Source: Nitrospirales bacterium (GTDB lineage: Bacteria > Nitrospirota > Nitrospiria > Nitrospirales > UBA8639). Taken from it: 64,000 nucleotides of DNA. The notes beneath the pieces were generated by a model. That model saw only the letters and a list, made by a program, of their open reading frames with translations. It made no database searches and was not told the DNA's origin. Position 1 is the stretch's first letter. Every line of letters begins with the position of its first letter. Positions 1 to 64,000 of this stretch are shown in pieces. The translations under genes and the position numbers were made by a program. The stretch is taken from the NCBI GenBank assembly GCA_029261295.1, contig JAJDBP010000024.1, positions 1 through 64,000 on the forward strand. The letters are read 5' to 3'.

Positions 1-117
1 CCGCTGTGGGTCGGAAGCCGGCCAGAAGTGGACTGTTACCTGTGACCCACACTAACACTGTCTGTTCTGCTCTTATCATCAATATAAGTGGATCGGGTTG
101 CCGCCCGCTCTACGAAA

Positions 118-1029
118 TCAATCGTGGACGTGAAAATCGACACTATTCTTGAGGAGGAAGTCGGCCTCTTTGTAATCGGGGTAGAGCTTTTCCATTTCAG
201 ACATGGCCTGCGCTTTCGAATTAGCACTCGCGATCACCCGATTGAAGTTATCGATGTACTGAACCATGGTTGCGAACAATCCAACATCAACATTATTGGG
301 GTCGCCGTGACCTGGGTACACAGTTGGGTTGAGGTCCGCATACTTGATTTGTAAATCAACTAGCGCTTTCCGCCAATTTGCAATATGTGCGTCAGTGACG
401 CCGGAACCAAACCAGAGGTGCACGTTGTGGAAGCCGAAGTCCGAGGTAAAGAGGCTGTTGATATCTTCAACGTAGACCGTTGTTGGATGGTCTGATTCGG
501 CGGGTGCATAGGCCGTTTCAATTTTCAGAGTCCCGCCGCCCGTAAGTTCCAGCGTATCGTCATCAAGAACATTGATGTTGGCTTCATAATCGAATCCACT
601 TGGGTTGGTTTTGGATTTGGGTTTGAGGGTCGGTTCGGCATCGAGCCAGCCAATGCCTTCCATAAAGGTCGAAAAGCTGATGATGTCCTTTTTGATATCT
701 TTGGTCGCCACGACGATCTTTGCCTCAGGAAACTCCTTCATTAACCAGTCCATCCCGATGTAATGATCAGGGTGACCGTGACTGATCAGGATGTGGGTGA
801 GGGGAAGGTTCTTCGCCTTGATGACCTTGCCGAGTTTTTTGGCTTCGCTGGTTGCCCGTTGCACATCCATGACGACCAGAGATACACCGTTTGAAAAGAT
901 ATAGGAATTCACAGTGGCGACATCGCCCTTATACACGTCGACTTCAATTTTCCCTGCTGCCTGTGACTGTGAAAAAGTAGACAAAAGCAGGATCACTATC
1001 GCGAATGTGGTGATCGTGGTTTTATGCAT
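118..1029 (-). CDS. Exported MBL-fold metallo-hydrolase
   Basis: A metallo-beta-lactamase-fold hydrolase of 303 aa. The metal-binding motif SHGHPDH is visible with H84, H86, D88 and H89, and a later GHG (PGHGDPNN) fits the further metal-ligand region. The N-terminus is a signal peptide: KTT, a hydrophobic stretch to about residue 19, and a cleavage site near SQAAG around residue 25, so the enzyme probably acts in the periplasm. The start has an AGGAGG ribosome site 7-8 nt upstream. The substrate cannot be read from the sequence; families with this layout include periplasmic lactonase-like and beta-lactamase-like enzymes. It is divergent from the HxlR regulator at 1282, which may control it. 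Confidence 0.85.
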   Translation of the reverse strand: MHKTTITTFAIVILLLSTFSQSQAAGKIEVDVYKGDVATVNSYIFSNGVSLVVMDVQRATSEAKKLGKVIKAKNLPLTHILISHGHPDHYIGMDWLMKEFPEAKIVVATKDIKKDIISFSTFMEGIGWLDAEPTLKPKSKTNPSGFDYEANINVLDDDTLELTGGGTLKIETAYAPAESDHPTTVYVEDINSLFTSDFGFHNVHLWFGSGVTDAHIANWRKALVDLQIKYADLNPTVYPGHGDPNNVDVGLFATMVQYIDNFNRVIASANSKAQAMSEMEKLYPDYKEADFLLKNSVDFHVHD

Positions 1030-1281
1030 TATCTGCTGCCTCCTAGAATGTTTTTAAATGTTGCTATGTACCAATAACCACTTCACTTAGACTAGAGACA
1101 GTCTCATCAGCAACTGATCGCCCAACTCACTAAACGCCGTTATTTTCCTAAGGCGCCAAAGATGAGTGCTGTCATCAAAACAGACATGGGTTTCATGAGA
1201 ATAGCCCACCTAAAAGAATAATGGATGCTATAGTATCTATAATATCCCAGGTGTCAATTACGCACTTTAAGGAGACCAGGT

Positions 1282-1674
1282 ATGCTTAAAGTAACTGTGC
1301 TCGACAAAAAGGATTCTATTAATTGTCCATACCGCGATATTATTGATCGAATCGGCGATAAATGGAGTACGCTCGTTTTGGTGATCTTGGAGCAAAACCC
1401 AACAAGATTTAATGAACTCAAACGAACGATTGGTGATATCTCACAAAAGGTGCTCACAAAAACACTGAGAGAGTTAGAGGCTGATGGATATATAGCCCGC
1501 CAGGTGTATGATGAAAGTCCCCCAAAAGTAGAGTATCGATTATCCGATTTGGGGTGGAAGGTGCTCATGCCTCTTCGGCAACTTGTTCAATGGGCAGAAG
1601 AGAACCACGAAACGATTCGACATAATCGAGCGGTGTATGAAAAAAGAAAACGCTCAAAAAAACGTGTCAGATGA
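1282..1674 (+). CDS. HxlR-family winged-helix transcriptional regulator
   Basis: 130 aa with the HxlR/DUF24 hallmarks: an N-terminal Cys in NCPYRDIIDRIGDKWS, then RFNELKR, ISQKVLTKTLRELEADG and the wing PPKVEYRLSDLG. Family members bind DNA as dimers next to the gene they control and often sense reactive electrophiles or redox state through the N-terminal Cys. A GGAGACC ribosome site precedes the ATG. The 250-bp gap to the divergent MBL-fold hydrolase contains an AT-rich near-palindrome (TATAGTATCTATAATAT, about 1229-1245) that could be its operator; that is inference. The C-terminus is strongly basic (KKRKRSKKRVR-like). Confidence 0.88.
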   Translation: MLKVTVLDKKDSINCPYRDIIDRIGDKWSTLVLVILEQNPTRFNELKRTIGDISQKVLTKTLRELEADGYIARQVYDESPPKVEYRLSDLGWKVLMPLRQLVQWAEENHETIRHNRAVYEKRKRSKKRVR

Positions 1675-1716
1675 CACTAGAAGGGGACGATAGATGCGAA
1701 GCTGGCGAATGACCGC

Positions 1717-2110
1717 TTTGGGTCGGTATGAGACAATTTCACAGATCCAACACCCAATCCTCTTTTCGTTTTTTGCCAATGCGACAATTGAACTAATGGT
1801 AACCCATAACTTCTCCCCTCCATCTTTGGCCCTACTATCACGAAACGGCAGGATCAAACCCAGCCCGTGCAAACTTGTCCAGTGACAGCCCTGCATATTG
1901 CGCGTAGGCCAAGGCTTCGGCTTTGGTTATTGGCTCTATACCTTCACCTGGGATTGTTCCACTCGGCGTAACTTGCGCCCATCGTGATAGTGTCCCGCCT
2001 TCTCCTGCAAAAAAAATACGCGCCTTGTTGGCTTCGGTACAAACGAGTCTCGTGCCATTTATTATCAGTTTTTGGGGAGAGACTCGGCAACGTCACGATT
2101 AAGTGTACGG
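1717..2110. repeat. Long direct repeat, copy 1 (partner at 33,444-33,830)
   Basis: The first about 125 bp are nearly identical to 33,444-33,568. The similarity then continues, more diverged, through the pseudogene at 1838-2137 and its intact relative at 33,569-33,880. One copy lies in the left flank and the other in element A, so the flank patch was once part of, or a source for, the same type of mobile DNA. Confidence 0.8.
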
Positions 2111-2137
2111 TGTGAGAGCGCTAGGTTCTGCCATCAT
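1838..2137 (-). pseudogene. Frameshifted copy of the 103-aa hypothetical protein at 33,569-33,880
   Basis: Translating the minus strand gives a protein that aligns with the intact relative at both ends (KWHETRLYRSQQGAYFF, then GGTLSRWAQVTPSGT and ITKAEALAYAQYAGL ending DKFARAGFDPAVS). A run of eight A (plus strand, near 2010) shifts the frame, and a TAA interrupts the N-terminal part soon after the only plausible ATG at 2137. The family is not recognised. The rest of 1675-2332 holds no other gene that I can support. Confidence 0.7.
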
Positions 2138-2332
2138 GACTTTTGGCGAACCCCTCAGTTCTTAACTTATTAGATCTAGAGGCGGCTGCTAGGGAAATGC
2201 CTCAGAGGGGGAATGGAGGTTGGAGAATTAAAAATAGGGAAAGTAGATTTTATTCAGTTCCGTTTTTCGCAAAATTCTGGAAAATGCCCATTATCAATTC
2301 TTGAAATTTTTCCTGCATAGTTTTTTTGAAAG

Positions 2333-3916
2333 TTACTTATCGGAAATGTAAGATGGACGAGAATTTAGAAAATTTTTAATTTCAAGATATTGAGTCTCTT
2401 CCCCAATATCTTTATATAAATTCATGCTAGATTTGTAATGTTCTATCGCTTGTTTATACTTGGCATCTTTCCAGAAAGTATCGGCAATCCCATGATGGGA
2501 ATTTGCTTCACATGCTCTATTCTTCGACTGTGTACAGAGGGTTAAGCTTTGTTGAAGATAACTTCTGGCTGACTCAAAATTCTCAAGCTTGTTCGAAAGT
2601 TTTCCTAGATTAATAAGCATTCTAGCTTCTTCAACTTTTTCCCCAGTGTCTTGAAATAATTCGAGACCTTTTTGAAAATAATCTTCGGCCTGTTTCAATT
2701 TATTTTGCTTTATAGATAACAATCCTAGGTTACTGAACGCAAAGGCCTGGAAATTTTTATTGCCTTGTTCCTCAAATAGTGTCTTGCCAATCTGTAGATA
2801 CTTTTCAGCCTTCCCCAATTGGTTTTTACGTTGAAATAGGTTAGCCAAAGACATATAGATGTAAGGTAGAACAAGTTCATACTTGGCTGGCTTTTTAGAG
2901 GTAAGCACATCTAGCGAATCGCGGAATTGGTCTTCAGCTTTTCCTAATTCTCCCTGTTTTAGGTAAAGGTTCCCAAGGTTACTATGGATAACACTTTGCC
3001 CCAGAAAAAGCTGCAGTTCTTTAAATAACCTCAGAGCTTTTTCGAGGTTACTTACTGACTGAACGATGTTATTTTGTCGTTTATTGATATACCCAAGTTT
3101 GAGGAAACATTGAGCCTGCTGCCAAATGTTGCCTATTTTACTCCAAAGGTCTAATGCAATCTTATAATTCCCCTTGGCTTGTTCAAGATCCTGTTGAGCT
3201 TCAAAAATATTTCCAAGTTGGTAGTAAGCAGTTGCTTGGGCCACTTTTTTTTGTGCAGCTATTCCTAAATCTAAAAAAAATCGGCAAGATTTTTCTGCTT
3301 CTCCATAATCTTGAATTTGAGTTTGGACATAACAAAGTTGACTCCAACCATCAGGGTTTTCTGGGTCTAGCATTACGGCCTTTTGATACTCCGGTAGTGC
3401 CGCTTGTGGGTTACTTTTTATTGAAAGTTGCCCCAAATTTCGGCGAGCTTGGGCTGCCATTCGAAAAGCTTTTCCCCCAGCGCTCTCCCATTCCTTGGCG
3501 AATTTTTGAATGATAGTCTTTGCTTTTTCCGGATTGCCTTTTTTGGTTAATTCATCAAATGCCTCCTGTGAGCCAGGGTAGTTCTTTAAGTTCTCTGTCA
3601 ATTGTTTAATTGCATTTCTTAATAATTTATTTTCATTTTTTATTCTGAAACTATTTTCCTCCAAAATAATATTTTCTCTAATCTTTTCCTCAAATTTATC
3701 CAAAAGATTATTCCCTTGGCTTTCCATGTAATTTTGGTTGGATATATTTCCCGAATCATTCATATCAACAATTAAAGGATGTTGGATAATATCTTTCCAG
3801 AAATATATGATAATTACGATAAGACAGAATCCCAAAAGCACAATTTGTCCTGTAATCCCCCATTTCTGGAACACATACTCTTTAAGTTCATCAAATGAAG
3901 ATGGCAATTTTTTCAT
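2333..3916 (-). CDS. Membrane-anchored tetratricopeptide-repeat protein
   Basis: 527 aa. A short cytoplasmic lead is followed by a single membrane helix at about 23-41 (IVLLGFCLIVIIIYF), a coiled or linker part to about 105, then a run of TPR units to about residue 515. TPR consensus positions are easy to see: YYQLGNIFEAQQDLEQAKGNY, LGYINKRQNNIVQSVSNLEKA, SNLGNLYLKQGELGKAEDQF, FSNLGLLSIKQNKLKQAEDYF. Such proteins act as protein-protein scaffolds; no enzymatic domain is visible, so the partner and job are unknown. It is a monocistronic minus-strand gene in a patch of accessory genes and more AT-rich than the housekeeping genes nearby. Confidence 0.8.
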   Translation of the reverse strand: MKKLPSSFDELKEYVFQKWGITGQIVLLGFCLIVIIIYFWKDIIQHPLIVDMNDSGNISNQNYMESQGNNLLDKFEEKIRENIILEENSFRIKNENKLLRNAIKQLTENLKNYPGSQEAFDELTKKGNPEKAKTIIQKFAKEWESAGGKAFRMAAQARRNLGQLSIKSNPQAALPEYQKAVMLDPENPDGWSQLCYVQTQIQDYGEAEKSCRFFLDLGIAAQKKVAQATAYYQLGNIFEAQQDLEQAKGNYKIALDLWSKIGNIWQQAQCFLKLGYINKRQNNIVQSVSNLEKALRLFKELQLFLGQSVIHSNLGNLYLKQGELGKAEDQFRDSLDVLTSKKPAKYELVLPYIYMSLANLFQRKNQLGKAEKYLQIGKTLFEEQGNKNFQAFAFSNLGLLSIKQNKLKQAEDYFQKGLELFQDTGEKVEEARMLINLGKLSNKLENFESARSYLQQSLTLCTQSKNRACEANSHHGIADTFWKDAKYKQAIEHYKSSMNLYKDIGEETQYLEIKNFLNSRPSYISDK

Positions 3917-3984
3917 TAAGAGAGCTCAAGCAGGTTATTGGGAAACAAATCAAAACGAACATTTAACCCCGCCCGCACTTCTCA

Positions 3985-4206
3985 CTATAATCTTGGTACT
4001 CGGCGGATCAGAGTCAATGGTATCGATTTGGGTTCATGATAAATAGGCTGGTCCTTACCTTGGATTTTATGACACTCAGCCGAAATCTCCTCGGCTTTTC
4101 GTGCACACGGACACCAGCCACCATGCGGCAGACCACAGTGAATGGCTGCATTGTGTCCTCCTCGGTCCGCTCCGGTTTGGCCGCCTGAGATTAGCTTGGT
4201 GATCAT
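3985..4206 (-). pseudogene. Truncated molybdenum-cofactor-carrier-like (YpsA-related) gene
   Basis: The first about 45 residues (KLISGGQTGADRGGHNAAIHCGLPHGGWCPCARKAEE) match the N-terminus of the putative molybdenum carrier family, including the nucleotide-binding GGQTGADR and the GGWCP motif. Those proteins are about 150 aa; here the reading frame ends after 73 aa with an unrelated, Pro/Arg-rich tail. I read this as a 3'-deleted remnant rather than a functional gene. Confidence 0.65.
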
Positions 4207-4292
4207 GATAGAGGGTTTGATGCCGGGTGAACATTACCTGTGGAAAATTTATAACAACTTACGCCCAAAAGTTGTGAAGAAAGAATAGGTTC

Positions 4293-5546
4293 TTATTGGA
4301 TTTGCCACCGCAACAATTTCTTTCGATATGCCTTAAGTTGTGTTTCAACTTTTTCGACATAATCTTTTGCTGGACCAATCACCTCACTTGAAAGATCTTT
4401 AAGAAGTTTCTGTTTGGTGCTGTAGCGATACGGATCGAGTACTGACGACCTAAGCCCCCAAACATCTGACATTGGAGGCATATCTGCAGATTTGTGGAGG
4501 AGTAGTTGAATAGGAACTGATGGCAAGGCAGGAACGATTTTTTCTAATTCTTGTAAGACGGACTTTGCTTCAGTGAGATCGGCGATAACAAATCTGGATA
4601 TATGAGCCAGAGTTGAGAGGGTCTTGATGGTGGGTTCAGTCGATAGTGGTTTGAAATCAAACATGATAGGGAGGAAGCCGTATTTTCTTCGCAACTCGTC
4701 CCGAATTGCATGCAATATTTTTTTGCGTTCTGGCGTAAATCTACCTATTATAAGAACGCCTTTTTTCCCGAGTGTTTCTATCGCCTCACCAATTTTGGGG
4801 CTACTCAAAAGCAGGTAAATAAACTGTGCCATTTCAAGATTGTCGACGGTAATTTCGGGTTCGTCTTGTTGGGTAATAATGAGGTCGGTCTGTTTGGTTT
4901 TGTTGTCTATTCTTACATTCCAAACAGAGATTCCGTGGATCAGAGCACCACGAAAATCCGCACCTTCAACTTTTGTCTCAACTAATCGACTGCCTTGCAT
5001 GTCTGCGTTACATAGTATGGCTCTTCGAAGATCCGCACCTTGAAAGTCTGCCCCTCGCAAATTCGCACAACTCAGATCGGTCCCGGTCAGCAAGGCTTCT
5101 TTAAGATGGGCAGATTCCAGGCACACACCCTTAAGCATTTGGTTTTTTAATATAGCCTTCTCCAGGAATGCCCCGTAGAAGTTGGTGCCCCCTAGGTTGG
5201 CTTCTTTGAAATCCGCTTCAAACAAGTGTGCTTTCATAAAATTGGCGTTCTGGATATCGCATTTGTTGAATTTTGCGCCTCCCAGTGTAGCTTCTCCAAA
5301 GATTGCTCCCTCAAGCCGTGCACCCCTAAAATCCGTTTCCACCAACCAAGCTCGATAAAAGTCCGCTCCTCGAAGGTCGGCCTTCCTCAAGTTGGCGTGG
5401 CTAAGGTTTACACCCAGCATGCTAGGGGCAGAAGTTCGGAAAGATACATCCTTTAGATCCGGCGTCACTTTTGGATTTTTTTTACGCCACTGATTCCATA
5501 CCTTCACACCCTGGTTCAATATTTCTTCATGTAGGGGGCTGGCCAT
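4293..5546 (-). CDS. Pentapeptide-repeat protein with C-terminal TIR-like/nucleotide-binding-like domain
   Basis: 417 aa. Residues about 45-205 are pentapeptide repeats of A(D/N)Lxx type (ANLRKADLRGADFYRA, DLSCANLRGADFQGADL), which fold into a right-handed beta-helix. Residues about 255-400 form a separate alpha/beta domain with KKGVLIIGRFTPERK, LPIMFDFKPL and FVIADLTEAKSV. This domain recurs C-terminal to pentapeptide repeats in many bacteria and resembles a TIR-like Rossmann fold, though I cannot assign catalysis. The start follows a GGGAAGCG ribosome-site-like stretch. It sits in a small accessory patch beside small membrane genes. An effector or sensor role in defence is possible but only inferred. 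Confidence 0.75.
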   Translation of the reverse strand: MASPLHEEILNQGVKVWNQWRKKNPKVTPDLKDVSFRTSAPSMLGVNLSHANLRKADLRGADFYRAWLVETDFRGARLEGAIFGEATLGGAKFNKCDIQNANFMKAHLFEADFKEANLGGTNFYGAFLEKAILKNQMLKGVCLESAHLKEALLTGTDLSCANLRGADFQGADLRRAILCNADMQGSRLVETKVEGADFRGALIHGISVWNVRIDNKTKQTDLIITQQDEPEITVDNLEMAQFIYLLLSSPKIGEAIETLGKKGVLIIGRFTPERKKILHAIRDELRRKYGFLPIMFDFKPLSTEPTIKTLSTLAHISRFVIADLTEAKSVLQELEKIVPALPSVPIQLLLHKSADMPPMSDVWGLRSSVLDPYRYSTKQKLLKDLSSEVIGPAKDYVEKVETQLKAYRKKLLRWQIQ

Positions 5547-5644
5547 CGCTTCCCTTTCGAGCTAGTAATTTTTGTGGCTATTTAAATTTTTCTCACCTTA
5601 TAAAATTTGGTGAATAAAAGAAACTAAAAATTTAGAAGGAGAGA

Positions 5645-5987
5645 CTACGCATTCGCCTCAGGCATCTGGTTCGTTGCCTGCTTGCCCCATTCCAATAATT
5701 GAATGGTTGGGCTTAATAAAGTTTTGGCATGGTCGGCAGACAGACCGTGCTGAAGGATCACGGCCATGAGTTCTTCAATCACCGCATTCTCTTGAGCGGT
5801 AAAGCGTTGTGTGTGGAGGTCGGCGGATTCGGTGGGTGGGTGCTCGGTGGCGAGAGTGATGATTTCTTTTTTGGTGATGAGGCCCTTCTTCTCTAACAAT
5901 TCCCCCAGCGGCGGCGAGCTCATACATCGAGTCGATGGACATGTCGCAGAGGGTGAGTAAGGTTTGGCGATCGAGGGGATCAGGCAT
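5645..5987 (-). pseudogene. Frameshifted copy of the MPDPIDRKDF small protein (intact at 34,836-35,189)
   Basis: The minus strand begins MPDPLDRQTLLTLCDMSIDS and, one frame over, continues GELLEKKGLITKKEI through HGLSADHAKTLL to the shared C-terminus LLEWGKQATNQMPEANA. Compared with the intact relative in element A, one extra C in a run of five C (plus strand about 5905-5909) shifts the frame after YELAA. The product family is unknown. It is the last gene of a duplicated small-protein module (see 6044-6510). A sequencing error in the C run cannot be excluded. Confidence 0.7.
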
Positions 5988-6043
5988 AGAAGGAGCTTAT
6001 AGGGAGGTGAACGCAGATGACAATGGGGCAATGAACCAGGAGC

Positions 6044-6256
6044 TTAAAGACGGGACACACGTTTGAAATAGAGATAGCGGTTTCGTCTGCGTTGGTGAAA
6101 TAATTCTAGCGGTTTCGGCAGGACTCGAACCCTGAAACAATGCGTCCCACGGAAAATCTGGTCACGTTGACGCCGTTGCCACAGCCAGCCTCCGAGGAGC
6201 AGAAAGGCCACACTCCCGATGAGCCACAACCAGGTCAGCATTAGTTCGCGAGCCAC
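6044..6256 (-). CDS. Small single-pass membrane protein, basic C-terminus (GTG start)
   Basis: 70 aa from a GTG start. The start is supported because the second copy (35,246-35,458) has a GTG at the same place, an identical length of 71 codons, and a GGAG-type ribosome site. One membrane helix (WLWLIGSVAFLLLGGWLW) is followed by a strongly basic tail ending YLYFKRVSRL, conserved in both copies. The start overlaps the end of the upstream small gene (6241-6372) by 16 nt, again exactly as in the second copy, indicating translational coupling. Family and function are not recognised. Confidence 0.6.
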   Translation of the reverse strand: MARELMLTWLWLIGSVAFLLLGGWLWQRRQRDQIFRGTHCFRVRVLPKPLELFHQRRRNRYLYFKRVSRL

Positions 6257-6372
6257 GAAAGAGAATAATAGGCTCCGTACCACAGGACGGCCACCACGAT
6301 GATAATGAACCACAATCCCATACCCATCGAAGTTTGTTCTCCTACACTTTGATAGCTATTACGTCTGCCCAT
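6241..6372 (-). CDS. 43-aa membrane protein (YQSVGEQ family)
   Basis: M-G-R-R-N-S-YQSVGEQTS followed by a membrane helix (LWFIIIVVAVLWYGAYY). An ideal AAGGAGG lies 6 nt before the ATG; the second copy (35,443-35,547) has the same AAGGAGG and the same RRxxxQSVGEQ core. Conservation of core and ribosome site in two diverged copies argues it is translated. A hairpin (CTTTGGTA...TACCAAAG, 6387-6410) sits immediately upstream of the ribosome site in this copy only. Function unknown. Confidence 0.6.
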   Translation of the reverse strand: MGRRNSYQSVGEQTSMGMGLWFIIIVVAVLWYGAYYSLSWLAN

Positions 6373-6396
6373 CACGTGCCTCCTTCTTTGGTATCT

Positions 6397-6510
6397 TCAC
6401 GGTACCAAAGCAGTTTCATTTTCGGCCATTCCCCAAAGGAACGAGACGGCACACAGGATAATTAGAAACGGAGATAAGGTGAAGGATGTGGAGAAAGCGA
6501 TAAGGGGCAG
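6397..6510 (-). CDS. Possible CTG-initiated hydrophobic micropeptide
   Basis: A 37-codon open frame with a hydrophobic core (LSPFLIILCAVSFLWGM), preceded by GAGG seven nt before a CTG codon; no ATG, GTG or TTG is available upstream in frame. The second copy (35,580-35,684) keeps the frame, the CTG and the GAGG. Differences between copies are synonymous or conservative in the core (F/L, I/V, A/V), which suggests selection on the protein. CTG is a rare bacterial start, so this remains tentative. Confidence 0.35.
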   Translation of the reverse strand: MPLIAFSTSFTLSPFLIILCAVSFLWGMAENETALVP

Positions 6511-6519
6511 TCAGTTGCC

Positions 6520-6656
6520 TCAATTGAGGGGTAGGGCTAGCTACATGATGCTTTCATGCTGATCGAGAAAGATCAGGGCTTCTTAGCGGTTTGTAAATTG
6601 TCCGCTAAGAGCATGGCGGCCCCTGTGGATTGGACTCCTTCAGGGGTCGTGGTGTT
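6520..6656 (-). ncRNA. Conserved structured leader upstream of the small-protein module, copy 1
   Basis: Non-coding DNA conserved with 35,695-35,830. It contains hairpins readable on the minus strand: CTGATC-loop-GATCAG, and a longer stem built from (C)GACCCCTG and CAGGGG. It could be a small RNA, an attenuator or an untranslated leader of the module; there is no match to a known RNA family that I recognise. Confidence 0.35.
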
Positions 6657-6987
6657 AGCTGAGGAAAAATCTATCGCAATTTAAGCAATGCCAAGACTCC
6701 TGGTTTAGGGCGATTGCTAAATGGATTGCCTTTTCAGATGCTTCCCAGCATCGCGGACAATATGGGTCTGACTCTCCCTCTATTCGGTAGACTGTCTTAT
6801 CCCATATTAGTTTCGCTTTCTTTTCTAGAAGCTTCTGAAGCGATTCAACTTGTTCTTCCAAATGGCGGTTGGTCCTAGTGAGATCAATGATTTCTCCCTC
6901 TAGGGCACAAATTTTCCGATAAAGGTCGGTATTGCCGGCAACTTTAATGAGGTCAGCGACTTCTTTCGCGTTATCAATGATTCCCAT
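6655..6987 (-). CDS. Coiled-coil zinc-ribbon protein
   Basis: 110 aa from MGIIDNAKEVADLIK, chosen because AAGGGGGAG directly precedes this ATG; a longer frame back to 7044 has no such site. Residues 1-75 form a coiled coil (IIDLTRTNRHLEEQVESLQKLLEKK), and the C-terminus carries two Cys pairs, CPRCW and CLNC, of a zinc ribbon. Similar short MGIIDNAKEVADL proteins occur widely in bacteria with no defined role. It lies between the duplicated module and the lipoprotein gene and has no operon partner. Confidence 0.7.
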   Translation of the reverse strand: MGIIDNAKEVADLIKVAGNTDLYRKICALEGEIIDLTRTNRHLEEQVESLQKLLEKKAKLIWDKTVYRIEGESDPYCPRCWEASEKAIHLAIALNQESWHCLNCDRFFLS

Positions 6988-7213
6988 TGCTCCCCCTTGG
7001 ACAAAAGCCCCTTCTTTTTCTATGTGGTCACACCTGTTTGCCATGTTTCGATAGCTGGCTACCCTACAAAATTTTCAGTATAAAAGGAAGGGCGGGGGAA
7101 TTGGCAGACCTAATAGTGCGGCGAGATTCGGAAAGTTTTATTTGCGCGTGAAGCGACCACACATGGGTTATTGCAACAAATCCTTCACCTTCCGAGACAC
7201 CCACGGTGGGCTA

Positions 7214-7792
7214 CTAAAGACCATTGAGAATGCGCGCGCGTTGGGCTTGGAATTCCTTCTCACTGATGAGGTTGGACCCTCTTAGGGTTTCAAGTTTTCG
7301 TAGGCGGTCTTGAGCATCGCCTGCTACTTCGGGGTCTGATGGGATTTTTCGCAATTGGTGTTGATTTCGCAATTCCTGTTGGATGGAGGCGTTGAGTGCT
7401 TGAATCCAATTATTATAGTGTCCGGAAATGGTTTCTAACTTGTCAGCGTATCCCGAAATGTTGTCTGGATCTGGTTTGGAAGGTGGCTGGTATCTGAGAT
7501 TTTCACTGTCTTTATAGAGAATGCTATAGCGTTCGGCGGTGTACGGGATATCGACCCACGCCTTATGTTCTGTCTTAAAGTTCAATTCGCAACGGATTAA
7601 TCCTGGCTCGACATCCTCCATATAATAGAAAACCCTGGGGGCACCTTTGCTGCGTAGGATTGCGGCTTTCACCTCCTGCATTGACAGCGCATGCCCCTGG
7701 CGTTGAGGGACCGTTTCGTCCTGAATGGTCAACAGTCGGTAGGGGCAGCCCGTTAAGACGAGAAGAATGACGACAATCCCTAAGTATTTCAT
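7214..7792 (-). CDS. Lipoprotein with SHOCT-like C-terminal motif
   Basis: 192 aa. The N-terminus MKYLGIVVILLVLTGC is a lipoprotein signal peptide with lipobox LTGC (Cys16), so the mature protein should be membrane-anchored by lipid. The last about 30 residues (RLRKLETLRGSNLISEKEFQAQRARIL) match the short SHOCT-type helical motif (LxxLxxxGxISEEEFxxxKxxLL). The middle (about 30-150) has no recognised domain. It is a single gene facing serS from the same strand; function unknown. Confidence 0.7.
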   Translation of the reverse strand: MKYLGIVVILLVLTGCPYRLLTIQDETVPQRQGHALSMQEVKAAILRSKGAPRVFYYMEDVEPGLIRCELNFKTEHKAWVDIPYTAERYSILYKDSENLRYQPPSKPDPDNISGYADKLETISGHYNNWIQALNASIQQELRNQHQLRKIPSDPEVAGDAQDRLRKLETLRGSNLISEKEFQAQRARILNGL

Positions 7793-7860
7793 TTCCGCAC
7801 CCTCCCAATGACGAGTCGTGGATTAATCTGGTCCAGGCTAATACCCCATCAGGTGAAACT

Positions 7861-7905
7861 TACTTCCCCTTCGGCAACAGCCCCTTCTTTTCTAATTGCC
7901 TATTC
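7861..7905 (-). pseudogene. 3' remnant of an island RHH gene near tRNA-Ser
   Basis: The minus strand encodes NRQLEKKGLLPKGK and a stop, virtually identical to the C-terminus of the RHH protein at 37,065-37,262 (ELEKKGLLPKGK) and close to that at 40,484-40,675 (ELEKKGMMPKNK). Nothing of the rest of the gene is left. It lies about 190 bp from tRNA-Ser, so it may mark an element that has been lost. Confidence 0.6.
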
Positions 7906-8097
7906 TCCATCCCCTGAGCGGATAAACCTTCAGCTAACTACCCTACAAAATTCTCCGAATAAAGTGAAGGTGTGGAGGCCTGGAACGTCTAAAATGGGAA
8001 TATATTAATACAGACAAGGTGGATTTCCCAGCCCTTTCTCCTAAGGCAAAGGGCTCAGGTTGAGTGCTTCATGATATATCGAAGCCTCGGCAAAGGC

Positions 8098-8185
8098 TGG
8101 CGGAGGGGGTGGGATTCGAACCCACGGTGGCTTGCACCACGCCGGTTTTCAAGACCGGTCTATTCGACCACTCTAGCACCCCTCC
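8098..8185 (-). tRNA. tRNA-Ser(TGA)
   Basis: 88 nt with an encoded CCA. Acceptor GGAGGGG pairs with CCCCTCC; the anticodon arm CGGTC-TTGAAAA-CCG gives anticodon TGA (UCA codons); the long variable arm (GTGGTGCAAGCCAC) is typical of class II tRNA-Ser; the T arm GGGTTCGAATCCC is canonical. It lies 31 nt downstream of serS on the same strand. Confidence 0.95.
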
Positions 8186-8216
8186 GAACAATATGATGAC
8201 TGAGAAAAGGTTGGCG

Positions 8217-9497
8217 TTAGGTTTTTGAAGGTCCGATACTGACGGCTCCATGCAGATAGGGTTGTAGCACTTGAGGGATTGTAACCGATCCATCGGCTTG
8301 TTGGTAGTTTTCAAGAATGGCGACGACAGTTCGGCCTATCGCAAGACCCGACCCATTTAAGGTGTGCAAAAATTGGGGTTTTTCCCCTTTGGTTCGAAAC
8401 CGGATATTCGCCCGCCTGGCCTGAAATCCTTCAAAATTACTACAGGACGAAATTTCTCGATAGTGTTGTTGCGAGGGGAGCCAGACTTCTAAGTCGTAGG
8501 TTTTGGCAGCAGAAAACCCCAAGTCACCGGTGCACAGAGCCATCACGCGATAGGGCAATTTCAATTTTTGCAGAATGGTTTCGGCCGCTTTCGTCAGTCG
8601 CTCCAACTCGTCGTACGACTGTTCAGGATGAACGAAGTTAACCAACTCGACTTTTTGAAATTGATGTACGCGAATAAGTCCTTGGGTATCCTTCCCATAC
8701 GACCCGGCTTCTCGGCGAAAACACGGGGTATGGGCGACATAGCGAATGGGCAGTTGGTTCGTATCCAGGATGTCATCGCGATACAAATTGGTCACTGGCA
8801 CTTCTGCTGTGGGGATAAGAAAAAAATCTTCCGTGGGCACATGAAAGGCATCGTCTTCAAACTTAGGTAACTGGCCGGTGCCGGTCATGCTGGCGCGGTT
8901 TACTAACACAGGAGGTAACACTTCGGTATAGCCATGTTCTTGCACATGGAGGTCGAGCATGAAATTGGCCAAGGCTCGTTCTAATTGTGCGCCCATGCCT
9001 ATGCCGACAGAAAACCGTGCGCCAGAAATTTTGGTGGCCTTGGGGAAATCGAGAATGCCCAAGGCTTCGCCCAGGTCAAAATGAGTGCGGGGGGTAAAGG
9101 AGAAATGGGGTAGATCCCCCCATCGACGAATTTCCTCATTGTCTCCTTCATGGCTTCCTTTTGGGACCGTCTGATGAGGGAGATTTGGAATACTAAGCGC
9201 GTGTTCTCGCAAGGGTTCTTCGACGGCACGTAATTCCAATTCCATGCTTTGGATTTGTTCGCGCACTTGCCGAAGGACAGCCATTTGGTCATCTGCCGGT
9301 TCTTTATTTCGCTTTAATTGGCCGATGCGATCGGAGCCCTGTTTGAGCTGATGGCGGAGGTCTTCGACTTGCCGAATCAAGTTGCGGCGTTGTTCGGAAA
9401 GTGTGTGAATCGTGTCCCAGGGGACATCCTTGCCACGGGTGCCCAATTGGGTCCGTAGAGAATCAAGTTGGTCACTGAGTAAGCGGGAATCGTGCAT
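8217..9497 (-). CDS. serS: Seryl-tRNA synthetase
   Basis: 426 aa, the usual length. An N-terminal helical coiled-coil arm (about 1-105) binds the long variable arm of tRNA-Ser; the class II core follows. Motif 2 is visible as [21 protein letters not shown] with downstream QKVEL, and motif 3 as [18 protein letters not shown]. It charges tRNA-Ser with serine in the cytoplasm (and can charge tRNA-Sec where present). A tRNA-Ser gene follows immediately on the same strand, so enzyme and substrate may share a transcript. Confidence 0.97.
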
Positions 9498-9593
9498 AGT
9501 TGCGTCGGAAGGAATTCGAATCTATCATGGGTTTCCATGGCAGTCAATAAATCCCATCGGGTTGCCCTGGCAAATTAATTTACTTACAGCGTC

Positions 9594-9707
9594 ATGCCCT
9601 ATTTTTTCCCTTACGAAAATGAATTTGTCGCCATAATTGTGTGCCTGATTGTGGGATTGCTTATAGCCAAACGGATTATTCGAAAACGACAGCGAGAAGA
9701 TGGATAG
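9594..9707 (+). CDS. Possible 37-aa membrane protein
   Basis: MPYFFPYENEFVAIIVCLIV continues into GLLIA and a basic tail (KRIIRKRQREDG). One clear membrane helix with a positively charged cytoplasmic end. There is no strong ribosome site, and the frame is short, so this is a tentative gene between serS and rph. Confidence 0.35.
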   Translation: MPYFFPYENEFVAIIVCLIVGLLIAKRIIRKRQREDG

Positions 9708-9814
9708 CCTGAAGCCAAGCGCCTCAACAGTGGGTAATTCAGAAGAACCCTGTGTTGTCTTTTGGGGAACTGCTCTCTATAATTCGTCTCCATTTTTTAC
9801 CGAAAGGAATCACG

Positions 9815-10555
9815 TTGCCAAGCTCTGATATTGCCAGGACTGATAATCGGGGGCCAAATGACCTCCGCCCTGTGAAAATCACTCGTCCCTTTACCAAATA
9901 TGCCGAAGGGTCTGTGCTTATTGAAATGGGAGAGACCAAAGTCGTGTGTACGGCCTCGGTCGAAGAAAAAGTCCCTCCCTTTTTACGCGATAAAGGCCAG
10001 GGGTGGATCACGGCCGAATATGGAATGTTGCCTCGTTCCACTCATGACCGCATGTCTCGCGAAGCCAGCCGAGGCAAGCAAAGTGGGCGGACTTTAGAAA
10101 TTCAACGGTTGGTTGGCCGAGCTCTTCGGGCCGTGACTGATATGCATCAAATGGGGGAACGTACGGTCTGGATTGATTGCGATGTCATTCAAGCCGACGG
10201 AGGCACCAGAACTGCGTCTATTACCGGATCGTTTATTGCCTTAGCTGATGCGTTTGCCATGTTGAAAGCGAAGAACCGGATCAAACAATCACCTTTGCTC
10301 GATTATCTGGCCGCCATTAGTGTGGGGAAAATCGGCGGCGAAGTTCGATTAGATTTGGCCTATGAAGAAGACTCACAAGCCGATGTGGATATGAACCTGG
10401 TGATGACCGGCAATGGGCGGATGGTCGAAGTGCAAGGCACAGCCGAGCAGGCGCCATTTTCAAAGCAAGACTTGGATGACTTTGTTGCCTTAGGCTGGAA
10501 GGGTATTCAAGATTTAGTCAATATTCAAAAAGAATTGGTGGGGAGTTTGTCCTAA
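9815..10555 (+). CDS. rph: Ribonuclease PH
   Basis: 246 aa from a TTG start preceded by AAAGGA; a longer frame to 9752 would add 21 non-conserved residues, whereas 246 aa fits the family. RNase PH is a phosphorolytic 3'-5' exoribonuclease that trims tRNA 3' ends and acts as a homohexamer. Family signatures are visible: [41 protein letters not shown](x)[25 protein letters not shown], and [16 protein letters not shown]. The stop codon is followed directly by the TTG of rdgB, so the two are translationally coupled. tRNA-Pro, a potential substrate, lies at the end of the operon. Confidence 0.93.
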
Positions 10556-11175
10556 TTGAATGCCGAGAAGAAGACCGTAGTCTTGGCTACCAGAAATCAA
10601 CATAAGGTCCAAGAAATTCGTGCTCTGCTTAGCGACCTGCCCGTGACTTTTCTCTCGCTTGCTGATTTCCCTACCTTACCCGAAGTCATTGAAGATGGGA
10701 CCACCTGCCAGGAGAACGCGGTTAAAAAAGCCAAAGAAACAGCCGCAGGGAGTGGCCATTGGGCTTTAGCAGATGATACTGGCTTAGAGGTCGACGCCTT
10801 AGGGGGGCGTCCTGGGGTTTATGCCGCACGCTATGCCGGCGAACAGGCAACGTATGAAGATAATTGCCAAAAATTGTTAGAAGAATTGCACGATATTCCA
10901 GAAGAACAGCGAGGAGCCAGATTTCTGACTATCATGGCCTTATCGGATCCAAAAGGGCAGATCCAGGTGGTTGAAGGGGAGTTGCAGGGGAAAATAACCC
11001 AGGAGTTTTACGGGAGCCAAGGTTTCGGGTATGATCCAGTATTCTTTGTGCCCAAGGCCAAGAAAACCCTGGCTGAAATGACGCTGGCCGAAAAAAATGA
11101 ACTCAGCCATCGCGGACAGGCCTTACGTTTAGCCAAAGACCTGCTAAAGCGACAACTAGAAATCACATCATCAGT

Positions 11176-11185
<10 letters not shown>
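10556..11185 (+). CDS. rdgB: XTP/dITP diphosphatase (RdgB/HAM1 family)
   Basis: 209 aa, a house-cleaning nucleotidase hydrolysing dITP, XTP and ITP to monophosphates. Signatures: VLATRNQHKVQEIRALL (substrate lysine loop), ENAVKKAKETA, ADDTGLEVDALGGRPGVYAARYAG, and the C-terminal GFGYDPVFFVP and LAEKNELSHRGQALR. It starts at a TTG immediately after the rph stop codon (zero gap). Its final codons (VGA, stop at 11,183-11,185) lie inside the tRNA-Pro gene, a 10-nt same-strand overlap. Confidence 0.95.
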
Positions 11186-11253
<68 letters not shown>

Positions 11254-11352
11254 TAATTTTGACATCTGAAGCTTGTAGCTAATCCCATGTCAGGTGTTTC
11301 CCAATTCTTCTTCAATCTGACTCGTTTCAACTTACCTAATCGATCTTGTCTA

Positions 11353-11395
11353 TGCGCCCGTAGCTCAGTTGGATAGAGCATCGGCCTTCTAAGCC
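11353..11395 (+). other. att site, outer left end of element A: 5' half of tRNA-Arg
   Basis: Identical over 43 bp to 38,663-38,705, i.e. one upstream base plus the 5' half of the intact tRNA-Arg down to the 3' strand of the anticodon stem. Beyond AAGCC the sequence departs from tRNA-Arg. Combined with the 3' half at 55,426-55,472 it would rebuild a complete tRNA-Arg, so this is the chromosomal left junction of the island. Confidence 0.9.
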
Positions 11396-11410
11396 CAAGA
11401 CCAACCGAAA

Positions 11411-11450
11411 AGCCCTTTAGAAATCAATGGTTTCTAAGGGGTTTTTTCTT
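11411..11450 (+). terminator. Rho-independent terminator-like hairpin
   Basis: Stem CCCTTTAGAAA / TTTCTAAGGGG around a short loop, followed by TTTTTTCTT. It lies just inside the left junction and would stop transcripts coming from tRNA-Pro and the interrupted tRNA-Arg. Confidence 0.7.
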
Positions 11451-11497
11451 GTCTCATTGGCTGGCGGGGGGTGGAATACGGGTAGTTTTGGCTGCTC

Positions 11498-11529
11498 GCG
11501 GGCACAACAATGGGCACATCATTAGTTTA
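11498..11529 (+). pseudogene. Probable integrase C-terminal tail remnant
   Basis: The reading frame AGTTMGTSLV and stop resembles the C-terminus of the element A integrase (LMGTTLGTTASKVVD). As in element A, it lies a short distance upstream of tRNA sequence (here tRNA-Lys). The match is short, so confidence is limited. Confidence 0.4.
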
Positions 11530-11583
11530 AAATTCTCTCCGAAAATCATGATAGTTTTATAGAGATGGCATATTTTAAGTTGA

Positions 11584-11637
11584 GCAGCTGACTCTTAATC
11601 AGCGGGCCACAGGTTCGACCCCTGTACGACCCACCAT
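11584..11637 (+). pseudogene. tRNA-Lys(CTT) 3' fragment
   Basis: Contains the 3' strand of the D stem (GAGC), the full anticodon arm GCTGA-CTCTTAA-TCAGC (anticodon CTT), the T arm CAGGTTCGACCCCTG and ACGACCC-A-CCA. The acceptor 5' strand and most of the D arm are absent. It is most simply an attachment-site remnant from an element that used tRNA-Lys. Confidence 0.75.
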
Positions 11638-11912
11638 TTTTATTCTTTAGAAACAAGTGTTTATGCTAAATTAGTTTTGAGATAACTTTCGCAAGAAAAA
11701 TTTGTAGGCACAGTGTAGTCTTTAGGACGGGGCCTACCAACAGCCCTAAAATCGACACCTACCCAATAGAAGCTCCACCAACCAGCACCCCGCTTCAAAT
11801 CGTGCTCTCTCCTCAGTGGTTTAGAGTTCTCTGATTCATAAATTCCTAGTCTATTTTTCCTTCTCTGATTAGAGTTAAATTGGGCTTACACTTAGCCAGT
11901 GCTCGCACCCCA

Positions 11913-11976
11913 CCATCCCCTCTTAATCCGTTATCCTCCTACGACCGATTCAATACGCAGAACATTCCTGACTCGC
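11913..11976. repeat. Direct repeat flanking the 1458-aa gene, left copy
   Basis: About 64 bp, roughly four-fifths identical by eye to 16,839-16,903 (shared CATCCCCTCTTAATCC, then TTATC-TCCT, ACGACC, CAATAC, CATGAC-type blocks), in the same orientation. The pair brackets the nuclease-NTPase gene. Confidence 0.65.
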
Positions 11977-12224
11977 CTCTTCTTCACCTGATGGGTGCAA
12001 CATTGGTGATGCCTAACGTATTGTAAGACTGGGCCGTAGCCCAGTGACGGCTCACCGCCCCCAATATCATTATTTGGAATACCATGCAACAGAATGAGGT
12101 ATTCGGTAACATTTTTTATTCTGCCTGTCCTTTGTGAGATAATTCATAATTCCTTAAGTTCAACGACCGCTGTCGACCTATAACGGACATTTAGAAATTA
12201 TATCTAGACTAAAATTTTATAGGT

Positions 12225-15200
12225 ATGGATTTGCACCAGAATAAATTCATTGAATTAAATCGTACCTTTTATGAGTTGTCGTCTAATTACGCACAATTTG
12301 CGGATACGGACGATCTCGATCTGAGAGAGGCTATAGGGTTGCGAGTCGGTGATACTCTTGGCTGGGATGTATTACTAAAAGAATATCGTGTAGTTTTACT
12401 TGCGGAAGCGGGTTCAGGAAAAACAGAGGAGATACGTGAAACAACCTTGAAGATTCGAGCCGAAGGAAAGCCCGCCTTCTTTATAAGATTAGAGCATATT
12501 TCAAATGGCCTTGAGGATGCATTTGAGGAGGGGAGTTTTGAGGAGTTTCAATCGTGGTTAAATTCTAATGATAATGGGTGGCTACTTCTCGATTCAGTAG
12601 ATGAAGCACGGCTGAGAGACCCCAAGGATTTTGAAAGAGCTATAAGAACGGTTGCTAAGCATCTGCAACCTGCTTTGCAGAGAGTTCACATGGTAATAAC
12701 TGGAAGAGTAAACGCATGGAGACCAAAGACAGATTTAGATCTATGTAACAAACAATTCCTATTTAAACCTCCAAATGAAAAAGAAACTAGTAACGCAGAA
12801 AACGAAGATGAGCTTTTTCCAGATGAAGAAAGATCAGATAGCGACAATAAGAAATCTGAAGCAAAAGATGAAAATAAGAATGCAGGTTTTAAAGTTTATT
12901 CGCTAACGAATTTGTCGTCAGACCAAGTAAAGACTTTTCTGGATGGAAAGGGTGTTAAAGATACTTCTATATTTTTAGATGATATTGAAAGACATGATGC
13001 TTGGTCTTTTACAACTCGTCCTCAAGACTTAGAAGAAATTATAGGATTTTGGAACAAAACAAAAAGAGTGGGAACACGCTTGGAGCTTATGGAACATAGC
13101 ATTGAGCGTAGATTAAATGAGCGAGACCAAGATAGAGCGGATTCAGAACAGATCACAGCCGAAAAAGCACGCCATGGCGCAAAATTAATTGCGGCCTCTT
13201 CTACATTTATGCACGAATCTACCATTAGAGTTCCTGATGGCAACAATAGCTCTAATGGAATAAATGCTAAGTCTATCCTGGCTGATTGGAATGATAAAGA
13301 ATGCCTCACTCTCCTAGGCCGTCCTATATTTGATGAAGCTATTTATGGTTCGGTCCGTTTTCATCATAGGTCAGTTAGAGAGTTCTTAACAGCAGAATGG
13401 CTATCCGATCTATTAGAACAAGAAGCTTCACGAAGAAACATTGAAGGTTTGTTCTTTCGCGAACAATATGGGATTCAAGTCGTCAATCCCTCCATGAAAC
13501 CAATTTTATCTTGGTTGGTCCTCAACGATGAGAAAATAAGAAATAAAGTAGTTAATATCGAGCCTGAAATTATTTTTAATGGTGGTGATCCCAGTAGACT
13601 TCCCCTTGAAACAAGACAGGAAATATTAAGATCAGTGTGCAGTAAAATGGCTTCGGATTCTTCTGCTCGTTCAGTCACAGACTATGCAGCTGTCCAACGG
13701 TTTGCCAACAGTGATATGGCGAAGGATATAAAGGCGCTTATTAGTGAGCATAAAGAAAATTCAGATCTTACCTATTTTCTCATGCGTATGATCTGGCAAG
13801 GCCGCATAAAACAAGCATTGTTGGAAGCTAAAAGTTTTGCTTTGGACAACCAAATTGAAAAATATACGCGTATTGCTGCCATTCGAGCGGTAAAAGAAGT
13901 TGGAAATAAACAGGACTTTGAGGAGATTTTGCAATCTTTCCTTTCCGAAGAAGACTTGATCGACAGAGGTTTAGTGTCAGAAGTGGTTGAGCGCTTAGAT
14001 CGATCTGAGTCCTCTGTTGACTGGATTTCTAAAGTACTCAACAAGACCGAAGATAAAAGGAAATATAGTACTGATGGTCTTAGTTACTCTTTAGTAAAAT
14101 TTGCAGAAGGGCTTGAGCCTGCAGTTGCAGCCAAATTTATTAAGCATATAGCCAAACTTCTTATTCAGGAGCCTGTAATTGAAAAAAGGCACTGTGAAAT
14201 CTCTCAGAGATTTGGATGGCTCATGAATTCTGGAGCAAAAGCTGTCGAAAATTTAATAAAATCTCGTGATTTAGCAGCTCTTAATTCAGATAGCCTTTCA
14301 ATACTTTCAAAAATACCCACTTTTAAGGAATATGCAGACTATGAACATAGGTCACTTACAAATGAAATATTTGAATTAGCTCGTGCTTGGCCTGATCTAA
14401 AACACTCCTTGTTCTGGAAAGACATAGAAGAGGCAAGGAAAAACCAGTATGCCAAAAAGGGCGAGAGGCTAATAAACTTTTGCCAAGCTTTTATGCTTAG
14501 GCAGTACTGGAGCTTTGAGGCCAATGATTTCGAACGTATTAAGGGTGATATTAAAAGGCGTGAACTTCTAGATGACAGATTGGTAGCCTTGTCTTTGGCG
14601 TTTCAAATATATAAAGAAAATGGTCGCCCTCCTAAATGGAGAGAGCAACTTAAAAAACTTGTTGAAAATGAAGCAGAGCTAAAGGAAAGGTTAGGGGAGT
14701 TATTGCGCCCACCAGCTCAATCCGATCAACAAAAAAAATGGAAACAACAAGAGGCTAGGTGGAAGCGCCAAGACAAAGCAAGAAAACAGAAACGAAATAT
14801 TTTCCATGCTGAATGGCTGGCATGGCTAGGTAAGAATGTTGAAAAATTACGAGATGCTACCTTATTAAGTGATTTATTAAAAAGCGGACGGTTTTTAAAT
14901 GCACAGCATTATTTGTTGGAACGAATGCGTAAGCTGGACGATAAATCAAATCATTGGACCCAAGGGAACTGGCGCGATTTAATAAGCCAGTATGGCAATG
15001 AAATAGCATCAGCCTTTCGAGATGGCCTAGTGATTTCTTGGAGGAGCTATAAGCCTGCACTTCGCTCCGAAAGAGACGATGATAGTGGAACTCCCCTTTG
15101 TGTAATTTTAGGATTGTCAGGATTGGAAATTGAGTCGAGAGAGACATGTGACTGGCCTAAGAAATTAACTGAAAAAGATGTCAAATTAGCATGCCGCTAT

Positions 15201-16601
15201 GCGTTCTGGGAGTTGAATGGTTTTCCAAATTGGTTTTCAAGGCTTCATGCTGCTTTTCCTAACATAGTAAGTTCCTTTATTTTGCAGGAAATTGAGTGGG
15301 AGTTGACATTCGAAGAGGGGGAAAAGGATAAGCACTATATTGTCAGTAAGGTTGGTTGGAACAGTCAGTGGTTATGGAATGATATAGCTCCGGAGCTTTT
15401 GAAAAAATTACACAAAGAACCATTAAGCGTTCAAAACTTAGGCCAGTTACTAAAAATAATACAAGGTAGTTCGACCGTCCCAAATCAAGATATTGCAAAA
15501 TTAGCGTCTCAAAAATGCAACGGAATTATTGCTCCAGATAAAATTGCATATTGGTTTGCTGCTTGGATAGGCGTAGAGCCCATGCCCGCAATAGAGAAGC
15601 TTTCTAGGCATTTAACAGGAATAATTGATAAGGAAGCAGCTAAAAATCTCGCAATGAATGTAATCGTTAATTTAGTTGGAGAAAGAAGAACGGAATCAAG
15701 TGCGCGTGATGCATACAAAACACCGGAACACCTTCAAAAGCTTTATCTTCTTATGCACGACCACATCAAGGTGGAGTCAGATATAAATAGAGCGGGGAAA
15801 GGGGTGTATTCGCCTGGTCTTCGTGATGACGCCCAAGATGCACGAAACGGGCTATTTTCAATTCTTAAAGATATTCCTGGTAAAGAATCTTTCTTAGCCT
15901 TAGTCGAACTGTCCAAAGCACATCCGGTAGAAACTTCTCGGTCATGGATGATGCACCATGCAAGAGAGCGAGCGGAAATGGATGCTGATATGGCTGCTTG
16001 GACGAGCGAAAAATTCTTGGATTTTAATAAATCTTTGGAAAGTACTCCTAGTACCCATCGGGAACTGTTTGATCTTGCTGTACAAAGGATTCTTGACTTG
16101 AAATATGACCTTGAAGAAGGGGATGAGAGCATTGCATCCATATTGGCAAATGTTACTCAAGAAACTGAAATCAGAAAATTTATAGCCGGATGGTGCAGAG
16201 ACAGATCGGCAGGGAGATACGTTGTGCCGCAGGAAGAGGAGCTTGCAGACGCAAAAAGACCTGATTGCCGCTTTCTTAGTTCACTATTTGATGCGCCGGT
16301 TCCTATGGAATTGAAATTGGTAGATAATTGGTCAGGGCCCTCTCTTTTTGAGCGCTTAGAAAACCAGCTATGTGGAGATTATTTGAGAGATGATCGCTCT
16401 AATCGAGGCGTGTTTTTATTAGTTTATCGTGGTGAAAAATCAGCTTGGAAAATTCCTAACGGTACTACTAGGGCAAAATTTTATCAGTTGCTTAAAGCAC
16501 TTCAAAATCGTTGGGTAGAAATATCCGACAACTACCCAAACATTGAGCAAATAAAGGTAATTGGTATTGATTTAACCAAGCGCACGGCGACTTCTGTTTA
16601 A
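12225..16601 (+). CDS. Large STAND-like NTPase with C-terminal PD-(D/E)XK-like nuclease domain
   Basis: 1458 aa, a single long gene. An N-terminal P-loop NTPase has Walker A AEAGSGKT (60-67), Walker B WLLLDSVDEARL (D123, D126, E127) and an arginine at VITGR (R161). A charged low-complexity insert (about 178-222) and a long alpha-helical region (about 400-1250) follow, reminiscent of the helical arrays of STAND/NLR-like proteins. The last about 140 residues hold RPDCRF (D1347), then MELK (E1362, K1364) and LENQLCGDYL (Q1381): the D...ExK...Q pattern of the PD-(D/E)XK nuclease fold. I infer a sensor-switch-nuclease protein, probably anti-phage, with the nuclease at the opposite end from Avs proteins. 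Codon use is AT-rich; direct repeats bracket the gene; no partner gene is adjacent. Confidence 0.7.
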   Translation: MDLHQNKFIELNRTFYELSSNYAQFADTDDLDLREAIGLRVGDTLGWDVLLKEYRVVLLAEAGSGKTEEIRETTLKIRAEGKPAFFIRLEHISNGLEDAFEEGSFEEFQSWLNSNDNGWLLLDSVDEARLRDPKDFERAIRTVAKHLQPALQRVHMVITGRVNAWRPKTDLDLCNKQFLFKPPNEKETSNAENEDELFPDEERSDSDNKKSEAKDENKNAGFKVYSLTNLSSDQVKTFLDGKGVKDTSIFLDDIERHDAWSFTTRPQDLEEIIGFWNKTKRVGTRLELMEHSIERRLNERDQDRADSEQITAEKARHGAKLIAASSTFMHESTIRVPDGNNSSNGINAKSILADWNDKECLTLLGRPIFDEAIYGSVRFHHRSVREFLTAEWLSDLLEQEASRRNIEGLFFREQYGIQVVNPSMKPILSWLVLNDEKIRNKVVNIEPEIIFNGGDPSRLPLETRQEILRSVCSKMASDSSARSVTDYAAVQRFANSDMAKDIKALISEHKENSDLTYFLMRMIWQGRIKQALLEAKSFALDNQIEKYTRIAAIRAVKEVGNKQDFEEILQSFLSEEDLIDRGLVSEVVERLDRSESSVDWISKVLNKTEDKRKYSTDGLSYSLVKFAEGLEPAVAAKFIKHIAKLLIQEPVIEKRHCEISQRFGWLMNSGAKAVENLIKSRDLAALNSDSLSILSKIPTFKEYADYEHRSLTNEIFELARAWPDLKHSLFWKDIEEARKNQYAKKGERLINFCQAFMLRQYWSFEANDFERIKGDIKRRELLDDRLVALSLAFQIYKENGRPPKWREQLKKLVENEAELKERLGELLRPPAQSDQQKKWKQQEARWKRQDKARKQKRNIFHAEWLAWLGKNVEKLRDATLLSDLLKSGRFLNAQHYLLERMRKLDDKSNHWTQGNWRDLISQYGNEIASAFRDGLVISWRSYKPALRSERDDDSGTPLCVILGLSGLEIESRETCDWPKKLTEKDVKLACRYAFWELNGFPNWFSRLHAAFPNIVSSFILQEIEWELTFEEGEKDKHYIVSKVGWNSQWLWNDIAPELLKKLHKEPLSVQNLGQLLKIIQGSSTVPNQDIAKLASQKCNGIIAPDKIAYWFAAWIGVEPMPAIEKLSRHLTGIIDKEAAKNLAMNVIVNLVGERRTESSARDAYKTPEHLQKLYLLMHDHIKVESDINRAGKGVYSPGLRDDAQDARNGLFSILKDIPGKESFLALVELSKAHPVETSRSWMMHHARERAEMDADMAAWTSEKFLDFNKSLESTPSTHRELFDLAVQRILDLKYDLEEGDESIASILANVTQETEIRKFIAGWCRDRSAGRYVVPQEEELADAKRPDCRFLSSLFDAPVPMELKLVDNWSGPSLFERLENQLCGDYLRDDRSNRGVFLLVYRGEKSAWKIPNGTTRAKFYQLLKALQNRWVEISDNYPNIEQIKVIGIDLTKRTATSV

Positions 16602-17457
16602 GAAGGATCTTTAGCGAACGAGGAAGTCCGTTTGTGAGCGATACCAGATCACAGCCCCACACTATGCTTCAGACACTTTAACGGCTCGTATTCTCATCAT
16701 TGAAGCCTGCCATGATCCGTCACCCTGATCATCATATTCTTACTTGGCTCGCAATCGGAATTGCTTAAACCCTGAAGCATCAATCTGAGAATTATTAAGG
16801 TTTTAGAGAAATGGGTGTTGAGTTAGGAGATGTGCGAGCATCCCCTCTTAATCCATTATCATCCTCACGACCCATCCAATACCCAGCACATCCATGACTC
16901 ATCCCACACTCACTTGTCGCAAGACCCTTCAACGGTTTGGTGAGAGTTATAATGAACTACAACAAAAAATAGCGGAAAACACTTCAAATGATAGGTTTTA
17001 AAAACTATTTTGCAGGCAACCGTATGTTAGCCAGAATTGAAGTCCTTGAAATGATCTAAAAAGCCCCGGTGAAGACATCGGCTGGAGACAAGAAATTTTT
17101 TCCTAAAAGTATCTGCTCTCTCGCTGTAATTTGAAGGCTATTAAATAAACCATTGTCGTTTCTTTAGAGTATTTACGGCGTACCCTATATTTAATTTTTC
17201 TTTTCTAGACAGAACTTTCCTCATTCCACTCCAATGAATAGAGTGTTTTTTGTCTGTTAAACCGTAGATGACAATCGGAGGAAAAATAAGGGTAATTAGG
17301 TAAGAAAAATAATTGAGTTTTTTTTAAAAAAAAAGAACGATGAGTTGAGCCCCGGAAGAGGACGGAAAATAATAAAGTGGGAGCAGGGGATACGGAATTC
17401 TTATTTTCATTTCGTCATCAAACGGTCTGACCACTAAATGAGGCAATGAAATGTTGT
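16602..17457. other. Intergenic region after the nuclease-NTPase gene
   Basis: Holds the right copy of the bracketing direct repeat (16,839-16,903). The remaining about 550 bp before the convergent NTPase pair is AT-rich, with no gene or RNA that I can support. Confidence 0.6.
16839..16903. repeat. Direct repeat flanking the 1458-aa gene, right copy
   Basis: Partner of 11,913-11,976 in the same orientation, about 4.9 kb away. Insertion or exchange of the single defence-like gene between these repeats is a natural reading. Confidence 0.65.
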
Positions 17458-19818
17458 TCAATAGAAAAGATCCAAGATGTCTTTAATTTTATCTAAAAAG
17501 GGGAGAAGTTTCCCCTGATGGGTTAAATAGCCAAAGAATACACAAAAAAATAAGATTGCTATTAAAAATAAGATTTTTTCGGGTTTTTTTGAGAAAATTT
17601 TAAAAATAAAAGCTTTAAGCTTTTCATGAAAATTTATAAAAATTTCTTTAAGTTGACTGCTAGTTGTCTTCCCGCAAATTTGAGAATTTCCTGAATCTAA
17701 AACATGTCGGATAATTGGAGAGACAAGAAAAGAATAGGCGGTCAGAAATTTTTTTTCCCACTCTAGGTATATATTGGGTTGATATTCTTTTTCGCAATAT
17801 ATAAGGCCAATGACCTCTTGCCCACATTGCATTTTTATTAAACTTCTTGTGCAGCTTGATTCATTATAAAAACTTTTTAATTTTAATTTTAACCATTCAA
17901 ATTGCCCCAATTGCACAGCATCTGATGAAATAACAACCCGATTTCCTGAAAATTGTGAAAATAAACTTTCTGTTTCATCAGGATAGATCTTAATGGCATT
18001 AAGGTTCTCCTGGTTTTCTTGCAAAACAACTTTTTCGAGATCATCTATTCTGTAAAGGATTCGGTAAAGAATATCTTGACAATTATTTGGAGAGTTGAAA
18101 ATATCTTCTTCCTTAATGACCATGTCCTTGTTTAGGAAAATTTTCATTTCGAGAGTGTTAACTTTATCTGCCATTAAGAAGAGAACGCATTTTTTATAAT
18201 TCCATGTTTTAAAAACTAGCAATGCCGTTAATGCAAGAATTAATAACTTATCATTTTCATGCTCAACAATTTCATTTAAAAAACCGCTAAATTGAAGAAA
18301 ATCCAACTCTTCTTCTTGAATTTTTTGCTTTGAAGAATTGCGCCTTTCTTTGTCAAACTTTGATTGGATTTCTTGATAACCTTTCTCGACAGCTGAAAAA
18401 AATGGTCGCAGCTCCTTTAATACGGGAAAAAATGTATTATTTTCTCCAATGATGAGCAGTTGGTTATTTCCCTTATTAGATAGGCTAAACCAGAATATTT
18501 TCTCATCTGACCCAGAATACATTCCTCCCTTAATTTTTCCTTGAACAAAATCGTATGAATCCTGAGATGTACTGTTTCCATAAAGAATATTCTCGTCGGA
18601 ATCACGTGAATAAATGGTGATATTTTTATATCCGTAAATGTAGGCAAAACCTTTTAAGCATAAGTCAAGGAATTTTGATTCATCTTCGGCTTGAAGGAAT
18701 AGGTTATGAAAGCTCTTTATGAAGTCGTCTCGATAAAAATGATTTTCAGCCAAATGGTCGTCGCTGTTGGGGAAATATCTTTCTGCATCCGCAAGCATTC
18801 CATGTATTAGGCAAAAGGCAAACAGTCTTCTTTTAGTAAAATACTGTGAAACAAACTCTTTGAAAATGAGGTTTGCAAAATCTATATTTTTCCCGATCCG
18901 TATCAATAGTCCTGATTGTTCCGTCTTTGAGTAAATGCCAGGCCAACCATTATATGTGGCTAATTTATCTTGCTGTAAATCATAGAAAGCAGAAAAAGCC
19001 GCTTTATTTGTTCTTAGGTCATTTGTTATGTATGAAAATATTTTAAAATTCTTGTCCTGGCCTAAATGATCGACAACCCATTTAATAAATTCAGGGATTT
19101 CCTTTTCTGGATTTTCCCCTGGAATTTTATTTAATAGAAGTTGTAATAATTGTGGGTGTCCATTGGTCCAATGAAATAAAATATTTGCATATTCATCCAG
19201 GGAGAAAATTCCCCCACCCCCTTGAGAATGAACAACATATTCTACATGTTCTCTAACTTCAGATTCGTGCAAGAAAGGAATTGCTAATTCGTGAATTCCT
19301 GGGGAAAGGGTAGTATCTGACTCCTGAAAATAGTCGCGGACTGGAATTGAACTTGAAATTATAAAAGAGAAGTGTTTTAGATCTTTAGATTGGAGGTTAG
19401 TACTTAGAGTACCCAAGCCTTGAAGTAATTGAATCGCGACCGGACCAAGGATCAGATCAATATTATCTAAAATTAGGTAAAGTTGAACATTTCCAGCCAG
19501 AATTTTAAATAATTCCAAATCCACTTCTAAGAATGAATTAAATTGTTCAACAGAATGCTGCTTGCTGGATATTAGATTGAAGATATCTACATATATGTGA
19601 ATCAGCAAATTCTCATCATCAGGGTCATATTTTGAGAGATCTATTTGTACGGGGGGGAATCTTTTATCACAATCCCTTAACTTAATATTTACCTTTTCTA
19701 GGAAATGTGTTTTTCCTGCATAAGGTGAGCCATAGACTAAATAGTTTTTTTTCCCACGATAGAGATCAAGGGCTATTCTTTCAGCTATAATTTGAATCAA
19801 ACAGTGACCCTCCCACAT
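17458..19818 (-). CDS. NTPase with GAF-like regions and C-terminal membrane helix (second gene of a pair)
   Basis: 786 aa. Order of parts: P-loop NTPase with Walker A GSPYAGKT (30-37) and Walker B LYLILDNID (D118, D121); a helical/winged-helix-like segment to about 330; two regions resembling GAF sensor folds (about 385-470, with YGYKNITIYSRDSDENILYG, and about 520-735); and a membrane helix at about 748-767 (ILFLIAILFFCVFFGYL) with a short amphipathic tail. The ATG overlaps the end of the upstream NTPase gene by 38 nt, so the two are translationally coupled. A membrane-acting effector triggered by the NTPase pair is a reasonable model, but it is inference; I recognise no described system with this exact layout. 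Confidence 0.7.
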   Translation of the reverse strand: MWEGHCLIQIIAERIALDLYRGKKNYLVYGSPYAGKTHFLEKVNIKLRDCDKRFPPVQIDLSKYDPDDENLLIHIYVDIFNLISSKQHSVEQFNSFLEVDLELFKILAGNVQLYLILDNIDLILGPVAIQLLQGLGTLSTNLQSKDLKHFSFIISSSIPVRDYFQESDTTLSPGIHELAIPFLHESEVREHVEYVVHSQGGGGIFSLDEYANILFHWTNGHPQLLQLLLNKIPGENPEKEIPEFIKWVVDHLGQDKNFKIFSYITNDLRTNKAAFSAFYDLQQDKLATYNGWPGIYSKTEQSGLLIRIGKNIDFANLIFKEFVSQYFTKRRLFAFCLIHGMLADAERYFPNSDDHLAENHFYRDDFIKSFHNLFLQAEDESKFLDLCLKGFAYIYGYKNITIYSRDSDENILYGNSTSQDSYDFVQGKIKGGMYSGSDEKIFWFSLSNKGNNQLLIIGENNTFFPVLKELRPFFSAVEKGYQEIQSKFDKERRNSSKQKIQEEELDFLQFSGFLNEIVEHENDKLLILALTALLVFKTWNYKKCVLFLMADKVNTLEMKIFLNKDMVIKEEDIFNSPNNCQDILYRILYRIDDLEKVVLQENQENLNAIKIYPDETESLFSQFSGNRVVISSDAVQLGQFEWLKLKLKSFYNESSCTRSLIKMQCGQEVIGLIYCEKEYQPNIYLEWEKKFLTAYSFLVSPIIRHVLDSGNSQICGKTTSSQLKEIFINFHEKLKAFIFKIFSKKPEKILFLIAILFFCVFFGYLTHQGKLLPFLDKIKDILDLFY

Positions 19819-21427
19819 ATGCCGATTTTGGAGTCACGTAATTCCAACCCTTTGCTTTTATGATTTCCTTAAGCCTTTTTATTCTTAAGGGGACACTCAA
19901 GTTTTCACATAACAACTTAGGCAAAAATGGATAAGTGAAAGAAATGGAATCTCCCTTTCTATTAAAAATTCCAGCTAACTGCAAGTCATGTAACTCCCTT
20001 GTGAAACGGCTTGGTCCAACTTTAATATCTTTCTGTAAATCTTCATATACAGTTTCTAGGGCGTTAATCCAAGGGCCAGATTCATGGCATTTCTGGGCGG
20101 CCATTAGGCTAATAAGTTGTTCAACTGTACTTGTATTTAAAATGAACACATCACTAATGTAATTAATTAAACTTGAAGAATCTTCAATTAATTGAACTTC
20201 TTCCTTTCCAACCTTTTTTCCAATTTTTTGGTTTTCTATTAAAGTGAGAATTTGATGACAATAAAATTGAATAAATCTTGGATGACAGCCAGTTTCTTCA
20301 AGAATATACGTTACAGCTTCTTCCTCAATGGCAATGCCCATATCGTTTAGTGGTTTATTTATTAAGTCCCTAGCCTTTTCTTGTTCTAGGCCGTGCAATA
20401 TTATTCTTTCAAAAAAATTAAAAGTTGCGAGATTTGTATCAATTGCCGCACGGTATAACCATTTATACCCAGTAGTGATAATTCTACAGAATCCTTCCGT
20501 ATGGGCATCTCGAAGCCTATCAAAAAAAGCCCAATTATGACTGTCGTATGCAGCTTTAAAAATATAATCTGTCTCATCAAAAAGTAAGATCATTGACCTG
20601 TTGGTTCGTTTGTACTCCCTACGTAAGAAGTCCTTAAATTTGTGTGGCGTCATCCTCGCGCTTTCTCTCGGATTAACCAATGAAGTAAATTGTTGAACCA
20701 ATACTTCATCGGTGTAAAGATTCATGCAGCTCATATAGTAAATGGCTGAGTCATTGTAGAGCTCTAGTTTTCTTTTCAGTTCATAAAGAAGGGATGTCTT
20801 TCCAAAACCCCTTCCGCTTACTACGGCAAAGTTTGAATCTGTCTTATTTGTTGCTCTGTCAATTTCTTGCTCTCTTCCAAAAAACATGTGATGCTGTATA
20901 GGGCCTTCGAATTTATAGGGTGAAATAATTCCTAATGGGATATTCTTTTTGTCAATGAATGAATGCAAAGGCTTGTTATTTACCTGTCGTCCTAAATCTA
21001 AAAGGTCTTCTTTTTGGAGTAATACGATTAATTCTTGAGATTTGGAAATGGCTTCTTTAAGCTTATGACTTTCTCCTAAATTGAATAGAAAATTCAATTG
21101 ACTTTTAGAATTGGTTTTTATCCCTGAGATTTTCCCTTTTTGGATAATATTTTCAACAAAGGTGACGAACTCAGATATGTTCTCCTTAACATGATCTTCA
21201 TCATTTATCGTACAAATTATGATTAAAGTATTTTGAGAAACATTAATCTTTAAATTTGACATGTCAATCAAGCATAACCTTGCTTTTTGGTATCCTTCTG
21301 CAGGGTAGATACCCCTCAATTTAAAATTTTGCCATTCACAATAGTCTTGCATTAGATATGTCGGTCTTTGAGAATCCCAAAAACCTTCGTCGAAAATCGC
21401 ACTAATTATTCGCTCACTAAAACCCAT
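19781..21427 (-). CDS. AAA/STAND-type NTPase (first gene of a pair)
   Basis: 548 aa from MGFSERII, chosen because GGGAG lies 9 nt upstream; a frame reaching 21,496 adds 23 residues without a ribosome site. Residues 1-165 form an unrecognised alpha/beta region. An NTPase domain follows, entered by the box MFFGREQEID (181-190), with Walker A SGRGFGKT (204-211) and Walker B MILLFDETDYI (D284, E285). The remainder looks like lid and winged-helix segments (LINYISDV...VGPSRFTRELHDLQLAGIF). This FGRE-P-loop layout resembles bacterial ORC/STAND-like ATPases. It overlaps the next gene, a second NTPase, by 38 nt. Confidence 0.72.
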   Translation of the reverse strand: MGFSERIISAIFDEGFWDSQRPTYLMQDYCEWQNFKLRGIYPAEGYQKARLCLIDMSNLKINVSQNTLIIICTINDEDHVKENISEFVTFVENIIQKGKISGIKTNSKSQLNFLFNLGESHKLKEAISKSQELIVLLQKEDLLDLGRQVNNKPLHSFIDKKNIPLGIISPYKFEGPIQHHMFFGREQEIDRATNKTDSNFAVVSGRGFGKTSLLYELKRKLELYNDSAIYYMSCMNLYTDEVLVQQFTSLVNPRESARMTPHKFKDFLRREYKRTNRSMILLFDETDYIFKAAYDSHNWAFFDRLRDAHTEGFCRIITTGYKWLYRAAIDTNLATFNFFERIILHGLEQEKARDLINKPLNDMGIAIEEEAVTYILEETGCHPRFIQFYCHQILTLIENQKIGKKVGKEEVQLIEDSSSLINYISDVFILNTSTVEQLISLMAAQKCHESGPWINALETVYEDLQKDIKVGPSRFTRELHDLQLAGIFNRKGDSISFTYPFLPKLLCENLSVPLRIKRLKEIIKAKGWNYVTPKSAYVGGSLFDSNYS

Positions 21428-22233
21428 GACATTAAACTCCCACCAAAAAAAACAAAATAGAACGAGTGTTCTTTGGTTCTTTCTTTGAATTGACATTGGC
21501 TTAGTAAGGACAACCCTCTAAGCTTAGAATGCTTTTATTTTTATCTTGACACCATATTAAAAATAACGAATAAAATCTAGTGAAATGTAGAAACATCTTC
21601 TCAATTAAATATTGGAAAAATTGTGTGGCGGGATATGCTTTTCAGGACCTTTCAAACAGCTGAAACCTTGAATAGGACATGGGGATTTGAGGAATACCAG
21701 GAGCAATGGCTAGTGCCGATGCTAGCATCATCTCGCCAACCCCAGCGGAGGTTGATGCTTATATCTTTAGACCAGTTCCATATATAGCTCTTGAGGTGAT
21801 GTTGGGGGCGAGCATCTCCAAATTGAAGCGCTTCACGGCGGCTAATGTCCATGAATACCTCCGATATTAGAGGATTAACTATGTACGAATATTACTGCAA
21901 GCTGGAGTTTTCTACTGAACTTAGAGTTTGAACACCTTAACCAACTGCTCCAAATAATTCAAAGACCGCTTGTCCCTGGCGAATTACTAATTTCCTTTCT
22001 CAGCGCGCTGTTTCGTCACGCTTGAATTTCTCTCCAACTCGCCGTATTCTCACCCGCGCTGAAACATCTATTCATGGTTTGCACGTATCTGGTTTCTCTT
22101 ACAAATAAACTTCTCAAGAATGATGGCATGAAGGCAGTGGTGGCCGAGAATTTACTGTTGAAGCAACAACTGCTCGTCCTCACACGCTCACGAAAACGGG
22201 GTGGGGCCCGAATCTGTCCATTTAATCAAACAT
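21428..22233. other. Intergenic region with IS remnant
   Basis: 21,500-21,970 has no supportable gene (a 66-codon frame on the minus strand at 21,652-21,852 has no ribosome site or recognisable content). The rest is the truncated IS at 21,971-22,217. Confidence 0.6.
21971..22217 (+). mobile_element. Truncated IS, left end only (relative of the IS at 55,490-56,686)
   Basis: Begins with TGTCCCTGGCGAATT, the same terminal repeat as the complete IS, and encodes the first about 45 residues of the same transposase (YLVSLTNKLLKN, GMKAVVAENLLLKQQLLVL, TRSRKR). Homology stops near CTGTCC at about 22,217; the other four-fifths are deleted. Confidence 0.8.
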
Positions 22234-23112
22234 TTATTTTCGTCTCGGCCTTGTCTCCGACAACACAGTACTTTTTTCAGACCTTAATTTTTTTCGGCGT
22301 TCTCGTTGAGCATCTCTCCAGGCAGCCTTGATCCCACAATCTGAGCAATAACTACGTCGATTGGGATTAGGAGTTCGTTTAGGGAAATATGGCTTTCCAC
22401 AAAAATTGCAAAGCACTATGGCATCAGTTCGACTGACGGCCAAAATCATTTGCAAAGCCAGGCTTGGTAACAACCCTCCACCTAGTGTAAGGCAAGGATC
22501 ACGGTAATCATCCCATTCAAACATAATGCGTAGCCTTGCTTTCCGTGCCCAATTCTGAATAATCAAAGTTAAGTCTATTTTTCTTCGTTTAAAATTATAT
22601 TTTTTAAATGGTTTTAAAAGAAGCTCCCAATCTTCATCCCTTCCTTTCTGATTCAATCGAAGCATTCCAGCCACTCGTATAATTGCTCGTAATTCCAGGG
22701 AATACTTTCTCCAAAGTGACAATGGTTCACAGGGTAAGGGATATGCCTCTCTGTTTTCCGCCCAATTCCAAAACAATTTGTGGCATCTTCGGCAGGTATT
22801 TTCATGGGGTAGAATCCCGTAAGTTTCTAGTCCGTTTGATAAGTCGTGTTTACATCTCATAAGCACGCCCCATTTTCGAGCATAACGTAAAAAATCTTTA
22901 GGTTCTGCATCAGCCAAACCTATGAACTCTTCCAGGATTCCTTCTTTAGGATATTTAATTGTTGTCCATGGACGGCCTTTCTTGAGAGCACCCCACAACA
23001 ACCATTTTTCTGAATCGTCAAGAACCACACTGCTGGGGGCCGACCATCCACCTTGCGGAACTCGTCGTTCCAATATGCCATCATCCGACACAAATTCGGC
23101 TATTTCTTTCAT
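22234..23112 (-). CDS. Hypothetical protein with C-terminal CGNR-like zinc finger
   Basis: 292 aa. Residues about 228-262 read CNFCGKPYFPKRTPNPNRR and YCSDCGIKAAWRDAQRER, a two-CxxC zinc finger of the type found in CGNR/ABATE-like regulators, preceded by a segment with a further Cys pair (CRRCHKLFW, about 112-120). The N-terminal half has no recognised domain. A nucleic-acid-binding or regulatory role is plausible. It is divergent from the replication block that begins at 23,207, and its 3' end abuts the IS remnant. Confidence 0.6.
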   Translation of the reverse strand: MKEIAEFVSDDGILERRVPQGGWSAPSSVVLDDSEKWLLWGALKKGRPWTTIKYPKEGILEEFIGLADAEPKDFLRYARKWGVLMRCKHDLSNGLETYGILPHENTCRRCHKLFWNWAENREAYPLPCEPLSLWRKYSLELRAIIRVAGMLRLNQKGRDEDWELLLKPFKKYNFKRRKIDLTLIIQNWARKARLRIMFEWDDYRDPCLTLGGGLLPSLALQMILAVSRTDAIVLCNFCGKPYFPKRTPNPNRRSYCSDCGIKAAWRDAQRERRKKLRSEKSTVLSETRPRRK

Positions 23113-23206
23113 GGTATTCCGTTCTCCTTTGTCATAATAATGTCATATTAGACTTATTTCATCAATCGGAAAATTATGGGAGTCTTTTGAAGAAAGGAGA
23201 GGGGAT

Positions 23207-23401
23207 ATGAAGGTAATGATAAATCAAGCTGTTAATAAGATAAGGGCGGCCGCAATTTTAGGTGTAAGGCCCGCAACTATTTCCGACCCACGCTGGCGTC
23301 GGAGAGTAGGCTTAAGAGCTACGAAAGTTGGTGGGTGCTTGAGGTTTTTAGAATCGGAGTTGAATGAATTATTGGAACGCGGAAAAGAAAAGTTTCGATA
23401 A
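23207..23401 (+). CDS. AlpA-like small HTH protein
   Basis: 64 aa with an AGGAGAGGGG ribosome site before the ATG. The pattern KIRAAAILGVRPATISDPRWRRRVGLRATKVG followed by LRFLESELNELLERG matches small AlpA/excisionase-type winged helices: a helix-turn-helix followed by a basic wing and a C-terminal helix. Such proteins regulate excision or early operons of satellites. It is first in the replication block and overlaps the next gene by 38 nt. Confidence 0.65.
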   Translation: MKVMINQAVNKIRAAAILGVRPATISDPRWRRRVGLRATKVGGCLRFLESELNELLERGKEKFR

Positions 23402-23732
23402 ATCGTTAAAAGAATGGATAGTCAATGGACATAAAGAAGGGACGGTAATCGGGCACTACATGGGCACATCTCCCAAGAAATACCTTGTCAGTAAAGGCAA
23501 TGAAGATAGGACGCAGGCTCATCATGCCAAGGTTCCTATTCTGCCGAGACTCTTGGATTTAGGTGGGGCTGCTTCCTATTTGGGAGTGTCCCATTGGACG
23601 ATCCGTGACTTGGAGGCGGGTGGGATTCTACCAAGGGTAAGGGTGCCTCTCCCAAATCACGGTGAGCTGCGAAAATTGCTATTTGACCGTGAGGATTTGG
23701 ATCGACTTATTGATGGGTGGAAGGAGCGGTAG
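23364..23732 (+). CDS. Helix-turn-helix (MerR/excisionase-type) protein
   Basis: 122 aa. The C-terminal half has an HTH of the excisionase type: LLDLGGAASYLGVSHWTIRDL, EAGGILPRVRVP, FDREDLDRLIDGWK. The N-terminal 35-40 residues are not conserved-looking; an internal ATG at 23,460 is an alternative start. It overlaps the AlpA-like gene and is followed by the small gene at 23,816. Likely role: control of replication or excision of element A. Confidence 0.6.
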   Translation: MNYWNAEKKSFDKSLKEWIVNGHKEGTVIGHYMGTSPKKYLVSKGNEDRTQAHHAKVPILPRLLDLGGAASYLGVSHWTIRDLEAGGILPRVRVPLPNHGELRKLLFDREDLDRLIDGWKER

Positions 23733-23815
23733 CTTTGTTAATGGAATGAATGAATGGACAAAAAAACGCCCATCCCCGAGTTGGAGCTCGAAGATGGGCT
23801 TGGAAAGGAAATGCA

Positions 23816-24052
23816 ATGTCAAAAACTATTGTACTGCCCTCGGCAGGCGACCTGCAATCACGGACTCGCCACGAACAGCCAAAGGCCGAAGAGTCTCATG
23901 GATTTGAACGGGTGGACAGCACTATGAACCACATGATGACCAACTTAGCGCGCCATGGCGATATGCTACACGGGGACCTTCGTCCCCAGCGACGATCACG
24001 AACCATGCCGACTCAGAAGGAAAGGCGAGGTTATGACCACGATGACCTTTGA
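23816..24052 (+). CDS. Small basic protein in the replication operon
   Basis: 78 aa starting MSKTIVLPSAGDL with a GGAAAGGAA ribosome site 5-6 nt before the ATG. No domain is recognised; it is rich in His, Arg and Met. Its 3' end overlaps the primase start by 20 nt, consistent with an operon. It could be translated only to couple the primase. Confidence 0.45.
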   Translation: MSKTIVLPSAGDLQSRTRHEQPKAEESHGFERVDSTMNHMMTNLARHGDMLHGDLRPQRRSRTMPTQKERRGYDHDDL

Positions 24053-25871
24053 TCAAATCGCGACATTCGAGCGGGCCATGTCCGAGAACGGGTTAGCCTG
24101 CTCCGACCCCCTGATTTCCGACGGCCACATCCATCGCTATCACATGTCTGGGGACAAGGCTGGTGGCAAGAATGGCTGGTATGTTTTGTATGAGGGGACG
24201 AATCCCACCATCGTCTTTGGCTCTTGGAAGACGGACCAAACGATCAAGCAGTCTTTCAAGAATGACCAAGACCTTTCTCCGTATGAGCGACAACAATATC
24301 GAGAGCAAGTGGACCAGGCCCGAGAAGCGGCTGAACAAGAACGAAAAATGCTCCAACTGGAAGCTGCCACCCGTGCCCAAGCCATTTGGGAAGAATCCAC
24401 ACCTGCCCCAGACGATCATCCGTATCTGAGGCGGAAGCATATCCAACCCCATGGTGCCAGAGTCTCCGATGAGAAACTGGTCCTTCCCGTTTACGATGAA
24501 GCATGGGGCATCGCTACCTTGCAATCTATTGGAGAGGATGGGTCCAAGCTATTTCTTAGCGGCGGAGCCAAAACAGGAAACTGTTTCACCATCGGCGAAC
24601 CTGGCAGTACCGTCTATTTGGTGGAAGGCTTTGCGACAGGGGCTACGGTCCATGAAGTGACCGGCACCTATACTGTAGTGGCATTCGATTGCGGCAACTT
24701 GGTGCCGGTGGCTGTACGTTTGCGCCGTGAATATCCCGACGCCCAGATCATCATGGCCGCCGACAATGATAGTGAAAAGGAGGGCAACCCTGGCCTAACG
24801 AAAGCCAAGGAAGCTGCTGAAGCGGTGAAGGGGTCAGTGGTGTTCCCCACTTTTCAAGATCTGACGACCAATGGCAAGCCCCCAACGGACTTTAACGATC
24901 TGTTCGTACTTGAGGGTCTCGAAGTTATTCAGGCGCAATTGATACCACCTGAGCAGGCCCAGCTTACCTTGCGCGATGCCTTACTGGACTACCCATCGAT
25001 GCTGGCCTTGCAATTGCCAGAAAGAAAGCGAATTTACCCGTTCTTGCCTGAGGGCGGTATTGCCATGGCGTATGGCCCGCGTGGGGTCGGCAAAACATTT
25101 TTCAATCTGACTATGGCGGCAAGTACCGTGACAGGTACGCCCTTCTTTCGATGGAAAGCTCCACCACCAACTGGCGTTTTATATATCGATGGTGAAATGG
25201 ATTTGGATGAATTACGAACACGGATGACGGCCCTCTTACCGAAGCCGCCAAAAGCTCCCCTCATGTTTCTCACGAGTCATCAAGTCTACAACACCTTGCA
25301 ACGAGATTTGGTGCTAACGAACGCAGACGTACGAAAAGAAATCATCTCTATCTTGGATGATAACCCTGCACTGCGGGTCCTTATCCTCGATAATATCTCA
25401 TGCCTGTTTTCTGGCATTGATGAAGATCGGAAGACCGCATGGGAGTCGATCAGCACTTGGCTCATACGCCTTCGGCATCGAGGGATGACTGTCCTGCTTG
25501 TGCACCATGCAGGCAAGAGTGGCCAACAACGCGGCACCTCAGGACGTGAAGATTCATTAGATACGGTGATCCAACTCAATAAGCCAGCGGATTATAGCCA
25601 GCAGGAAGGCTGTCATTTTGAGATTGCGTTCACCAAGTGTCGTTCAGCTAAGGGCGAAGAGTTGGAGGCTCTAGACGCCAAGCTTGGCGAAAATGAGGGG
25701 CGCTTAGAATGGACCTGGCAGACGCTGGCAGTTTCCAAAGAAGAGCAAGCCAAGAAACTGTTCGATGAAGGTGTCACTTCTCCAACGGATATGGCGGAGG
25801 AATTAGGAATAACAAAAGGATATGCCTCCAAGCTCCTCCGTAAAATCAAAGCCACCAGTGGAGCGAACTAA
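24033..25871 (+). CDS. Toprim primase/RepA-type ATPase replication protein of element A
   Basis: 612 aa from MTTMTFDQ (GGCGAGG ribosome site; the frame is open further upstream to 23,955 without one). Residues about 195-300 are a Toprim fold (YLVEGFATGATVHE with E198; MAADND with D244 and D246). Residues about 320-540 are a RecA-like ATPase: Walker A GPRGVGKT (348-355), LYIDGEMDLDEL, LILDNISCLFSG and VLLVHHAGKSGQQRGTSGRED. The C-terminus has an HTH-like tail (DMAEELGITKGYASKLLRKI). This is the Toprim-plus-AAA_25 layout of plasmid and satellite replication proteins. An array of 22 GTTTCC/GGAAAC hexamers follows directly. Confidence 0.88.
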   Translation: MTTMTFDQIATFERAMSENGLACSDPLISDGHIHRYHMSGDKAGGKNGWYVLYEGTNPTIVFGSWKTDQTIKQSFKNDQDLSPYERQQYREQVDQAREAAEQERKMLQLEAATRAQAIWEESTPAPDDHPYLRRKHIQPHGARVSDEKLVLPVYDEAWGIATLQSIGEDGSKLFLSGGAKTGNCFTIGEPGSTVYLVEGFATGATVHEVTGTYTVVAFDCGNLVPVAVRLRREYPDAQIIMAADNDSEKEGNPGLTKAKEAAEAVKGSVVFPTFQDLTTNGKPPTDFNDLFVLEGLEVIQAQLIPPEQAQLTLRDALLDYPSMLALQLPERKRIYPFLPEGGIAMAYGPRGVGKTFFNLTMAASTVTGTPFFRWKAPPPTGVLYIDGEMDLDELRTRMTALLPKPPKAPLMFLTSHQVYNTLQRDLVLTNADVRKEIISILDDNPALRVLILDNISCLFSGIDEDRKTAWESISTWLIRLRHRGMTVLLVHHAGKSGQQRGTSGREDSLDTVIQLNKPADYSQQEGCHFEIAFTKCRSAKGEELEALDAKLGENEGRLEWTWQTLAVSKEEQAKKLFDEGVTSPTDMAEELGITKGYASKLLRKIKATSGAN

Positions 25872-25872
25872 G

Positions 25873-26328
25873 ATGGTTTCCTATTGGTTTCCACAAGAGT
25901 TTCCTCTTCAACTAAAAGGTTTCCTAAATTCTGTGTACGAATCTGCACCGAGGAAAGAGGAAACTTTTGAGGGTCTACCCGCATGGACATTAGGCTTCTA
26001 CGGTTTCCTAGGGTGGAAACCATTTAGGGGTTTGGAATCCTTTTGTTTCCTCTGGTGTTTCCTAAGGGTGATCACATCACAATTATAACTACCCCTCCAC
26101 ATTTGAAAGGGAATACGTATGGCTGTTTCCTTTGGGTTTCCTGAACTGTTTCCTTCTGGACCTCAATGTTTCCTGTTTCCTGTGCGGGATATTGAATTGA
26201 GGAAACAGGAAACTTTCGGAGTTTCACCAGCATTAACATTGGGTATAAAAGGTTTCCTAGGGTGGAAACCGTTTCCTACCCAGGAAACTTTTTGTTTCCT
26301 CCAAAGTTTCCTGCGTGGGGTGAAACTA
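25873..26328. repeat. GTTTCC iteron-like array; candidate replication origin
   Basis: Sixteen GTTTCC and six GGAAAC hexamers fall within about 440 bp, most followed by T. Two identical 20-bp hairpins (GGTTTCCTAGGGTGGAAACC at 26,002-26,021 and 26,251-26,270) lie in two related half-units about 245 bp apart. The array sits directly after the Toprim/RepA gene and before a zinc-ribbon gene. By analogy with iteron plasmids this is the likely binding site of a replication protein; it could instead be a regulatory cluster. The two short frames across it are by-products of the repeat. Confidence 0.8.
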
Positions 26329-26753
26329 TGTCTATAGCTGGGGTAGTCACTTGCGCTCATTGTCATGCCGTGGTGAATACTGCTTGGCAAACCTGCTTGG
26401 CGTGCTTATACCCCCTTGCGATAGAGGGTCTTCATTCAGGGGGAGATGCCTCAGGAGGAAGCGGGGAAATAGATTCAGTCCCTTTCCAAATTGGCGAGAC
26501 GGTGAGCTATCAACCCTCGGCACCCGCCCAAATTGCCTTCGATTTAAACCGTGGTGTAAACCCGGCCCCCCCCCTGTTTCGGACTACTCGCTTTGCTGTC
26601 GGAGAAAAAGTGACCGTGCATTCCTCGATGATCGGGAAGTACGAGAGCACGGTCCTTCGGGAAGATGGTGGCGTTGTCCTGTGGGTCTGGCACCCGATCC
26701 TGGAACGAGAAGTCGCGGTCCCCAATGAATGGATAAGCCCATGCCCGGAATAA
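26328..26753 (+). CDS. Zinc-ribbon/SH3-like small protein
   Basis: 141 aa from MSIAGVVTC at the end of the hexamer array. Two Cys pairs (CAHC and CLAC) form a zinc ribbon at about 9-27. The C-terminal half (FAVGEKVTVHSSMIGKYEST, VLREDGGVVLWVWHP, REVAVPNEWISP) is beta-rich and ends with a VPxEW motif comparable to VEIPIDWV of the element B gene at 51,445. Function unknown; the position beside the replication gene suggests an accessory role. Confidence 0.6.
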   Translation: MSIAGVVTCAHCHAVVNTAWQTCLACLYPLAIEGLHSGGDASGGSGEIDSVPFQIGETVSYQPSAPAQIAFDLNRGVNPAPPLFRTTRFAVGEKVTVHSSMIGKYESTVLREDGGVVLWVWHPILEREVAVPNEWISPCPE

Positions 26754-27073
26754 AGGCCAAGCTTGTCGGGGCACCTGGACACATGCCGATCTTGCAACGC
26801 GGAAAGCAGGTCATACGGAAGAACGGGCAAACGGTACGACTCACACCCAATCAGTATCTAGGAGCCCGCGTTGAAGCCCCAAGCCTGTTGGTCTTTCAGT
26901 GCCCCAGTTGTAAGGCGTGGTATCGACAACTCTATGCGCTCGGGCCAAAACGGGCGTGTACTGATTGCATTGAATGGCGGGCAGCCAAGCCGCTCTTAAA
27001 GAAACACACCAGCAAGAAAATCAGGGCAACAAATAATACTCCAAGCTTAAAGAGGCTACGGGATAGCCGATAA
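26729..27073 (+). CDS. Small zinc-ribbon protein, basic tail
   Basis: 114 aa overlapping the previous gene by 25 nt. Central CPSC...CTDC zinc ribbon (FQCPSCKAWYRQLYALGPKR, ACTDC) and a Lys/Arg-rich C-terminus (KKHTSKKIRATNN). An internal ATG at 26,741 is an alternative start; neither has a clear ribosome site, consistent with coupling to the upstream gene. Probably nucleic-acid binding; otherwise unknown. Confidence 0.55.
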   Translation: MDKPMPGIKAKLVGAPGHMPILQRGKQVIRKNGQTVRLTPNQYLGARVEAPSLLVFQCPSCKAWYRQLYALGPKRACTDCIEWRAAKPLLKKHTSKKIRATNNTPSLKRLRDSR

Positions 27074-27148
27074 TTGACAGATATTCATCCCAAGACCTGT
27101 CATGTAAGTACGAAAAAGTTAAAAACATATAAATCTGCCCATCCCTTT

Positions 27149-27772
27149 TTAAAACACCTTCGACGGCTTCAGCTTATCCACTCGATCTTTCTCGCTGGTT
27201 GCATTCTGAGCAATTGACGCAATTCTATTTTTGTAGCCTAAAACGGTCATTTCACCATTTTTAAGACTTTCTTCGATCCTGAGAATGGCCGAAGTTGGAC
27301 GATCTCCAACTGTCTTGACGTAGGACACCCCGGCAACTTGGCTTAAAAAATCCACCAACCGGAAAGATCTACGTCTGACAAGAGGCAGGTGAGAATACTT
27401 ATTCAGGTGCCTGCGCCGTATTCTTTTTCCTCTCCACAATGCCTGAGCCTGTCGCTTCTTCTTTAAATCTAAGGGCACATACATTCCAAAGCAGAGGTCA
27501 AACGGTTCGTACCCATTGTCTACCTCTCGAACAAATTCTTGATCCACCAATTTGGCCATCAACCGATGAAACGGTTTCGGGGTCAGGCCCATGGCGATCC
27601 GCACTTCTTCTTGATTGACCACGACCCCCCCTTGAGCATGAGTCACACAGAGGAAGATGACGAACCGTCTGAATTCTGGACCACTGAGGGACATATACTT
27701 ATAGGAAGAGGCAAGTTGGGCAGGGAACCGGAAGGACATATGTGGTCGGGGATCATCAACCAGGAGCGACAT
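27149..27772 (-). CDS. Hypothetical winged-helix-like protein
   Basis: 207 aa from MSLLVDDPRPH, chosen because GGGAG lies 8 nt upstream (a frame to 27,787 adds five residues). The segment FRRFVIFLCVTHAQGGVVVN, QEEVRIAMGLTPKPFHRLMAKLVDQEFV resembles a winged helix (DNA binding). The rest is basic and unrecognised. It converges with the replication block of element A and might be a replication or copy-control regulator; that is inference. Confidence 0.55.
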   Translation of the reverse strand: MSLLVDDPRPHMSFRFPAQLASSYKYMSLSGPEFRRFVIFLCVTHAQGGVVVNQEEVRIAMGLTPKPFHRLMAKLVDQEFVREVDNGYEPFDLCFGMYVPLDLKKKRQAQALWRGKRIRRRHLNKYSHLPLVRRRSFRLVDFLSQVAGVSYVKTVGDRPTSAILRIEESLKNGEMTVLGYKNRIASIAQNATSEKDRVDKLKPSKVF

Positions 27773-27822
27773 GTACCATTCTCCCATGAATAGCTTTCAC
27801 TGAAATCTTCACCACCACAGCC

Positions 27823-27966
27823 TCATCGCTTATCAGCGGTCGTCAGCCACGCCGATTGACCGTCTTCCCGCTCGAGCAATTCCCCCAAGGACCTCCAGCC
27901 GTACATAGTATCAATGGACAGGTCGCACAAGTTCTTGAAATCTTTGGGGTCGATGGGGTCAGGCAT
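27823..27966 (-). pseudogene. Truncated third copy of the MPDPIDRKDF small protein
   Basis: Encodes MPDPIDPKDFKNLCDLSIDT, MYGWRSLGELLERE and then an unrelated end and stop after 47 aa. The first 37 residues match the intact gene at 34,836-35,189; the C-terminal two-thirds are missing. With the frameshifted copy at 5645 this makes three copies in the window. Confidence 0.6.
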
Positions 27967-28183
27967 GGTGAGAGTGTAGCAGGATCAAAAAAAAGCAGCA
28001 TCCCCCAAACACCAAAGCCCAACCCCGTGAGGAGTCAGGCTCTTGTTTGTAACGCCAGGCTGGATGATTTTTTTGACCGTACGGGGTTAGTTTATAACGG
28101 TTTCTTACATGCGGTCAGCTTTTATAAATCTAAAGACTGCTGTCGGCCAAAAGCAGACATCTGAGATGACTATAAGAGCGGAA

Positions 28184-28218
28184 AATGTAACACTTCCCCT
28201 TAGAGAACTGTTACATGG
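28184..28218. repeat. Interspersed palindrome TGTTACAG family, copy 1
   Basis: ATGTAACA ... TGTTACATGG with a diverged centre. Relatives at 31,082, 47,584 and 48,957. Confidence 0.55.
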
Positions 28219-28280
28219 TTAGCTTATCATTGACCAATATGCTCAATATAGTATGCGGCTTGGTGTGAAGGGTCCGTGCG

Positions 28281-28571
28281 ATGGCTGAATGGCGTGTGCT
28301 ACTGAATGGTCGGAATTTCTTGCTTCAGACTGACGGAGAACCAAAGCGCCTCGGCTTCTATACTACGAGATTTGTAGAGGCACAGGACCCCGAGGCTGCG
28401 GAATTGGCTGCAGTCCAAATGGTCAGAAAAGACTCCGCTTTTCAGCTGGTGCTTAATGATCGCTCTGATCCACCCATGATCTATGCCGAAGAAATTGCCG
28501 AGTGTGTTCGCTCAGACTCTGAGTACCCAAACACGGGCTACTCATTTTACGACGAAGAAGACAATTCATAA
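28281..28571 (+). CDS. Hypothetical 96-aa protein
   Basis: MAEWRVLLNGRNFLLQTDGEPKRLGFYTTRFVEAQ-type sequence, then EAAELAAVQMVRKD and an acidic C-terminus (YDEEDNS). No membrane segment, signal peptide or known motif. The pattern is compatible with a small globular alpha/beta protein. It stands alone, followed by an 86-bp interspersed repeat, like other cargo genes of element A. Function unknown. Confidence 0.55.
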   Translation: MAEWRVLLNGRNFLLQTDGEPKRLGFYTTRFVEAQDPEAAELAAVQMVRKDSAFQLVLNDRSDPPMIYAEEIAECVRSDSEYPNTGYSFYDEEDNS

Positions 28572-28816
28572 ATCAAGGGCAAGGTGCAAAGGGCGCACAG
28601 GTTAACATGTCTGCTTTGGGTCGCTTTGCGACCATCACACTTTAAAATCTATTCCCTGCTTCTGAACGGACGCTTACCGGCCAACAGCGGACATTGACGG
28701 ATCGGGCTTCAGCTGCAACAGACAGCGCTGACCGTCAGCGCCATGCTGCGAAAGCACCGAGGCCAGAATGGTATTGAAGTCTGGAACGCCTGTCTGTTGT
28801 CAGCTGCAAGCCCTTG
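28572..28816. other. Intergenic repeat region
   Basis: Holds an 86-bp interspersed hairpin repeat (28,608-28,693) and the long inverted repeat of an attC-like site (28,704-28,813). No gene. Confidence 0.6.
28608..28693. repeat. 86-bp interspersed hairpin repeat, copy 1
   Basis: Ends TGTCTGCTTTGG and CCAACAGCGGACA are near-perfect inverted repeats; inside lie GGTCGC-TTT-GCGACC and a conserved GCTTACCGGCC block. Copies 2 and 3 are at 31,145 and 32,026; half-copies occur at 1-35, 1711 and 33,433. Copies bracket cargo genes. Confidence 0.7.
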
Positions 28817-28822
28817 TTAGCT
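28704..28822 (-). other. attC-like recombination site (imperfect)
   Basis: Read on the minus strand after the PIN-like gene: GCTAACA, then GGGCTTGCAGCTGACAACAG and, after a spacer, CTGTCTGTTGCAGCTGAAGCCC-type complementary arm (28,704-28,725 versus 28,791-28,813). A clear 3' GTTRRRY box is missing (GTTGGCC at 28,677-28,683 is the only candidate), so this may be a degenerate site. Confidence 0.4.
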
Positions 28823-29968
28823 GGCGCTCTGCTGAAGCGCCTCAAGTGCTTCTCTCTCGCGCCAGAGGACCTTGCAGCCATAGTGGTCGTCGAAGGATAG
28901 AGGCGGTCGAGTCAGGGCTGTTCCAAGGAACCGCTCGGTAAGAAAGAAGTCACAGTACGGAAGGGCTGCGGACGCATGGTTGAGATCGAAGAAGTCCGTC
29001 GTTTGAAACCCGCGCTGGCGTTGCCAGCGAATGTAGGCGTGAATTCCTGCCGATATCTCGGCTGTTGGAAGCGATGTGCCAGGCTTTCCGTGACGAAACA
29101 CGTTTGCAAAAACCGTCGCGAGCTCGGTGCGTTTCTCCGCAAGCTCCTCCGACGAGGGCATGGCGCCTTGAGGTTTGCTCTCGCGATAGAGCTGAAGAAA
29201 CACAGCCTGGATGTCGCCCCCGCAGGCGTCGAAGAACCCTGCAATCTCCGACTGAAAGACGGCATCGAAGCTCGACAGTTCTACCTCGTGCGCTTGTGAC
29301 TCGGAAGTTAGTTGGACGGCTAGGTCTTGGAACTCAAAGACCGAAGAAGCCTCGTCAACTTCCGTATCTGTGAGTAATTCTTCAAGGGTAAGCGACCACA
29401 TCACATCCAGGAATGCCTTCTGGAGAACGAGTTCCTCGGCGCTGTCTAGGTCCGGAAGGTTTGGGTACGGTGAGCCGAGAACGTGGCCGACTTTTAGCCA
29501 GACGAAGGCGAGAGGAGGTCCCGGTACCTTCCGTTGCATCGAGGTTGCTGTTAGAAAGTGCCGCAGTTCTGTCTGCACCCGATCGTGTACGTTCTGAATG
29601 GTTGCGCCCAGGCTCAGCGTATCAATCAGTTTCGCTGTAGCTCTTCGGGTCTCCCAATCCGACTGACGGATCAGTTCGAAGAACACACTCTCGCCAATTG
29701 GGCAGAGATGGCTTCCTCTCGCGGTCCAGTCCGTCAGGTTCTCCAGAAGTTCGCGGTGAGAGTCGTCTCTAGGGCGACCCATGGCAGCATCCCGAAGGAG
29801 AATCCAGTACTTCGTGTCGAGGTAGACCCGTGTGCGGGGCAAAACGAGGTCGGCAAGCTCTTGCATTCTTGACGCGAGGTGAGCGGTCAACGACACCCCT
29901 GGCTGCGCTCGGTGTCGTGGAATGAAGTCGACCATAGAGGCCAGACGCGCTTCGGAAATGCTAGGCAT
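28817..29968 (-). CDS. PIN-like domain protein (putative cassette gene)
   Basis: 383 aa. VYLDTKYWILLRDAA near residue 48 and the C-terminal FFDLNHASAALPYCDFFLTERFL resemble the first and last acidic motifs of PIN-like ribonucleases; an intervening acidic ESVFFELIRQ supports this. PIN proteins cut RNA and occur as toxins. The gene is visibly more GC-rich than its neighbours, suggesting separate origin. Its 3' stop is two codons from a GCTAACA box and the upstream spacer carries a good attC-like site, so it looks like an integron-type gene cassette read on the minus strand. No antitoxin is adjacent. Confidence 0.6.
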   Translation of the reverse strand: MPSISEARLASMVDFIPRHRAQPGVSLTAHLASRMQELADLVLPRTRVYLDTKYWILLRDAAMGRPRDDSHRELLENLTDWTARGSHLCPIGESVFFELIRQSDWETRRATAKLIDTLSLGATIQNVHDRVQTELRHFLTATSMQRKVPGPPLAFVWLKVGHVLGSPYPNLPDLDSAEELVLQKAFLDVMWSLTLEELLTDTEVDEASSVFEFQDLAVQLTSESQAHEVELSSFDAVFQSEIAGFFDACGGDIQAVFLQLYRESKPQGAMPSSEELAEKRTELATVFANVFRHGKPGTSLPTAEISAGIHAYIRWQRQRGFQTTDFFDLNHASAALPYCDFFLTERFLGTALTRPPLSFDDHYGCKVLWREREALEALQQSAS

Positions 29969-29979
29969 GTTCGTGCGCC

Positions 29980-30071
29980 AGCTAACGTTATGAATGACTT
30001 ACTGGCTATGCGGCCAGAGTGAGCAACGAACGGCGGCTGTATAGACAGTTAAGTCTATTCTCTTGTTAGGT
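29980..30071 (-). other. attC-like site between two cassette-like genes
   Basis: On the minus strand: ACCTAAC (fits RYYYAAC), an arm AAGAGAATAGACTTA, about 45 nt, the partly complementary arm TAAGTCATTCATAAC, and GTTAGCT. Length 92 bp and box spacing are within the attC range, and it lies immediately after the stop of the Mrr-like gene, as expected in a cassette. No integron integrase is in the window. Confidence 0.5.
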
Positions 30072-30097
30072 TTGACCTGGACATCACTCATAAGTTT

Positions 30098-30853
30098 TCA
30101 ATATCTCTGAAGCCAAGCTTTTAAATCATTAAAATCTTTTAGATCCAATTGGCTTTTCATTAATTCAGCTTCTTTTACTGCGTCCCCCGAAAAGAAGCTG
30201 GTTGTGACGATAACACTTTTCGAAGCCTGTCTTATCTGATGTACACCAAGCACTTCTCGTATAATCCCAACCCCAACCCTGTTGTCAGGGGCGTATCTCT
30301 TGCATTCGATGTGCGTGAGGTAACTGCATACGGCGTTTCTCACGTGAGCGATGATATCCCTGCCTCCATCGCGTGTTGTTTTTGTTAGCTCAACTTCAAA
30401 ACCAAGATCCTCAAGTATGCTCGCCACTAGCTCTTCGAATTTTCTCGGAGCAAGATCATATAGTTTCTCTGGGTTATCTTTGAAGTACTTCTTTATTTCA
30501 TCGTCGATGCTCGAAATTACGAGTTCAGACTCTGTCGAACTCAGGTCTGTTGGAGCCGCGTAGAAGGCTTCTTCAAATGTTCCGCGCTCCTCAATGGCGC
30601 TCATGACTTCTAGGATTTTATCTTCCGCGCCATTCTGGTCTGGGATGCTTACGGCGCCTTCAATATGCCTGTAAACGCCATCTTCATCTTTTGCTAGAAC
30701 AACGTAGGACCAATCTTTATCAAGTGTATCTCTAATTACCGTGCCGGCTATATCAATCTCAGAGCTTTGGAACCATGATCGCTCAGGAAAGATAGCAATC
30801 CTTTGGATTTTTAAATCATTGAATTCTTGCTCGGTAATTCGACGAATACTCAT
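30098..30853 (-). CDS. Mrr-like restriction endonuclease domain protein
   Basis: 251 aa. The C-terminal about 110 residues are an Mrr-type PD-(D/E)XK nuclease: PRKFEELVASILEDLGFEVELT, TRDGGRDIIAH (catalytic D), THIECKRYAPDNRVGVGIIREVLGV (ExK as E-C-K) and KSVIVTTSFFSGDAVKEA. The N-terminal half is a separate unrecognised domain (about 1-130) that may recognise the target. Mrr-like enzymes cut modified or foreign DNA. A second Mrr-like gene is in element B at 45,553. The gene is followed by an attC-like site, suggesting arrival as a cassette. Confidence 0.8.
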   Translation of the reverse strand: MSIRRITEQEFNDLKIQRIAIFPERSWFQSSEIDIAGTVIRDTLDKDWSYVVLAKDEDGVYRHIEGAVSIPDQNGAEDKILEVMSAIEERGTFEEAFYAAPTDLSSTESELVISSIDDEIKKYFKDNPEKLYDLAPRKFEELVASILEDLGFEVELTKTTRDGGRDIIAHVRNAVCSYLTHIECKRYAPDNRVGVGIIREVLGVHQIRQASKSVIVTTSFFSGDAVKEAELMKSQLDLKDFNDLKAWLQRY

Positions 30854-31081
30854 AACTTGAATTAAAATCTAACTAGTGAGTATATTGGTCAGTTTAGCTT
30901 TCTCTCGGATGCAGTATATCCAACTATCCCCAGATCATCTTGACCCCAATTTCTTTATATTTCTCATGACTTAGAAACATCCCAACTCCTTTATAAAACA
31001 CAAATACTGCAAGCTTGGTCAGTATATCCTGCTTAATAAGCGCAAGTCGTTAAGAGCTTAAGGATGAGGTAAAAGGTATCC

Positions 31082-31110
31082 ATATAACAGAATACGCTAT
31101 TCTGTTATAT
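31082..31110. repeat. Interspersed palindrome TGTTACAG family, copy 2 (perfect)
   Basis: ATATAACAGAATA-CGC-TATTCTGTTATAT: a perfect 13-bp stem with a 3-nt loop. It shares the ACAGAAT/ATTCTGT core with the copies in element B. Confidence 0.7.
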
Positions 31111-31144
31111 TTTCCCCGAGGAACGGCTTGTCCTGCCAGAACAA

Positions 31145-31230
31145 TGTCTCCTTTGGGTCGCATTGCGACCATCACGCCTTGGAATCTATTCCATGTTTCT
31201 GAAGGGACGCTTACCGGCCAGAACCAGACA
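31145..31230. repeat. 86-bp interspersed hairpin repeat, copy 2
   Basis: TGTCTCCTTTGGGTCGC, ATTGCGACCATCA, GGAATCTATTCC and GCTTACCGGCC are shared with copies 1 and 3; the ends TGTCTCCTTTGG and CCAGAACCAGACA again pair imperfectly. Confidence 0.7.
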
Positions 31231-31422
31231 TTTCATTTACTTGAGGTAATCGTAGGTCAGGGAATCCTGGGTACTGGTAACGTTTGCTGAGACAGAGAGG
31301 CTTGGAAAAGGTTTGACCTTTTTAATCAGAATAGGTTTAGATAGTTCCTCTATCTGCAATAGAAGCCATTTTTAATAACCTGCTAAGACCAACTATAATT
31401 GTTGCATTGGAAGGAGTTTATT

Positions 31423-31953
31423 ATGGTTAAGAATGACTTAAAGCATCTCGGGCGAGTATTTCGTTCATTCGTCTTTGCCGTAACACTCACCGTGATGGGT
31501 GCTCCACTAGTATTAGCGACCCCAGTGACTTATACGTTTACCGGTGGAGTTGAGGGAACGGCTGTTTTAGATTTCATGCAACCGGATGGTTCGACGACCG
31601 CCGTAGGCGCATATAATTTAACATTCCTTGGCACCACCTATTCTCATAACGATGGCACGGGCGTCAATCTTCGCAGCTCATCCGGGAGCCCAAATGATGG
31701 CATCACATTATGGTCATCCCCTCCCAGCCCAATCGGCCAGCACATCCGTTGGCTTTTTCGTGATCCTCCAGTCGACCTTGTTGGAACTTACACCGCCACC
31801 TTCGTAAGCAACGGCCTAGATCTATCCGCAACCAACGATCATTTTTCCCCTGTCCCTGAGCCCAGCACGATCCTTTTATTGTCAACCGGCCTCTTAGGCC
31901 TAGCTGGCTATCGGTGGCAGCAACGGCGACGTGAGGGGACTCAAGTAGCATAA
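31423..31953 (+). CDS. PEP-CTERM-anchored exported protein
   Basis: 176 aa from MVKNDLKH (GGAAGGAG upstream). A signal peptide (FRSFVFAVTLTVMGAPLVLA, cleavage near residue 33) is followed by a Gly/Thr/Ser-rich beta region. The C-terminal sorting signal is PVPEPSTILLLSTGLLGLAGYRWQQRRR: PEP motif, membrane helix, Arg-rich tail. Exosortase would process it for surface or exopolysaccharide attachment. The mature domain is not recognised. It is bracketed by 86-bp repeats and followed by a strong terminator, i.e. a self-contained cargo unit. Confidence 0.88.
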   Translation: MVKNDLKHLGRVFRSFVFAVTLTVMGAPLVLATPVTYTFTGGVEGTAVLDFMQPDGSTTAVGAYNLTFLGTTYSHNDGTGVNLRSSSGSPNDGITLWSSPPSPIGQHIRWLFRDPPVDLVGTYTATFVSNGLDLSATNDHFSPVPEPSTILLLSTGLLGLAGYRWQQRRREGTQVA

Positions 31954-31979
31954 CTAACCTACTCAGATAGATAGTTAGG

Positions 31980-32018
31980 GAAGCCTCTTGTCGTAATGAT
32001 GAGAGGCTTTCTTTTTGT
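31980..32018 (+). terminator. Rho-independent terminator after PEP-CTERM gene 1
   Basis: AAGCCTCTT / (G)AGAGGCTT stem with about 12-nt loop followed by TCTTTTTG. The same kind of hairpin (AAGCCTCTC ... GGGGGCTT TCTTTTTTT) follows the second PEP-CTERM gene. Confidence 0.8.
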
Positions 32019-32025
32019 GTTAAAT

Positions 32026-32112
32026 ATCCGCTGTGGGTCGCATTGCGACCATCAAGGTAGGGAATCTATTCCATGCTTCTGAACAGACGCTTCCCGGCCA
32101 CAAGCGGTCGTA
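32026..32112. repeat. 86-bp interspersed hairpin repeat, copy 3
   Basis: TCCGCTGTGGGTCGCATTGC, GGAATCTATTCC, CTTCTGAACAGACGCTTCCC; ends CGCTGTGG and CCACAAGCG pair. The end sequences differ from copies 1 and 2 but co-vary to keep the inverted repeat. Confidence 0.7.
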
Positions 32113-32122
32113 TGTCGGAGAC

Positions 32123-32590
32123 TTACTCGGCCTCTGATCCAAATAGCTCTTCGTAAGTTGGATCAGCATGCTCAAAATTTACCCCTTTTCTCACGAGGAA
32201 ATTCCGCACCGCATCAAAATCGGCGTCCGGCGGTATATCGATGCATATGTATGAAGGATTCGCGCCTTCGTAACTACAACTTAATGCTACCAGCTCCTTT
32301 AAGCACTTGTCGGATTCATTGCCATTTTCAACGGGACAGTCAAAGATAATTCTGATCGTGCGGTGTCCCGATTTCTTGACTGTCTCCACGAAGACCGGTC
32401 TTTTTTCCTCTTCGGAATAAGGTGCGCGAACAACGTCCAGCCAAGAAACCGAGTATGCGTAAAAAGGGCTATTTTCAAGCCTATAAAGATCGTCGCCGAT
32501 CTTCGTAGCCCAAGGCGTCTCCACGTTGGCCGAGCCGTCTGAGTCTTCAACGCGAATGACGATCTTTGTCATGTCATCGGATGTAGTCAT
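32123..32590 (-). CDS. DUF4265-like protein
   Basis: 155 aa with the pattern of the DUF4265 family: VETPWATKIGDDLYRLENSP, FYAYSVSWLDVVRA, VKKSGHRTIRIIF, and a C-terminal half with ICIDIPPDADFDAVRNFL. No signal peptide or membrane helix. The family has no defined function; members often occur singly in accessory regions and polymorphic-toxin or immunity settings. An ATG six codons later is an alternative start. The stop is 10 nt from repeat copy 3. Confidence 0.65.
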   Translation of the reverse strand: MTTSDDMTKIVIRVEDSDGSANVETPWATKIGDDLYRLENSPFYAYSVSWLDVVRAPYSEEEKRPVFVETVKKSGHRTIRIIFDCPVENGNESDKCLKELVALSCSYEGANPSYICIDIPPDADFDAVRNFLVRKGVNFEHADPTYEELFGSEAE

Positions 32591-32779
32591 GGATCAATCA
32601 AAGTATCAAAAAAACTTTTTGGCGAACGACTGCTATGGGTCGAATCCCGCCTAGTTCTTTTGAGGGGTAGATACAATGGGGCAAAAATTTTAAGATGGAT
32701 CTTTTAAGTTGTTCCTTGTTACTTGGAATTTTATGGTATTTCTATTATTTGTTCCGAGCAGGAAGAGAAGAGGGTGGCT

Positions 32780-33304
32780 ATGAAGAATGTTTGGAGATTG
32801 GGAAGAAAAAGTCTTGTTTTTTCCTTTGTTGCCAGCTTGCTACTTTTAGCTTTGCCGCTAACAGCTCAAGCCACGCCAATAGCCGATTCCATTAGTGGTG
32901 TTGTCTGGAACGACACTGCTAACCCTAATGGAGTACAGGATTCTGGCGAGCCTGGCATCCCCGGCGTCATAATTAACCTTATGGGCACATTGAATGATGG
33001 CACCGTCACCAATGCTACGACATCTACGACGACCGACGGGGCATTCGATTTTACTACTTTGACACCTGGGGAATATGAGGTCACGGTCGACCCCGGTAGC
33101 CCATCTCTCTCAGGTCTTACCCCTGGGCAGACAGCAAATGCCTATGTTTATACCCTAGCAGCAGGTGACTCATTTCCCAATGCAATTTTTGCTTATGAAG
33201 GGACAGGCACTGATCCTATCCCCGAACCCTCCACCATGTTGTTATTTGGTTCAGGGTTAGCAGGGTTGGTCGGGTGGAGAAAGTGGAAGTCTAAGATCGC
33301 GTAA
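32780..33304 (+). CDS. PEP-CTERM protein with SdrD B/Cna-B-like domain
   Basis: 174 aa from MKNVWRLGRK (GAGGGTGGC upstream; a longer frame to 32,723 lacks a ribosome site). The signal peptide LVFSFVASLLLLALPLTAQA ends near residue 32. An SdrD B-like/Cna-B repeat follows: ISGVVWNDTANPNGVQDSGEPGI, TTTDGAFDFTTLTPGEYEVTV. The sorting tail is IPEPSTMLLFGSGLAGLVGWRKWKSK (PEP motif, helix, basic end). The surface-protein domain with exosortase signal indicates an envelope or biofilm-matrix protein, unexpected as cargo in a defence-rich element. Confidence 0.88.
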   Translation: MKNVWRLGRKSLVFSFVASLLLLALPLTAQATPIADSISGVVWNDTANPNGVQDSGEPGIPGVIINLMGTLNDGTVTNATTSTTTDGAFDFTTLTPGEYEVTVDPGSPSLSGLTPGQTANAYVYTLAAGDSFPNAIFAYEGTGTDPIPEPSTMLLFGSGLAGLVGWRKWKSKIA

Positions 33305-33329
33305 ACACCAATTTTCGATATGTGATTTG

Positions 33330-33368
33330 GAAGCCTCTCATCGAAATGACGGGGGGCTTTCTTTTTTT
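33330..33368 (+). terminator. Rho-independent terminator after PEP-CTERM gene 2
   Basis: GAAGCCTCTC ... GGGGGGCTTTC followed by TTTTTTT. Confidence 0.75.
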
Positions 33369-33443
33369 GTCAAATGGCAAAATGGATGAAGAAGGTTTCC
33401 TTTCACTGCTTTAGCCCGCACCCACTTCTAGATTTCCTCATGT

Positions 33444-33830
33444 CCGCTGTGGGTCGGTATGAGACAATTTCACAGATCCAACACCCAATCCTCTTTTCGT
33501 TTTTTGCCAATGCGACAATTGAACTAATGGTAATCCATAACTTCTCCCCTCCATCTTTGGCCCTACTATCACGAAACGGCAGGATCAAACCCCGCACGGG
33601 CGAACTTATCGCGTGGCAATCCGGCATATTTCACATAGGCCAAGGCTTCGTCTTTGGTTAGGGCCTCCACTCCTTTCCCTTCAGTAGTCCCGGACTGAGT
33701 GCTTTTCGCCCATCGAGAACGTGATCCGCCATGACCGGACAAAAAATATACCCCTTGTAGTGTGCGATACAAATGAGTTTCGTGCCATTTAGGGTCGGAT
33801 TGAGGAAATGGGCATGGCAACGTCACAATC
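33444..33830. repeat. Long direct repeat, copy 2 (partner at 1717-2110)
   Basis: The first about 125 bp (non-coding, 33,444-33,568) are nearly identical to 1717-1837; the rest overlaps the related coding region. It follows a half-copy of the 86-bp repeat (TGTCCGCTGTGGGTCGG). Confidence 0.8.
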
Positions 33831-33880
33831 CGATGTGAGGTGTGGGAACGATAAATTTTGCTCTTGGCTACTTTGGTCAT
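33569..33880 (-). CDS. Hypothetical 103-aa protein (intact relative of 1838-2137)
   Basis: Sequence features: KSKIYRSHTSHRIVTLPCP, KWHETHLYRTLQGVYFLSGHGGS, SRWAKSTQSGTTEGKG, LTKDEALAYVKYAGLPRDKF. No signal peptide or membrane helix. The conserved SRW and ALAYVKYAGL blocks are shared with the decayed copy. No domain is recognised. It lies just upstream (minus strand) of nothing obvious and is separated from the TIR gene by about 90 bp; it may be a partner of that gene, but no evidence beyond position supports this. Confidence 0.55.
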   Translation of the reverse strand: MTKVAKSKIYRSHTSHRIVTLPCPFPQSDPKWHETHLYRTLQGVYFLSGHGGSRSRWAKSTQSGTTEGKGVEALTKDEALAYVKYAGLPRDKFARAGFDPAVS

Positions 33881-33968
33881 AGTGCCTCTTCCATTTGGTG
33901 AAGTACATCTGGAAAAGGCTGAGAGGACAATGCCTCAGGTGAGGGGGGACCGTCTAACGAGCTTCACA

Positions 33969-34736
33969 CTATTTGGTGTTCCGATCCATCCGAGTGAGAA
34001 TTTCCTCATGAAGCTTGGCAGCCATAAGCTCCACGTCATTATTGTAATAAACTCTTTCTTCTTTAACCTCCTCTTCATCGTCTACTTCATCTTCAATTGA
34101 AATTGGCTCGAATCCTCTTCTGGCGTAGGTCAGCTTTATCATTTTCTTTAAGTACCTCTTAACTCTATCTTTATCCCAAATCAATAAGAAAAGCAGAATG
34201 ATGAGTACCCAACCGCCCAGGAGCAAGGGCCAGGATAAATCTGCTAGTGAGATATTCCCAAGGCCCACACCAATTAAGATGCTAAGGAAGACAAGTAAGA
34301 AAGGAATACCATAGGGAATGGCCTTTACTGAGGAGGATGGAGGAGGCTCCGAAGAACAAAAACCCCTAGAACGGGTATCATCCTTAAAGTGCTTTCCTTC
34401 TACCAGTTCGCGAAAATCTATCCATTGAAATTCAGCCAGGTCTTCAGGAACTGGACACGAATCCAGAAGAACTGGCAGAAGATCTTTCCCCTGGGTGATG
34501 GCCCATTCATATTCGTTTTTGACTTCATCTGATTTCTCAGAATGGGTACACCAAAATACGACCAGGAGTTTGGCCGTTTCCAGTCCATCATGAATTTGTT
34601 TCCGCCATTTTTTGCCAGGAGTAATGCTATCGGCATCAAGAAACACCAGGTCATTTGTTGCTCGTAAAAGTTTGACAATGGGTGTGACGAGATGGCTATC
34701 TTGGTGGCTATAGGCAATGAAAATGGGGATTGGCAT
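33969..34736 (-). CDS. TIR-domain protein with two membrane helices
   Basis: 255 aa. N-terminal TIR fold (about 1-130): IFIAYSHQDS (box 1), VFLDADSITPGKKW, VVFWCTHSEKSDEVKNEYEWAI with E75 as the likely catalytic glutamate of NAD-consuming TIRs, and LLPVLLDS. Two helices follow (about 148-165 and 170-192: FLLVFLSILIGVGLG, LLLGGWVLIILLFLLIW), then a basic/acidic cytoplasmic tail (about 60 aa, DEVDDEEEVKEE). Bacterial TIR proteins act as NAD hydrolases or signal-nucleotide synthases in anti-phage immunity. The membrane anchor is unusual enough to note. Single gene in element A cargo. Confidence 0.8.
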   Translation of the reverse strand: MPIPIFIAYSHQDSHLVTPIVKLLRATNDLVFLDADSITPGKKWRKQIHDGLETAKLLVVFWCTHSEKSDEVKNEYEWAITQGKDLLPVLLDSCPVPEDLAEFQWIDFRELVEGKHFKDDTRSRGFCSSEPPPSSSVKAIPYGIPFLLVFLSILIGVGLGNISLADLSWPLLLGGWVLIILLFLLIWDKDRVKRYLKKMIKLTYARRGFEPISIEDEVDDEEEVKEERVYYNNDVELMAAKLHEEILTRMDRNTK

Positions 34737-34835
34737 TGATGGGAAGAATAGTTGACAGAGTCTACGTTGAATTAAGACCTATCCCTGGCACTCTACAAAA
34801 TCTGTTGAATAAAAGGAATAGCAGAGGAGGAAGGT

Positions 34836-35189
34836 CTAGGCATTCGCCTCAGGCATCTTGTTCGCCTCCTGCTTCCCCCACTCCAACAACTGGATGGTCC
34901 GGCCTAGAAGCTTCTTGGCGTGGTCGACAGAGAGGCCATGCCGCTCAATAACTTCCATGATCTGTTCAATGACCGCGTTCTCTTTTGGCGTGAAACGTTG
35001 AGCGTGTAGGTCGGTAGCATCGGCAAGTGGCTTCTGGTGTTTGAGCTCAGTGGCGAGAGAGAGGATTTCGTGTTTGGTGAGCAGGCCTTTTTTCTCGAGC
35101 AGTTCCCCGAGTGCTGCTAACTCGTACATCGAATCGATAGACATGTCGCAGAGCTTGAGGAAATCTTTGCGATCTATGGGATCAGGCAT
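34836..35189 (-). CDS. MPDPIDRKDF-family small protein (intact copy)
   Basis: 117 aa from the ATG at 35,189, which has AGGA seven nt upstream (a GTG two codons earlier is the alternative). MPDPIDRKDFLKLCDMSIDSMYEL, GELLEKKGLLTKHEILSLATEL, then RFTPKENAVIEQIMEVIERHGLSVDHAKKLLGRTIQLLEWG. Likely all-helical and soluble. The frameshifted copy is at 5645 and a truncated one at 27,823. It ends the small-protein module behind two membrane peptides, 56 nt downstream of the 70-aa gene. Family and function unknown. Confidence 0.6.
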   Translation of the reverse strand: MPDPIDRKDFLKLCDMSIDSMYELAALGELLEKKGLLTKHEILSLATELKHQKPLADATDLHAQRFTPKENAVIEQIMEVIERHGLSVDHAKKLLGRTIQLLEWGKQEANKMPEANA

Positions 35190-35245
35190 AGACACATCCT
35201 ATAAGGCTGTGAGCCAGGATGACAATGGGTAGATGAACCAGGAGT

Positions 35246-35458
35246 TTAGAGACGGGAAACACGTTTGAGGTAGAGGTATCGTTTTCGCCTTCGTTGATGA
35301 AATGATTGTAGAGGCTTGGGAATGATTCGAACCCTGTGACAAAACGGCCCACGGAAAAGCTGCTCACGTTGACGCCTTTGCCACACCCGTCCAATAAGGC
35401 CGAGAAGGGGCACCATCGCAATAAGCCATAACCAGGATAGGCCTATCTCCAGAGACAC
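35246..35458 (-). CDS. Small membrane protein, basic C-terminus (GTG start), copy 2
   Basis: 70 aa. AGGAG lies 7 nt before the GTG. Helix LSWLWLIAMVPLLGLIG, then VWQRRQREQLFRGP, VRIIPKPLQSFHQRRRKRYL and KRVSRL at the end, matching 6044-6256. Overlaps the upstream 34-aa gene by 16 nt, as in copy 1. Confidence 0.6.
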   Translation of the reverse strand: MSLEIGLSWLWLIAMVPLLGLIGRVWQRRQREQLFRGPFCHRVRIIPKPLQSFHQRRRKRYLYLKRVSRL

Positions 35459-35547
35459 AAGAATACTCCTGTGACGAGAGTTAGCCACCAACAGAGTTCG
35501 TGAGAAGACTGCTCCCCGACACTTTGGCCGTAATAGCGTTTCAACAT
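35443..35547 (-). CDS. 34-aa YQSVGEQ-family membrane peptide, copy 2
   Basis: MLKRYYGQSVGEQSSHELCW then a helix (WLTLVTGVFLCLW). The ideal AAGGAGG six nt before the ATG is conserved with copy 1 (6241-6372). Shorter at the C-terminus than copy 1 by nine residues. Confidence 0.55.
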   Translation of the reverse strand: MLKRYYGQSVGEQSSHELCWWLTLVTGVFLCLWR

Positions 35548-35579
35548 ACCGTGCCTCCTTCCTTGTTGTCTTCACGGTA

Positions 35580-35684
35580 CTAGAGCATTTTTACCCCGAC
35601 CATGCCCCAAAGGAACGAGACGGCACACAGGACAATTAGAAGTGGAGATAAGGTGAGGGATGTAGAGAAAGCGATAAGGGGCAG
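35580..35684 (-). CDS. Possible CTG-initiated hydrophobic micropeptide, copy 2
   Basis: 34 codons, PLIAFSTSLTLSPLLIVLCA then VSFLWGMVGVKML. Same CTG and upstream GAGG as copy 1 at 6397-6510. Confidence 0.35.
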   Translation of the reverse strand: MPLIAFSTSLTLSPLLIVLCAVSFLWGMVGVKML

Positions 35685-35694
35685 TCAGTTGCCT

Positions 35695-35830
35695 CTATTG
35701 AGGGATGGTGCCAGCCACACCATACTGTCATGCTGATCGAGAAAGATCAGGGCTTCTTGGCGGTTTGTAAATTGTCCGCTGAGAGCATGACGACCCCTGG
35801 GAGTGGTACTCCTTCAGGGGTCGTGGTGTT
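35695..35830 (-). ncRNA. Conserved structured leader upstream of the small-protein module, copy 2
   Basis: Shares with 6520-6656 the hairpin CTGATC...GATCAG, the GCGGACAATTTACAAACCGC stretch and a strong stem CGACCCCTG ... CAGGGGTCG (35,788-35,822). Candidate small RNA or untranslated leader. Confidence 0.35.
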
Positions 35831-35878
35831 TCTACTACTCCAGTGTTGTCTCAAACCAAATGTTTTTTGATGAAGGGC

Positions 35879-36085
35879 TTATTTTTCTCTGTTCTTTAAC
35901 TCTGCCTTATCTGCTAATTTCCGAAATCCTACTAGAAGGACAATGTCTAGAATCAGACCTAAAATTCCGACCGGATTGCGTATAATATTTCCATATGTAA
36001 AGAAGCTCCAGATAAGAAGTCCGTTAGCAATGAATATTCCTACAACCCCCAACCACACCCACTGTTCCCATGTAAAAAATTTCAA
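35879..36085 (-). CDS. Small two-helix membrane protein (TTG start)
   Basis: 68 aa if initiated at a TTG eight nt after a strong AAGGAGG; ATGs at 36,103 and 36,121 lie at or before that site and would lack one. Two helices (WVWLGVVGIFIANGLLIWSF and VGILGLILDIVLLVGF) flank a short loop, with a charged end KLADKAELKNREK. No family recognised. Confidence 0.5.
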   Translation of the reverse strand: MKFFTWEQWVWLGVVGIFIANGLLIWSFFTYGNIIRNPVGILGLILDIVLLVGFRKLADKAELKNREK

Positions 36086-36560
36086 TTCCCAACCCTCCTT
36101 CATTCCCCAAACCCAATACAATCTGGTTGATCATTCCTGGGATTATTTGCCATCGTACTTGTGGAATACGCCTCTATTTCTTCGGCCTAATAGGACTCAA
36201 CCAATTCCAATTTCACGAACTCATACTCGAACGTTTCAAGATAGGTTTGCACGCATCAGGCCAGTTGTGAAGGAGCGATGTTATAACGTGGGGGAGTGTC
36301 TTGCGGGAATATGGTGTTCAAGGCATGCGCGAGTTTTCGATTTTTTCCTCTGTAAGTGAAATAGCCACACATGGCATGGAATCAGCTCTTGGATCTTGGG
36401 GAGGGTAAATTATTCTTTCGGTCTATCAAAGAAGAGTATGAAAAGAAAAAACCCACAAGCTAGCATTAAAACAGTATCAATAATTAAGCCGACGGCGTAT
36501 TCCATTATCGCACCACGCCTGGTCCCTCCTTATTTGTAGGAGCTTTTGGTGTGCCTTCTT
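36086..36560. other. Mostly empty intergenic region
   Basis: Apart from a possible 31-aa membrane peptide at 36,410-36,505, I see no gene, RNA or repeat here. Confidence 0.5.
36410..36505 (-). CDS. Possible 31-aa membrane peptide
   Basis: MEYAVGLIIDTVLMLACGFF then LFILFFDRPKE: one continuous helix with a charged end. The nearest AAGGAGG is about 19 nt upstream of the ATG, too far to be convincing. Confidence 0.25.
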   Translation of the reverse strand: MEYAVGLIIDTVLMLACGFFLFILFFDRPKE

Positions 36561-37052
36561 TTACCCTTCCACTGGGTGTTTTCCCCCAGGGAGCATGGTG
36601 CTTTTGCTGCTGGGGGAAATCCACTGGAGGCTCTCGCCACAACTGTTTAAAAGTATCCTTATATCTTTATATTTCTCATCAAAAAAAGCACTTTTAGGCG
36701 ATTGCCCACCGGCCGTAATGCGGACAAATAAGTCTACTTGATCATTCCATATTGATATTTCAGAATACAGCTTTGCAAGGCTTTCTTGTAGTTTAGTCTC
36801 TAGTGAGAACCAATCCATTTGTGAGTCCTGAACGGCGGAAGCTAGCAACCGTGGACGTCCTCCATGCCCGGTTAAATTTTTAGCTTCCACCAATAAAAGA
36901 TTAGCCGATATTTCCTCTTTTAGTCTATGAAGCCTGGTATGTCGTGCTTCCTTCTCTTGCTTCTGGAAAAAACGAATATTGAAATGATAGGTGATAAAGC
37001 TTCCGATAATAACACCGGCAATTGTGGATAGTAATGTTGGCAGCCAATCCAT
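36561..37052 (-). CDS. Hypothetical membrane-anchored coiled-coil protein
   Basis: 163 aa. N-terminal helix (LPTLLSTIAGVIIGSFITYHF, about 4-24) followed by a basic, helical region (FFQKQEKEARHTRLHRLKEE) and a Leu-rich helical body. No domain recognised. Begins 12 nt after the stop of the RHH gene at 37,065, so the two form an operon divergent from the integrase operon. Confidence 0.6.
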   Translation of the reverse strand: MDWLPTLLSTIAGVIIGSFITYHFNIRFFQKQEKEARHTRLHRLKEEISANLLLVEAKNLTGHGGRPRLLASAVQDSQMDWFSLETKLQESLAKLYSEISIWNDQVDLFVRITAGGQSPKSAFFDEKYKDIRILLNSCGESLQWISPSSKSTMLPGGKHPVEG

Positions 37053-37064
37053 TTTAAGAATCCC

Positions 37065-37262
37065 TCACTTCCCTTTCGGCAACAGTCCTTTTTTTTCTAA
37101 TTCCTGAATCTTCTCCTCAATCAGTTCTAACAGTAGATCCTTCACAGACATGTGCTCGGCAGCAGCAGCCATTTTGAACCTATAGTAAGTATTAACAGGA
37201 ATTCCCCGTAGATTTAAGGCAGTCGTTTCCTCTTCTTTTTCTTTTCCCTTTCTGGTGGCCAT
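37065..37262 (-). CDS. Ribbon-helix-helix-type regulator, divergent from the integrase (element A)
   Basis: 65 aa from MATRKGKE (a frame to 37,280 adds six residues). TALNLRGIPVNTYYRFKMAAAAEHMSVKDLLLELIEEKIQEL fits an Arc/CopG-like strand-helix-helix; it ends ELEKKGLLPKGK. The element B gene at 40,484 has the same architecture and almost the same ending (ELEKKGMMPKNK), and a remnant lies at 7861. Probably represses its own and the divergent integrase promoter. Confidence 0.65.
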   Translation of the reverse strand: MATRKGKEKEEETTALNLRGIPVNTYYRFKMAAAAEHMSVKDLLLELIEEKIQELEKKGLLPKGK

Positions 37263-37383
37263 AGGGCGAAATATTAGCACAGGGGTAGATTTCCGTCGAT
37301 ATAGATTGACAGCTTTATCTATCTAATGTTACAAAAATATATATGTTACTTAAGTGAGTATTGCACAGAAAGGAAGTGACCTC

Positions 37384-37677
37384 ATGTCAACAATGACCAC
37401 CCTACTTATCCATTTACCAAAGACCCTCAAAGCCAAGCTCAACGCTCTCAAAGCCCAAGGCTACACGGCCAGTGGGTTTATCAGGGCGCTGTTGGAGCGG
37501 GAACTTAAAAAAAACGAACTAACAGAAGAGGAGGGTGAAGCATGGGGTATCACTATCAACGCAAACAACGTGATGGGACGAAAGGAGGAGTTTGGTGGGT
37601 TCAGTACTATTCAAATGGGAAGCGCATGCGTGAAAGTGCCCACACGAAGAAGGAGACCGAAGCTAAACGTTTTCTAA
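37384..37677 (+). CDS. Ribbon-helix-helix protein upstream of and overlapping the integrase (element A)
   Basis: 97 aa from MSTMTTLL (AAGGAA eight nt upstream). The core LPKTLKAKLNALKAQGYTAS, GFIRALLERELKK is nearly identical to the 50-aa element B gene at 40,225-40,377 (LPKSLKRKLNGLRAKGYTAS, GFIRALLEREL). After the core the frame continues 136 nt into the integrase gene; the element B protein stops after the core, so the extra tail may be read-through after loss of a stop. A role in controlling integration or excision is likely from its conserved position. Confidence 0.65.
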   Translation: MSTMTTLLIHLPKTLKAKLNALKAQGYTASGFIRALLERELKKNELTEEEGEAWGITINANNVMGRKEEFGGFSTIQMGSACVKVPTRRRRPKLNVF

Positions 37678-38633
37678 AAGAGCGAGAGGGGAGGGTGGTT
37701 ACTGGTCAAATCATTTTGCCCAGAGCTGACCGAATCCCCTATGAAGAGCTTGCCTCCGATCTGTGGCAATACTATGAGGCCACGGGGCAAAGGAATTTAA
37801 AGGAAGCCGCGACTCGTTTGAATCCCCTTCGTATTTTTTTTCGCGGTTATCGTGTGGCCAACATTTTCCCCACTGAAATAACTAAGTATGTTAATTGGAG
37901 ACATGAACAGGGACTATCTAATAGCACGATCAACCGTGAGCTTGCCGTGTTAACGAAAATGTTCAACCTGGGGTACGAGCGGGGAAAGGTCTTACGGCTG
38001 CCTGTTATTCATAAACTCAAAGAACCCCCTCCGCGGCAAGGGTTTTTTGAACGAGACCAATTTGTGGCTATTCGACGGCAATTACCTGAACACTTATGGG
38101 TGGCATTAACAATTGCATATACCTATGGGTGGCGGATGCAAAGCGAAGTCTTGACCTTAGAACGACGACACATTGATCTTGATACAGGTACTATTCGCCT
38201 GGACCCTGGCACGACCAAAAATGATGAGGGGCGTATCGTCTATCTGATTCCAGAACTGAAAGTTCAACTTGAAGTTCAATTAAGGCGTGTCGATGAATTA
38301 GGGTGGAAATTAGGACGTATTGTTCCTTTTCTATTTCCACATTTCACCGGGCGTTTTCAGGGTCAACGACTACATGATTTTCGGAAGGCTTGGAAAACCG
38401 CTTGCCGACGTGCAGGGTGTCCTGGATTCTTGAGGCATGATTTTCGACGAACCGCGGTTCGGAATATGGTGAATAAGGGGGTTGTGGAGCGTGTAGCCAT
38501 GAAGGTGACTGGGCACAAGACCCGCTCGGTCTTTGATCGGTATCACATTGTGAGTCCCGCAGACCTTCAAGATGTGGTTCAGAAGTTGATGGGCACAACA
38601 TTGGGCACAACAGCTTCCAAGGTCGTTGACTGA
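37542..38633 (+). CDS. Tyrosine recombinase (integrase) of element A
   Basis: 363 aa. Catalytic residues: R198 (TYGWRMQSEVL), K226 (TTKNDEGRIVYL), H299-DF-R302 (LRHDFRRTAVRNM), H325 (TGHKTRS) and Y334 (FDRYHIVS). N-terminal arm/SAM-like region at about 1-165. The start has a near-ideal GAGGAGGG site despite lying inside the RHH gene. The gene ends 30 bp before the intact tRNA-Arg, pointing at its 5' end; the element carries the tRNA 5' half at both ends. Integration into the 5' half rather than the usual 3' end of a tRNA is less common. Confidence 0.92.
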   Translation: MGYHYQRKQRDGTKGGVWWVQYYSNGKRMRESAHTKKETEAKRFLKEREGRVVTGQIILPRADRIPYEELASDLWQYYEATGQRNLKEAATRLNPLRIFFRGYRVANIFPTEITKYVNWRHEQGLSNSTINRELAVLTKMFNLGYERGKVLRLPVIHKLKEPPPRQGFFERDQFVAIRRQLPEHLWVALTIAYTYGWRMQSEVLTLERRHIDLDTGTIRLDPGTTKNDEGRIVYLIPELKVQLEVQLRRVDELGWKLGRIVPFLFPHFTGRFQGQRLHDFRKAWKTACRRAGCPGFLRHDFRRTAVRNMVNKGVVERVAMKVTGHKTRSVFDRYHIVSPADLQDVVQKLMGTTLGTTASKVVD

Positions 38634-38663
38634 AACTCTCTAACTATGCGATTTTCCTAGGCT

Positions 38664-38740
38664 GCGCCCGTAGCTCAGTTGGATAGAGCATCGGCCTTCT
38701 AAGCCGGTGGTCGCAGGTTCGATTCCTGCCGGGCGCGCCA
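38664..38740 (+). tRNA. tRNA-Arg(TCT), shared attachment site
   Basis: 77 nt with encoded CCA. Acceptor GCGCCCG pairs with CGGGCGC; D arm GCTCAGTTGGATAGAGC; anticodon arm CGGC-CTTCTAA-GCCG gives TCT (AGA codons); T arm CGCAGGTTCGATTCCTGC-type; discriminator G. The 5' half repeats at 11,353-11,395 and the 3' half at 55,426-55,468, so the present gene has its 5' half from element A and its 3' half from element B. Confidence 0.97.
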
Positions 38741-38770
38741 AATTTATCATTTCTTTCAAAGAGTTAAAAT

Positions 38771-39898
38771 TCATCTAGCCACTTCGCCCCCGGTTCTCTC
38801 TTCCCCAATCTCAGTTTTTGCTACAGTTCTCTCTGGCCTAGGGCTTTCCTCTCTGTGTTGTCCAAACCCTGATATTTTTTCCAATACCGTATGCAGGTGC
38901 GGTTGACTCAAATGTGCATACCGCTTAACCAAGGCGGTGGAGCTATGCCGAAGGCATGTGGCAATTTCCTGTTCTGTGGCGCCGCTCATAGCTAGGCGAC
39001 TGGCAAAGGTATGGCGCATGGTATGCCAATTCACATCAAAGAGATTGGCTTTCTGAACGGCCGGGACAAAAATTCGTTTATAAAAATTCTTGGGATCTAC
39101 TGGAGTTCCTTTGGTTTGGGAAGGAAAGACCCATTTGGAATCTCTCCAAGAGGTCCAGTTTTTCAATATACCTTTAGCTTCCTCATTGAGGTAGGCGTAT
39201 TGGCAATGCCCTGTTTTCGTGGCGGGGAGAGTGAGAATCCCTCTCTCCAGGTCAATATCAGTCCATTTAAGGCGGAATTGTTCGGTTTGTCTGAGGCCTG
39301 TCAAAATGGCAAAGCGCACCCAGGGAGCAAATGTTGGCGCGATGGATTCTAGTAATTGTTTTTCCTCTTCAAGACTTAAATACCGTAATCGGCCCTTGGA
39401 TACTTTAGGCATTTCAATTTGTGAAAAAGGATTCTGAACAAGCGATCGATCCCGGACGGCAAGATTAAGAATATGCCGCAAAAACTTCAAATAATGGAGA
39501 ACGGTTTGATTAGCTAAGCCTTTCTCTAATAATTCTCCTTTTACTGAATCAAGTAGAGCAGGGGTGATGTTAATCAAGCGGTGATTTGGCAATCTGTTCC
39601 TCCAGAATTTTTCGTAAATCCGATCGTTGCCTACTGTTCGTTTTTTATTGAACCGCATAAATTCTTCAATAGCCTCGTCTAGCCGTTTTCCACCACGATG
39701 TTGCAGGTTTTGTGGAAAAAACTGTCCCCGGCGTAAGTCGGTTTTTGCTTCTTCTCTAAATTGTCTAGCTTCGGTTTTCGTCGGAAATGATCCAAACCAG
39801 TGTACCTTCCCTTGGTGTTGCAACCGGGCATTCCATACTTGAGTGCCATCGGCGGTTTTTCGAGCTATTAAGCCTCGATCGTTAGATTTCTTAGGCAT
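38771..39898 (-). CDS. Tyrosine recombinase (integrase) of element B
   Basis: 375 aa. Catalytic residues: R203 (TGLRQTEQFRL), K228 (ATKTGHCQYAYL), H292-TM-R295 (NWHTMRHTFAS), H318 (LRHSSTALV) and Y327 (KRYAHL). An N-terminal AP2-like arm (VWNARLQHQGKVHWFGSFPTKTEA) and a SAM-like core-binding domain precede it. It reads toward the 3' end of tRNA-Arg from the opposite side to the element A integrase and belongs to a different subgroup by sequence. It begins 5 nt after the 105-aa gene and ends the RHH operon. The last codons contain a 23-bp sequence repeated near the other end of the element. Confidence 0.93.
   Translation of the reverse strand: MPKKSNDRGLIARKTADGTQVWNARLQHQGKVHWFGSFPTKTEARQFREEAKTDLRRGQFFPQNLQHRGGKRLDEAIEEFMRFNKKRTVGNDRIYEKFWRNRLPNHRLINITPALLDSVKGELLEKGLANQTVLHYLKFLRHILNLAVRDRSLVQNPFSQIEMPKVSKGRLRYLSLEEEKQLLESIAPTFAPWVRFAILTGLRQTEQFRLKWTDIDLERGILTLPATKTGHCQYAYLNEEAKGILKNWTSWRDSKWVFPSQTKGTPVDPKNFYKRIFVPAVQKANLFDVNWHTMRHTFASRLAMSGATEQEIATCLRHSSTALVKRYAHLSQPHLHTVLEKISGFGQHREESPRPERTVAKTEIGEERTGGEVAR
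38806..38828. repeat. 23-bp repeat near the left end of element B
   Basis: Exact copy (starting CAATCTCAG, ending TACAGTT) at 55,231-55,253. Lies 70 bp inside the left att core, within the integrase 3' end. Candidate arm-type integrase site or integrase duplication remnant. Confidence 0.75.
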
Positions 39899-39903
39899 GA
39901 TTG

Positions 39904-40221
39904 TTAGTCCTTCTGTCTGAGAGTGCCATTAATTTTCTCTCCCAGTTCTATCACTCGTTCCAGGTGATGGTTTGTGAGCGCCAAAGTTAACCCGAGAGGT
40001 AAATCGGGAGTTTCTACTGGTGAAAGCTCTCGGTCCTTTTCATTGGTGGTCAGGATGTCTTCAAGCCATTGAGATACAAGCAGTGTGAAATGCTGTTCCG
40101 AAAACACGTCCTCCAAGGTCTTGAGGGGTTGTCCATGTGCAATGGAGTTTACAGCTGCCAGTCCCTCTGTTTCCGGAATGAATGGTTTCTTGCGATTCGG
40201 AATTTCTTTTACCTGTCCCAT
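39904..40221 (-). CDS. Hypothetical protein between RHH gene and integrase
   Basis: 105 aa, MGQVKEIPNRKKPFIPETEGL, HFTLLVSQWLEDILTTNEKD, LGLTLALTNHHLERVIELGEKINGTL. Predicted helical; no motif recognised. It starts 3 nt after the RHH stop codon and ends 5 nt before the integrase start, so it is a true operon member. Element A has no equivalent at this place, so it is not essential to the shared integrase-RHH unit. Confidence 0.6.
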   Translation of the reverse strand: MGQVKEIPNRKKPFIPETEGLAAVNSIAHGQPLKTLEDVFSEQHFTLLVSQWLEDILTTNEKDRELSPVETPDLPLGLTLALTNHHLERVIELGEKINGTLRQKD

Positions 40222-40224
40222 AAT

Positions 40225-40377
40225 TCAAGCTCCTCCTTTAGATTTGTTTGGTTGATTTAACTCCCGCTCCAATAGGGCTCGAATAAACCCGCTGGCGGTG
40301 TACCCCTTAGCCCTCAAACCATTGAGTTTCCGTTTAAGAGACTTAGGCAGTTGAATAATGACGCGTTCCATTTTCAT
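40225..40377 (-). CDS. 50-aa ribbon-helix-helix protein, first gene of the integrase operon (element B)
   Basis: MKMERVIIQLPKSLKRKLNG, LRAKGYTASGFIRALLEREL then NQPNKSKGGA. A short beta strand (RVIIQLP) and two helices with GYTAS at the turn give an RHH fold. It is nearly identical over 35 residues to the element A protein at 37,384. A second ATG two codons later is possible. Divergent from the RHH gene at 40,484 across a 106-bp operator-like region. Confidence 0.75.
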   Translation of the reverse strand: MKMERVIIQLPKSLKRKLNGLRAKGYTASGFIRALLERELNQPNKSKGGA

Positions 40378-40409
40378 TTTATCTACCTCCAGTAAACATA
40401 GCTCACATA

Positions 40410-40476
40410 ATATGCTATCTAGGCATGCTAAAAGATGTCAAGTGATGCTTGATGCTATTCGATGCCTATGCTAGGT
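40410..40476. promoter_or_regulatory. Operator-like divergent promoter region of element B
   Basis: Between the two divergent RHH genes: AGGCAT (40,421) and ATGCCT (40,462) are inverted, with GATGCT/GATGCC motifs repeated between them (40,444-40,467). Small palindromic repeats like this are typical RHH-dimer sites. Confidence 0.45.
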
Positions 40477-40483
40477 TGCGGCT

Positions 40484-40675
40484 ATGGCGAGAGGAAAAAA
40501 GGAAGAAGAAGTGCCAGGAGCGTGGGTCATCCGAGATATTCCCCGCGATCTTATGCGCCGAATGAAGATTGCAGCGGCTGTTCAGGGAACATCCGTCAAA
40601 CAACTTCTGATTGACTTAGCGCAAAGTCATCTGCAGGAGCTTGAGAAGAAGGGGATGATGCCAAAGAACAAGTAG
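40484..40675 (+). CDS. Ribbon-helix-helix-type regulator, divergent (element B)
   Basis: 63 aa: PGAWVIRDIPRDLMRRMKIA, AAVQGTSVKQLLIDLAQSHL then QELEKKGMMPKNK. Strand-helix-helix of the Arc/FitA type. The C-terminal QELEKKG motif is shared with the element A gene at 37,065 and the remnant at 7861. It precedes the mod gene by 60 bp in the same direction and may regulate the restriction locus or the integrase operon. Confidence 0.68.
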   Translation: MARGKKEEEVPGAWVIRDIPRDLMRRMKIAAAVQGTSVKQLLIDLAQSHLQELEKKGMMPKNK

Positions 40676-40734
40676 AAGGTATTGAAATACCCTAAGTTTT
40701 TCCCCATTCCCCACTAACCCAATCCAACCCAATT

Positions 40735-42828
40735 ATGCGGCTCACAGATAACGAAATCAGGGATATTACCCGACTATTGGAGCAGGGAAAACCACTGCCT
40801 GATCAGTACCGCTTTCTGTTGTTTGAAGACAAGCGGGAAGTGGAACTGACTTGGAATGGAAAGACCAATGAAGTCTGCAATGTAGTGCTCCCTTTTCAAA
40901 TAATTGAGCAGGTGGACGAACCTCGCTCAGAAAAAGAAATGCGGCTTCAAGCTGACTTGTTTGATACAGCCACGGGTCGGCAGTTAACGGGATGGTCTAA
41001 TAAGCTAATTTGGGGTGATAACAAGCTTATTCTTTCATCCCTCAAAAACGGACCACTGCGGGAGGAGATTGAAAAGCAGGGCGGGATCAAATTGATCTAT
41101 ATCGACCCGCCTTTTGACGTCGGCGCGGATTTTTCGATGGACATCGAAATTGGTGAAGAGACTTTCAATAAAAAGCCAAGTGTTTTAGAAGAGTTAGCCT
41201 ATCGAGACACCTGGGGAAAAGGAGCTGATAGCTTTATAGCTATGATTTTTGAGCGCTTGTCGTTAATGCGCGATTTACTATCAGACGACGGTAGTATTTA
41301 TGTCCATATCGATTGGAGGCTGAATAGCTTGTTGAGGCTAGTACTCGATGAAATTTTTGGAAGAAATAATTTTGTTAATGAAATAATTTGGCACTATAAA
41401 AGATGGCCCGCTCCAAGCAAAAATTTCCAAAAAATGCATGACACGATTCTTTTCTACTCTAGAAACACAGAAAAAAGAATTTTCAATGTTCAGCTACAGA
41501 CATTAACCGAAGGAACTAACAAAAGGTGGAGAGGCCAGAAAAGCAAGGTGGAGTTTATCGATGGCGTAAGGCAAGTAACCCAGATGACTGATATTTTGTC
41601 TTCCGGAACGCCAATGAACGATGTGTGGGATGTTCCTGTAATAAATTCACAAGCCTTGGAACGGCTTGATTATCCAACTCAGAAACCGGAAGGTTTATTA
41701 CAAAGAATAATTGAAGCATCTTCAAATGAGGGGGACATTGTTGCCGATTTTTTCTGCGGGTCTGGAACAACAATAGCTGTAGCGGAAAAACTTAGTCGGA
41801 AGTGGATTAGCTCCGATCTAGGGAAGTTTGCCATTCATACCACCCGCAAGCGCATGATTGGCGTACAGCGGGCACTAAAAGCAGAAGGTAAATCATGGCG
41901 AGCATTTGAAATCTTGAACCTCGGGAAATATGAACGACAGCATTACATTGGATTCAACCCTTCCTTGAGGGAAAAGGAAAAACAGAAACAGCTTGAAGCG
42001 AAGGAAAGAGCTTTTGTGGAGTTGATTTTGATAGCCTACAAAGCGGAAGCGGTTGAAGGATTTCATACTTTCTACGGCAAAAAAATGGGCCGCATGGTCG
42101 CAATCGGTCCGGTTAACCTTCCTGTTACCCGTCTATTTGTTGAAGAAGTTTTGGGAGAATGCCGCCAGAAGCATATAACTCGTGCTGATATTCTAGCCTT
42201 TGAATTTGAAATGGGGCTATTCCCCAACCTCCTCGATGAAGCCAAGGCCAAAGGTATTGATTTATCCGTTAAACACATTCCGCGCGAAGTTTTTGACAAG
42301 CGAGTCGTAGAAAAGGGACAAGTAGTATTCCATGATGTGTCATTCATCGAAGTGAAACCCATCATTAAGAAAAATACCGTTGGAGTAGAGTTGACGGATT
42401 TTTCTGTGTTTTACAATCAGGATGTTTTAAAAGAAGTAGAAGAGACCCTAAAAAAGGGGACCAACAAAATTGTCCTTGAGCAAGGTAAGATCATCAAGGT
42501 GACCAAGGATAAGAAGGGGATTGTGACCCGCGAGCTTTTAACCCAAAACTGGACGGATTGGATTGATTACTGGTCAATAGACTACGACTTCCAAAGCAAA
42601 CAGGAAATGATCCGGGTAAAGAATGAGGCCACAGGTGATTTGGAAGAAGTGTGGTCAGGCGATTATGTTTTTGAAAACGAATGGCAATCCTTTCGTACAA
42701 AAAAGAAACGTTCACTCGAACTGACGAGTGCAGCAAAAGAAGTGCCAAAAGGCCGCCGGAAGATAGCTGTGAAGGTGGTGGATATTTTTGGAAACGATAC
42801 CATGAAGATTATTGATGTGAGTTTGTAA
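40735..42828 (+). CDS. mod: Type III restriction-modification DNA methyltransferase (Mod)
   Basis: 697 aa, a beta-class adenine methyltransferase. Motif IV DPPF at 124-127 ([10 protein letters not shown]) precedes the SAM-binding motif [10 protein letters not shown] further on; the central WHYKRWPAP...HDTILFYS region is the usual target-recognition part, and [26 protein letters not shown] is characteristic of the family. It methylates one strand of an asymmetric site and is required as the specificity subunit for Res. Stop codon and res start are 2 nt apart, so the pair is coupled. Full length, no frameshift or simple-repeat phase switch seen. Confidence 0.92.
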
Positions 42829-42830
42829 CT

Positions 42831-45518
42831 ATGGCCCTCCATCCCGATTTTCCCTCCTCACCCTATGAAATTCTTGATCCTGAAGTCCGCTGGTTTCCAG
42901 GCGATGATCTTTTCCGGGAATTGAGCAGGGAGAAGCTTTTGCCTCCGCTGGTCGAAAATATCCGTCAGCAGGTCAAGAGGTGGCGGGATAGGGGATATGA
43001 CGGCGCAACGGCTACAAGCAAAGCCTTGCTCCATTGGTGGTTCCAAAGGGAACATTTAATCCTAAAAGCAGATGGTTCTGTGTTCAATTTTCGGTACTAC
43101 TTCGCACAGCGCGAGGCGGTTGAAACCGTAATCTACCTCTACGATGTGGTTGGAGCCAAGGACAAATATGATCTGATCCGATTTGATGCCTCAGGGACCG
43201 TTTCTGCGGGAATGTTTTCCGAAGACTGGTTGCGAGTGGTCATTAAGATGGCCACCGGGGCCGGGAAAACCAAGGTGATGAGCTTGGTTCTCACGTGGTG
43301 CTATTTCCACAAGCTGTATGAACCAGGATCCCAGCTAGCTCGGAATTTTCTGGTTATTGCACCCAACATTATTGTGCTAGATCGTATCCGACATGACTTT
43401 GATGGGCTTAAAATTTTCCATGAGGACCCTTTACTTCCGGAAAATGGGTATGAAGGGCAGAACTGGAATGATGATTTTCAATTGATCCTGCACATTCAAG
43501 ATAAGGTTCACGTCACCCACCCATTAGGTAACATCTTCTTGACTAATATTCATCGGGTGTATTCCGGGAATGAAACCATCCCGTCCGCCGATGATGACAA
43601 TGCCATGGATTATTTCCTTGGCGAAAGGCCAGTTAGCAAGATAACAGACAATAAGGTTGATCTAGGTGTGATCGTCCGAGAGATTGATGAGCTGGTCGTC
43701 ATGAATGATGAAGCCCATCATGTTCATGATGAACGGATGGCTTGGTTTAAATCCATTCAGGATATCCATAACAAACTCAAGCAAAAAGATCATTTTCTTT
43801 CCCTCCAGGTAGATGTAACAGCTACTCCTCGACACAACAACGGAGCCATCTTTGTGCAGACGGTAAGTGATTATCCACTTGTTGAGGCCATATCTCAGAA
43901 TGTGGTGAAACACCCAGTGCTGCCGGATGCGGCCAGTCGAGCTAAGCTCGTCGAGCAACAATCCTCAAAGTTCACCGAACGATACCAGGATTATCTGCAT
44001 TTAGGAGTTGAGGAATGGCGAAAAACGTATGAGGAGCATAAAAAGGTTGGGAAAAAGGCCATTCTCTTTGTCATGACAGATGACACGACTAATTGTGACG
44101 AAGTTGCTGAATGGCTGGAAAGAACCTATCAAGATTTTCAAGGAGCTGTGCTGACCATTCATACCAACAAGTCTGGTGACATTTCCGAAAATAAAAAGGG
44201 TAAGAATAATGATGAATTGGATCTGTTGCGTGAACAGGCGAACCAAATTGATGCCTGGGAAAGCCCCTATAAGGCCATCGTATCAGTGCTCATGTTGAAA
44301 GAAGGGTGGGATGTTCGCAATGTCACCACCATTGTTGGACTCAGGGCCTATGTAGCCAAAAGCAATATTCTTCCAGAACAGACACTTGGTCGCGGATTGC
44401 GGAGGATGTATTCCGGGAGTGATCTGATCGAGTATGTCAGTGTGGTTGGCAGTGCGGCTTTCATGGATTTCGTGGAATCAATTCAAAATGAAGGTGTCGA
44501 GTTGGAACGATCTGCAATGGGGGAGGGCACAAAGCCTAAAATTCCTGTTGTTATCGAAGTGGATAAGGAAAATACCAAGAAGAATTTGGATGCTCTGGAT
44601 ATACCCCTTCCGCGTCTTACCCCTCGTATCTATCGGGAATATAAAAATCTTGACAATCTTGATGTCTCATTATTTTCCCATAAAAAGGTTGGGTATAAGC
44701 AGTTTTCCGAGGCCGAACAGCGGGAGATCATTTTTCGCGATATTACGACCGGGGAACAAACCCATACCACTTATCTTAGCACTACTGGCACCGCAGACCA
44801 CCGAAGTGTCGTTGGATTCTTTACACAGAACATTATGAAAGAACTCCGATTAGTCGGAGGCTATGACGTATTGTACCCAAAAGTAAAAGACTTTATTCAA
44901 AGCTATCTTTTTGAAAAAGTGGTCAATTTGGATAGCCTGAATACTTTCAGAAATCTTTCCGAGACAGAAGCAACCCGAACCATTCAACAGACTTTTAAAG
45001 AGCAGATCAATAAATTAACGGTTCAGGATCATGGAACGTCAGAAATTAAGGACTACATCAAGCTTAAACACACTAGGCCGTTTGTGACGAACGATCAGCC
45101 ATGTATCATTGCCAGGAAAAGTTTATTTAATAAAATTATCGGGGACAGTCATTTGGAATTAGAGTTTGCTGCATTCCTTGAAGACTGTGATGATATTGTT
45201 TCTTATGCAAAAAACTATATGGCCATAGGGTTCAAAATTGACTACGTGAATTCAAGTGGTGATATTTCAAACTACTACCCAGATTTTTTGGTTAAAAATG
45301 ATGAAAAGCATGTGTTTATCATAGAAACTAAGGGCCTTGAAGACTTGGATGTTCCACTGAAAATGCAACGGCTAAAGCAGTGGTGTGAAGATATCAATAA
45401 AACGGGCTCAGAGGTTCATTTTGATTTTGTGTTTGTTGATGAGCAGAATTTTAAAAAATATCAACCAAATAATTTTCAGTCGTTGGTGTTGAATTTTTTG
45501 CAGTATAAAGAGAGATAG
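42831..45518 (+). CDS. res: Type III restriction enzyme, helicase/nuclease subunit (Res)
   Basis: 895 aa. SF2 helicase core: Walker A ATGAGKT (141-147), DEAH-type box VVMNDEAHHVHDE, motif III LQVDVTATP, motif V MLKEGWDVRNV and motif VI QTLGRGLRRMYSG. The C-terminus carries a PD-(D/E)XK nuclease: YYPDFLVKNDEKHVFIIETKG (D, then E-T-K). Together with Mod it makes the ATP-dependent restriction complex. It is coupled to mod by a 2-nt gap and followed after 34 nt by the Mrr-like gene. Confidence 0.93.
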   Translation: MALHPDFPSSPYEILDPEVRWFPGDDLFRELSREKLLPPLVENIRQQVKRWRDRGYDGATATSKALLHWWFQREHLILKADGSVFNFRYYFAQREAVETVIYLYDVVGAKDKYDLIRFDASGTVSAGMFSEDWLRVVIKMATGAGKTKVMSLVLTWCYFHKLYEPGSQLARNFLVIAPNIIVLDRIRHDFDGLKIFHEDPLLPENGYEGQNWNDDFQLILHIQDKVHVTHPLGNIFLTNIHRVYSGNETIPSADDDNAMDYFLGERPVSKITDNKVDLGVIVREIDELVVMNDEAHHVHDERMAWFKSIQDIHNKLKQKDHFLSLQVDVTATPRHNNGAIFVQTVSDYPLVEAISQNVVKHPVLPDAASRAKLVEQQSSKFTERYQDYLHLGVEEWRKTYEEHKKVGKKAILFVMTDDTTNCDEVAEWLERTYQDFQGAVLTIHTNKSGDISENKKGKNNDELDLLREQANQIDAWESPYKAIVSVLMLKEGWDVRNVTTIVGLRAYVAKSNILPEQTLGRGLRRMYSGSDLIEYVSVVGSAAFMDFVESIQNEGVELERSAMGEGTKPKIPVVIEVDKENTKKNLDALDIPLPRLTPRIYREYKNLDNLDVSLFSHKKVGYKQFSEAEQREIIFRDITTGEQTHTTYLSTTGTADHRSVVGFFTQNIMKELRLVGGYDVLYPKVKDFIQSYLFEKVVNLDSLNTFRNLSETEATRTIQQTFKEQINKLTVQDHGTSEIKDYIKLKHTRPFVTNDQPCIIARKSLFNKIIGDSHLELEFAAFLEDCDDIVSYAKNYMAIGFKIDYVNSSGDISNYYPDFLVKNDEKHVFIIETKGLEDLDVPLKMQRLKQWCEDINKTGSEVHFDFVFVDEQNFKKYQPNNFQSLVLNFLQYKER

Positions 45519-45552
45519 TTGGGCTTTGGAGAAATTTATTGAAGGAACCCTT

Positions 45553-46425
45553 GTGAACAAACAAATACCGACATTCGATTCATTGATGAATCCTTTATTG
45601 GACGCGCTGTTTGCTCTTGGTGGTTCTGGTTCCATCGATGAAATATATGAAAAGGTGTTGGAGCTCAAAGAAATTGAGGAGAAGATTTCATCGGTTCCGC
45701 ACAATTCAGAAAAAAGTAATGAAACAGAGGTAGCTTATCGATTGGCATGGGCAAGAACATATCTAAAAAAATATGGATTTCTCGAAAATTCAAGCCGAGG
45801 TGTATGGACTTTAACAAAGGTCGCAAAGGAAGAAAAAAAAGTATCGCCAGAAGTTGTTGTAAAAAAAGTTAGGCAAGCGGATAAACTCAACGCAAAGAAA
45901 AAAAATGAAACAACTAATACTGAACACATTGACTTATATGATAGTGATTCACCTGAAGCTGATGGATGGCGTGAGGAGCTCTATCACGTTCTCACGAACG
46001 AAATTTCTGCCGACGCGTTTGAAAGGCTCACCCAGCGGTTATTGAGAGAATCCGGTTTTGTCCAAGTGGAGGTTACTGGCCGAACCGGAGATGGAGGAGT
46101 TGACGGTAAAGGTATTGCCCGAATTCATGGGTTCATGAGTTTCCACATTATATTCCAATGCAAGAAATACCAAGGGTCCGTTTCTGCAGGTGCAATCAGA
46201 GATTTTAGAGGGGCCATGGCCGGGCGAACCGAAAAAGGGTTGTTCATCACTACCGGCAGATTTACTCCCGCCGCGATAAAAGAAGCTACCCGCGATGGTA
46301 CCCCACCTATTGATCTTGTTGATGGTGAACAACTTGCAGAAAAATTGAAAGAATTTGAACTTGGCATACAAACGCAAATGATTGAGAAAGTCACTATCGA
46401 TAAAGACTGGTTTAAGAATTTATGA
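45553..46425 (+). CDS. Mrr-like restriction endonuclease (GTG start)
   Basis: 290 aa from a GTG with GAAGGAA upstream; this gives the normal Mrr N-terminus (MNKQIPTFDSLMNPLLDALFA), whereas a TTG at 45,526 adds nine unrelated residues. Residues about 1-90 are the Mrr winged-helix recognition domain (YRLAWARTYLKKYGFLENSS, RGVWTLT). Residues about 160-285 form the nuclease: FERLTQRLLRESGFVQVEVT, TGDGGVDGKG (D), IIFQCKKYQGSVSAGAIRDF (Q-C-K) and GLFITTGRF. Mrr enzymes cleave methylated DNA. Placed in the same transcript as mod/res. Confidence 0.88.
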   Translation: MNKQIPTFDSLMNPLLDALFALGGSGSIDEIYEKVLELKEIEEKISSVPHNSEKSNETEVAYRLAWARTYLKKYGFLENSSRGVWTLTKVAKEEKKVSPEVVVKKVRQADKLNAKKKNETTNTEHIDLYDSDSPEADGWREELYHVLTNEISADAFERLTQRLLRESGFVQVEVTGRTGDGGVDGKGIARIHGFMSFHIIFQCKKYQGSVSAGAIRDFRGAMAGRTEKGLFITTGRFTPAAIKEATRDGTPPIDLVDGEQLAEKLKEFELGIQTQMIEKVTIDKDWFKNL

Positions 46426-46534
46426 AGCTATGCGAGGCCCAAAATGCGCTACAGCTGAGATTTGTCATTTGTACAATCATTAACCATTGAGGCAGTTTAT
46501 TTGTTGACTAGAGATAAAAGAAAATAAGTTTAGT

Positions 46535-47560
46535 ATGAAAGCTTCAGTCATAGCACTATTTTTTGCGATGGTAGTAATTTCTTTTTTCCCTGCAATGATA
46601 TTGGCTGAAGATCAAACCCAAGAAAAGAAAGTAAGTCAACAAATTGACAAAAAAGAAAAGGCTACTTCAGAAGATTCTGTAGATATTCCTCATAGCCAAG
46701 TGCTTAAAGAGGAACCGCTTGATTATGGCCTACTTATCCAAATCATAGGAATTACCGTTGGGGCACTCTTAATTATTTGGCAAATAGGCAGGCAGTACAA
46801 AAATAATATTGAACTTCAGCGAGAAAATAACAGGGAAAAATTGAAGTTAGAAATTTATTCTGATTACAGAAAAACCATCTCTAATGCACAGAAAAAAATT
46901 ATTTCTGCATCTGCTGAATCTCAAGCCATTGATGGTGCATTCAAATTTCATTTTGACCAAATTCAATCGTCAGGATCTTCTTTTCCAATGCGCCCTAGAG
47001 CAAAAAATATGCAGGATGTGCATTTTGCGGCAACTGCCTCATTGACCGATCTTGTCTATTTAATAGAAGAGTTTGAAATAATAAATCCTAATCTTGAAAT
47101 ATTTCGGCTAGCTTATAGTTGTGCAATCCACTGCCTGAATAAGGCATTTTTCCCATTTCATCAAGAACTATTAGAATTTTTGCCATGTGATGTACCTCTT
47201 CAAGATCAAGCTAGATTAGGTGCCGAGGTTCTAGGTCCTAGAAAAGAAGTATCAAGGGAGGATCTTGAAAGAATTTCACAAAGAGCGACGTTATATAATG
47301 AAGAAGCTTGGGAGGCAAGTTGCTATGTCTCTGATTTAGCAAAAGTGGCGCAGAATATTTTTCTTGGTAAGCTTTTCTCCCACACCCTCCCGTCCCGAAA
47401 ACCACTTGATCCCAAACATATTGTTTTATCTATAGAACCTCCAAAATTTCAAAAACTGAAAAAGTATTTTTTAGAAGAAACTGAGTGGGGGAAAGAGCAT
47501 AAAAATGCGGAAAAAAGGGTTAGAGAAGAACTTCAAGAAAGGCCAACTTCCTTACAATGA
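46535..47560 (+). CDS. Hypothetical membrane protein
   Basis: 341 aa. Signal-peptide-like N-terminus (MKASVIALFFAMVVISFFPA, end near ILAED at about 25), an acidic/basic linker (about 25-60), one membrane helix (about 66-86, LIQIIGITVGALLIIWQIG), then a cytoplasmic helical domain with coiled-coil character (NIELQRENNREKLKLEIYSD). No enzyme motif. Located 110 bp after the Mrr gene; a role in the same defence locus is possible by position only. Confidence 0.6.
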   Translation: MKASVIALFFAMVVISFFPAMILAEDQTQEKKVSQQIDKKEKATSEDSVDIPHSQVLKEEPLDYGLLIQIIGITVGALLIIWQIGRQYKNNIELQRENNREKLKLEIYSDYRKTISNAQKKIISASAESQAIDGAFKFHFDQIQSSGSSFPMRPRAKNMQDVHFAATASLTDLVYLIEEFEIINPNLEIFRLAYSCAIHCLNKAFFPFHQELLEFLPCDVPLQDQARLGAEVLGPRKEVSREDLERISQRATLYNEEAWEASCYVSDLAKVAQNIFLGKLFSHTLPSRKPLDPKHIVLSIEPPKFQKLKKYFLEETEWGKEHKNAEKRVREELQERPTSLQ

Positions 47561-47912
47561 GCGGCTCTTTCTTTTTGAGTAAAATGTTACAGAATAGGTA
47601 ATTCTGTTACATGGGATTCCCAAAGTTAGGTGATTGAACAACAGGAGGAATATACGCAATGGGGATTCTTGGTGAAATCTTCGCCCGAGGAGACCCGCAT
47701 GGTCATCTTAAAAAGCTCCTACGCGATCATACGGCTGTTTTGTAAATAAAAATAAAGTTGCAGGCAGTCCTTCATCAGGCCGATACGTACGGACGAAAAT
47801 CTTTAATTGCCTATGCGGTACCAGAGAAACTAAGAAAAAATTTAACCGAATAGCGTTACATGGAACATAAAATTCTAAAAATTGAATTCCTATTATCTGT
47901 TTCTGATTAGCA
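47561..47912. other. Intergenic region with palindrome and tiny frame
   Basis: Contains the palindrome at 47,584-47,612 and a 28-codon frame at 47,659-47,745 (MGILGEIFARGDPHGHLKKL) that has a good AGGAGG ribosome site but may only be a remnant (GDPHGHL is reminiscent of metallophosphatase starts). Nothing else seen. Confidence 0.45.
47584..47612. repeat. Interspersed palindrome TGTTACAG family, copy 3
   Basis: ATGTTACAGAATAGG and TAATTCTGTTACAT; followed by GGG. Core shared with 31,082 and 48,957. Confidence 0.65.
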
Positions 47913-48908
47913 ATGGCAACTCGACAACCCCGAGAATATCTAATACTTCTTAATAAGGCCAAAGCTGCGGCTGAAACAGCTATTGATGCATTCAACAGAG
48001 TGAATCACCCCTATCGGAATGAAACAACCCTTCTCACTTTGGCCAACGCTTGGGAGCTATTGGCAAAAAGCATGCTCGTTCATGCTAGACAATCAATTAT
48101 TAAAGGTCACCACGGTGAAACAATTTCTGGGGAGAAGGCCGTTTATCGCTTACATTATCGTAAACAAATCAGTAAGCATGAACAAGATACCATTCAGCAG
48201 ATAATTTCGTTAAGGAATGCAGCGGCGCACCACTATTTGCCAGAGATGCCAGACGAAATCATTCATCATCTGTTGTATTTCGGCTGTAAGTTTTTTCGGG
48301 CAGCCATCAAAAAAACATTCCCGTCCCATGGAAAGGGATTAGACCGAAATTATCTATCGCTAGCTTTTTGTGACCTGACAACCTATGCGGATAAAGTGCA
48401 GAAATCGGTGTCCCGAGTAAAGAAAAGTTCATCTGCCAAACGGCTTATTTGGCTTCTCGAACGAGGGATCGGATTTGACGGTAGCTCCTACCAGACGGAA
48501 AAGCAGTTCGAGGCTAGCTTCAAAGGAAAGAAAAAAATAATGCCTCATTTGGCGCTCAATAACTTTGTGAAAGAAAATGAGATGGTTAGGATTGTTCCCG
48601 TTGAAGCTCCACGGAATTATACGGCCGACATTACCTTGCGAAAGGGAAAGGCACAAGATTCCACATTACCAGTTGTTGTTCGTAAGACAGACCTAAACAA
48701 GGATTACCCTTATCTAACAAAAGAGATTGCAACCTACCTCAAGGTCTCTCTTCACCAAATCACTGCCATGGTTAAGAATCTTAATTTGAAAGGTAATCCT
48801 CAATACCATCAAGAAGTACGAACATCAAAAAGCGGCTCTGTTCATCGATATAGTCAAGCAGCAAAGGTTCGACTAACTGACGAACTGAATTCTACATCTG
48901 TCGCCTAA
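47913..48908 (+). CDS. DUF3644-like protein
   Basis: 331 aa. The N-terminal part fits the DUF3644 pattern: LLNKAKAAAETAIDAFNRVN, FRNET-like YRNETTLLTLANAWELLAKS, then EQDTIQQIISLRNAAAHHYL with the RN-x-AAHH motif. HEPN-like helical folds often carry R-x4-6-H, and RNAAAHH could be such a motif, but I treat that as speculation. The C-terminal part ends with a segment (YPYLTKEIATYLKVSLHQIT) that looks like an HTH. It stands alone between two palindromes in element B cargo. Confidence 0.6.
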   Translation: MATRQPREYLILLNKAKAAAETAIDAFNRVNHPYRNETTLLTLANAWELLAKSMLVHARQSIIKGHHGETISGEKAVYRLHYRKQISKHEQDTIQQIISLRNAAAHHYLPEMPDEIIHHLLYFGCKFFRAAIKKTFPSHGKGLDRNYLSLAFCDLTTYADKVQKSVSRVKKSSSAKRLIWLLERGIGFDGSSYQTEKQFEASFKGKKKIMPHLALNNFVKENEMVRIVPVEAPRNYTADITLRKGKAQDSTLPVVVRKTDLNKDYPYLTKEIATYLKVSLHQITAMVKNLNLKGNPQYHQEVRTSKSGSVHRYSQAAKVRLTDELNSTSVA

Positions 48909-49330
48909 TACTATGCATAAGTAGGGCGGACCAAACGCAGATAGACCAGCTGAAAATGTGTTACAGGATAGGCATTCTGTTAGATGGGTCCTGAGATTTA
49001 GGGAAGGAGATGACTTTTCATACCAACTGGCATCACTTTTTTCAGAAGGTTTCCTTTCAGCGTCTTAGCCCGCACCCACATCGAGATAGTCAAATGTCCG
49101 CTTAGCGTCCGAAGCCCACCTATCGTTTTAGGCAACAGTGGCTCTGAAGCTTAACAAATATGTAACAGATCAAAAAGTGTTTGGAGTTACCGTATTCGGT
49201 GGCGGAAACTTAGGAAAAATACGTCGAATAGATTGTTCTGAGAAGGCAGGAGACAACACCGCCTGCTAAGGCCATCTAAAGGCCTTGAGCAAGCGATGTT
49301 TGATTTGAAGGAAACACAAACGTTCAGTTT
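48909..49330. other. Intergenic region with palindrome and short interspersed repeat
   Basis: Contains the palindrome at 48,957-48,988 and a block at 49,043-49,099 (AAGGTTTCCTTTCAGCGTC, TTAGCCCGCACCCAC, TGTCCGCT) matching 33,390-33,446 in element A. No gene. Confidence 0.6.
48957..48988. repeat. Interspersed palindrome TGTTACAG family, copy 4
   Basis: TGTGTTACAGGATAGGC and ATTCTGTTAGATGGG; relative of copy 3. Confidence 0.6.
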
Positions 49331-49630
49331 TCACCAAAGCGTCGGTAACGTTTTTGGCTCATCAAGTGTATGAAGGCCAGGATCTTCTTGGAGCGATGGT
49401 TCTGCTCCCTTATGCCCTTCGCTTTGGGGGGTCATCCCAGAACTTATAAAAACGGATCCCGCACGTAAGGCTTTGGCGTATGCAAATAAGGTTTTTGCAT
49501 TCCCAAATTCTTTTTGAAGGTCTGGATCAACTTCGATGAACGCCTCAGCTCGGACTTCTGAATTGATGAGCCGTTGAATGCGGTTATTGGACCAATATGA
49601 AGCTTGGTTTGTTGTCATGTTGCTGAGCAT
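49331..49630 (-). CDS. Hypothetical 99-aa protein
   Basis: Starts MLSNMTTNQASYWSNNRIQR with AGGAGG seven nt upstream. Central ALRAGSVFISSGMTP; the C-terminus is Pro/Glu-rich. No motif recognised. It is the last gene of the minus-strand replication block of element B. Confidence 0.5.
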   Translation of the reverse strand: MLSNMTTNQASYWSNNRIQRLINSEVRAEAFIEVDPDLQKEFGNAKTLFAYAKALRAGSVFISSGMTPQSEGHKGAEPSLQEDPGLHTLDEPKTLPTLW

Positions 49631-49930
49631 AAAAACCTCCTACGGGTTGAGGAGAGAGGCTCTCCAAAAAAGCTAAAAACGCAAGGGTTTCAAAAGTACG
49701 TACGATCCCTGAATATGTGCGCCTGTGCGCCCCGCAATGGCCGGGGGGTGCTAGGGGGGACCCGTGATCTCCATGGTTGTCTCTCATAGTTTGGCTGAGC
49801 ATCCCGTAGGTTGCGATGGGTTCTCGTGGCCTTTTCTCCTTTCGTTCTCATGATGGATTGCCTGCCCCTCAGCTCTTCCCTTAGTCAGCCCTGTGCATTA
49901 GCAAAGAGTTGTATTTTAGGGTTGCGTTTT

Positions 49931-50584
49931 TCATCCATCTCCTGGCTGTTCATTTCTGAGGGTTTCTTCGGAAGAATGCCTTTCAAAAAGTTCTCCTTGT
50001 GGAAGGTCCTCTGGGGGTGCACTCTGTTTCTTTTCGAGCAATGGTTTGAATCGAAAAAAATCCTTCTCATATTCTGCATCATGGGGGAGGGGGACCTTAT
50101 TGTGTAGGAGTGCCCCTTCTTTCTGGAAATGCACCCATCCTCTGCCCATCGTTGTCCCTTTAGCGGTGTGTTTATCTAACGCATAGTCAGGAATTTCCAA
50201 GCGTCCCTCGTCGATTTCTCGAAAGCCTCGTAAGGCTGTTTGAAAATGATCGGCTAATCGACTCTTGGGAGCTCGGGCTAGAAGTAAAATAGTATTCCCG
50301 AGGATCAACCGTGCACTGCCGGTTTTTTCGTCACGGATCAAATCTTCCCATTGTTCTTTGGCCATGGCGGTAAAGAGCGGTACTTTCGGATCGGCCAAGC
50401 CGATATCTTCGTGGCTGATAATTACTAACCGTCTCCACAATGCCTTTGAAAATTTAGGACAGCATTCGTCTGCCCAATACATGGCTGGGAATTCCTCTCC
50501 TCGCCGAATGGCTTTCTGAAGTGCACTGAGCACTTCCATGAGGTCGTAATGGCTGTGCTCTGTTTTGCAAAAGAATGTACCCAT
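49931..50584 (-). CDS. Stand-alone RarA/MgsA C-terminal-like domain protein
   Basis: 217 aa from MGTFFCKTEHSHYDL. The segment VLSALQKAIRRGEEFPAMYW, LWRRLVIISHEDIGLADPKV, ILLLARAPKSRLADHFQTAL matches the helical C-terminal (tetramerisation) region of the replication-associated recombination ATPase RarA, but the AAA+ ATPase domain is absent. The frame is open 87 codons further (to 50,845), including an ATG at 50,812 that overlaps the upstream stop; the extra part is low-complexity and His/Arg-rich, so I prefer the shorter form. It could act as a decoy or partner of the host RarA or clamp loader. Part of the element B replication block. Confidence 0.6.
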   Translation of the reverse strand: MGTFFCKTEHSHYDLMEVLSALQKAIRRGEEFPAMYWADECCPKFSKALWRRLVIISHEDIGLADPKVPLFTAMAKEQWEDLIRDEKTGSARLILGNTILLLARAPKSRLADHFQTALRGFREIDEGRLEIPDYALDKHTAKGTTMGRGWVHFQKEGALLHNKVPLPHDAEYEKDFFRFKPLLEKKQSAPPEDLPQGELFERHSSEETLRNEQPGDG

Positions 50585-50801
50585 GGTGATCGTCTCTCGA
50601 TGGAAGGAGTTCTTTCGCCTAACTTTAAAACGTGTGTGATGGGCACAGGAATTAGGGCGCCTACGTACACCCTGGCCTGAATGTTTGGTGATTGTCCGCA
50701 GGGGAGGGTGGGAGTGCCCACCCCTGCGTGCCTTCATGGAGTAACCAACAGTTATTCCGCCCAGGAGGGGAGCGGCTCCCACTCCATGAGGCCTGATAGG
50801 C

Positions 50802-51401
50802 TTAAATTTCATAGTTCTCTCGCAATTGTTTCTGGGTCGCAGCAATTTCTTCTTGCTGGGGAATTAAGTAATCGGGACAAATGTCTGGAACTGTGAGAAA
50901 AATTGGCGCGTCATTACAGGCAGCGGATCCGGCTGCATACACTCTATTGATATACGTCACCAAACCCGGAGGCATTTCTTCCGCTTGAATGTGACGTTTT
51001 ACTTCTTCCCAAGCCCTCAATCGAAGTTCTCTCTGTTGTTTCAGATTGCTTTGGAGTTCCGTTTGAATTCGCGCGATCGCTTCCCGGGTCACCTCCAGTA
51101 ATTCACTCACAGACCTCTGTTCTTGTTGCGCGTTATCAATGAGCCCATCATTGTCATCCAAGCCTTGCCGACCGTCTTCATGGGTGGCGAACCATTCCAA
51201 GAGCCCCTTCCGTCGGATTTGTAATTCCTTGAGATTCTCTGTGTGGTGATTCGTTCTGTTGCTTAGAATGACCTCTTTTTCTCCCAAGATGTGCAATTGC
51301 GTGTTCAAGTCCTTTTGTACGGCCGTGAGTTCTTTCAATGCTTCTCGTGCGGATGGTTTGGTAGATGGTTTTGTGGTTTTAAGAAGTGCTGCGGGCCACA
51401 T
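50802..51401 (-). CDS. Hypothetical coiled-coil protein
   Basis: 199 aa. Long heptad-rich region (about 20-130): LTAVQKDLNTQLHILGEKEV, RSVSELLEVTREAIARIQTE, LQSNLKQQRELRLRAWEEV. The C-terminal part contains ICPDYLIPQQEEIAATQKQL. No enzymatic motif. The stop codon overlaps a possible ATG of the downstream gene (ATGAAATTTAA). Likely a structural or DNA-processing accessory of the replication block; unknown family. Confidence 0.55.
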   Translation of the reverse strand: MWPAALLKTTKPSTKPSAREALKELTAVQKDLNTQLHILGEKEVILSNRTNHHTENLKELQIRRKGLLEWFATHEDGRQGLDDNDGLIDNAQQEQRSVSELLEVTREAIARIQTELQSNLKQQRELRLRAWEEVKRHIQAEEMPPGLVTYINRVYAAGSAACNDAPIFLTVPDICPDYLIPQQEEIAATQKQLRENYEI

Positions 51402-51444
51402 GAGTCTCCTCCTTTTATGATAAATAATGGTTTGCGGGCTCTTT

Positions 51445-51792
51445 CTAGAATGTTTTCTGTTCTCTCTCCGAATAAAAGCTTTCCACCCAATCGATGGGAA
51501 TCTCCACCTTTTTATGTGGCCCTATGACAGAATGGTTAGTCACGATGTAGCCTTTCACGGTCATGGAAACCACTTGTCCTGAGCAGTGCCCAAACAATGG
51601 ACTGATCCATTCACACCATTTCCCAGATGTCAGGCATGGATTCTCGTAAATCACTTTAATTTTCTGAGGCACCCTTTCGAGGAGTTGGCGTACTGCCTCA
51701 TCGGGCCAGGTCACACGCTGTCCGGGTTGGAGAGCTACGGATCCTAGGGTTCTCGTTTTAAGCCTCAATGGGGCTAGTGCTTCAAACGTCAA
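51445..51792 (-). CDS. Hypothetical SH3-like small protein (TTG start)
   Basis: 115 aa from a TTG with GAGGAAA six nt upstream, overlapping the primase stop by 11 nt; a longer frame to 51,876 would overlap far into the primase. The sequence is beta-rich: ALQPGQRVTWPDEAV, VVSMTVKGYIVTNHSVIGPH, KKVEIPIDWVESFY. The ending resembles VAVPNEWI of the element A gene at 26,328, and both follow the primase gene, so they may be diverged counterparts. Confidence 0.5.
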   Translation of the reverse strand: MTFEALAPLRLKTRTLGSVALQPGQRVTWPDEAVRQLLERVPQKIKVIYENPCLTSGKWCEWISPLFGHCSGQVVSMTVKGYIVTNHSVIGPHKKVEIPIDWVESFYSEREQKTF

Positions 51793-53788
51793 TTGGAATT
51801 TCCTCCTCTTGGGCTGTGGTAATTTTTCCTGAATAGGCTTGTTCCGGGGAATGTGGGGGGGTGTCAGTAGGCCCATTTATCCGGGAACAAGAATTCGCCC
51901 TTTGATTATGAGGGGTTTCGTTATTTTCCCCATTCTTGTTCCCTTGTTCCGTATATATATGGGGAACAACGGAACATGAATAATTTTCAAGAGTACTTAG
52001 GATTTCTGTTTTGCCCGATGCATACATGAATGGATCTCCCTTTCCCCCTTTCCCTATACGGGCCACTCCTTCACTCTCGACTAGTTCTTTGAGGGCTTTT
52101 CTCAAATATCCAGTTCGCCCCTCGACCCCATCTTCAATGACCTCACGAGAGACCGGGGTCTCTTGGGCTCCAAGGAACGTTTTGATGGCATTCTTGGACC
52201 GATCCACATCCGCCTCTTTTTTGGACCCTCCCAAGGTAATCGATCGCCGATCAGCATCCCACTCAAGAACCGATGCTTCAATATCAGTCCCGTAACGACA
52301 CTGTGCTTCAATCGTTCGATATTTATCGGTTCGTTTTTGAATGAGGGCTGTATCAACCGTGCCGAATATTGCGGTACTCCCAAGCAAGGCATCTCCTCCT
52401 TCCCGATCACTTTTTCCAGCATGGTGAACAAAGAGAAGATGTGCCCCTGTTTCCCGAGCAATTTGTAAAAATGGGTCTAAGGCCTGTGTCACTGCTGCAT
52501 AATCGTTGAAATCTCTTACTTTGGTGGTGGCCTTAGCCAAGGTGTCCAAGACGATTAAGACTGGTTTCCGATTGATGACAGATACTCGAATTTTTTCAAT
52601 CAGGTCATCCGGTGATCTTCCAATGAAGGCGGAAATTAGTAGGGAACCGTCGGCTCCCAGATCCATGAAATGACGTTTGACTTCAGATCGTTTTTCCTCA
52701 AAAGCACAATAAATCACTGGGCCTTGAGCCGTGGGAAGACCGAGGAAATCTTCGCCCTTCGCTACACTGAGACACAGGTTACGGACAGTCGTTGTTTTTC
52801 CAGCTTTGGGTTTACCACCGATAACCGAGACCCCTCCCATCGGCAAAAGGTCTTTGACCAGGTATTGGACTTGTTCATCAGTTTCATTTAGTAAATCACT
52901 AAGATCTGTGAGTGGTAGTCCACACTCAAAAAGGTTAGAGCATTCATGTGGCTTGGCTTCTTTCAATAATTCTTCAAAGTCTTGTGCAGTGCCACCTGCT
53001 TCAGCCCATTCGGTCACATCGTTAAATTCTTTCGGGGCCCAAACTGAATAGAGTGCGTTCACTTTCTCTCCGAGGAGTTCACAAATATTTTTTCGGTAGG
53101 TTTCTCCAGTTGTATCGTTATCTCCGATCACTGAGATTTGCTTTTTTCCATAGAGCAAGGTGAGCATTTCAGCGTTTACTGATGCCTCACCAGAGTAGGG
53201 GGTCGTAGCAATAGTTTTTGGATAGAGGCCTAATTCCTTCAACCATCGGTTGATCGTGTCTGCGTCACGTTCCCCAGCTGCCACGATGGCATTATATGCG
53301 GCAATCACTTGGTCTCGTAGGTACAGGTCAGGCGTGCATGGTTTGAGCGTGCCTTTACCCGATCCGTCTGCCTTTTGATTCCAAATGAATTTATGATTAG
53401 GGTCGTTCGTGCGGAGATGCCATGCCCTCCGACCTTTAGCATCCGTCCATTCAAAGGCCCGTAGGATCTTTATTTTTTTGGAGGCCTCATTATTATTGCT
53501 CGGATCGACTTGGATAATATCCCCTACGAGTTTAAGGGCTTCTTTGAACCCACAGCCGAGAACACTCATGATGAGCGCCAACCCATCACCAGATTTTGGA
53601 ACACACTGATTACAGAAAAAGGTTCCCGAACCGTCTTTGTCGTCAAACCGAAATCGATCCTTTCCACCACACACTGGGCAGGGCCCATGCTTTCTATTTC
53701 TGGAGATTTCAATCCCAAGTTCAGCGAGAATGTCCGGCCAGCGTCCCTTTGCCTGTTGCTTTATTTGTGAAGAAACTTGTGTGGTCAT
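51782..53788 (-). CDS. Zinc-finger Toprim primase/RepA-type ATPase of element B
   Basis: 668 aa. Residues 33-66 are a P4-alpha-type primase zinc finger (GPCPVCGGKDRFRF ... FFCNQC; C37, C40, C59, C62). A Toprim-like region follows (EMLTLLYGKKQISVIGDNDT), then a RecA/RepA-like ATPase with Walker A GKPKAGKTTT, VIYCAFEEKRSEV, LIVLDTLAKAT and LLFVHHAGKSDREGGDALLGS, and a C-terminal HTH-like tail. It should prime and unwind element DNA. The 3' end of the gene contains six GGAACA/TGTTCC hexamers (51,840-51,976). It lies 12 nt after the AlpA-like gene, in one operon. Confidence 0.88.
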   Translation of the reverse strand: MTTQVSSQIKQQAKGRWPDILAELGIEISRNRKHGPCPVCGGKDRFRFDDKDGSGTFFCNQCVPKSGDGLALIMSVLGCGFKEALKLVGDIIQVDPSNNNEASKKIKILRAFEWTDAKGRRAWHLRTNDPNHKFIWNQKADGSGKGTLKPCTPDLYLRDQVIAAYNAIVAAGERDADTINRWLKELGLYPKTIATTPYSGEASVNAEMLTLLYGKKQISVIGDNDTTGETYRKNICELLGEKVNALYSVWAPKEFNDVTEWAEAGGTAQDFEELLKEAKPHECSNLFECGLPLTDLSDLLNETDEQVQYLVKDLLPMGGVSVIGGKPKAGKTTTVRNLCLSVAKGEDFLGLPTAQGPVIYCAFEEKRSEVKRHFMDLGADGSLLISAFIGRSPDDLIEKIRVSVINRKPVLIVLDTLAKATTKVRDFNDYAAVTQALDPFLQIARETGAHLLFVHHAGKSDREGGDALLGSTAIFGTVDTALIQKRTDKYRTIEAQCRYGTDIEASVLEWDADRRSITLGGSKKEADVDRSKNAIKTFLGAQETPVSREVIEDGVEGRTGYLRKALKELVESEGVARIGKGGKGDPFMYASGKTEILSTLENYSCSVVPHIYTEQGNKNGENNETPHNQRANSCSRINGPTDTPPHSPEQAYSGKITTAQEEEIPIDV
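51840..51976. repeat. GGAACA/TGTTCC cluster in the primase 3' end
   Basis: Six hexamers in 137 bp (about 51,840, 51,884, 51,937, 51,945, 51,963, 51,971), in both orientations, around an AT-rich centre (GTATATATATGG). It parallels the GTTTCC array next to the element A primase. Confidence 0.5.
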
Positions 53789-53800
53789 GGCTTTGATTAG

Positions 53801-54037
53801 CTAGGCGGGTTCTTGAAGTTGTTCGAGAAATTTCTCACGCTCAAAACGAATGTGAGCACCAACGTAAGTCGGCCTTAGTTTTCCAGCTTTCACGGCCTTG
53901 TATATAAAATATCTACTTATTCCAAACTCCTCTTCCAATTCACGTGGCGTGCGAAGCCTTGCATGTTGTGGCCTATGAACCTCTCTCGGTTTCTTATGGG
54001 GAGCTTGAGGGTTTTGTTGAGAGGAATGATCTGGCAT
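53801..54037 (-). CDS. AlpA/excisionase-type HTH protein
   Basis: 78 aa with AGGAGG five nt before the ATG. RTPRELEEEFGISRYFIYKA, VKAGKLRPTYVGAHIRFERE, KFLEQL is a classic HTH_17/AlpA pattern (helix-turn-helix followed by a wing and a C-terminal helix). The N-terminal 28 residues are basic and His/Pro-rich. It leads the primase operon; homologues regulate satellite excision. Confidence 0.8.
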   Translation of the reverse strand: MPDHSSQQNPQAPHKKPREVHRPQHARLRTPRELEEEFGISRYFIYKAVKAGKLRPTYVGAHIRFEREKFLEQLQEPA

Positions 54038-54305
54038 GTGAACCTCCTTTATTTCAAACTTTATTAAATTTGTACTTCTGCCATGGCTTCCATGGTTCTA
54101 TTGGTCTCGAATTTACAATTGCATGAGGGCGTTTAATTCAATTTAGAAAGTGTTGGGGCGAACTATAGGAAGTCAGATATAGCACTGTCGAAGGTGTGAA
54201 AAGATTTATTGCCACCTTATTGAAAGGAGTATGAAAAAAAGAATTCACACCCCCCAGTCTAGAAAAGTGTTGCAGTCCTGAATGGTTAGGTGAGGGGGAA
54301 GTCTT

Positions 54306-55163
54306 CTATGTACGTGCGGGATGGTCCGGATGGTAGGCTCTAATACGGGGAGGAAGAGTATGATATTGAAATCGCGTAATAAACTTTTGGCGTTCCTCCA
54401 AGGACTCTAATGTCTTTTGTGCAAACTGACTTTTTTCCCAATTCTTTCGATAACCTTTCCAGTCTGCATCTTTAGTATATCGGTCCCTGATTGTCTGTTC
54501 TGACAGTTTTTGCGATTTATTCATACTTGCAGCAACTATATGTACGGCATCGTCGATACTGACCTTCAACCCCTTGTTTAACAGGTGCACATCTTGACAC
54601 AAACTGAAATCGCGAGAGCGCTGTTCTATTTTCTTGAAATAATTGCTGCTCCCTCGTTTGCCAATGAGACCTAAACATTTCTCAAGATTTGCTGTTCCCT
54701 TGCTATCCAAATATTCGTCGAACGCCTTCACAATAAAATTAAGTGCCCATAGGGGAGGGTACATATCTGCCGCGTGAGCAAGACTTATTGCCTTGAGGGC
54801 CAAGATTGGTTCCTTAGTAAAATGGAATTCGTTGGCGAAACCTTGCAAAGAATAATACACATCAAGCCGGACATCCGGTTTGGTCGTCAACATATTTGGC
54901 ATCTTTGCCAAATCGTCTCTTCGCACCGGAAACCAATGTCGGGGAGGGTATTTAACAAATACCTCAACCCATTCGCCTGCCCATGTAAACATTTGGCCTT
55001 TAAGGGTGTCCTCTGGGAGTTTCTTCTTTTCTGCCCAATTGTCAGGATATCCAAGAATAGCCATATCCGGTGGTACCGGTTCGGGGCCTTGCATTAGTAT
55101 TTCTCGAAAAGGCTCGCTTGGTTTTGGTGGGGTTTGTTTTTTGGAGGATGATTTTTTCTTCAT
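54306..55163 (-). CDS. Hypothetical protein at the far end of element B
   Basis: 285 aa. Basic N-terminus (KKKSSSKKQTPPKPSEP), then WAEKKKLPEDTLKGQMFTWA, ALKAISLAHAADMYPPLWAL, NFIVKAFDEYLDSKGTANLE, KAFIVAASMN-like helical segments and an SxxTIRDRYTKD motif. Soluble and helical; no domain recognised. GGAGAAG precedes the start. The position between the primase operon and the right att suggests a regulatory or replication-related gene, but nothing in the sequence proves it. Confidence 0.6.
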   Translation of the reverse strand: MKKKSSSKKQTPPKPSEPFREILMQGPEPVPPDMAILGYPDNWAEKKKLPEDTLKGQMFTWAGEWVEVFVKYPPRHWFPVRRDDLAKMPNMLTTKPDVRLDVYYSLQGFANEFHFTKEPILALKAISLAHAADMYPPLWALNFIVKAFDEYLDSKGTANLEKCLGLIGKRGSSNYFKKIEQRSRDFSLCQDVHLLNKGLKVSIDDAVHIVAASMNKSQKLSEQTIRDRYTKDADWKGYRKNWEKSQFAQKTLESLEERQKFITRFQYHTLPPRIRAYHPDHPART

Positions 55164-55179
55164 ATAGAAATCTTCTCCA

Positions 55180-55216
55180 ATAAAAAGAAGGCCCGCTGGA
55201 GTGGATCCAATGGGCC
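55180..55216 (-). terminator. Terminator-like hairpin, minus strand
   Basis: Read on the minus strand: AAGGCCC, 17-nt loop, GGGCCTT then CTTTTTATT. It would block minus-strand transcription entering the element from the right. Confidence 0.6.
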
Positions 55217-55230
55217 TTCCTAGTCCATAT

Positions 55231-55253
55231 CAATCTCAGTTTTTGCTACAGTT
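55231..55253. repeat. 23-bp repeat near the right end of element B
   Basis: Exact copy of 38,806-38,828. On the minus strand it reads TVAKTEIDMD and a stop, like the tail of the element B integrase (TVAKTEIGEE). Confidence 0.75.
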
Positions 55254-55425
55254 GGGTCACAAAATCCTCATATGCGACAAACTATATCACTTCAAATCAT
55301 GCCATACTATTTCAATCCCTTAAAATTTAAAAAGTTGTTTATCGGGGCGGCCTTTCGCACATTTTTCTGTGTTACATGGCATAAAATAGCATGGGTTAGA
55401 GTGGCATAGTATTACTACTTAATGC

Positions 55426-55472
55426 GCCTTCTAAGCCGGTGGTCGCAGGTTCGATTCCTGCCGGGCGCACCA
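55426..55472 (+). other. att site, outer right end of element B: 3' half of tRNA-Arg
   Basis: 43 bp (55,426-55,468) identical to 38,694-38,736, followed by A-CCA instead of G-CCA. It is the displaced chromosomal 3' half; the original tRNA therefore had discriminator A. Confidence 0.92.
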
Positions 55473-55489
55473 TTTCATCCTCCCCCCCC

Positions 55490-56686
55490 TGTCCCTGGCG
55501 AATTCCTAATTTTCCCTCCTAGAGCGGTTTTTCGGCACGGTTGAATTTATTGCCAACTCGCCGTATTCTCACCAGCCATGAAACATCTCTTCATGGTTTT
55601 CACGTATCTGGTTTCCCTCGCTCACACAGTCCTGCGGCATGGGGGCATGAAGGCGGTGGTCGCCGAGAATCTGTTATTGAAGCAACCACTGCTTGTCCTC
55701 ACTCGCTCACGAAAACGGGCCCCTAATCTGTCATCTCTCGATCGTTTCTTCCTTGGCCTGTGGACCAGCTTTCTGGACCTGCGCCGCATCAAACGTGTCG
55801 CCTATCTTGTACAACCGTCGACCCTTCTGAAATTTCATCAGGCCCTGGTGAAGAGGAAATATCGCTTGTTGTATTCTTCACCAAACCGGAGGAAGCCAGG
55901 TCCGAAGGGCCCTTTCCGGGAACTCATTAAGCTGGTGCTGGAGATGAAACGGCGCAATCCCAACTTTGGGTGCACCAAAATTGCTGAACACGTATCCAAA
56001 ACCTTTGCCTTGTCTCTTGATAAAGACGTGGTGAGGCGAATACTTACCACCTATTACTGTCCAGAGCGGGGCGACGGACCTTCTTGGCTGTCCTTCATCG
56101 GTCAAACGAAAGACAGTCTCTGGAACATGGATTTCTTTCGGTGTGAGTCCCTACGACTCAACACGCATTGGGTCCTCGTCGTGATGGACCAATGCACGCG
56201 TCGGATTATCGGATTCGGGATTCACAAAGGTTCTGCTGTGGATGGGAGAACACTCTGCCACGTGTTTCATCAAGTGATACGTCGTCACGGGGTGCCACAA
56301 TGTCTCAGTTCAGATCATGCCCCCGTTTTCCGGTACGACCAATGGCAAGCGAATCTACGAATCTTGGGAATTGATGAGGTCAAAACGATTCCAAATTTGC
56401 CGGTGTCTCATCCGTTTTTTGAACGACTGATCTGGACCATTCGGAGGGAATATTTAGATCACGTGTTGTTCTGGAATGAATCAGATCTCGAGAGGAAGTT
56501 AGATGCCTTCAAGGACTATTATAATGGTAGTCGGATTCATCAGAGCTTGAATCGACAAACTCCCGAGGAAGTGACGGGGAAGGCTCCACCGCGATTGGCA
56601 GACCCAAGGTATTTTGTGTGGCAGCCACATTGTCAGGGATTGTTTCAGATGCCAAGAGCTGCATGATGTGGAATTCGCCAGGCACA
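55490..56686 (+). mobile_element. Complete insertion sequence, about 1197 bp
   Basis: Left end TGTCCCTGGCGAATTCC and right end GGAATTCGCCAGGCACA form a 17-bp inverted repeat with one mismatch. One transposase gene fills the interior. No target duplication is evident. The insertion lies 17 bp outside the right att; a truncated copy sits in element A at 21,971. Confidence 0.88.
55578..56666 (+). CDS. DDE transposase (rve/integrase core, IS481/IS3-like)
   Basis: 362 aa. N-terminal helical/HTH part (GMKAVVAENLLLKQPLLVLT, RIKRVAYLVQPSTLLKFHQA, RNPNFGCTKIAEHVSKTF) followed by the rve core with catalytic D (LWNMDFFRC), D (LSSDHAPVF) and E (IRREYLDHVLF), and the family tail YYNGSRIHQSLNRQTPEEV. Intact, so the IS may be active. 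Exact IS family assignment needs a database comparison. Confidence 0.88.
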   Translation: MKHLFMVFTYLVSLAHTVLRHGGMKAVVAENLLLKQPLLVLTRSRKRAPNLSSLDRFFLGLWTSFLDLRRIKRVAYLVQPSTLLKFHQALVKRKYRLLYSSPNRRKPGPKGPFRELIKLVLEMKRRNPNFGCTKIAEHVSKTFALSLDKDVVRRILTTYYCPERGDGPSWLSFIGQTKDSLWNMDFFRCESLRLNTHWVLVVMDQCTRRIIGFGIHKGSAVDGRTLCHVFHQVIRRHGVPQCLSSDHAPVFRYDQWQANLRILGIDEVKTIPNLPVSHPFFERLIWTIRREYLDHVLFWNESDLERKLDAFKDYYNGSRIHQSLNRQTPEEVTGKAPPRLADPRYFVWQPHCQGLFQMPRAA

Positions 56687-56812
56687 GGTTATCTCTGGAT
56701 CACCTATATTGCCGGTTCATAGTTCTGATCTTTCGCCTTTCCCTTGGCTGTAAATTGCTCTTCCATTTTCATCTGTGATTCCTTCCTCTTTTCTGTTTTC
56801 AATTGCTTGGAA

Positions 56813-58750
56813 TTAGGGATAACAGGTCTGACTGGCACACACGATCACGTCCAAGCTAAACCCTGACTCCACTCCTAGTAAGGGGAGGCCAGAAGGCAGA
56901 AGAGTGATGGCTGACTGGGTGATTGGGCCACTCGGGCCCTCAACGGAAGAAAATGGGCTGACCATGGCACAGGCCTCCTCCGCACAGGAAGCGAGGTGTA
57001 CATTGCCATCTTCCACAAAACTCAACAGCGGGAAAGAGCCCTCGCCGAATAAGACCTGGTACTTGTTTTGTGGGGGCTGCGTAGGGAATGGGAATTGATC
57101 GGTGGGTGCTACATTTATTAGCGAGAACGTTGTCCCGCTGGCACAGTCGAGGCTCTCACAATGAGCCACAGTCAGAATCCCATTATCTCCAAAAAATATA
57201 AGAGGGAAACCATTAAGCCTTATACCTATTTCTCCAGCTCCGGCACGACCGCTATCCGCGACTGGGGTTCGTGTGACGCCTGATCCACAGTCCAAGCTGG
57301 CACAATGCGCCACCTTCATGACAAACAACAGCCTAGGGACGACACCATTGGTTGCCGTAAAGACTCCTGTATAGCTGATCACCGGAAATCCATCAGAGCC
57401 AATCGCGAAAAAATGCGAAGGAGAAACCCCATCTATGAGACTGTCTACAATTCCATCACCAGTACTTTCGATCTTAACAATGTGTGTTCCGGTCGAACAG
57501 TCTGTCGTGGCACAATGGGCAACCTTGAGAATTTTGACATTCCCAACGTTGAAGATGGGATTCTCTGAAAACTCCGGGAAATAGCGAGTGGAAGTCAATT
57601 CAGTGTAACTAATGATCGGAAGGCCATCGGAGCCAATGGTCGCGTCGGCGGAGAGAACTTGGCCGCTATCCTCAACCGGCGTAATCGTCCTCCCCGTTGA
57701 ACAATCAGCACTTCCGCAATGGCGCACAATGAGGTTTCCATTTTCAATAGAAATGATGAGAGGGATGTCATCAGCCCCTAGGACGAGAAAGGGATTTATT
57801 AATCCCCCAAAACCACCAAGATCGCTAAAGGTCGTCCCCGTTGCACAGTCCTCTCGAGCACACAGTGCGACGGTCATTTCCAAGGTTCCGGCCTCTAGGT
57901 ACAGAAGGAGAGGGAACCCTGTTGCGCGAACGATCATGTCGAAAAATTTCCCTATTTGGCTATCGACCGTATTGTGCACATTCAAAGTATCTCCCGTACA
58001 CACTATGGTGCCATCAGCAGCAAAACCAATTAACGTACTTCCTGGAGAACAAAACAGGCCGGACACACTGGTAATCCCTTCGCCAGGCGGACCTCGTTCT
58101 CCTTGCGGCCCAGGAGGGCCTACAGCGCCCTGTGGACCTTCCGGTCCAACAGGGCCTTGAAGACCTGTCAGTCCCATGGGCCCCTGTTCACCCTGTGGCC
58201 CTTCTGGTCCAACTGCTCCAATCGTCAAATGATACTCATCATTCTGACTCGGGGCATCCCCGATTGACACGCCCAAAAGGTAATCGCCATCGGCCAATGA
58301 GAGGGGCAGATTCACGATGATTTCGGTATCGGTCGGCACGCTCGACAGAGACAGAAGCCCGATCTCTCCCAATGTCACTTCAGGATTGGTCACGGAAAGG
58401 AAATTGCGGCCCGTGATAGTCAATGTTTCCTCATTAAAATCGAGCATGACTTCGGTAATCGTGAGAAATTCATCTGGGGCAACTGCATTGGCATCCAGGT
58501 AGGCTTCAATTTCTTGCGGATCGGTGCGGGTTCCGGCAGGATTGACGACCCCTTCTACCATAGCCTGGCCGCGCAACCCTAAGGCATGCCGTGTGATGAT
58601 TTGGGCATCGGTCATTGGATTGACCACGCCATCTCCGTCCACATCATTAATAGCAGTTTTGGGTTTAGCTAAGGTCAGCGTGGTGGTCAACAAACTGATG
58701 ACTCCGATGAAGATGCATGATTCCCATCGTGGTGTGAGTCCCCTGAGCAT
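56813..58750 (-). CDS. Secreted dockerin-like/IPT/collagen-repeat protein
   Basis: 645 aa from MLRGLTPRW, preceded by AAGGAGG (a frame to 58,864 lacks one). Signal peptide about 1-28 ([17 protein letters not shown]). Dockerin-like EF-hand segment ([20 protein letters not shown], about 34-60), IPT/TIG-like strand region ([20 protein letters not shown], about 97-175), then about 16 collagen G-x-y triplets (178-225: [13 protein letters not shown] ... [13 protein letters not shown]). The rest is a set of beta repeats each ending in a Cys pair within AHCxSxDCxxG-type motifs (e.g. [26 protein letters not shown]). Likely a surface or matrix protein stabilised by disulfides. It lies in the right flank beside two transposases. 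Confidence 0.82.
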
Positions 58751-59010
58751 AGTGTCCCTCCTTGGGATGTGTTGAACTGGGTGCCAGCCCACTTGATCTA
58801 GCATGGTGCTTGCGAGACCTAGCCAGGCCAACTCTCTCAAAATTGTTGAAATAAAGCCAGCCATGACTTAAGAGGTTGTCCTTTCTATTAATTCATCCGT
58901 CTTGAAATCCTTGAATTTTTTCACTTCTCCAGGCACCCTTTCCAGTCATGATAAATTTTCTTCAATTGACTGGAAACACCCTTCTCTCTGTCTTTAAGAC
59001 TTGACGGCAG

Positions 59011-59963
59011 TTGCAATTCGAATATCTTCTACTTCGGCAACAGCTGGCAGTCTTGAACCGGTTAGCCAAACGACCACAACTGACTTGTCTTGATCGACTC
59101 TTCTGGGTCGTGGTTTCCCAATTCTGGAGCCATTGGTCGGAGACTCTCCATATTGTGCAACCTCAGACGTTCCTCCGATGGCACCGGCAGGGTTTCCGTC
59201 AGTACTGGACATGGAAAAGTCGTAAGCAGAATCCGGGAGGTCCCTTTATTGATCTAGAGATCAGGAATCTTATAAGAACGATGAGTCGGGCCAATCCGTT
59301 GTGGGGGGATCCGCGGATTCATGGGGAACTGCTCAAGCTCGACATTCATGTATTGCAGGCCACAGTGTCGAAATACATGATACGACACCGGAATCCGCCC
59401 TCCCAATCCTGGCGGATTTTCCTGACTAATCACGCGTCTGACCTTGTCGCCATTGATTTCCTAACTGTTCCCACGGCGACATTTCGTGTCCTCTATGTTT
59501 TCCTCGTGTTGTCGCATAAGCGGCGCTCGGTGGTTCATTTCGCAATCACGGACCATCTTACGGCTGAATGGACTGCGCAGCCTTTCCGTACGACACGGCT
59601 CCAAGCTATGTGTTGCGGGATCGAGATCAAATTTATGGAAGGGAATTTCAACAAAGAGTTGATGGGATGGGTATTGAGCAGGTATGCACGTCTCCGCGCT
59701 CTCCGTGGCAGAATCCGTATGTGGAGCGACTGATCGGCTCAGTTCGTCGAGAGTGTCTCGACCATCTGATTATTTTGAATGCTTCGCATCTTCATCGAAT
59801 ACTACGATGTTATTTGGTCTACTACCATGGGAGTCGGACCCATCTTTCTCTCAACAAGGATACTCCAGAAGAACGAGAGAACGAGTCACCAAAAATGGGG
59901 AAGATCCACGCCATTCCGATAGTTGGAGGACTCCATCACAGATATACTCGACGAGCGGCATGA
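59011..59963 (+). pseudogene. Frameshifted rve-type transposase
   Basis: The first frame (QFEYLLLRQQLAVLNRLAKR ... LVAIDFLTVPTATFRVLYVF) has the N-terminal region and first catalytic D; the second frame (PYDTAPSYVLRDRDQIYGRE ... SPRSPWQNPYVERLIGSVRR, ECLDHLI) has the second D and E. They are joined out of frame near 59,585, where a short deletion removed part of the normal link, so no full transposase is made. The N-terminus also appears trimmed. Unrelated in its ends to the IS at 55,490. Confidence 0.82.
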
Positions 59964-60069
59964 GGATGAAATGTACATCGGCAGGTGAGAGATGAATAAA
60001 TAGAAGGGACCGCCCGCCATACCTGATTTAGCTCCGAAATACTCTGGAAATTTCTTAAGTGTCTGGCAA

Positions 60070-60115
60070 AAAAAAATCCTCTGTGAGCTATAACTCACAG
60101 AGGATTTTTTTTGTG
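60070..60115 (-). terminator. Strong bidirectional terminator after the Skp-like gene
   Basis: AATCCTCTGTGAG-loop-CTCACAGAGGATT, a 13-bp perfect stem flanked by A-rich and T-rich runs, so it can act for both strands. It lies 19 bp after the Skp-like stop. Confidence 0.9.
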
Positions 60116-60133
60116 TGATATGTGTCGATGGTG

Positions 60134-60715
60134 TTACTTATGGCGTTTATTGAATTCTTTAATGACTTCGTTGGTGAGGTCTAATCCATCGCGATGGTAC
60201 ATGACGATTTTGAAGGTATTTTCGCTTCCTTTGTCCACCACGATATCAAACCCATGTCGTTTAGCGACGATGGAGGTGGCGTCTGATATTTTTTTCATGT
60301 ACTCCTGGACCAGTTCTTTTTGCTTTTGTCCTAATTCAGCTTGGAATTCTTGCCCGCGTTTTTGCCACCCTTGAAACTTTTGAGAGAAACGGTCTTGTTT
60401 GACCTTTTGTTCTTCTTCACTGAGTTTGCCTTGAGTGGATTCAAGATCTTTTTGCAGTTTCTCTAATTCCTTTTGGTCGTTTTTCATGACGGTTTCCCGA
60501 GCCTTGGCATGTTCTTTGAGACTGGCTAAGGCCCGACCCCCGGCTTTCGATTTTTCAATGACCCTTTGGGGGTCGATCACTCCCACCCGGAAGGATTTTT
60601 TCTTGGTGGCTGAGAGGGCGGCTTCTCCCGTCATTCCCAACGCACACAGTCCAACTATGAGGATTGTGCAAAGTTTTTTGAATGCTGGAACGTTCGAGAA
60701 CATCTTCTTCATCAT
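60134..60715 (-). CDS. Periplasmic chaperone, OmpH/Skp family
   Basis: 193 aa. Signal peptide (LCTILIVGLCALGMTGEAAL, cleavage near residue 36), then KKSFRVGVIDPQRVIEKSKA (the family's first strand), a long charged coiled-coil (about 65-150, KELEKLQKDLESTQGKLSEE, QKFQGWQKRGQEFQAELGQK) and a return strand GFDIVVDKGSENTFKI. Skp trimers hold unfolded outer-membrane proteins in their coiled-coil arms. Monocistronic here with its own terminator, rather than beside bamA or lpxD. Confidence 0.88.
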   Translation of the reverse strand: MMKKMFSNVPAFKKLCTILIVGLCALGMTGEAALSATKKKSFRVGVIDPQRVIEKSKAGGRALASLKEHAKARETVMKNDQKELEKLQKDLESTQGKLSEEEQKVKQDRFSQKFQGWQKRGQEFQAELGQKQKELVQEYMKKISDATSIVAKRHGFDIVVDKGSENTFKIVMYHRDGLDLTNEVIKEFNKRHK

Positions 60716-60910
60716 AGCTATTCCTCTGGTAATTTAAGGATGAGATTTCGTGAGCTCGCTAAACTACACGAGTGTAGGAGGCTCGAGGTAAACCCTGTGA
60801 GGGTAACGAGGCGGATTGGGCCTGTCAAGCTTGTGTCGGGTTCCACTAATTGTTGAAGTTTTTGATAGAATGGAGTGCTCTAATTGGTTCAAGAATTTCC
60901 CTCGTGACAC

Positions 60911-61585
60911 ATGATTCATCAAGACCGTTCGATTAACATTGTCTGTTTTGGGGATAGCTTAACTTTAGGCTATCTGTCTCCCACACGAGATTCGCCATTT
61001 CCGGAAAGTATTCCGTATGGGGCCTATTTGCGTGACTGGTTAGATGCTAGGGCGCACGTCTTGGTACGAGGCGTATGTGGAGAAACCACGGAAGATATGC
61101 GACGGCGGTTTCACCCTGATGTGCTTGATCATAAGCCGGAGATGGTTGTTATTTTAGGTGGCACCAATGATTTAAGTGTGGGGATTTCTCCTGAGACTAT
61201 TATGGGCAATCTTCAGGTGTTTTATGATCAAGCTCAAGCCAATGGGCTGTTGCCCGTTGCGGTGACTGTTCCTTCATTACGGGAAGATGGTTGGCTTGCT
61301 TCTGAAGGTGATGGAGGTGGGGGAGTATCTGCGATTTCACCGGCTATAAAGCAAGCCATTGCCCAACGTGTGGTATTGAATCAGTCGCTAAAAGAGTATT
61401 GTGGGACACGTCAGATTCCCGTGGTCGATTGGTTTGCCGAAACATGCGAGCCCGAAACGCAAGTGTTAGCTTCAGTCTATTCTAATGATGGCTTGCATCT
61501 CACAACCACGGGATATCGAAAGCTGGCGGAGATGATTTGGGCGCAGGTATTGGAGAATTGGTTGAAAACGAACGGCTTGGACTAA
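60911..61585 (+). CDS. SGNH/GDSL-type hydrolase (arylesterase-like)
   Basis: 224 aa. Block I CFGDSLTLGY (catalytic Ser), block II Gly in RGVCGETTEDMRRR, block III GGTNDLSVG (Asn) and block V NDGLHLTTTGYRKLA (Asp/His). The closest functional family is TesA/arylesterase-type hydrolases, but without a signal peptide, so cytoplasmic. The start follows CCCTCGTGACAC with no strong ribosome site. Substrate unknown. Confidence 0.88.
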   Translation: MIHQDRSINIVCFGDSLTLGYLSPTRDSPFPESIPYGAYLRDWLDARAHVLVRGVCGETTEDMRRRFHPDVLDHKPEMVVILGGTNDLSVGISPETIMGNLQVFYDQAQANGLLPVAVTVPSLREDGWLASEGDGGGGVSAISPAIKQAIAQRVVLNQSLKEYCGTRQIPVVDWFAETCEPETQVLASVYSNDGLHLTTTGYRKLAEMIWAQVLENWLKTNGLD

Positions 61586-61687
61586 TACCTTGAAAGAGGT
61601 CTGTTGGAGATGGCTCCACCCGAAATGGCCAGATTCTTCAGGTAGAAAAGTCAGTCAGAGTTCTGGAATTTGGCTTGCTAGCCGGGC

Positions 61688-62137
61688 TTAAGTTTTCGAG
61701 CTTGAGGAGGACGAGGATGCTGAAGAGGATGAATCTGAGCCTGAGGAACTTGAAGAACCCGATGAACTTGGCGTACTCGAGGAACTTGAAGAAGAGCTGC
61801 TGCTGCTTTCACCACCGCTCTTGGTTGAGGAACTTTCCCCGGTAGATGTACTCTCTGAATTTCCTTTGCTCTCCGTTGGCGCGGTGGAACTTTTTACCTC
61901 GGTTTTCTCTCCTTTATTCTCCGGTTTAGCATTGGGGTCTTTGAGCTTATCGGAGTAGTCTGTCACGTACCAGCCGGTACCCTTAAACATGATCGCCGGG
62001 GCAGAAATGATTTTGTTGACAGGCTTACCTTCTGCGCACCCCAATTGATCGCAGGTTTGTATGGAGGCATCGGTCATCTTTTGCTGGAGTTCAAACCGTT
62101 TTTCACAACTGGTACATTGATATTCGTAAATCGGCAC
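61688..62137 (-). CDS. FmdB-family zinc-ribbon protein with polyserine tail
   Basis: 149 aa from a GTG six nt after AGGAGG, giving the family start MPIYEYQC; a TTG two codons earlier is weaker. The CxxC pair in YQCTSCEKRFEL and the later TCDQLGC fit the FmdB/CxxC regulatory domain, and IISAPAIMFKGTGWYVTDYS is the conserved family end. Beyond residue about 72 the tail is low-complexity: Lys/Glu/Thr-rich, then about 50 residues mostly Ser. The family is thought to be regulatory; the tail is probably disordered. Confidence 0.85.
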   Translation of the reverse strand: MPIYEYQCTSCEKRFELQQKMTDASIQTCDQLGCAEGKPVNKIISAPAIMFKGTGWYVTDYSDKLKDPNAKPENKGEKTEVKSSTAPTESKGNSESTSTGESSSTKSGGESSSSSSSSSSSTPSSSGSSSSSGSDSSSSASSSSSSSKT

Positions 62138-62279
62138 CGGCAACCTCCTCTAATCAAACAATAAGCAAATGTTCACACGACCATGCGTCAAGTATAGATA
62201 AGGCATTTTCCCCATAGGTCAAGAGACATGCCTCTTCTTTACTGAGAGTATTGGGCTGCGTTTTCCATGAATCCAGACG

Positions 62280-63473
62280 TTATTCCAGGCGGGCAATGGC
62301 TTGCGTCAATTGCTGCAAGCCTTCTTCAATGACCGGTAAGGATTCGGTATAGGAAAACCGGAGGTGGGCATTGGTACCAAAGGGTTCTCCTGGCACACAC
62401 GCCACTTTGGCCTCATTGAGAAAAAAGTTGGCCAGATCAAAGGGTGTTGATAACACTTGACCTTGATATCGTCGGCCTAATAAGCCGGTGATATTGGGGA
62501 ACGCGTAAAAGGCTCCGGCTGGCATCGGGCAGTGAATGCCTTCTATTTGATTGAATCCTGTCACAATCGCACGACGTCTGATATCTAATTCCTTGACCAA
62601 ATGGTCAATATAGGTTCTTCCTCCCTGCATGGCACCGACGGCGGCTTTTTGGGCAATGGAAGTGGGATTGGAGGTGCTTTGGCTTTGAATATTTCCCATG
62701 GCCTTGAGTATCGGTTCTGGGCCAGCCGCGTATCCTATGCGCCAACCAGTCATCGAATAGGTTTTTGAGACGCCATTCACAATCACCGTTTGCTGTGCCA
62801 TGTCAGGGTGGACGGTGGCGATGGAGCAATGGTGGTGGTCGTCATAGACCATCTGTTCGTAAATTTCGTCAGAAATAACCAAGAGGTTATGTTGTATGGC
62901 TAGCGAGGCAATGCCTTCGAGAGTTTTTCGCGTATACATACTCCCCGTGGGATTACACGGGGAATTTAAAATGATGGCCTTGGTGCGTTCTGTAATGAGG
63001 TTTTTTAAGGTAGACAGATCAATTGCGAAATTTTCAGACTCTGACGTTGGCAGAAAAACCGGCGTAGCATCAGCGACAAGAATTTGCTCCGGATAGGAGA
63101 CCCAGTAGGGGGCGGGGATAATCACTTCATCCCCAGTTTCAAACAGGGCCAGGGCTAAGTTGAAGAGTGTATGTTTCGCTCCGCAAGAGACGACAATTTG
63201 TGCGCGTGAATAGGTGAGGCCTTGATCACGGGTGAATTTCTCGATGATGGCATCTTTTAATTCATCGATACCGGTGACAGCAGTATATTTTGTAAATCCA
63301 GCCTGGATGGCAGAAATAGCGGCATCTTTGGCTTCGTCGGGGGAATCGAGCCAAGGCTCCCCGGCCGTGAAATTAAAGACCTGTTGCCCTTGTGCCACTA
63401 AAGATTTCACGGTGGCGGAAAGCTGTAACGTGGGCGAGGGCGTGATTCGTGTGGTTCGAGTTGCGAGATTCAT
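62280..63473 (-). CDS. Pyridoxal-phosphate aminotransferase, aspartate aminotransferase type
   Basis: 397 aa, fold type I. Signatures: FNFTAGEPWLDSPDEAK, SCGAKHTLFNLALAL, PYWVSYPEQI, NSPCNPTGSMYT, ISDEIYEQMVYD and the PLP-lysine motif VNGVSKTYSMTGWRIGYAAG; the C-terminal Arg lies in AHLRFSYTES. This matches class I-beta aspartate (and often prephenate-acting) aminotransferases of thermophile/Nitrospirota type. The start codon overlaps the coaD stop by 4 nt (ATGA), indicating translational coupling. Confidence 0.92.
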   Translation of the reverse strand: MNLATRTTRITPSPTLQLSATVKSLVAQGQQVFNFTAGEPWLDSPDEAKDAAISAIQAGFTKYTAVTGIDELKDAIIEKFTRDQGLTYSRAQIVVSCGAKHTLFNLALALFETGDEVIIPAPYWVSYPEQILVADATPVFLPTSESENFAIDLSTLKNLITERTKAIILNSPCNPTGSMYTRKTLEGIASLAIQHNLLVISDEIYEQMVYDDHHHCSIATVHPDMAQQTVIVNGVSKTYSMTGWRIGYAAGPEPILKAMGNIQSQSTSNPTSIAQKAAVGAMQGGRTYIDHLVKELDIRRRAIVTGFNQIEGIHCPMPAGAFYAFPNITGLLGRRYQGQVLSTPFDLANFFLNEAKVACVPGEPFGTNAHLRFSYTESLPVIEEGLQQLTQAIARLE

Positions 63474-63958
63474 GATCGAGTTAATCGTAATTGGGTGACA
63501 AGCCGTTCAGCGACTTCTGGATGTAAAAAGTCATGAAGAGGTCCTCCGACCAAGGCAACCTCTTTCACCATGCTGGAGGTCAGATACGAATATTCTTCGC
63601 TGGCCATGAGAAACATGGTTTCTAAGTTTTGATCGAGTTTGCGGTTCAATAAGGCCATCTGAAATTCATGTTCAAAGTCAGAAACGGCGCGGAGTCCACG
63701 GATGATGGCTTGCGCGCCACGACGCCGAACATATTCTACCAGTAAACCCTCAAACGGTTCGACGACGACCCCAGGGAGGTCTCTTGTCACAATTTTTGCC
63801 AATTCGACGCGATCTTTTAAATCAAACAACGGGGCTTTTCGTGGATTAGGGGCCACCGCTACCACCACTTGCTGAACGACATGAAGGCTACGGGCAATTA
63901 CGTCGGCGTGGCCGCGTGTAATAGGATCAAACGTGCCAGGATAAATTCCGGTGGTCAT
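63470..63958 (-). CDS. coaD: Phosphopantetheine adenylyltransferase
   Basis: 162 aa, the usual size. Catalyses ATP plus 4'-phosphopantetheine to dephospho-CoA in coenzyme A synthesis. Motifs: IYPGTFDPITRGHADVI (TxGH nucleotidyltransferase motif), AVAPNPRKAPLF, GLLVEYVRRRGAQAIIRGLR, ALLNRKLDQNLETMFLMA and YSYLTSSMVKEVA. Hexameric cytoplasmic enzyme. Overlaps the aminotransferase start by 4 nt. A GTG/ATG start at 63,958 fits the family N-terminus. Confidence 0.95.
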   Translation of the reverse strand: MTTGIYPGTFDPITRGHADVIARSLHVVQQVVVAVAPNPRKAPLFDLKDRVELAKIVTRDLPGVVVEPFEGLLVEYVRRRGAQAIIRGLRAVSDFEHEFQMALLNRKLDQNLETMFLMASEEYSYLTSSMVKEVALVGGPLHDFLHPEVAERLVTQLRLTRS

Positions 63959-64000
63959 ACTTTACAACTCATCCTTTGTTGAACCGGTGTCGGGGGGCTG

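What the first reader, a model, noticed from the sequence alone, without database searches (positions are those of the whole stretch)
12225..16601. Single-gene candidate defence protein: NTPase switch plus C-terminal nuclease
The 1458-aa protein has Walker A (60-67), Walker B (D123-E127), a long helical middle, and a C-terminal D1347...E1362-x-K1364...Q1381 pattern typical of PD-(D/E)XK nucleases. Avs-type STAND proteins put the effector at the N-terminus; here the order is reversed. The gene sits alone, bracketed by direct repeats, in an element full of other defence-like genes.
Basis: partly seen in the sequence, partly recalled or inferred. Interest (0 to 1): 0.75.

Follow-up and report, generated by a model that had tools for sequence, protein, structure and literature searches.

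The report
HyoA-type NACHT antiphage nuclease gene
The gene encodes one large protein of an already named bacterial antiphage family (HyoA): an immune-receptor-like ATP switch at the front and a DNA-cutting domain at the back, and its relatives suggest that the back end is an exchangeable weapon slot.

Summary
A 1458-aa ORF (12225-16601, +) has Walker A/B at the stated residues and a C-terminal D1347/E1362-x-K1364/Q1381 motif, near-invariant across about 75 homologues. Structure models support both readings. Residues 1-470 fold as a NACHT-helical-winged-helix module (NLRC4: Foldseek E 1.6e-9, VIA Z 17.6); residues 1225-1458 fold as a restriction-endonuclease domain (BglII, BamHI, Can2). The protein is not unknown: it passes NCBIfam's curated model for 'NACHT domain-containing antiphage protein HyoA' (1778 bits, cut-off 1200), so it is a new member of a known family. 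I found no HyoA paper in the library. New here is comparative evidence that the C-terminal nuclease is an exchangeable module: in three lineages it is missing from about the same breakpoint (a Rhizobium clade with an overlapping upstream Fic gene; a prophage version ending in a transmembrane helix; the closest relative, 63% identical, with an unrelated short tail). The gene is the leftmost cargo of a 27-kb tRNA-Arg island beside a second island, both carrying defence-like genes; empty sites exist in same-genus genomes. The bracketing 62-nt direct repeat is real. Phage defence is inferred from family name and context, not shown here.

The parts
12225..16601 (+). HyoA-family gene, 1458 aa
   Evidence: NCBIfam NF058534 1777.8 bits over 1430/1430 positions, cut-off 1200
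12357..12734 (+). NACHT nucleotide-binding core, about residues 45-170 (Walker A 60-67, Walker B 123-127)
   Evidence: Near-invariant residues; fold matches NLRC4 NACHT
12735..13634 (+). Rest of the NACHT module, residues 171-470: disordered linker about 180-222, then helical and winged-helix-like part with RFHHRS-REFLTAEW motif at 378-392
   Evidence: AlphaFold2 model pLDDT 87; VIA-align to NLRC4 spans model 3-470
13635..16019 (+). Long middle region, about residues 471-1265, presumed sensor/scaffold
   Evidence: Conserved in all variants including those without nuclease; fold not predicted except residues 1225 onward; role inferred
16047..16598 (+). C-terminal PD-(D/E)XK nuclease module, about residues 1275-1458 (D1347 codon 16263-16265, E1362 16308-16310, K1364 16314-16316, Q1381 16365-16367)
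   Evidence: Conservation; model pLDDT 89; restriction-endonuclease-fold rows in VIA-align
11914..11974 (+). Left copy of imperfect direct repeat bracketing the gene
16839..16900 (+). Right copy of imperfect direct repeat bracketing the gene (85% identical)
11353..11395 (+). 5' half of tRNA-Arg(TCT), left attachment copy of island 1
   Evidence: 43/43 identical to 38663-38705; empty site in relatives
38663..38705 (+). Right attachment copy of island 1, inside intact tRNA-Arg 38664-38740
37542..38633 (+). Tyrosine integrase of island 1
   Evidence: PF00589 E 5.5e-12, adjacent to the right attachment copy
55426..55484 (+). 3' half remnant of tRNA-Arg, right end of island 2; chromosome resumes by about 60 kb
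   Evidence: BLAST of the empty-site loci L146 and L147

Best explanation
It is a HyoA-family, NLR-like single-protein immune sensor with its effector at the C-terminus. Proposed working: the N-terminal NACHT module holds the protein off in its resting nucleotide state; a phage-derived (or other invader) trigger is bound by the long middle region; nucleotide exchange lets subunits oligomerise; this brings the C-terminal PD-(D/E)XK domains together in an active arrangement, which cut DNA, stopping the phage and probably killing or arresting the cell. Shown here: the two folds, conservation of the ATPase and nuclease residues, family membership, mobile defence-island context, and modularity of the C-terminus. 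Inferred: the trigger, oligomerisation, DNA as substrate, and abortive outcome.
For: NCBIfam HyoA equivalog hit over the full length. N-terminal model matches active NLRC4 (Foldseek E 1.6e-9, VIA Z 17.6, 368 residues, rmsd 6.7) and Avs4 (E 8.8e-6). C-terminal model: the listed VIA rows are overwhelmingly restriction-endonuclease-fold proteins, including BglII Z 8.6, BamHI 8.4, Can2 8.4, McrC 7.2, Card1 7.0 and the Avs4 chain 5.7. Catalytic residues near-invariant. Nuclease module absent in three lineages from about the same breakpoint, once with an overlapping Fic gene. Homologues sit on plasmids, prophages and islands, with Gabija, AbiE, QatD, SIR2, type III RM or SoFic-like neighbours.
Against: No activity, trigger or oligomer was tested. 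Foldseek alone gave no hit at E <= 0.001 for the C-terminal model, and VIA Z values of 8 are only moderate. No Pfam model reaches its cut-off. The middle region was not modelled.
Confidence: 0.75

Rival explanations
1. The C-terminal endonuclease fold is not the killer effector but a nucleic-acid-sensing or dimerisation domain; the output is something else.
For: Inactive restriction-endonuclease folds (for example the Pfam family NACHT-associated inactive Restriction Endonuclease 1) are known in NACHT systems; that model even hits another protein in this window. The nuclease is absent from some relatives, so it is not needed for whatever the rest does.
Against: All metal-binding and catalytic positions are near-invariant, which an inactive fold would not preserve. 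Where the module is missing, one clade gains a Fic partner and one prophage version a transmembrane helix at the same place, which is effector-like replacement.
Confidence: 0.12
2. It acts mainly against plasmids or other mobile elements, or as an inter-element competition or addiction system, not against phages.
For: Many homologues are carried by plasmids, prophages and satellites, which benefit from excluding competitors.
Against: NCBI names the family antiphage; the basis of that name could not be read. The two roles do not exclude each other.
Confidence: 0.15
3. An ATP-dependent, McrBC-like restriction enzyme in which the NTPase drives DNA translocation and the nuclease cuts specific or modified DNA.
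For: McrC and restriction enzymes are among the C-terminal fold matches.
Against: The NTPase folds as an NLR-type NACHT module with winged helix, a switch fold; no DNA-recognition domain and no methyltransferase partner is fused or conserved beside it.
Confidence: 0.06

Closest known systems
HyoA (NCBIfam NF058534, NACHT domain-containing antiphage protein)
   Same: Full-length match 1-1430/1430 at 1778 bits, cut-off 1200; same order, NACHT first and nuclease last
   Different: Nothing seen that sets this copy apart; it is a further member. Relatives without the nuclease also pass the cut-off, so the name does not guarantee a nuclease.
EruA (NCBIfam NF058535)
   Same: Distant sequence similarity from residue 221 to 1418, including the nuclease region
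   Different: 184 bits against a cut-off of 1000, so not a member
Avs (AVAST) proteins, e.g. Avs4
   Same: STAND-class NTPase plus PD-(D/E)XK nuclease in one large protein; both halves have Avs4 among their fold matches
   Different: In Avs4 the nuclease is N-terminal (aligned chain residues 2-154); here it is C-terminal. No PADLOC hit.
bNACHT proteins, e.g. bNACHT25 (PMC12169576)
   Same: Bacterial NACHT protein with a PD-(D/E)XK DNase effector required for defence in bNACHT25
   Different: bNACHT25 has N-terminal DNase and C-terminal sensor; here the order is reversed
NLRC4 (animal NLR)
   Same: NACHT, helical and winged-helix arrangement; best structural match of residues 1-470
   Different: Low identity (about 12%), no CARD, no leucine-rich repeats seen; nuclease fused instead

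Membership tests
HyoA (NCBIfam NF058534) | Score over the curated whole-protein cut-off (1200 bits) | tested here: met
   1777.8 bits
HyoA (NCBIfam NF058534) | Full-length coverage, ATPase to C-terminus | tested here: met
   Profile positions 1-1430 of 1430
HyoA (NCBIfam NF058534) | Protects cells against phage | not testable with these tools
   Needs an experiment; no HyoA paper found
NACHT NTPase | P-loop and Walker B with acidic residues | tested here: met
   GSGKT 63-67 and LLLDSVDE 120-127, near-invariant
NACHT NTPase | NACHT-helical-winged-helix fold | tested here: met
   NLRC4 Foldseek E 1.6e-9, VIA Z 17.6; NOD2 and NLRP3 follow
NACHT NTPase | Pfam NACHT (PF05729) over gathering score | tested here: inconclusive
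   This protein E 0.039, 14.2 bits against 26.7; 27 of 54 relatives match at E <= 0.1, best 8.3e-8
PD-(D/E)XK nuclease | D...(D/E)-x-K catalytic residues | tested here: met
   D1347, E1362, K1364
PD-(D/E)XK nuclease | Restriction-endonuclease core fold | tested here: met
   BglII 8.6, BamHI 8.4, Can2 8.4 lead a list of mostly such enzymes; Foldseek alone weak
Avs (AVAST) | N-terminal effector, central STAND NTPase, C-terminal sensor | tested here: not met
   P-loop already at residue 60, nuclease at 1275-1458
EruA (NCBIfam NF058535) | Score over the curated cut-off (1000 bits) | tested here: not met
   183.9 bits

The most novel reading that the evidence does not exclude
HyoA is an NLR-type sensor with an inverted layout whose C-terminus is an exchangeable effector slot: nuclease in most members, replaced by a separate, co-encoded Fic enzyme in a Rhizobium clade, by a transmembrane segment in a prophage version, and by an unidentified tail in the closest relative. 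One sensor would thus drive different killing outputs.
Probability: 0.6. Interest if true: 0.6.

Novelty: new member of a known kind. Interest (0 to 1): 0.45.

Why it matters
The protein itself adds a member to a named antiphage family. Its layout is the mirror image of Avs and of bNACHT25-type proteins, so it asks how a NACHT switch can license an effector at the far end of the chain. The natural effector exchanges offer a direct test: graft one output onto another sensor body. They also warn that genomes annotated 'HyoA' may carry no nuclease.

Tried and rejected
Sequence searches of the single protein against Pfam, PADLOC and PDB gave nothing. Profile searches of both halves against PDB sequences gave only chance hits, as did Pfam for the C-terminus. 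A single-sequence scan of genome contigs found no relative; the alignment scan found 292. Papers: no text on HyoA or EruA as antiphage proteins; 'EruA' papers concern an unrelated E. coli regulator. The short tail of L058 has no significant relative in plasmids (best E 2, SEC-C proteins) or in 20 genomes of its order, so it is left unexplained. mad3 hits among flanking genes were discounted because they also appear in the E. coli control. Promoter and terminator scans were uninformative. I considered a housekeeping role and rejected it from patchy distribution (1 of 396 genomes of the phylum over cut-off) and mobile context. The 62-nt repeat was considered as a sign of cassette insertion; with two copies only, this remains unproved.

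Full report
What is there. The ORF at 12225-16601 (+) encodes 1458 residues. In an alignment of 79 long homologues these positions are close to invariant: D123, D126 and E127 in 79/79, K66 in 78/78, D1347 in 74/74, E1362 and K1364 in 73/74, Q1381 in 72/72.

What family. Pfam, PADLOC and PDB sequence searches are blank for the single protein, but NCBIfam's curated equivalog model 'NACHT domain-containing antiphage protein HyoA' matches the whole protein at 1777.8 bits (cut-off 1200); the related model EruA is far below its cut-off. The library I could search holds no paper that describes HyoA, so the experimental basis of the name could not be read. Within the window's own phylum a copy over the cut-off is rare (1 of 396 genomes, itself), but homologues of 30-63% identity occur in many Pseudomonadota, Desulfobacterota, Chlorobiota and others, on plasmids, prophages and chromosomes. 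In E. coli a close relative of the Klebsiella plasmid copy is in 3 of 5,426 complete genomes.

Structure. AlphaFold2 models built on 54-55 homologues are good: residues 1-470 pLDDT 87, residues 1225-1458 pLDDT 89. The N-terminal model matches NLRC4 (Foldseek E 1.6e-9; VIA Z 17.6 over 368 residues, rmsd 6.7), then NOD2, NLRP3 and other animal NLRs, and Avs4. The P-loop begins at residue 60, so there is no room for an N-terminal effector. The C-terminal model shows the strand-strand-helix-strand core, and VIA-align lists mostly restriction-endonuclease-fold proteins: BglII, BamHI, Can2, OkrAI, PaqCI, McrC, Card1, Shedu, HamA, and the Avs4 chain. Foldseek on its own was weak for this part, so the assignment rests on the VIA list together with the invariant motif.

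The C-terminus looks like an exchangeable module. Four Rhizobium sequences (plasmids in L044 and L048, genomes in L126 and L128) end at about window residue 1270, lack the nuclease altogether, and have a Fic-family gene immediately upstream, overlapping by 4 nt. Pfam Fic matches that partner at E 1.7e-14, PADLOC's SoFic at 4e-24, and it contains HPFLDGNGR (sequence). A P2-like prophage sequence, L139, continues instead into a linker and a strongly hydrophobic segment near the C-terminus (mean hydropathy 2.84 over 19 residues; no other sequence examined exceeds 1.6). L058, the closest relative (about 63% identical throughout, sister to this protein with support 1.0), ends in an unrelated 30-residue tail. 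All diverge from the nuclease form within about 20 residues of each other. In the tree of the common part they fall in three separate places, so at least three losses or exchanges are implied. L058 is one MAG contig and L139 one record; the Fic type is the best supported, with a further genome of the same length type (G807). L126, L128 and L058 still exceed the HyoA cut-off.

Context. A 43-nt exact repeat, the 5' half of tRNA-Arg(TCT), lies at 11353-11395 and again within the intact tRNA-Arg at 38664-38740; a tyrosine integrase (37542-38633) adjoins the second copy. In two same-genus genomes tRNA-Pro is followed 95 nt later by one intact tRNA-Arg and then by the gene found in the window at about 60 kb; the original tRNA-Arg 3' half is at 55426-55484 in the window. 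So two islands lie in tandem in one tRNA-Arg: island 1 (about 11396-38705), whose leftmost cargo is this gene, and island 2 (about 38706-55470) with its own integrase and a type III restriction-modification locus. The tight 62-nt direct repeat around the gene suggests acquisition or exchange as a unit but does not prove it. Elsewhere, 115 flanking ORFs of relatives include strong PADLOC hits to Gabija GajA, AbiE, QatD, SoFic and others; 36 genes of an ordinary E. coli stretch gave only mad3 and a GlgB-type hit. The E. coli copy lies between a helicase-containing operon and a SIR2 gene, with type I restriction nearby.

Mechanism. The best reading is a NACHT switch that senses an invader through the middle region and licenses the C-terminal nuclease by oligomerisation. 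Fold, conservation, context and modularity are shown; trigger, oligomer, substrate and outcome are inferred by analogy with Avs4 and with bNACHT25, where nuclease-dead mutants lose defence and DNA is degraded (PMC12169576). The order of parts is opposite to both.

Verdict. The protein is a new member of an already named family, so novelty of the gene is low; the effector-exchange pattern is the part worth pursuing.

Noticed in passing
window 11353-11395, 38663-38705, 55426-55484: Two tandem islands in one tRNA-Arg(TCT): 43-nt attachment repeat, two integrases (37542-38633, 38774-39898), displaced 3' half at the far end, empty site in two same-genus genomes (L146, L147).
   Followed up: yes
window 11579-11635: 3' fragment resembling tRNA-Lys(CTT), just inside island 1; possibly the scar of another integration.
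   Followed up: no
window 17458-21496 (-): Two overlapping low-GC genes: a 571-aa nSTAND1 protein (E 2e-13) and a 786-aa protein with no family; looks like a second STAND-type defence pair.
   Followed up: no
window 30098-30853, 33969-34736, 40735-45518, 45526-46425, 47913-48908: Further defence-like genes: Mrr-type nuclease, TIR/ThsB-like protein, type III methyltransferase and restriction enzyme, Mrr-like PDC-S02, PDC-S19.
   Followed up: partly
window 23955-25871 and 51782-53788: One primase-helicase-like gene in each island (Toprim with AAA_25; Zn-ribbon primase with AAA_25), as in phage satellites or integrative elements.
   Followed up: no
L126:4727-9630, L044:4727-9630, L048:3742-8627: Rhizobium two-gene version: Fic gene overlapping a nuclease-less HyoA.
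   Followed up: yes
L058:6001-9918: Closest relative ends in LEPNIYGMGINLRAALRYLKGKL instead of the nuclease; the element has an integrase, a small regulator and a tRNA-Pro end. The tail is unexplained.
   Followed up: partly
L139:5992-9918: HyoA body in a P2-like prophage with a C-terminal transmembrane segment in place of the nuclease.
   Followed up: partly
L144 (G231:C3): In another same-genus genome the tRNA-Pro side of this locus is interrupted: tRNA-Pro/tRNA-Arg sequence recurs about 20 kb further on, so the site looks like an insertion hot spot.
   Followed up: no
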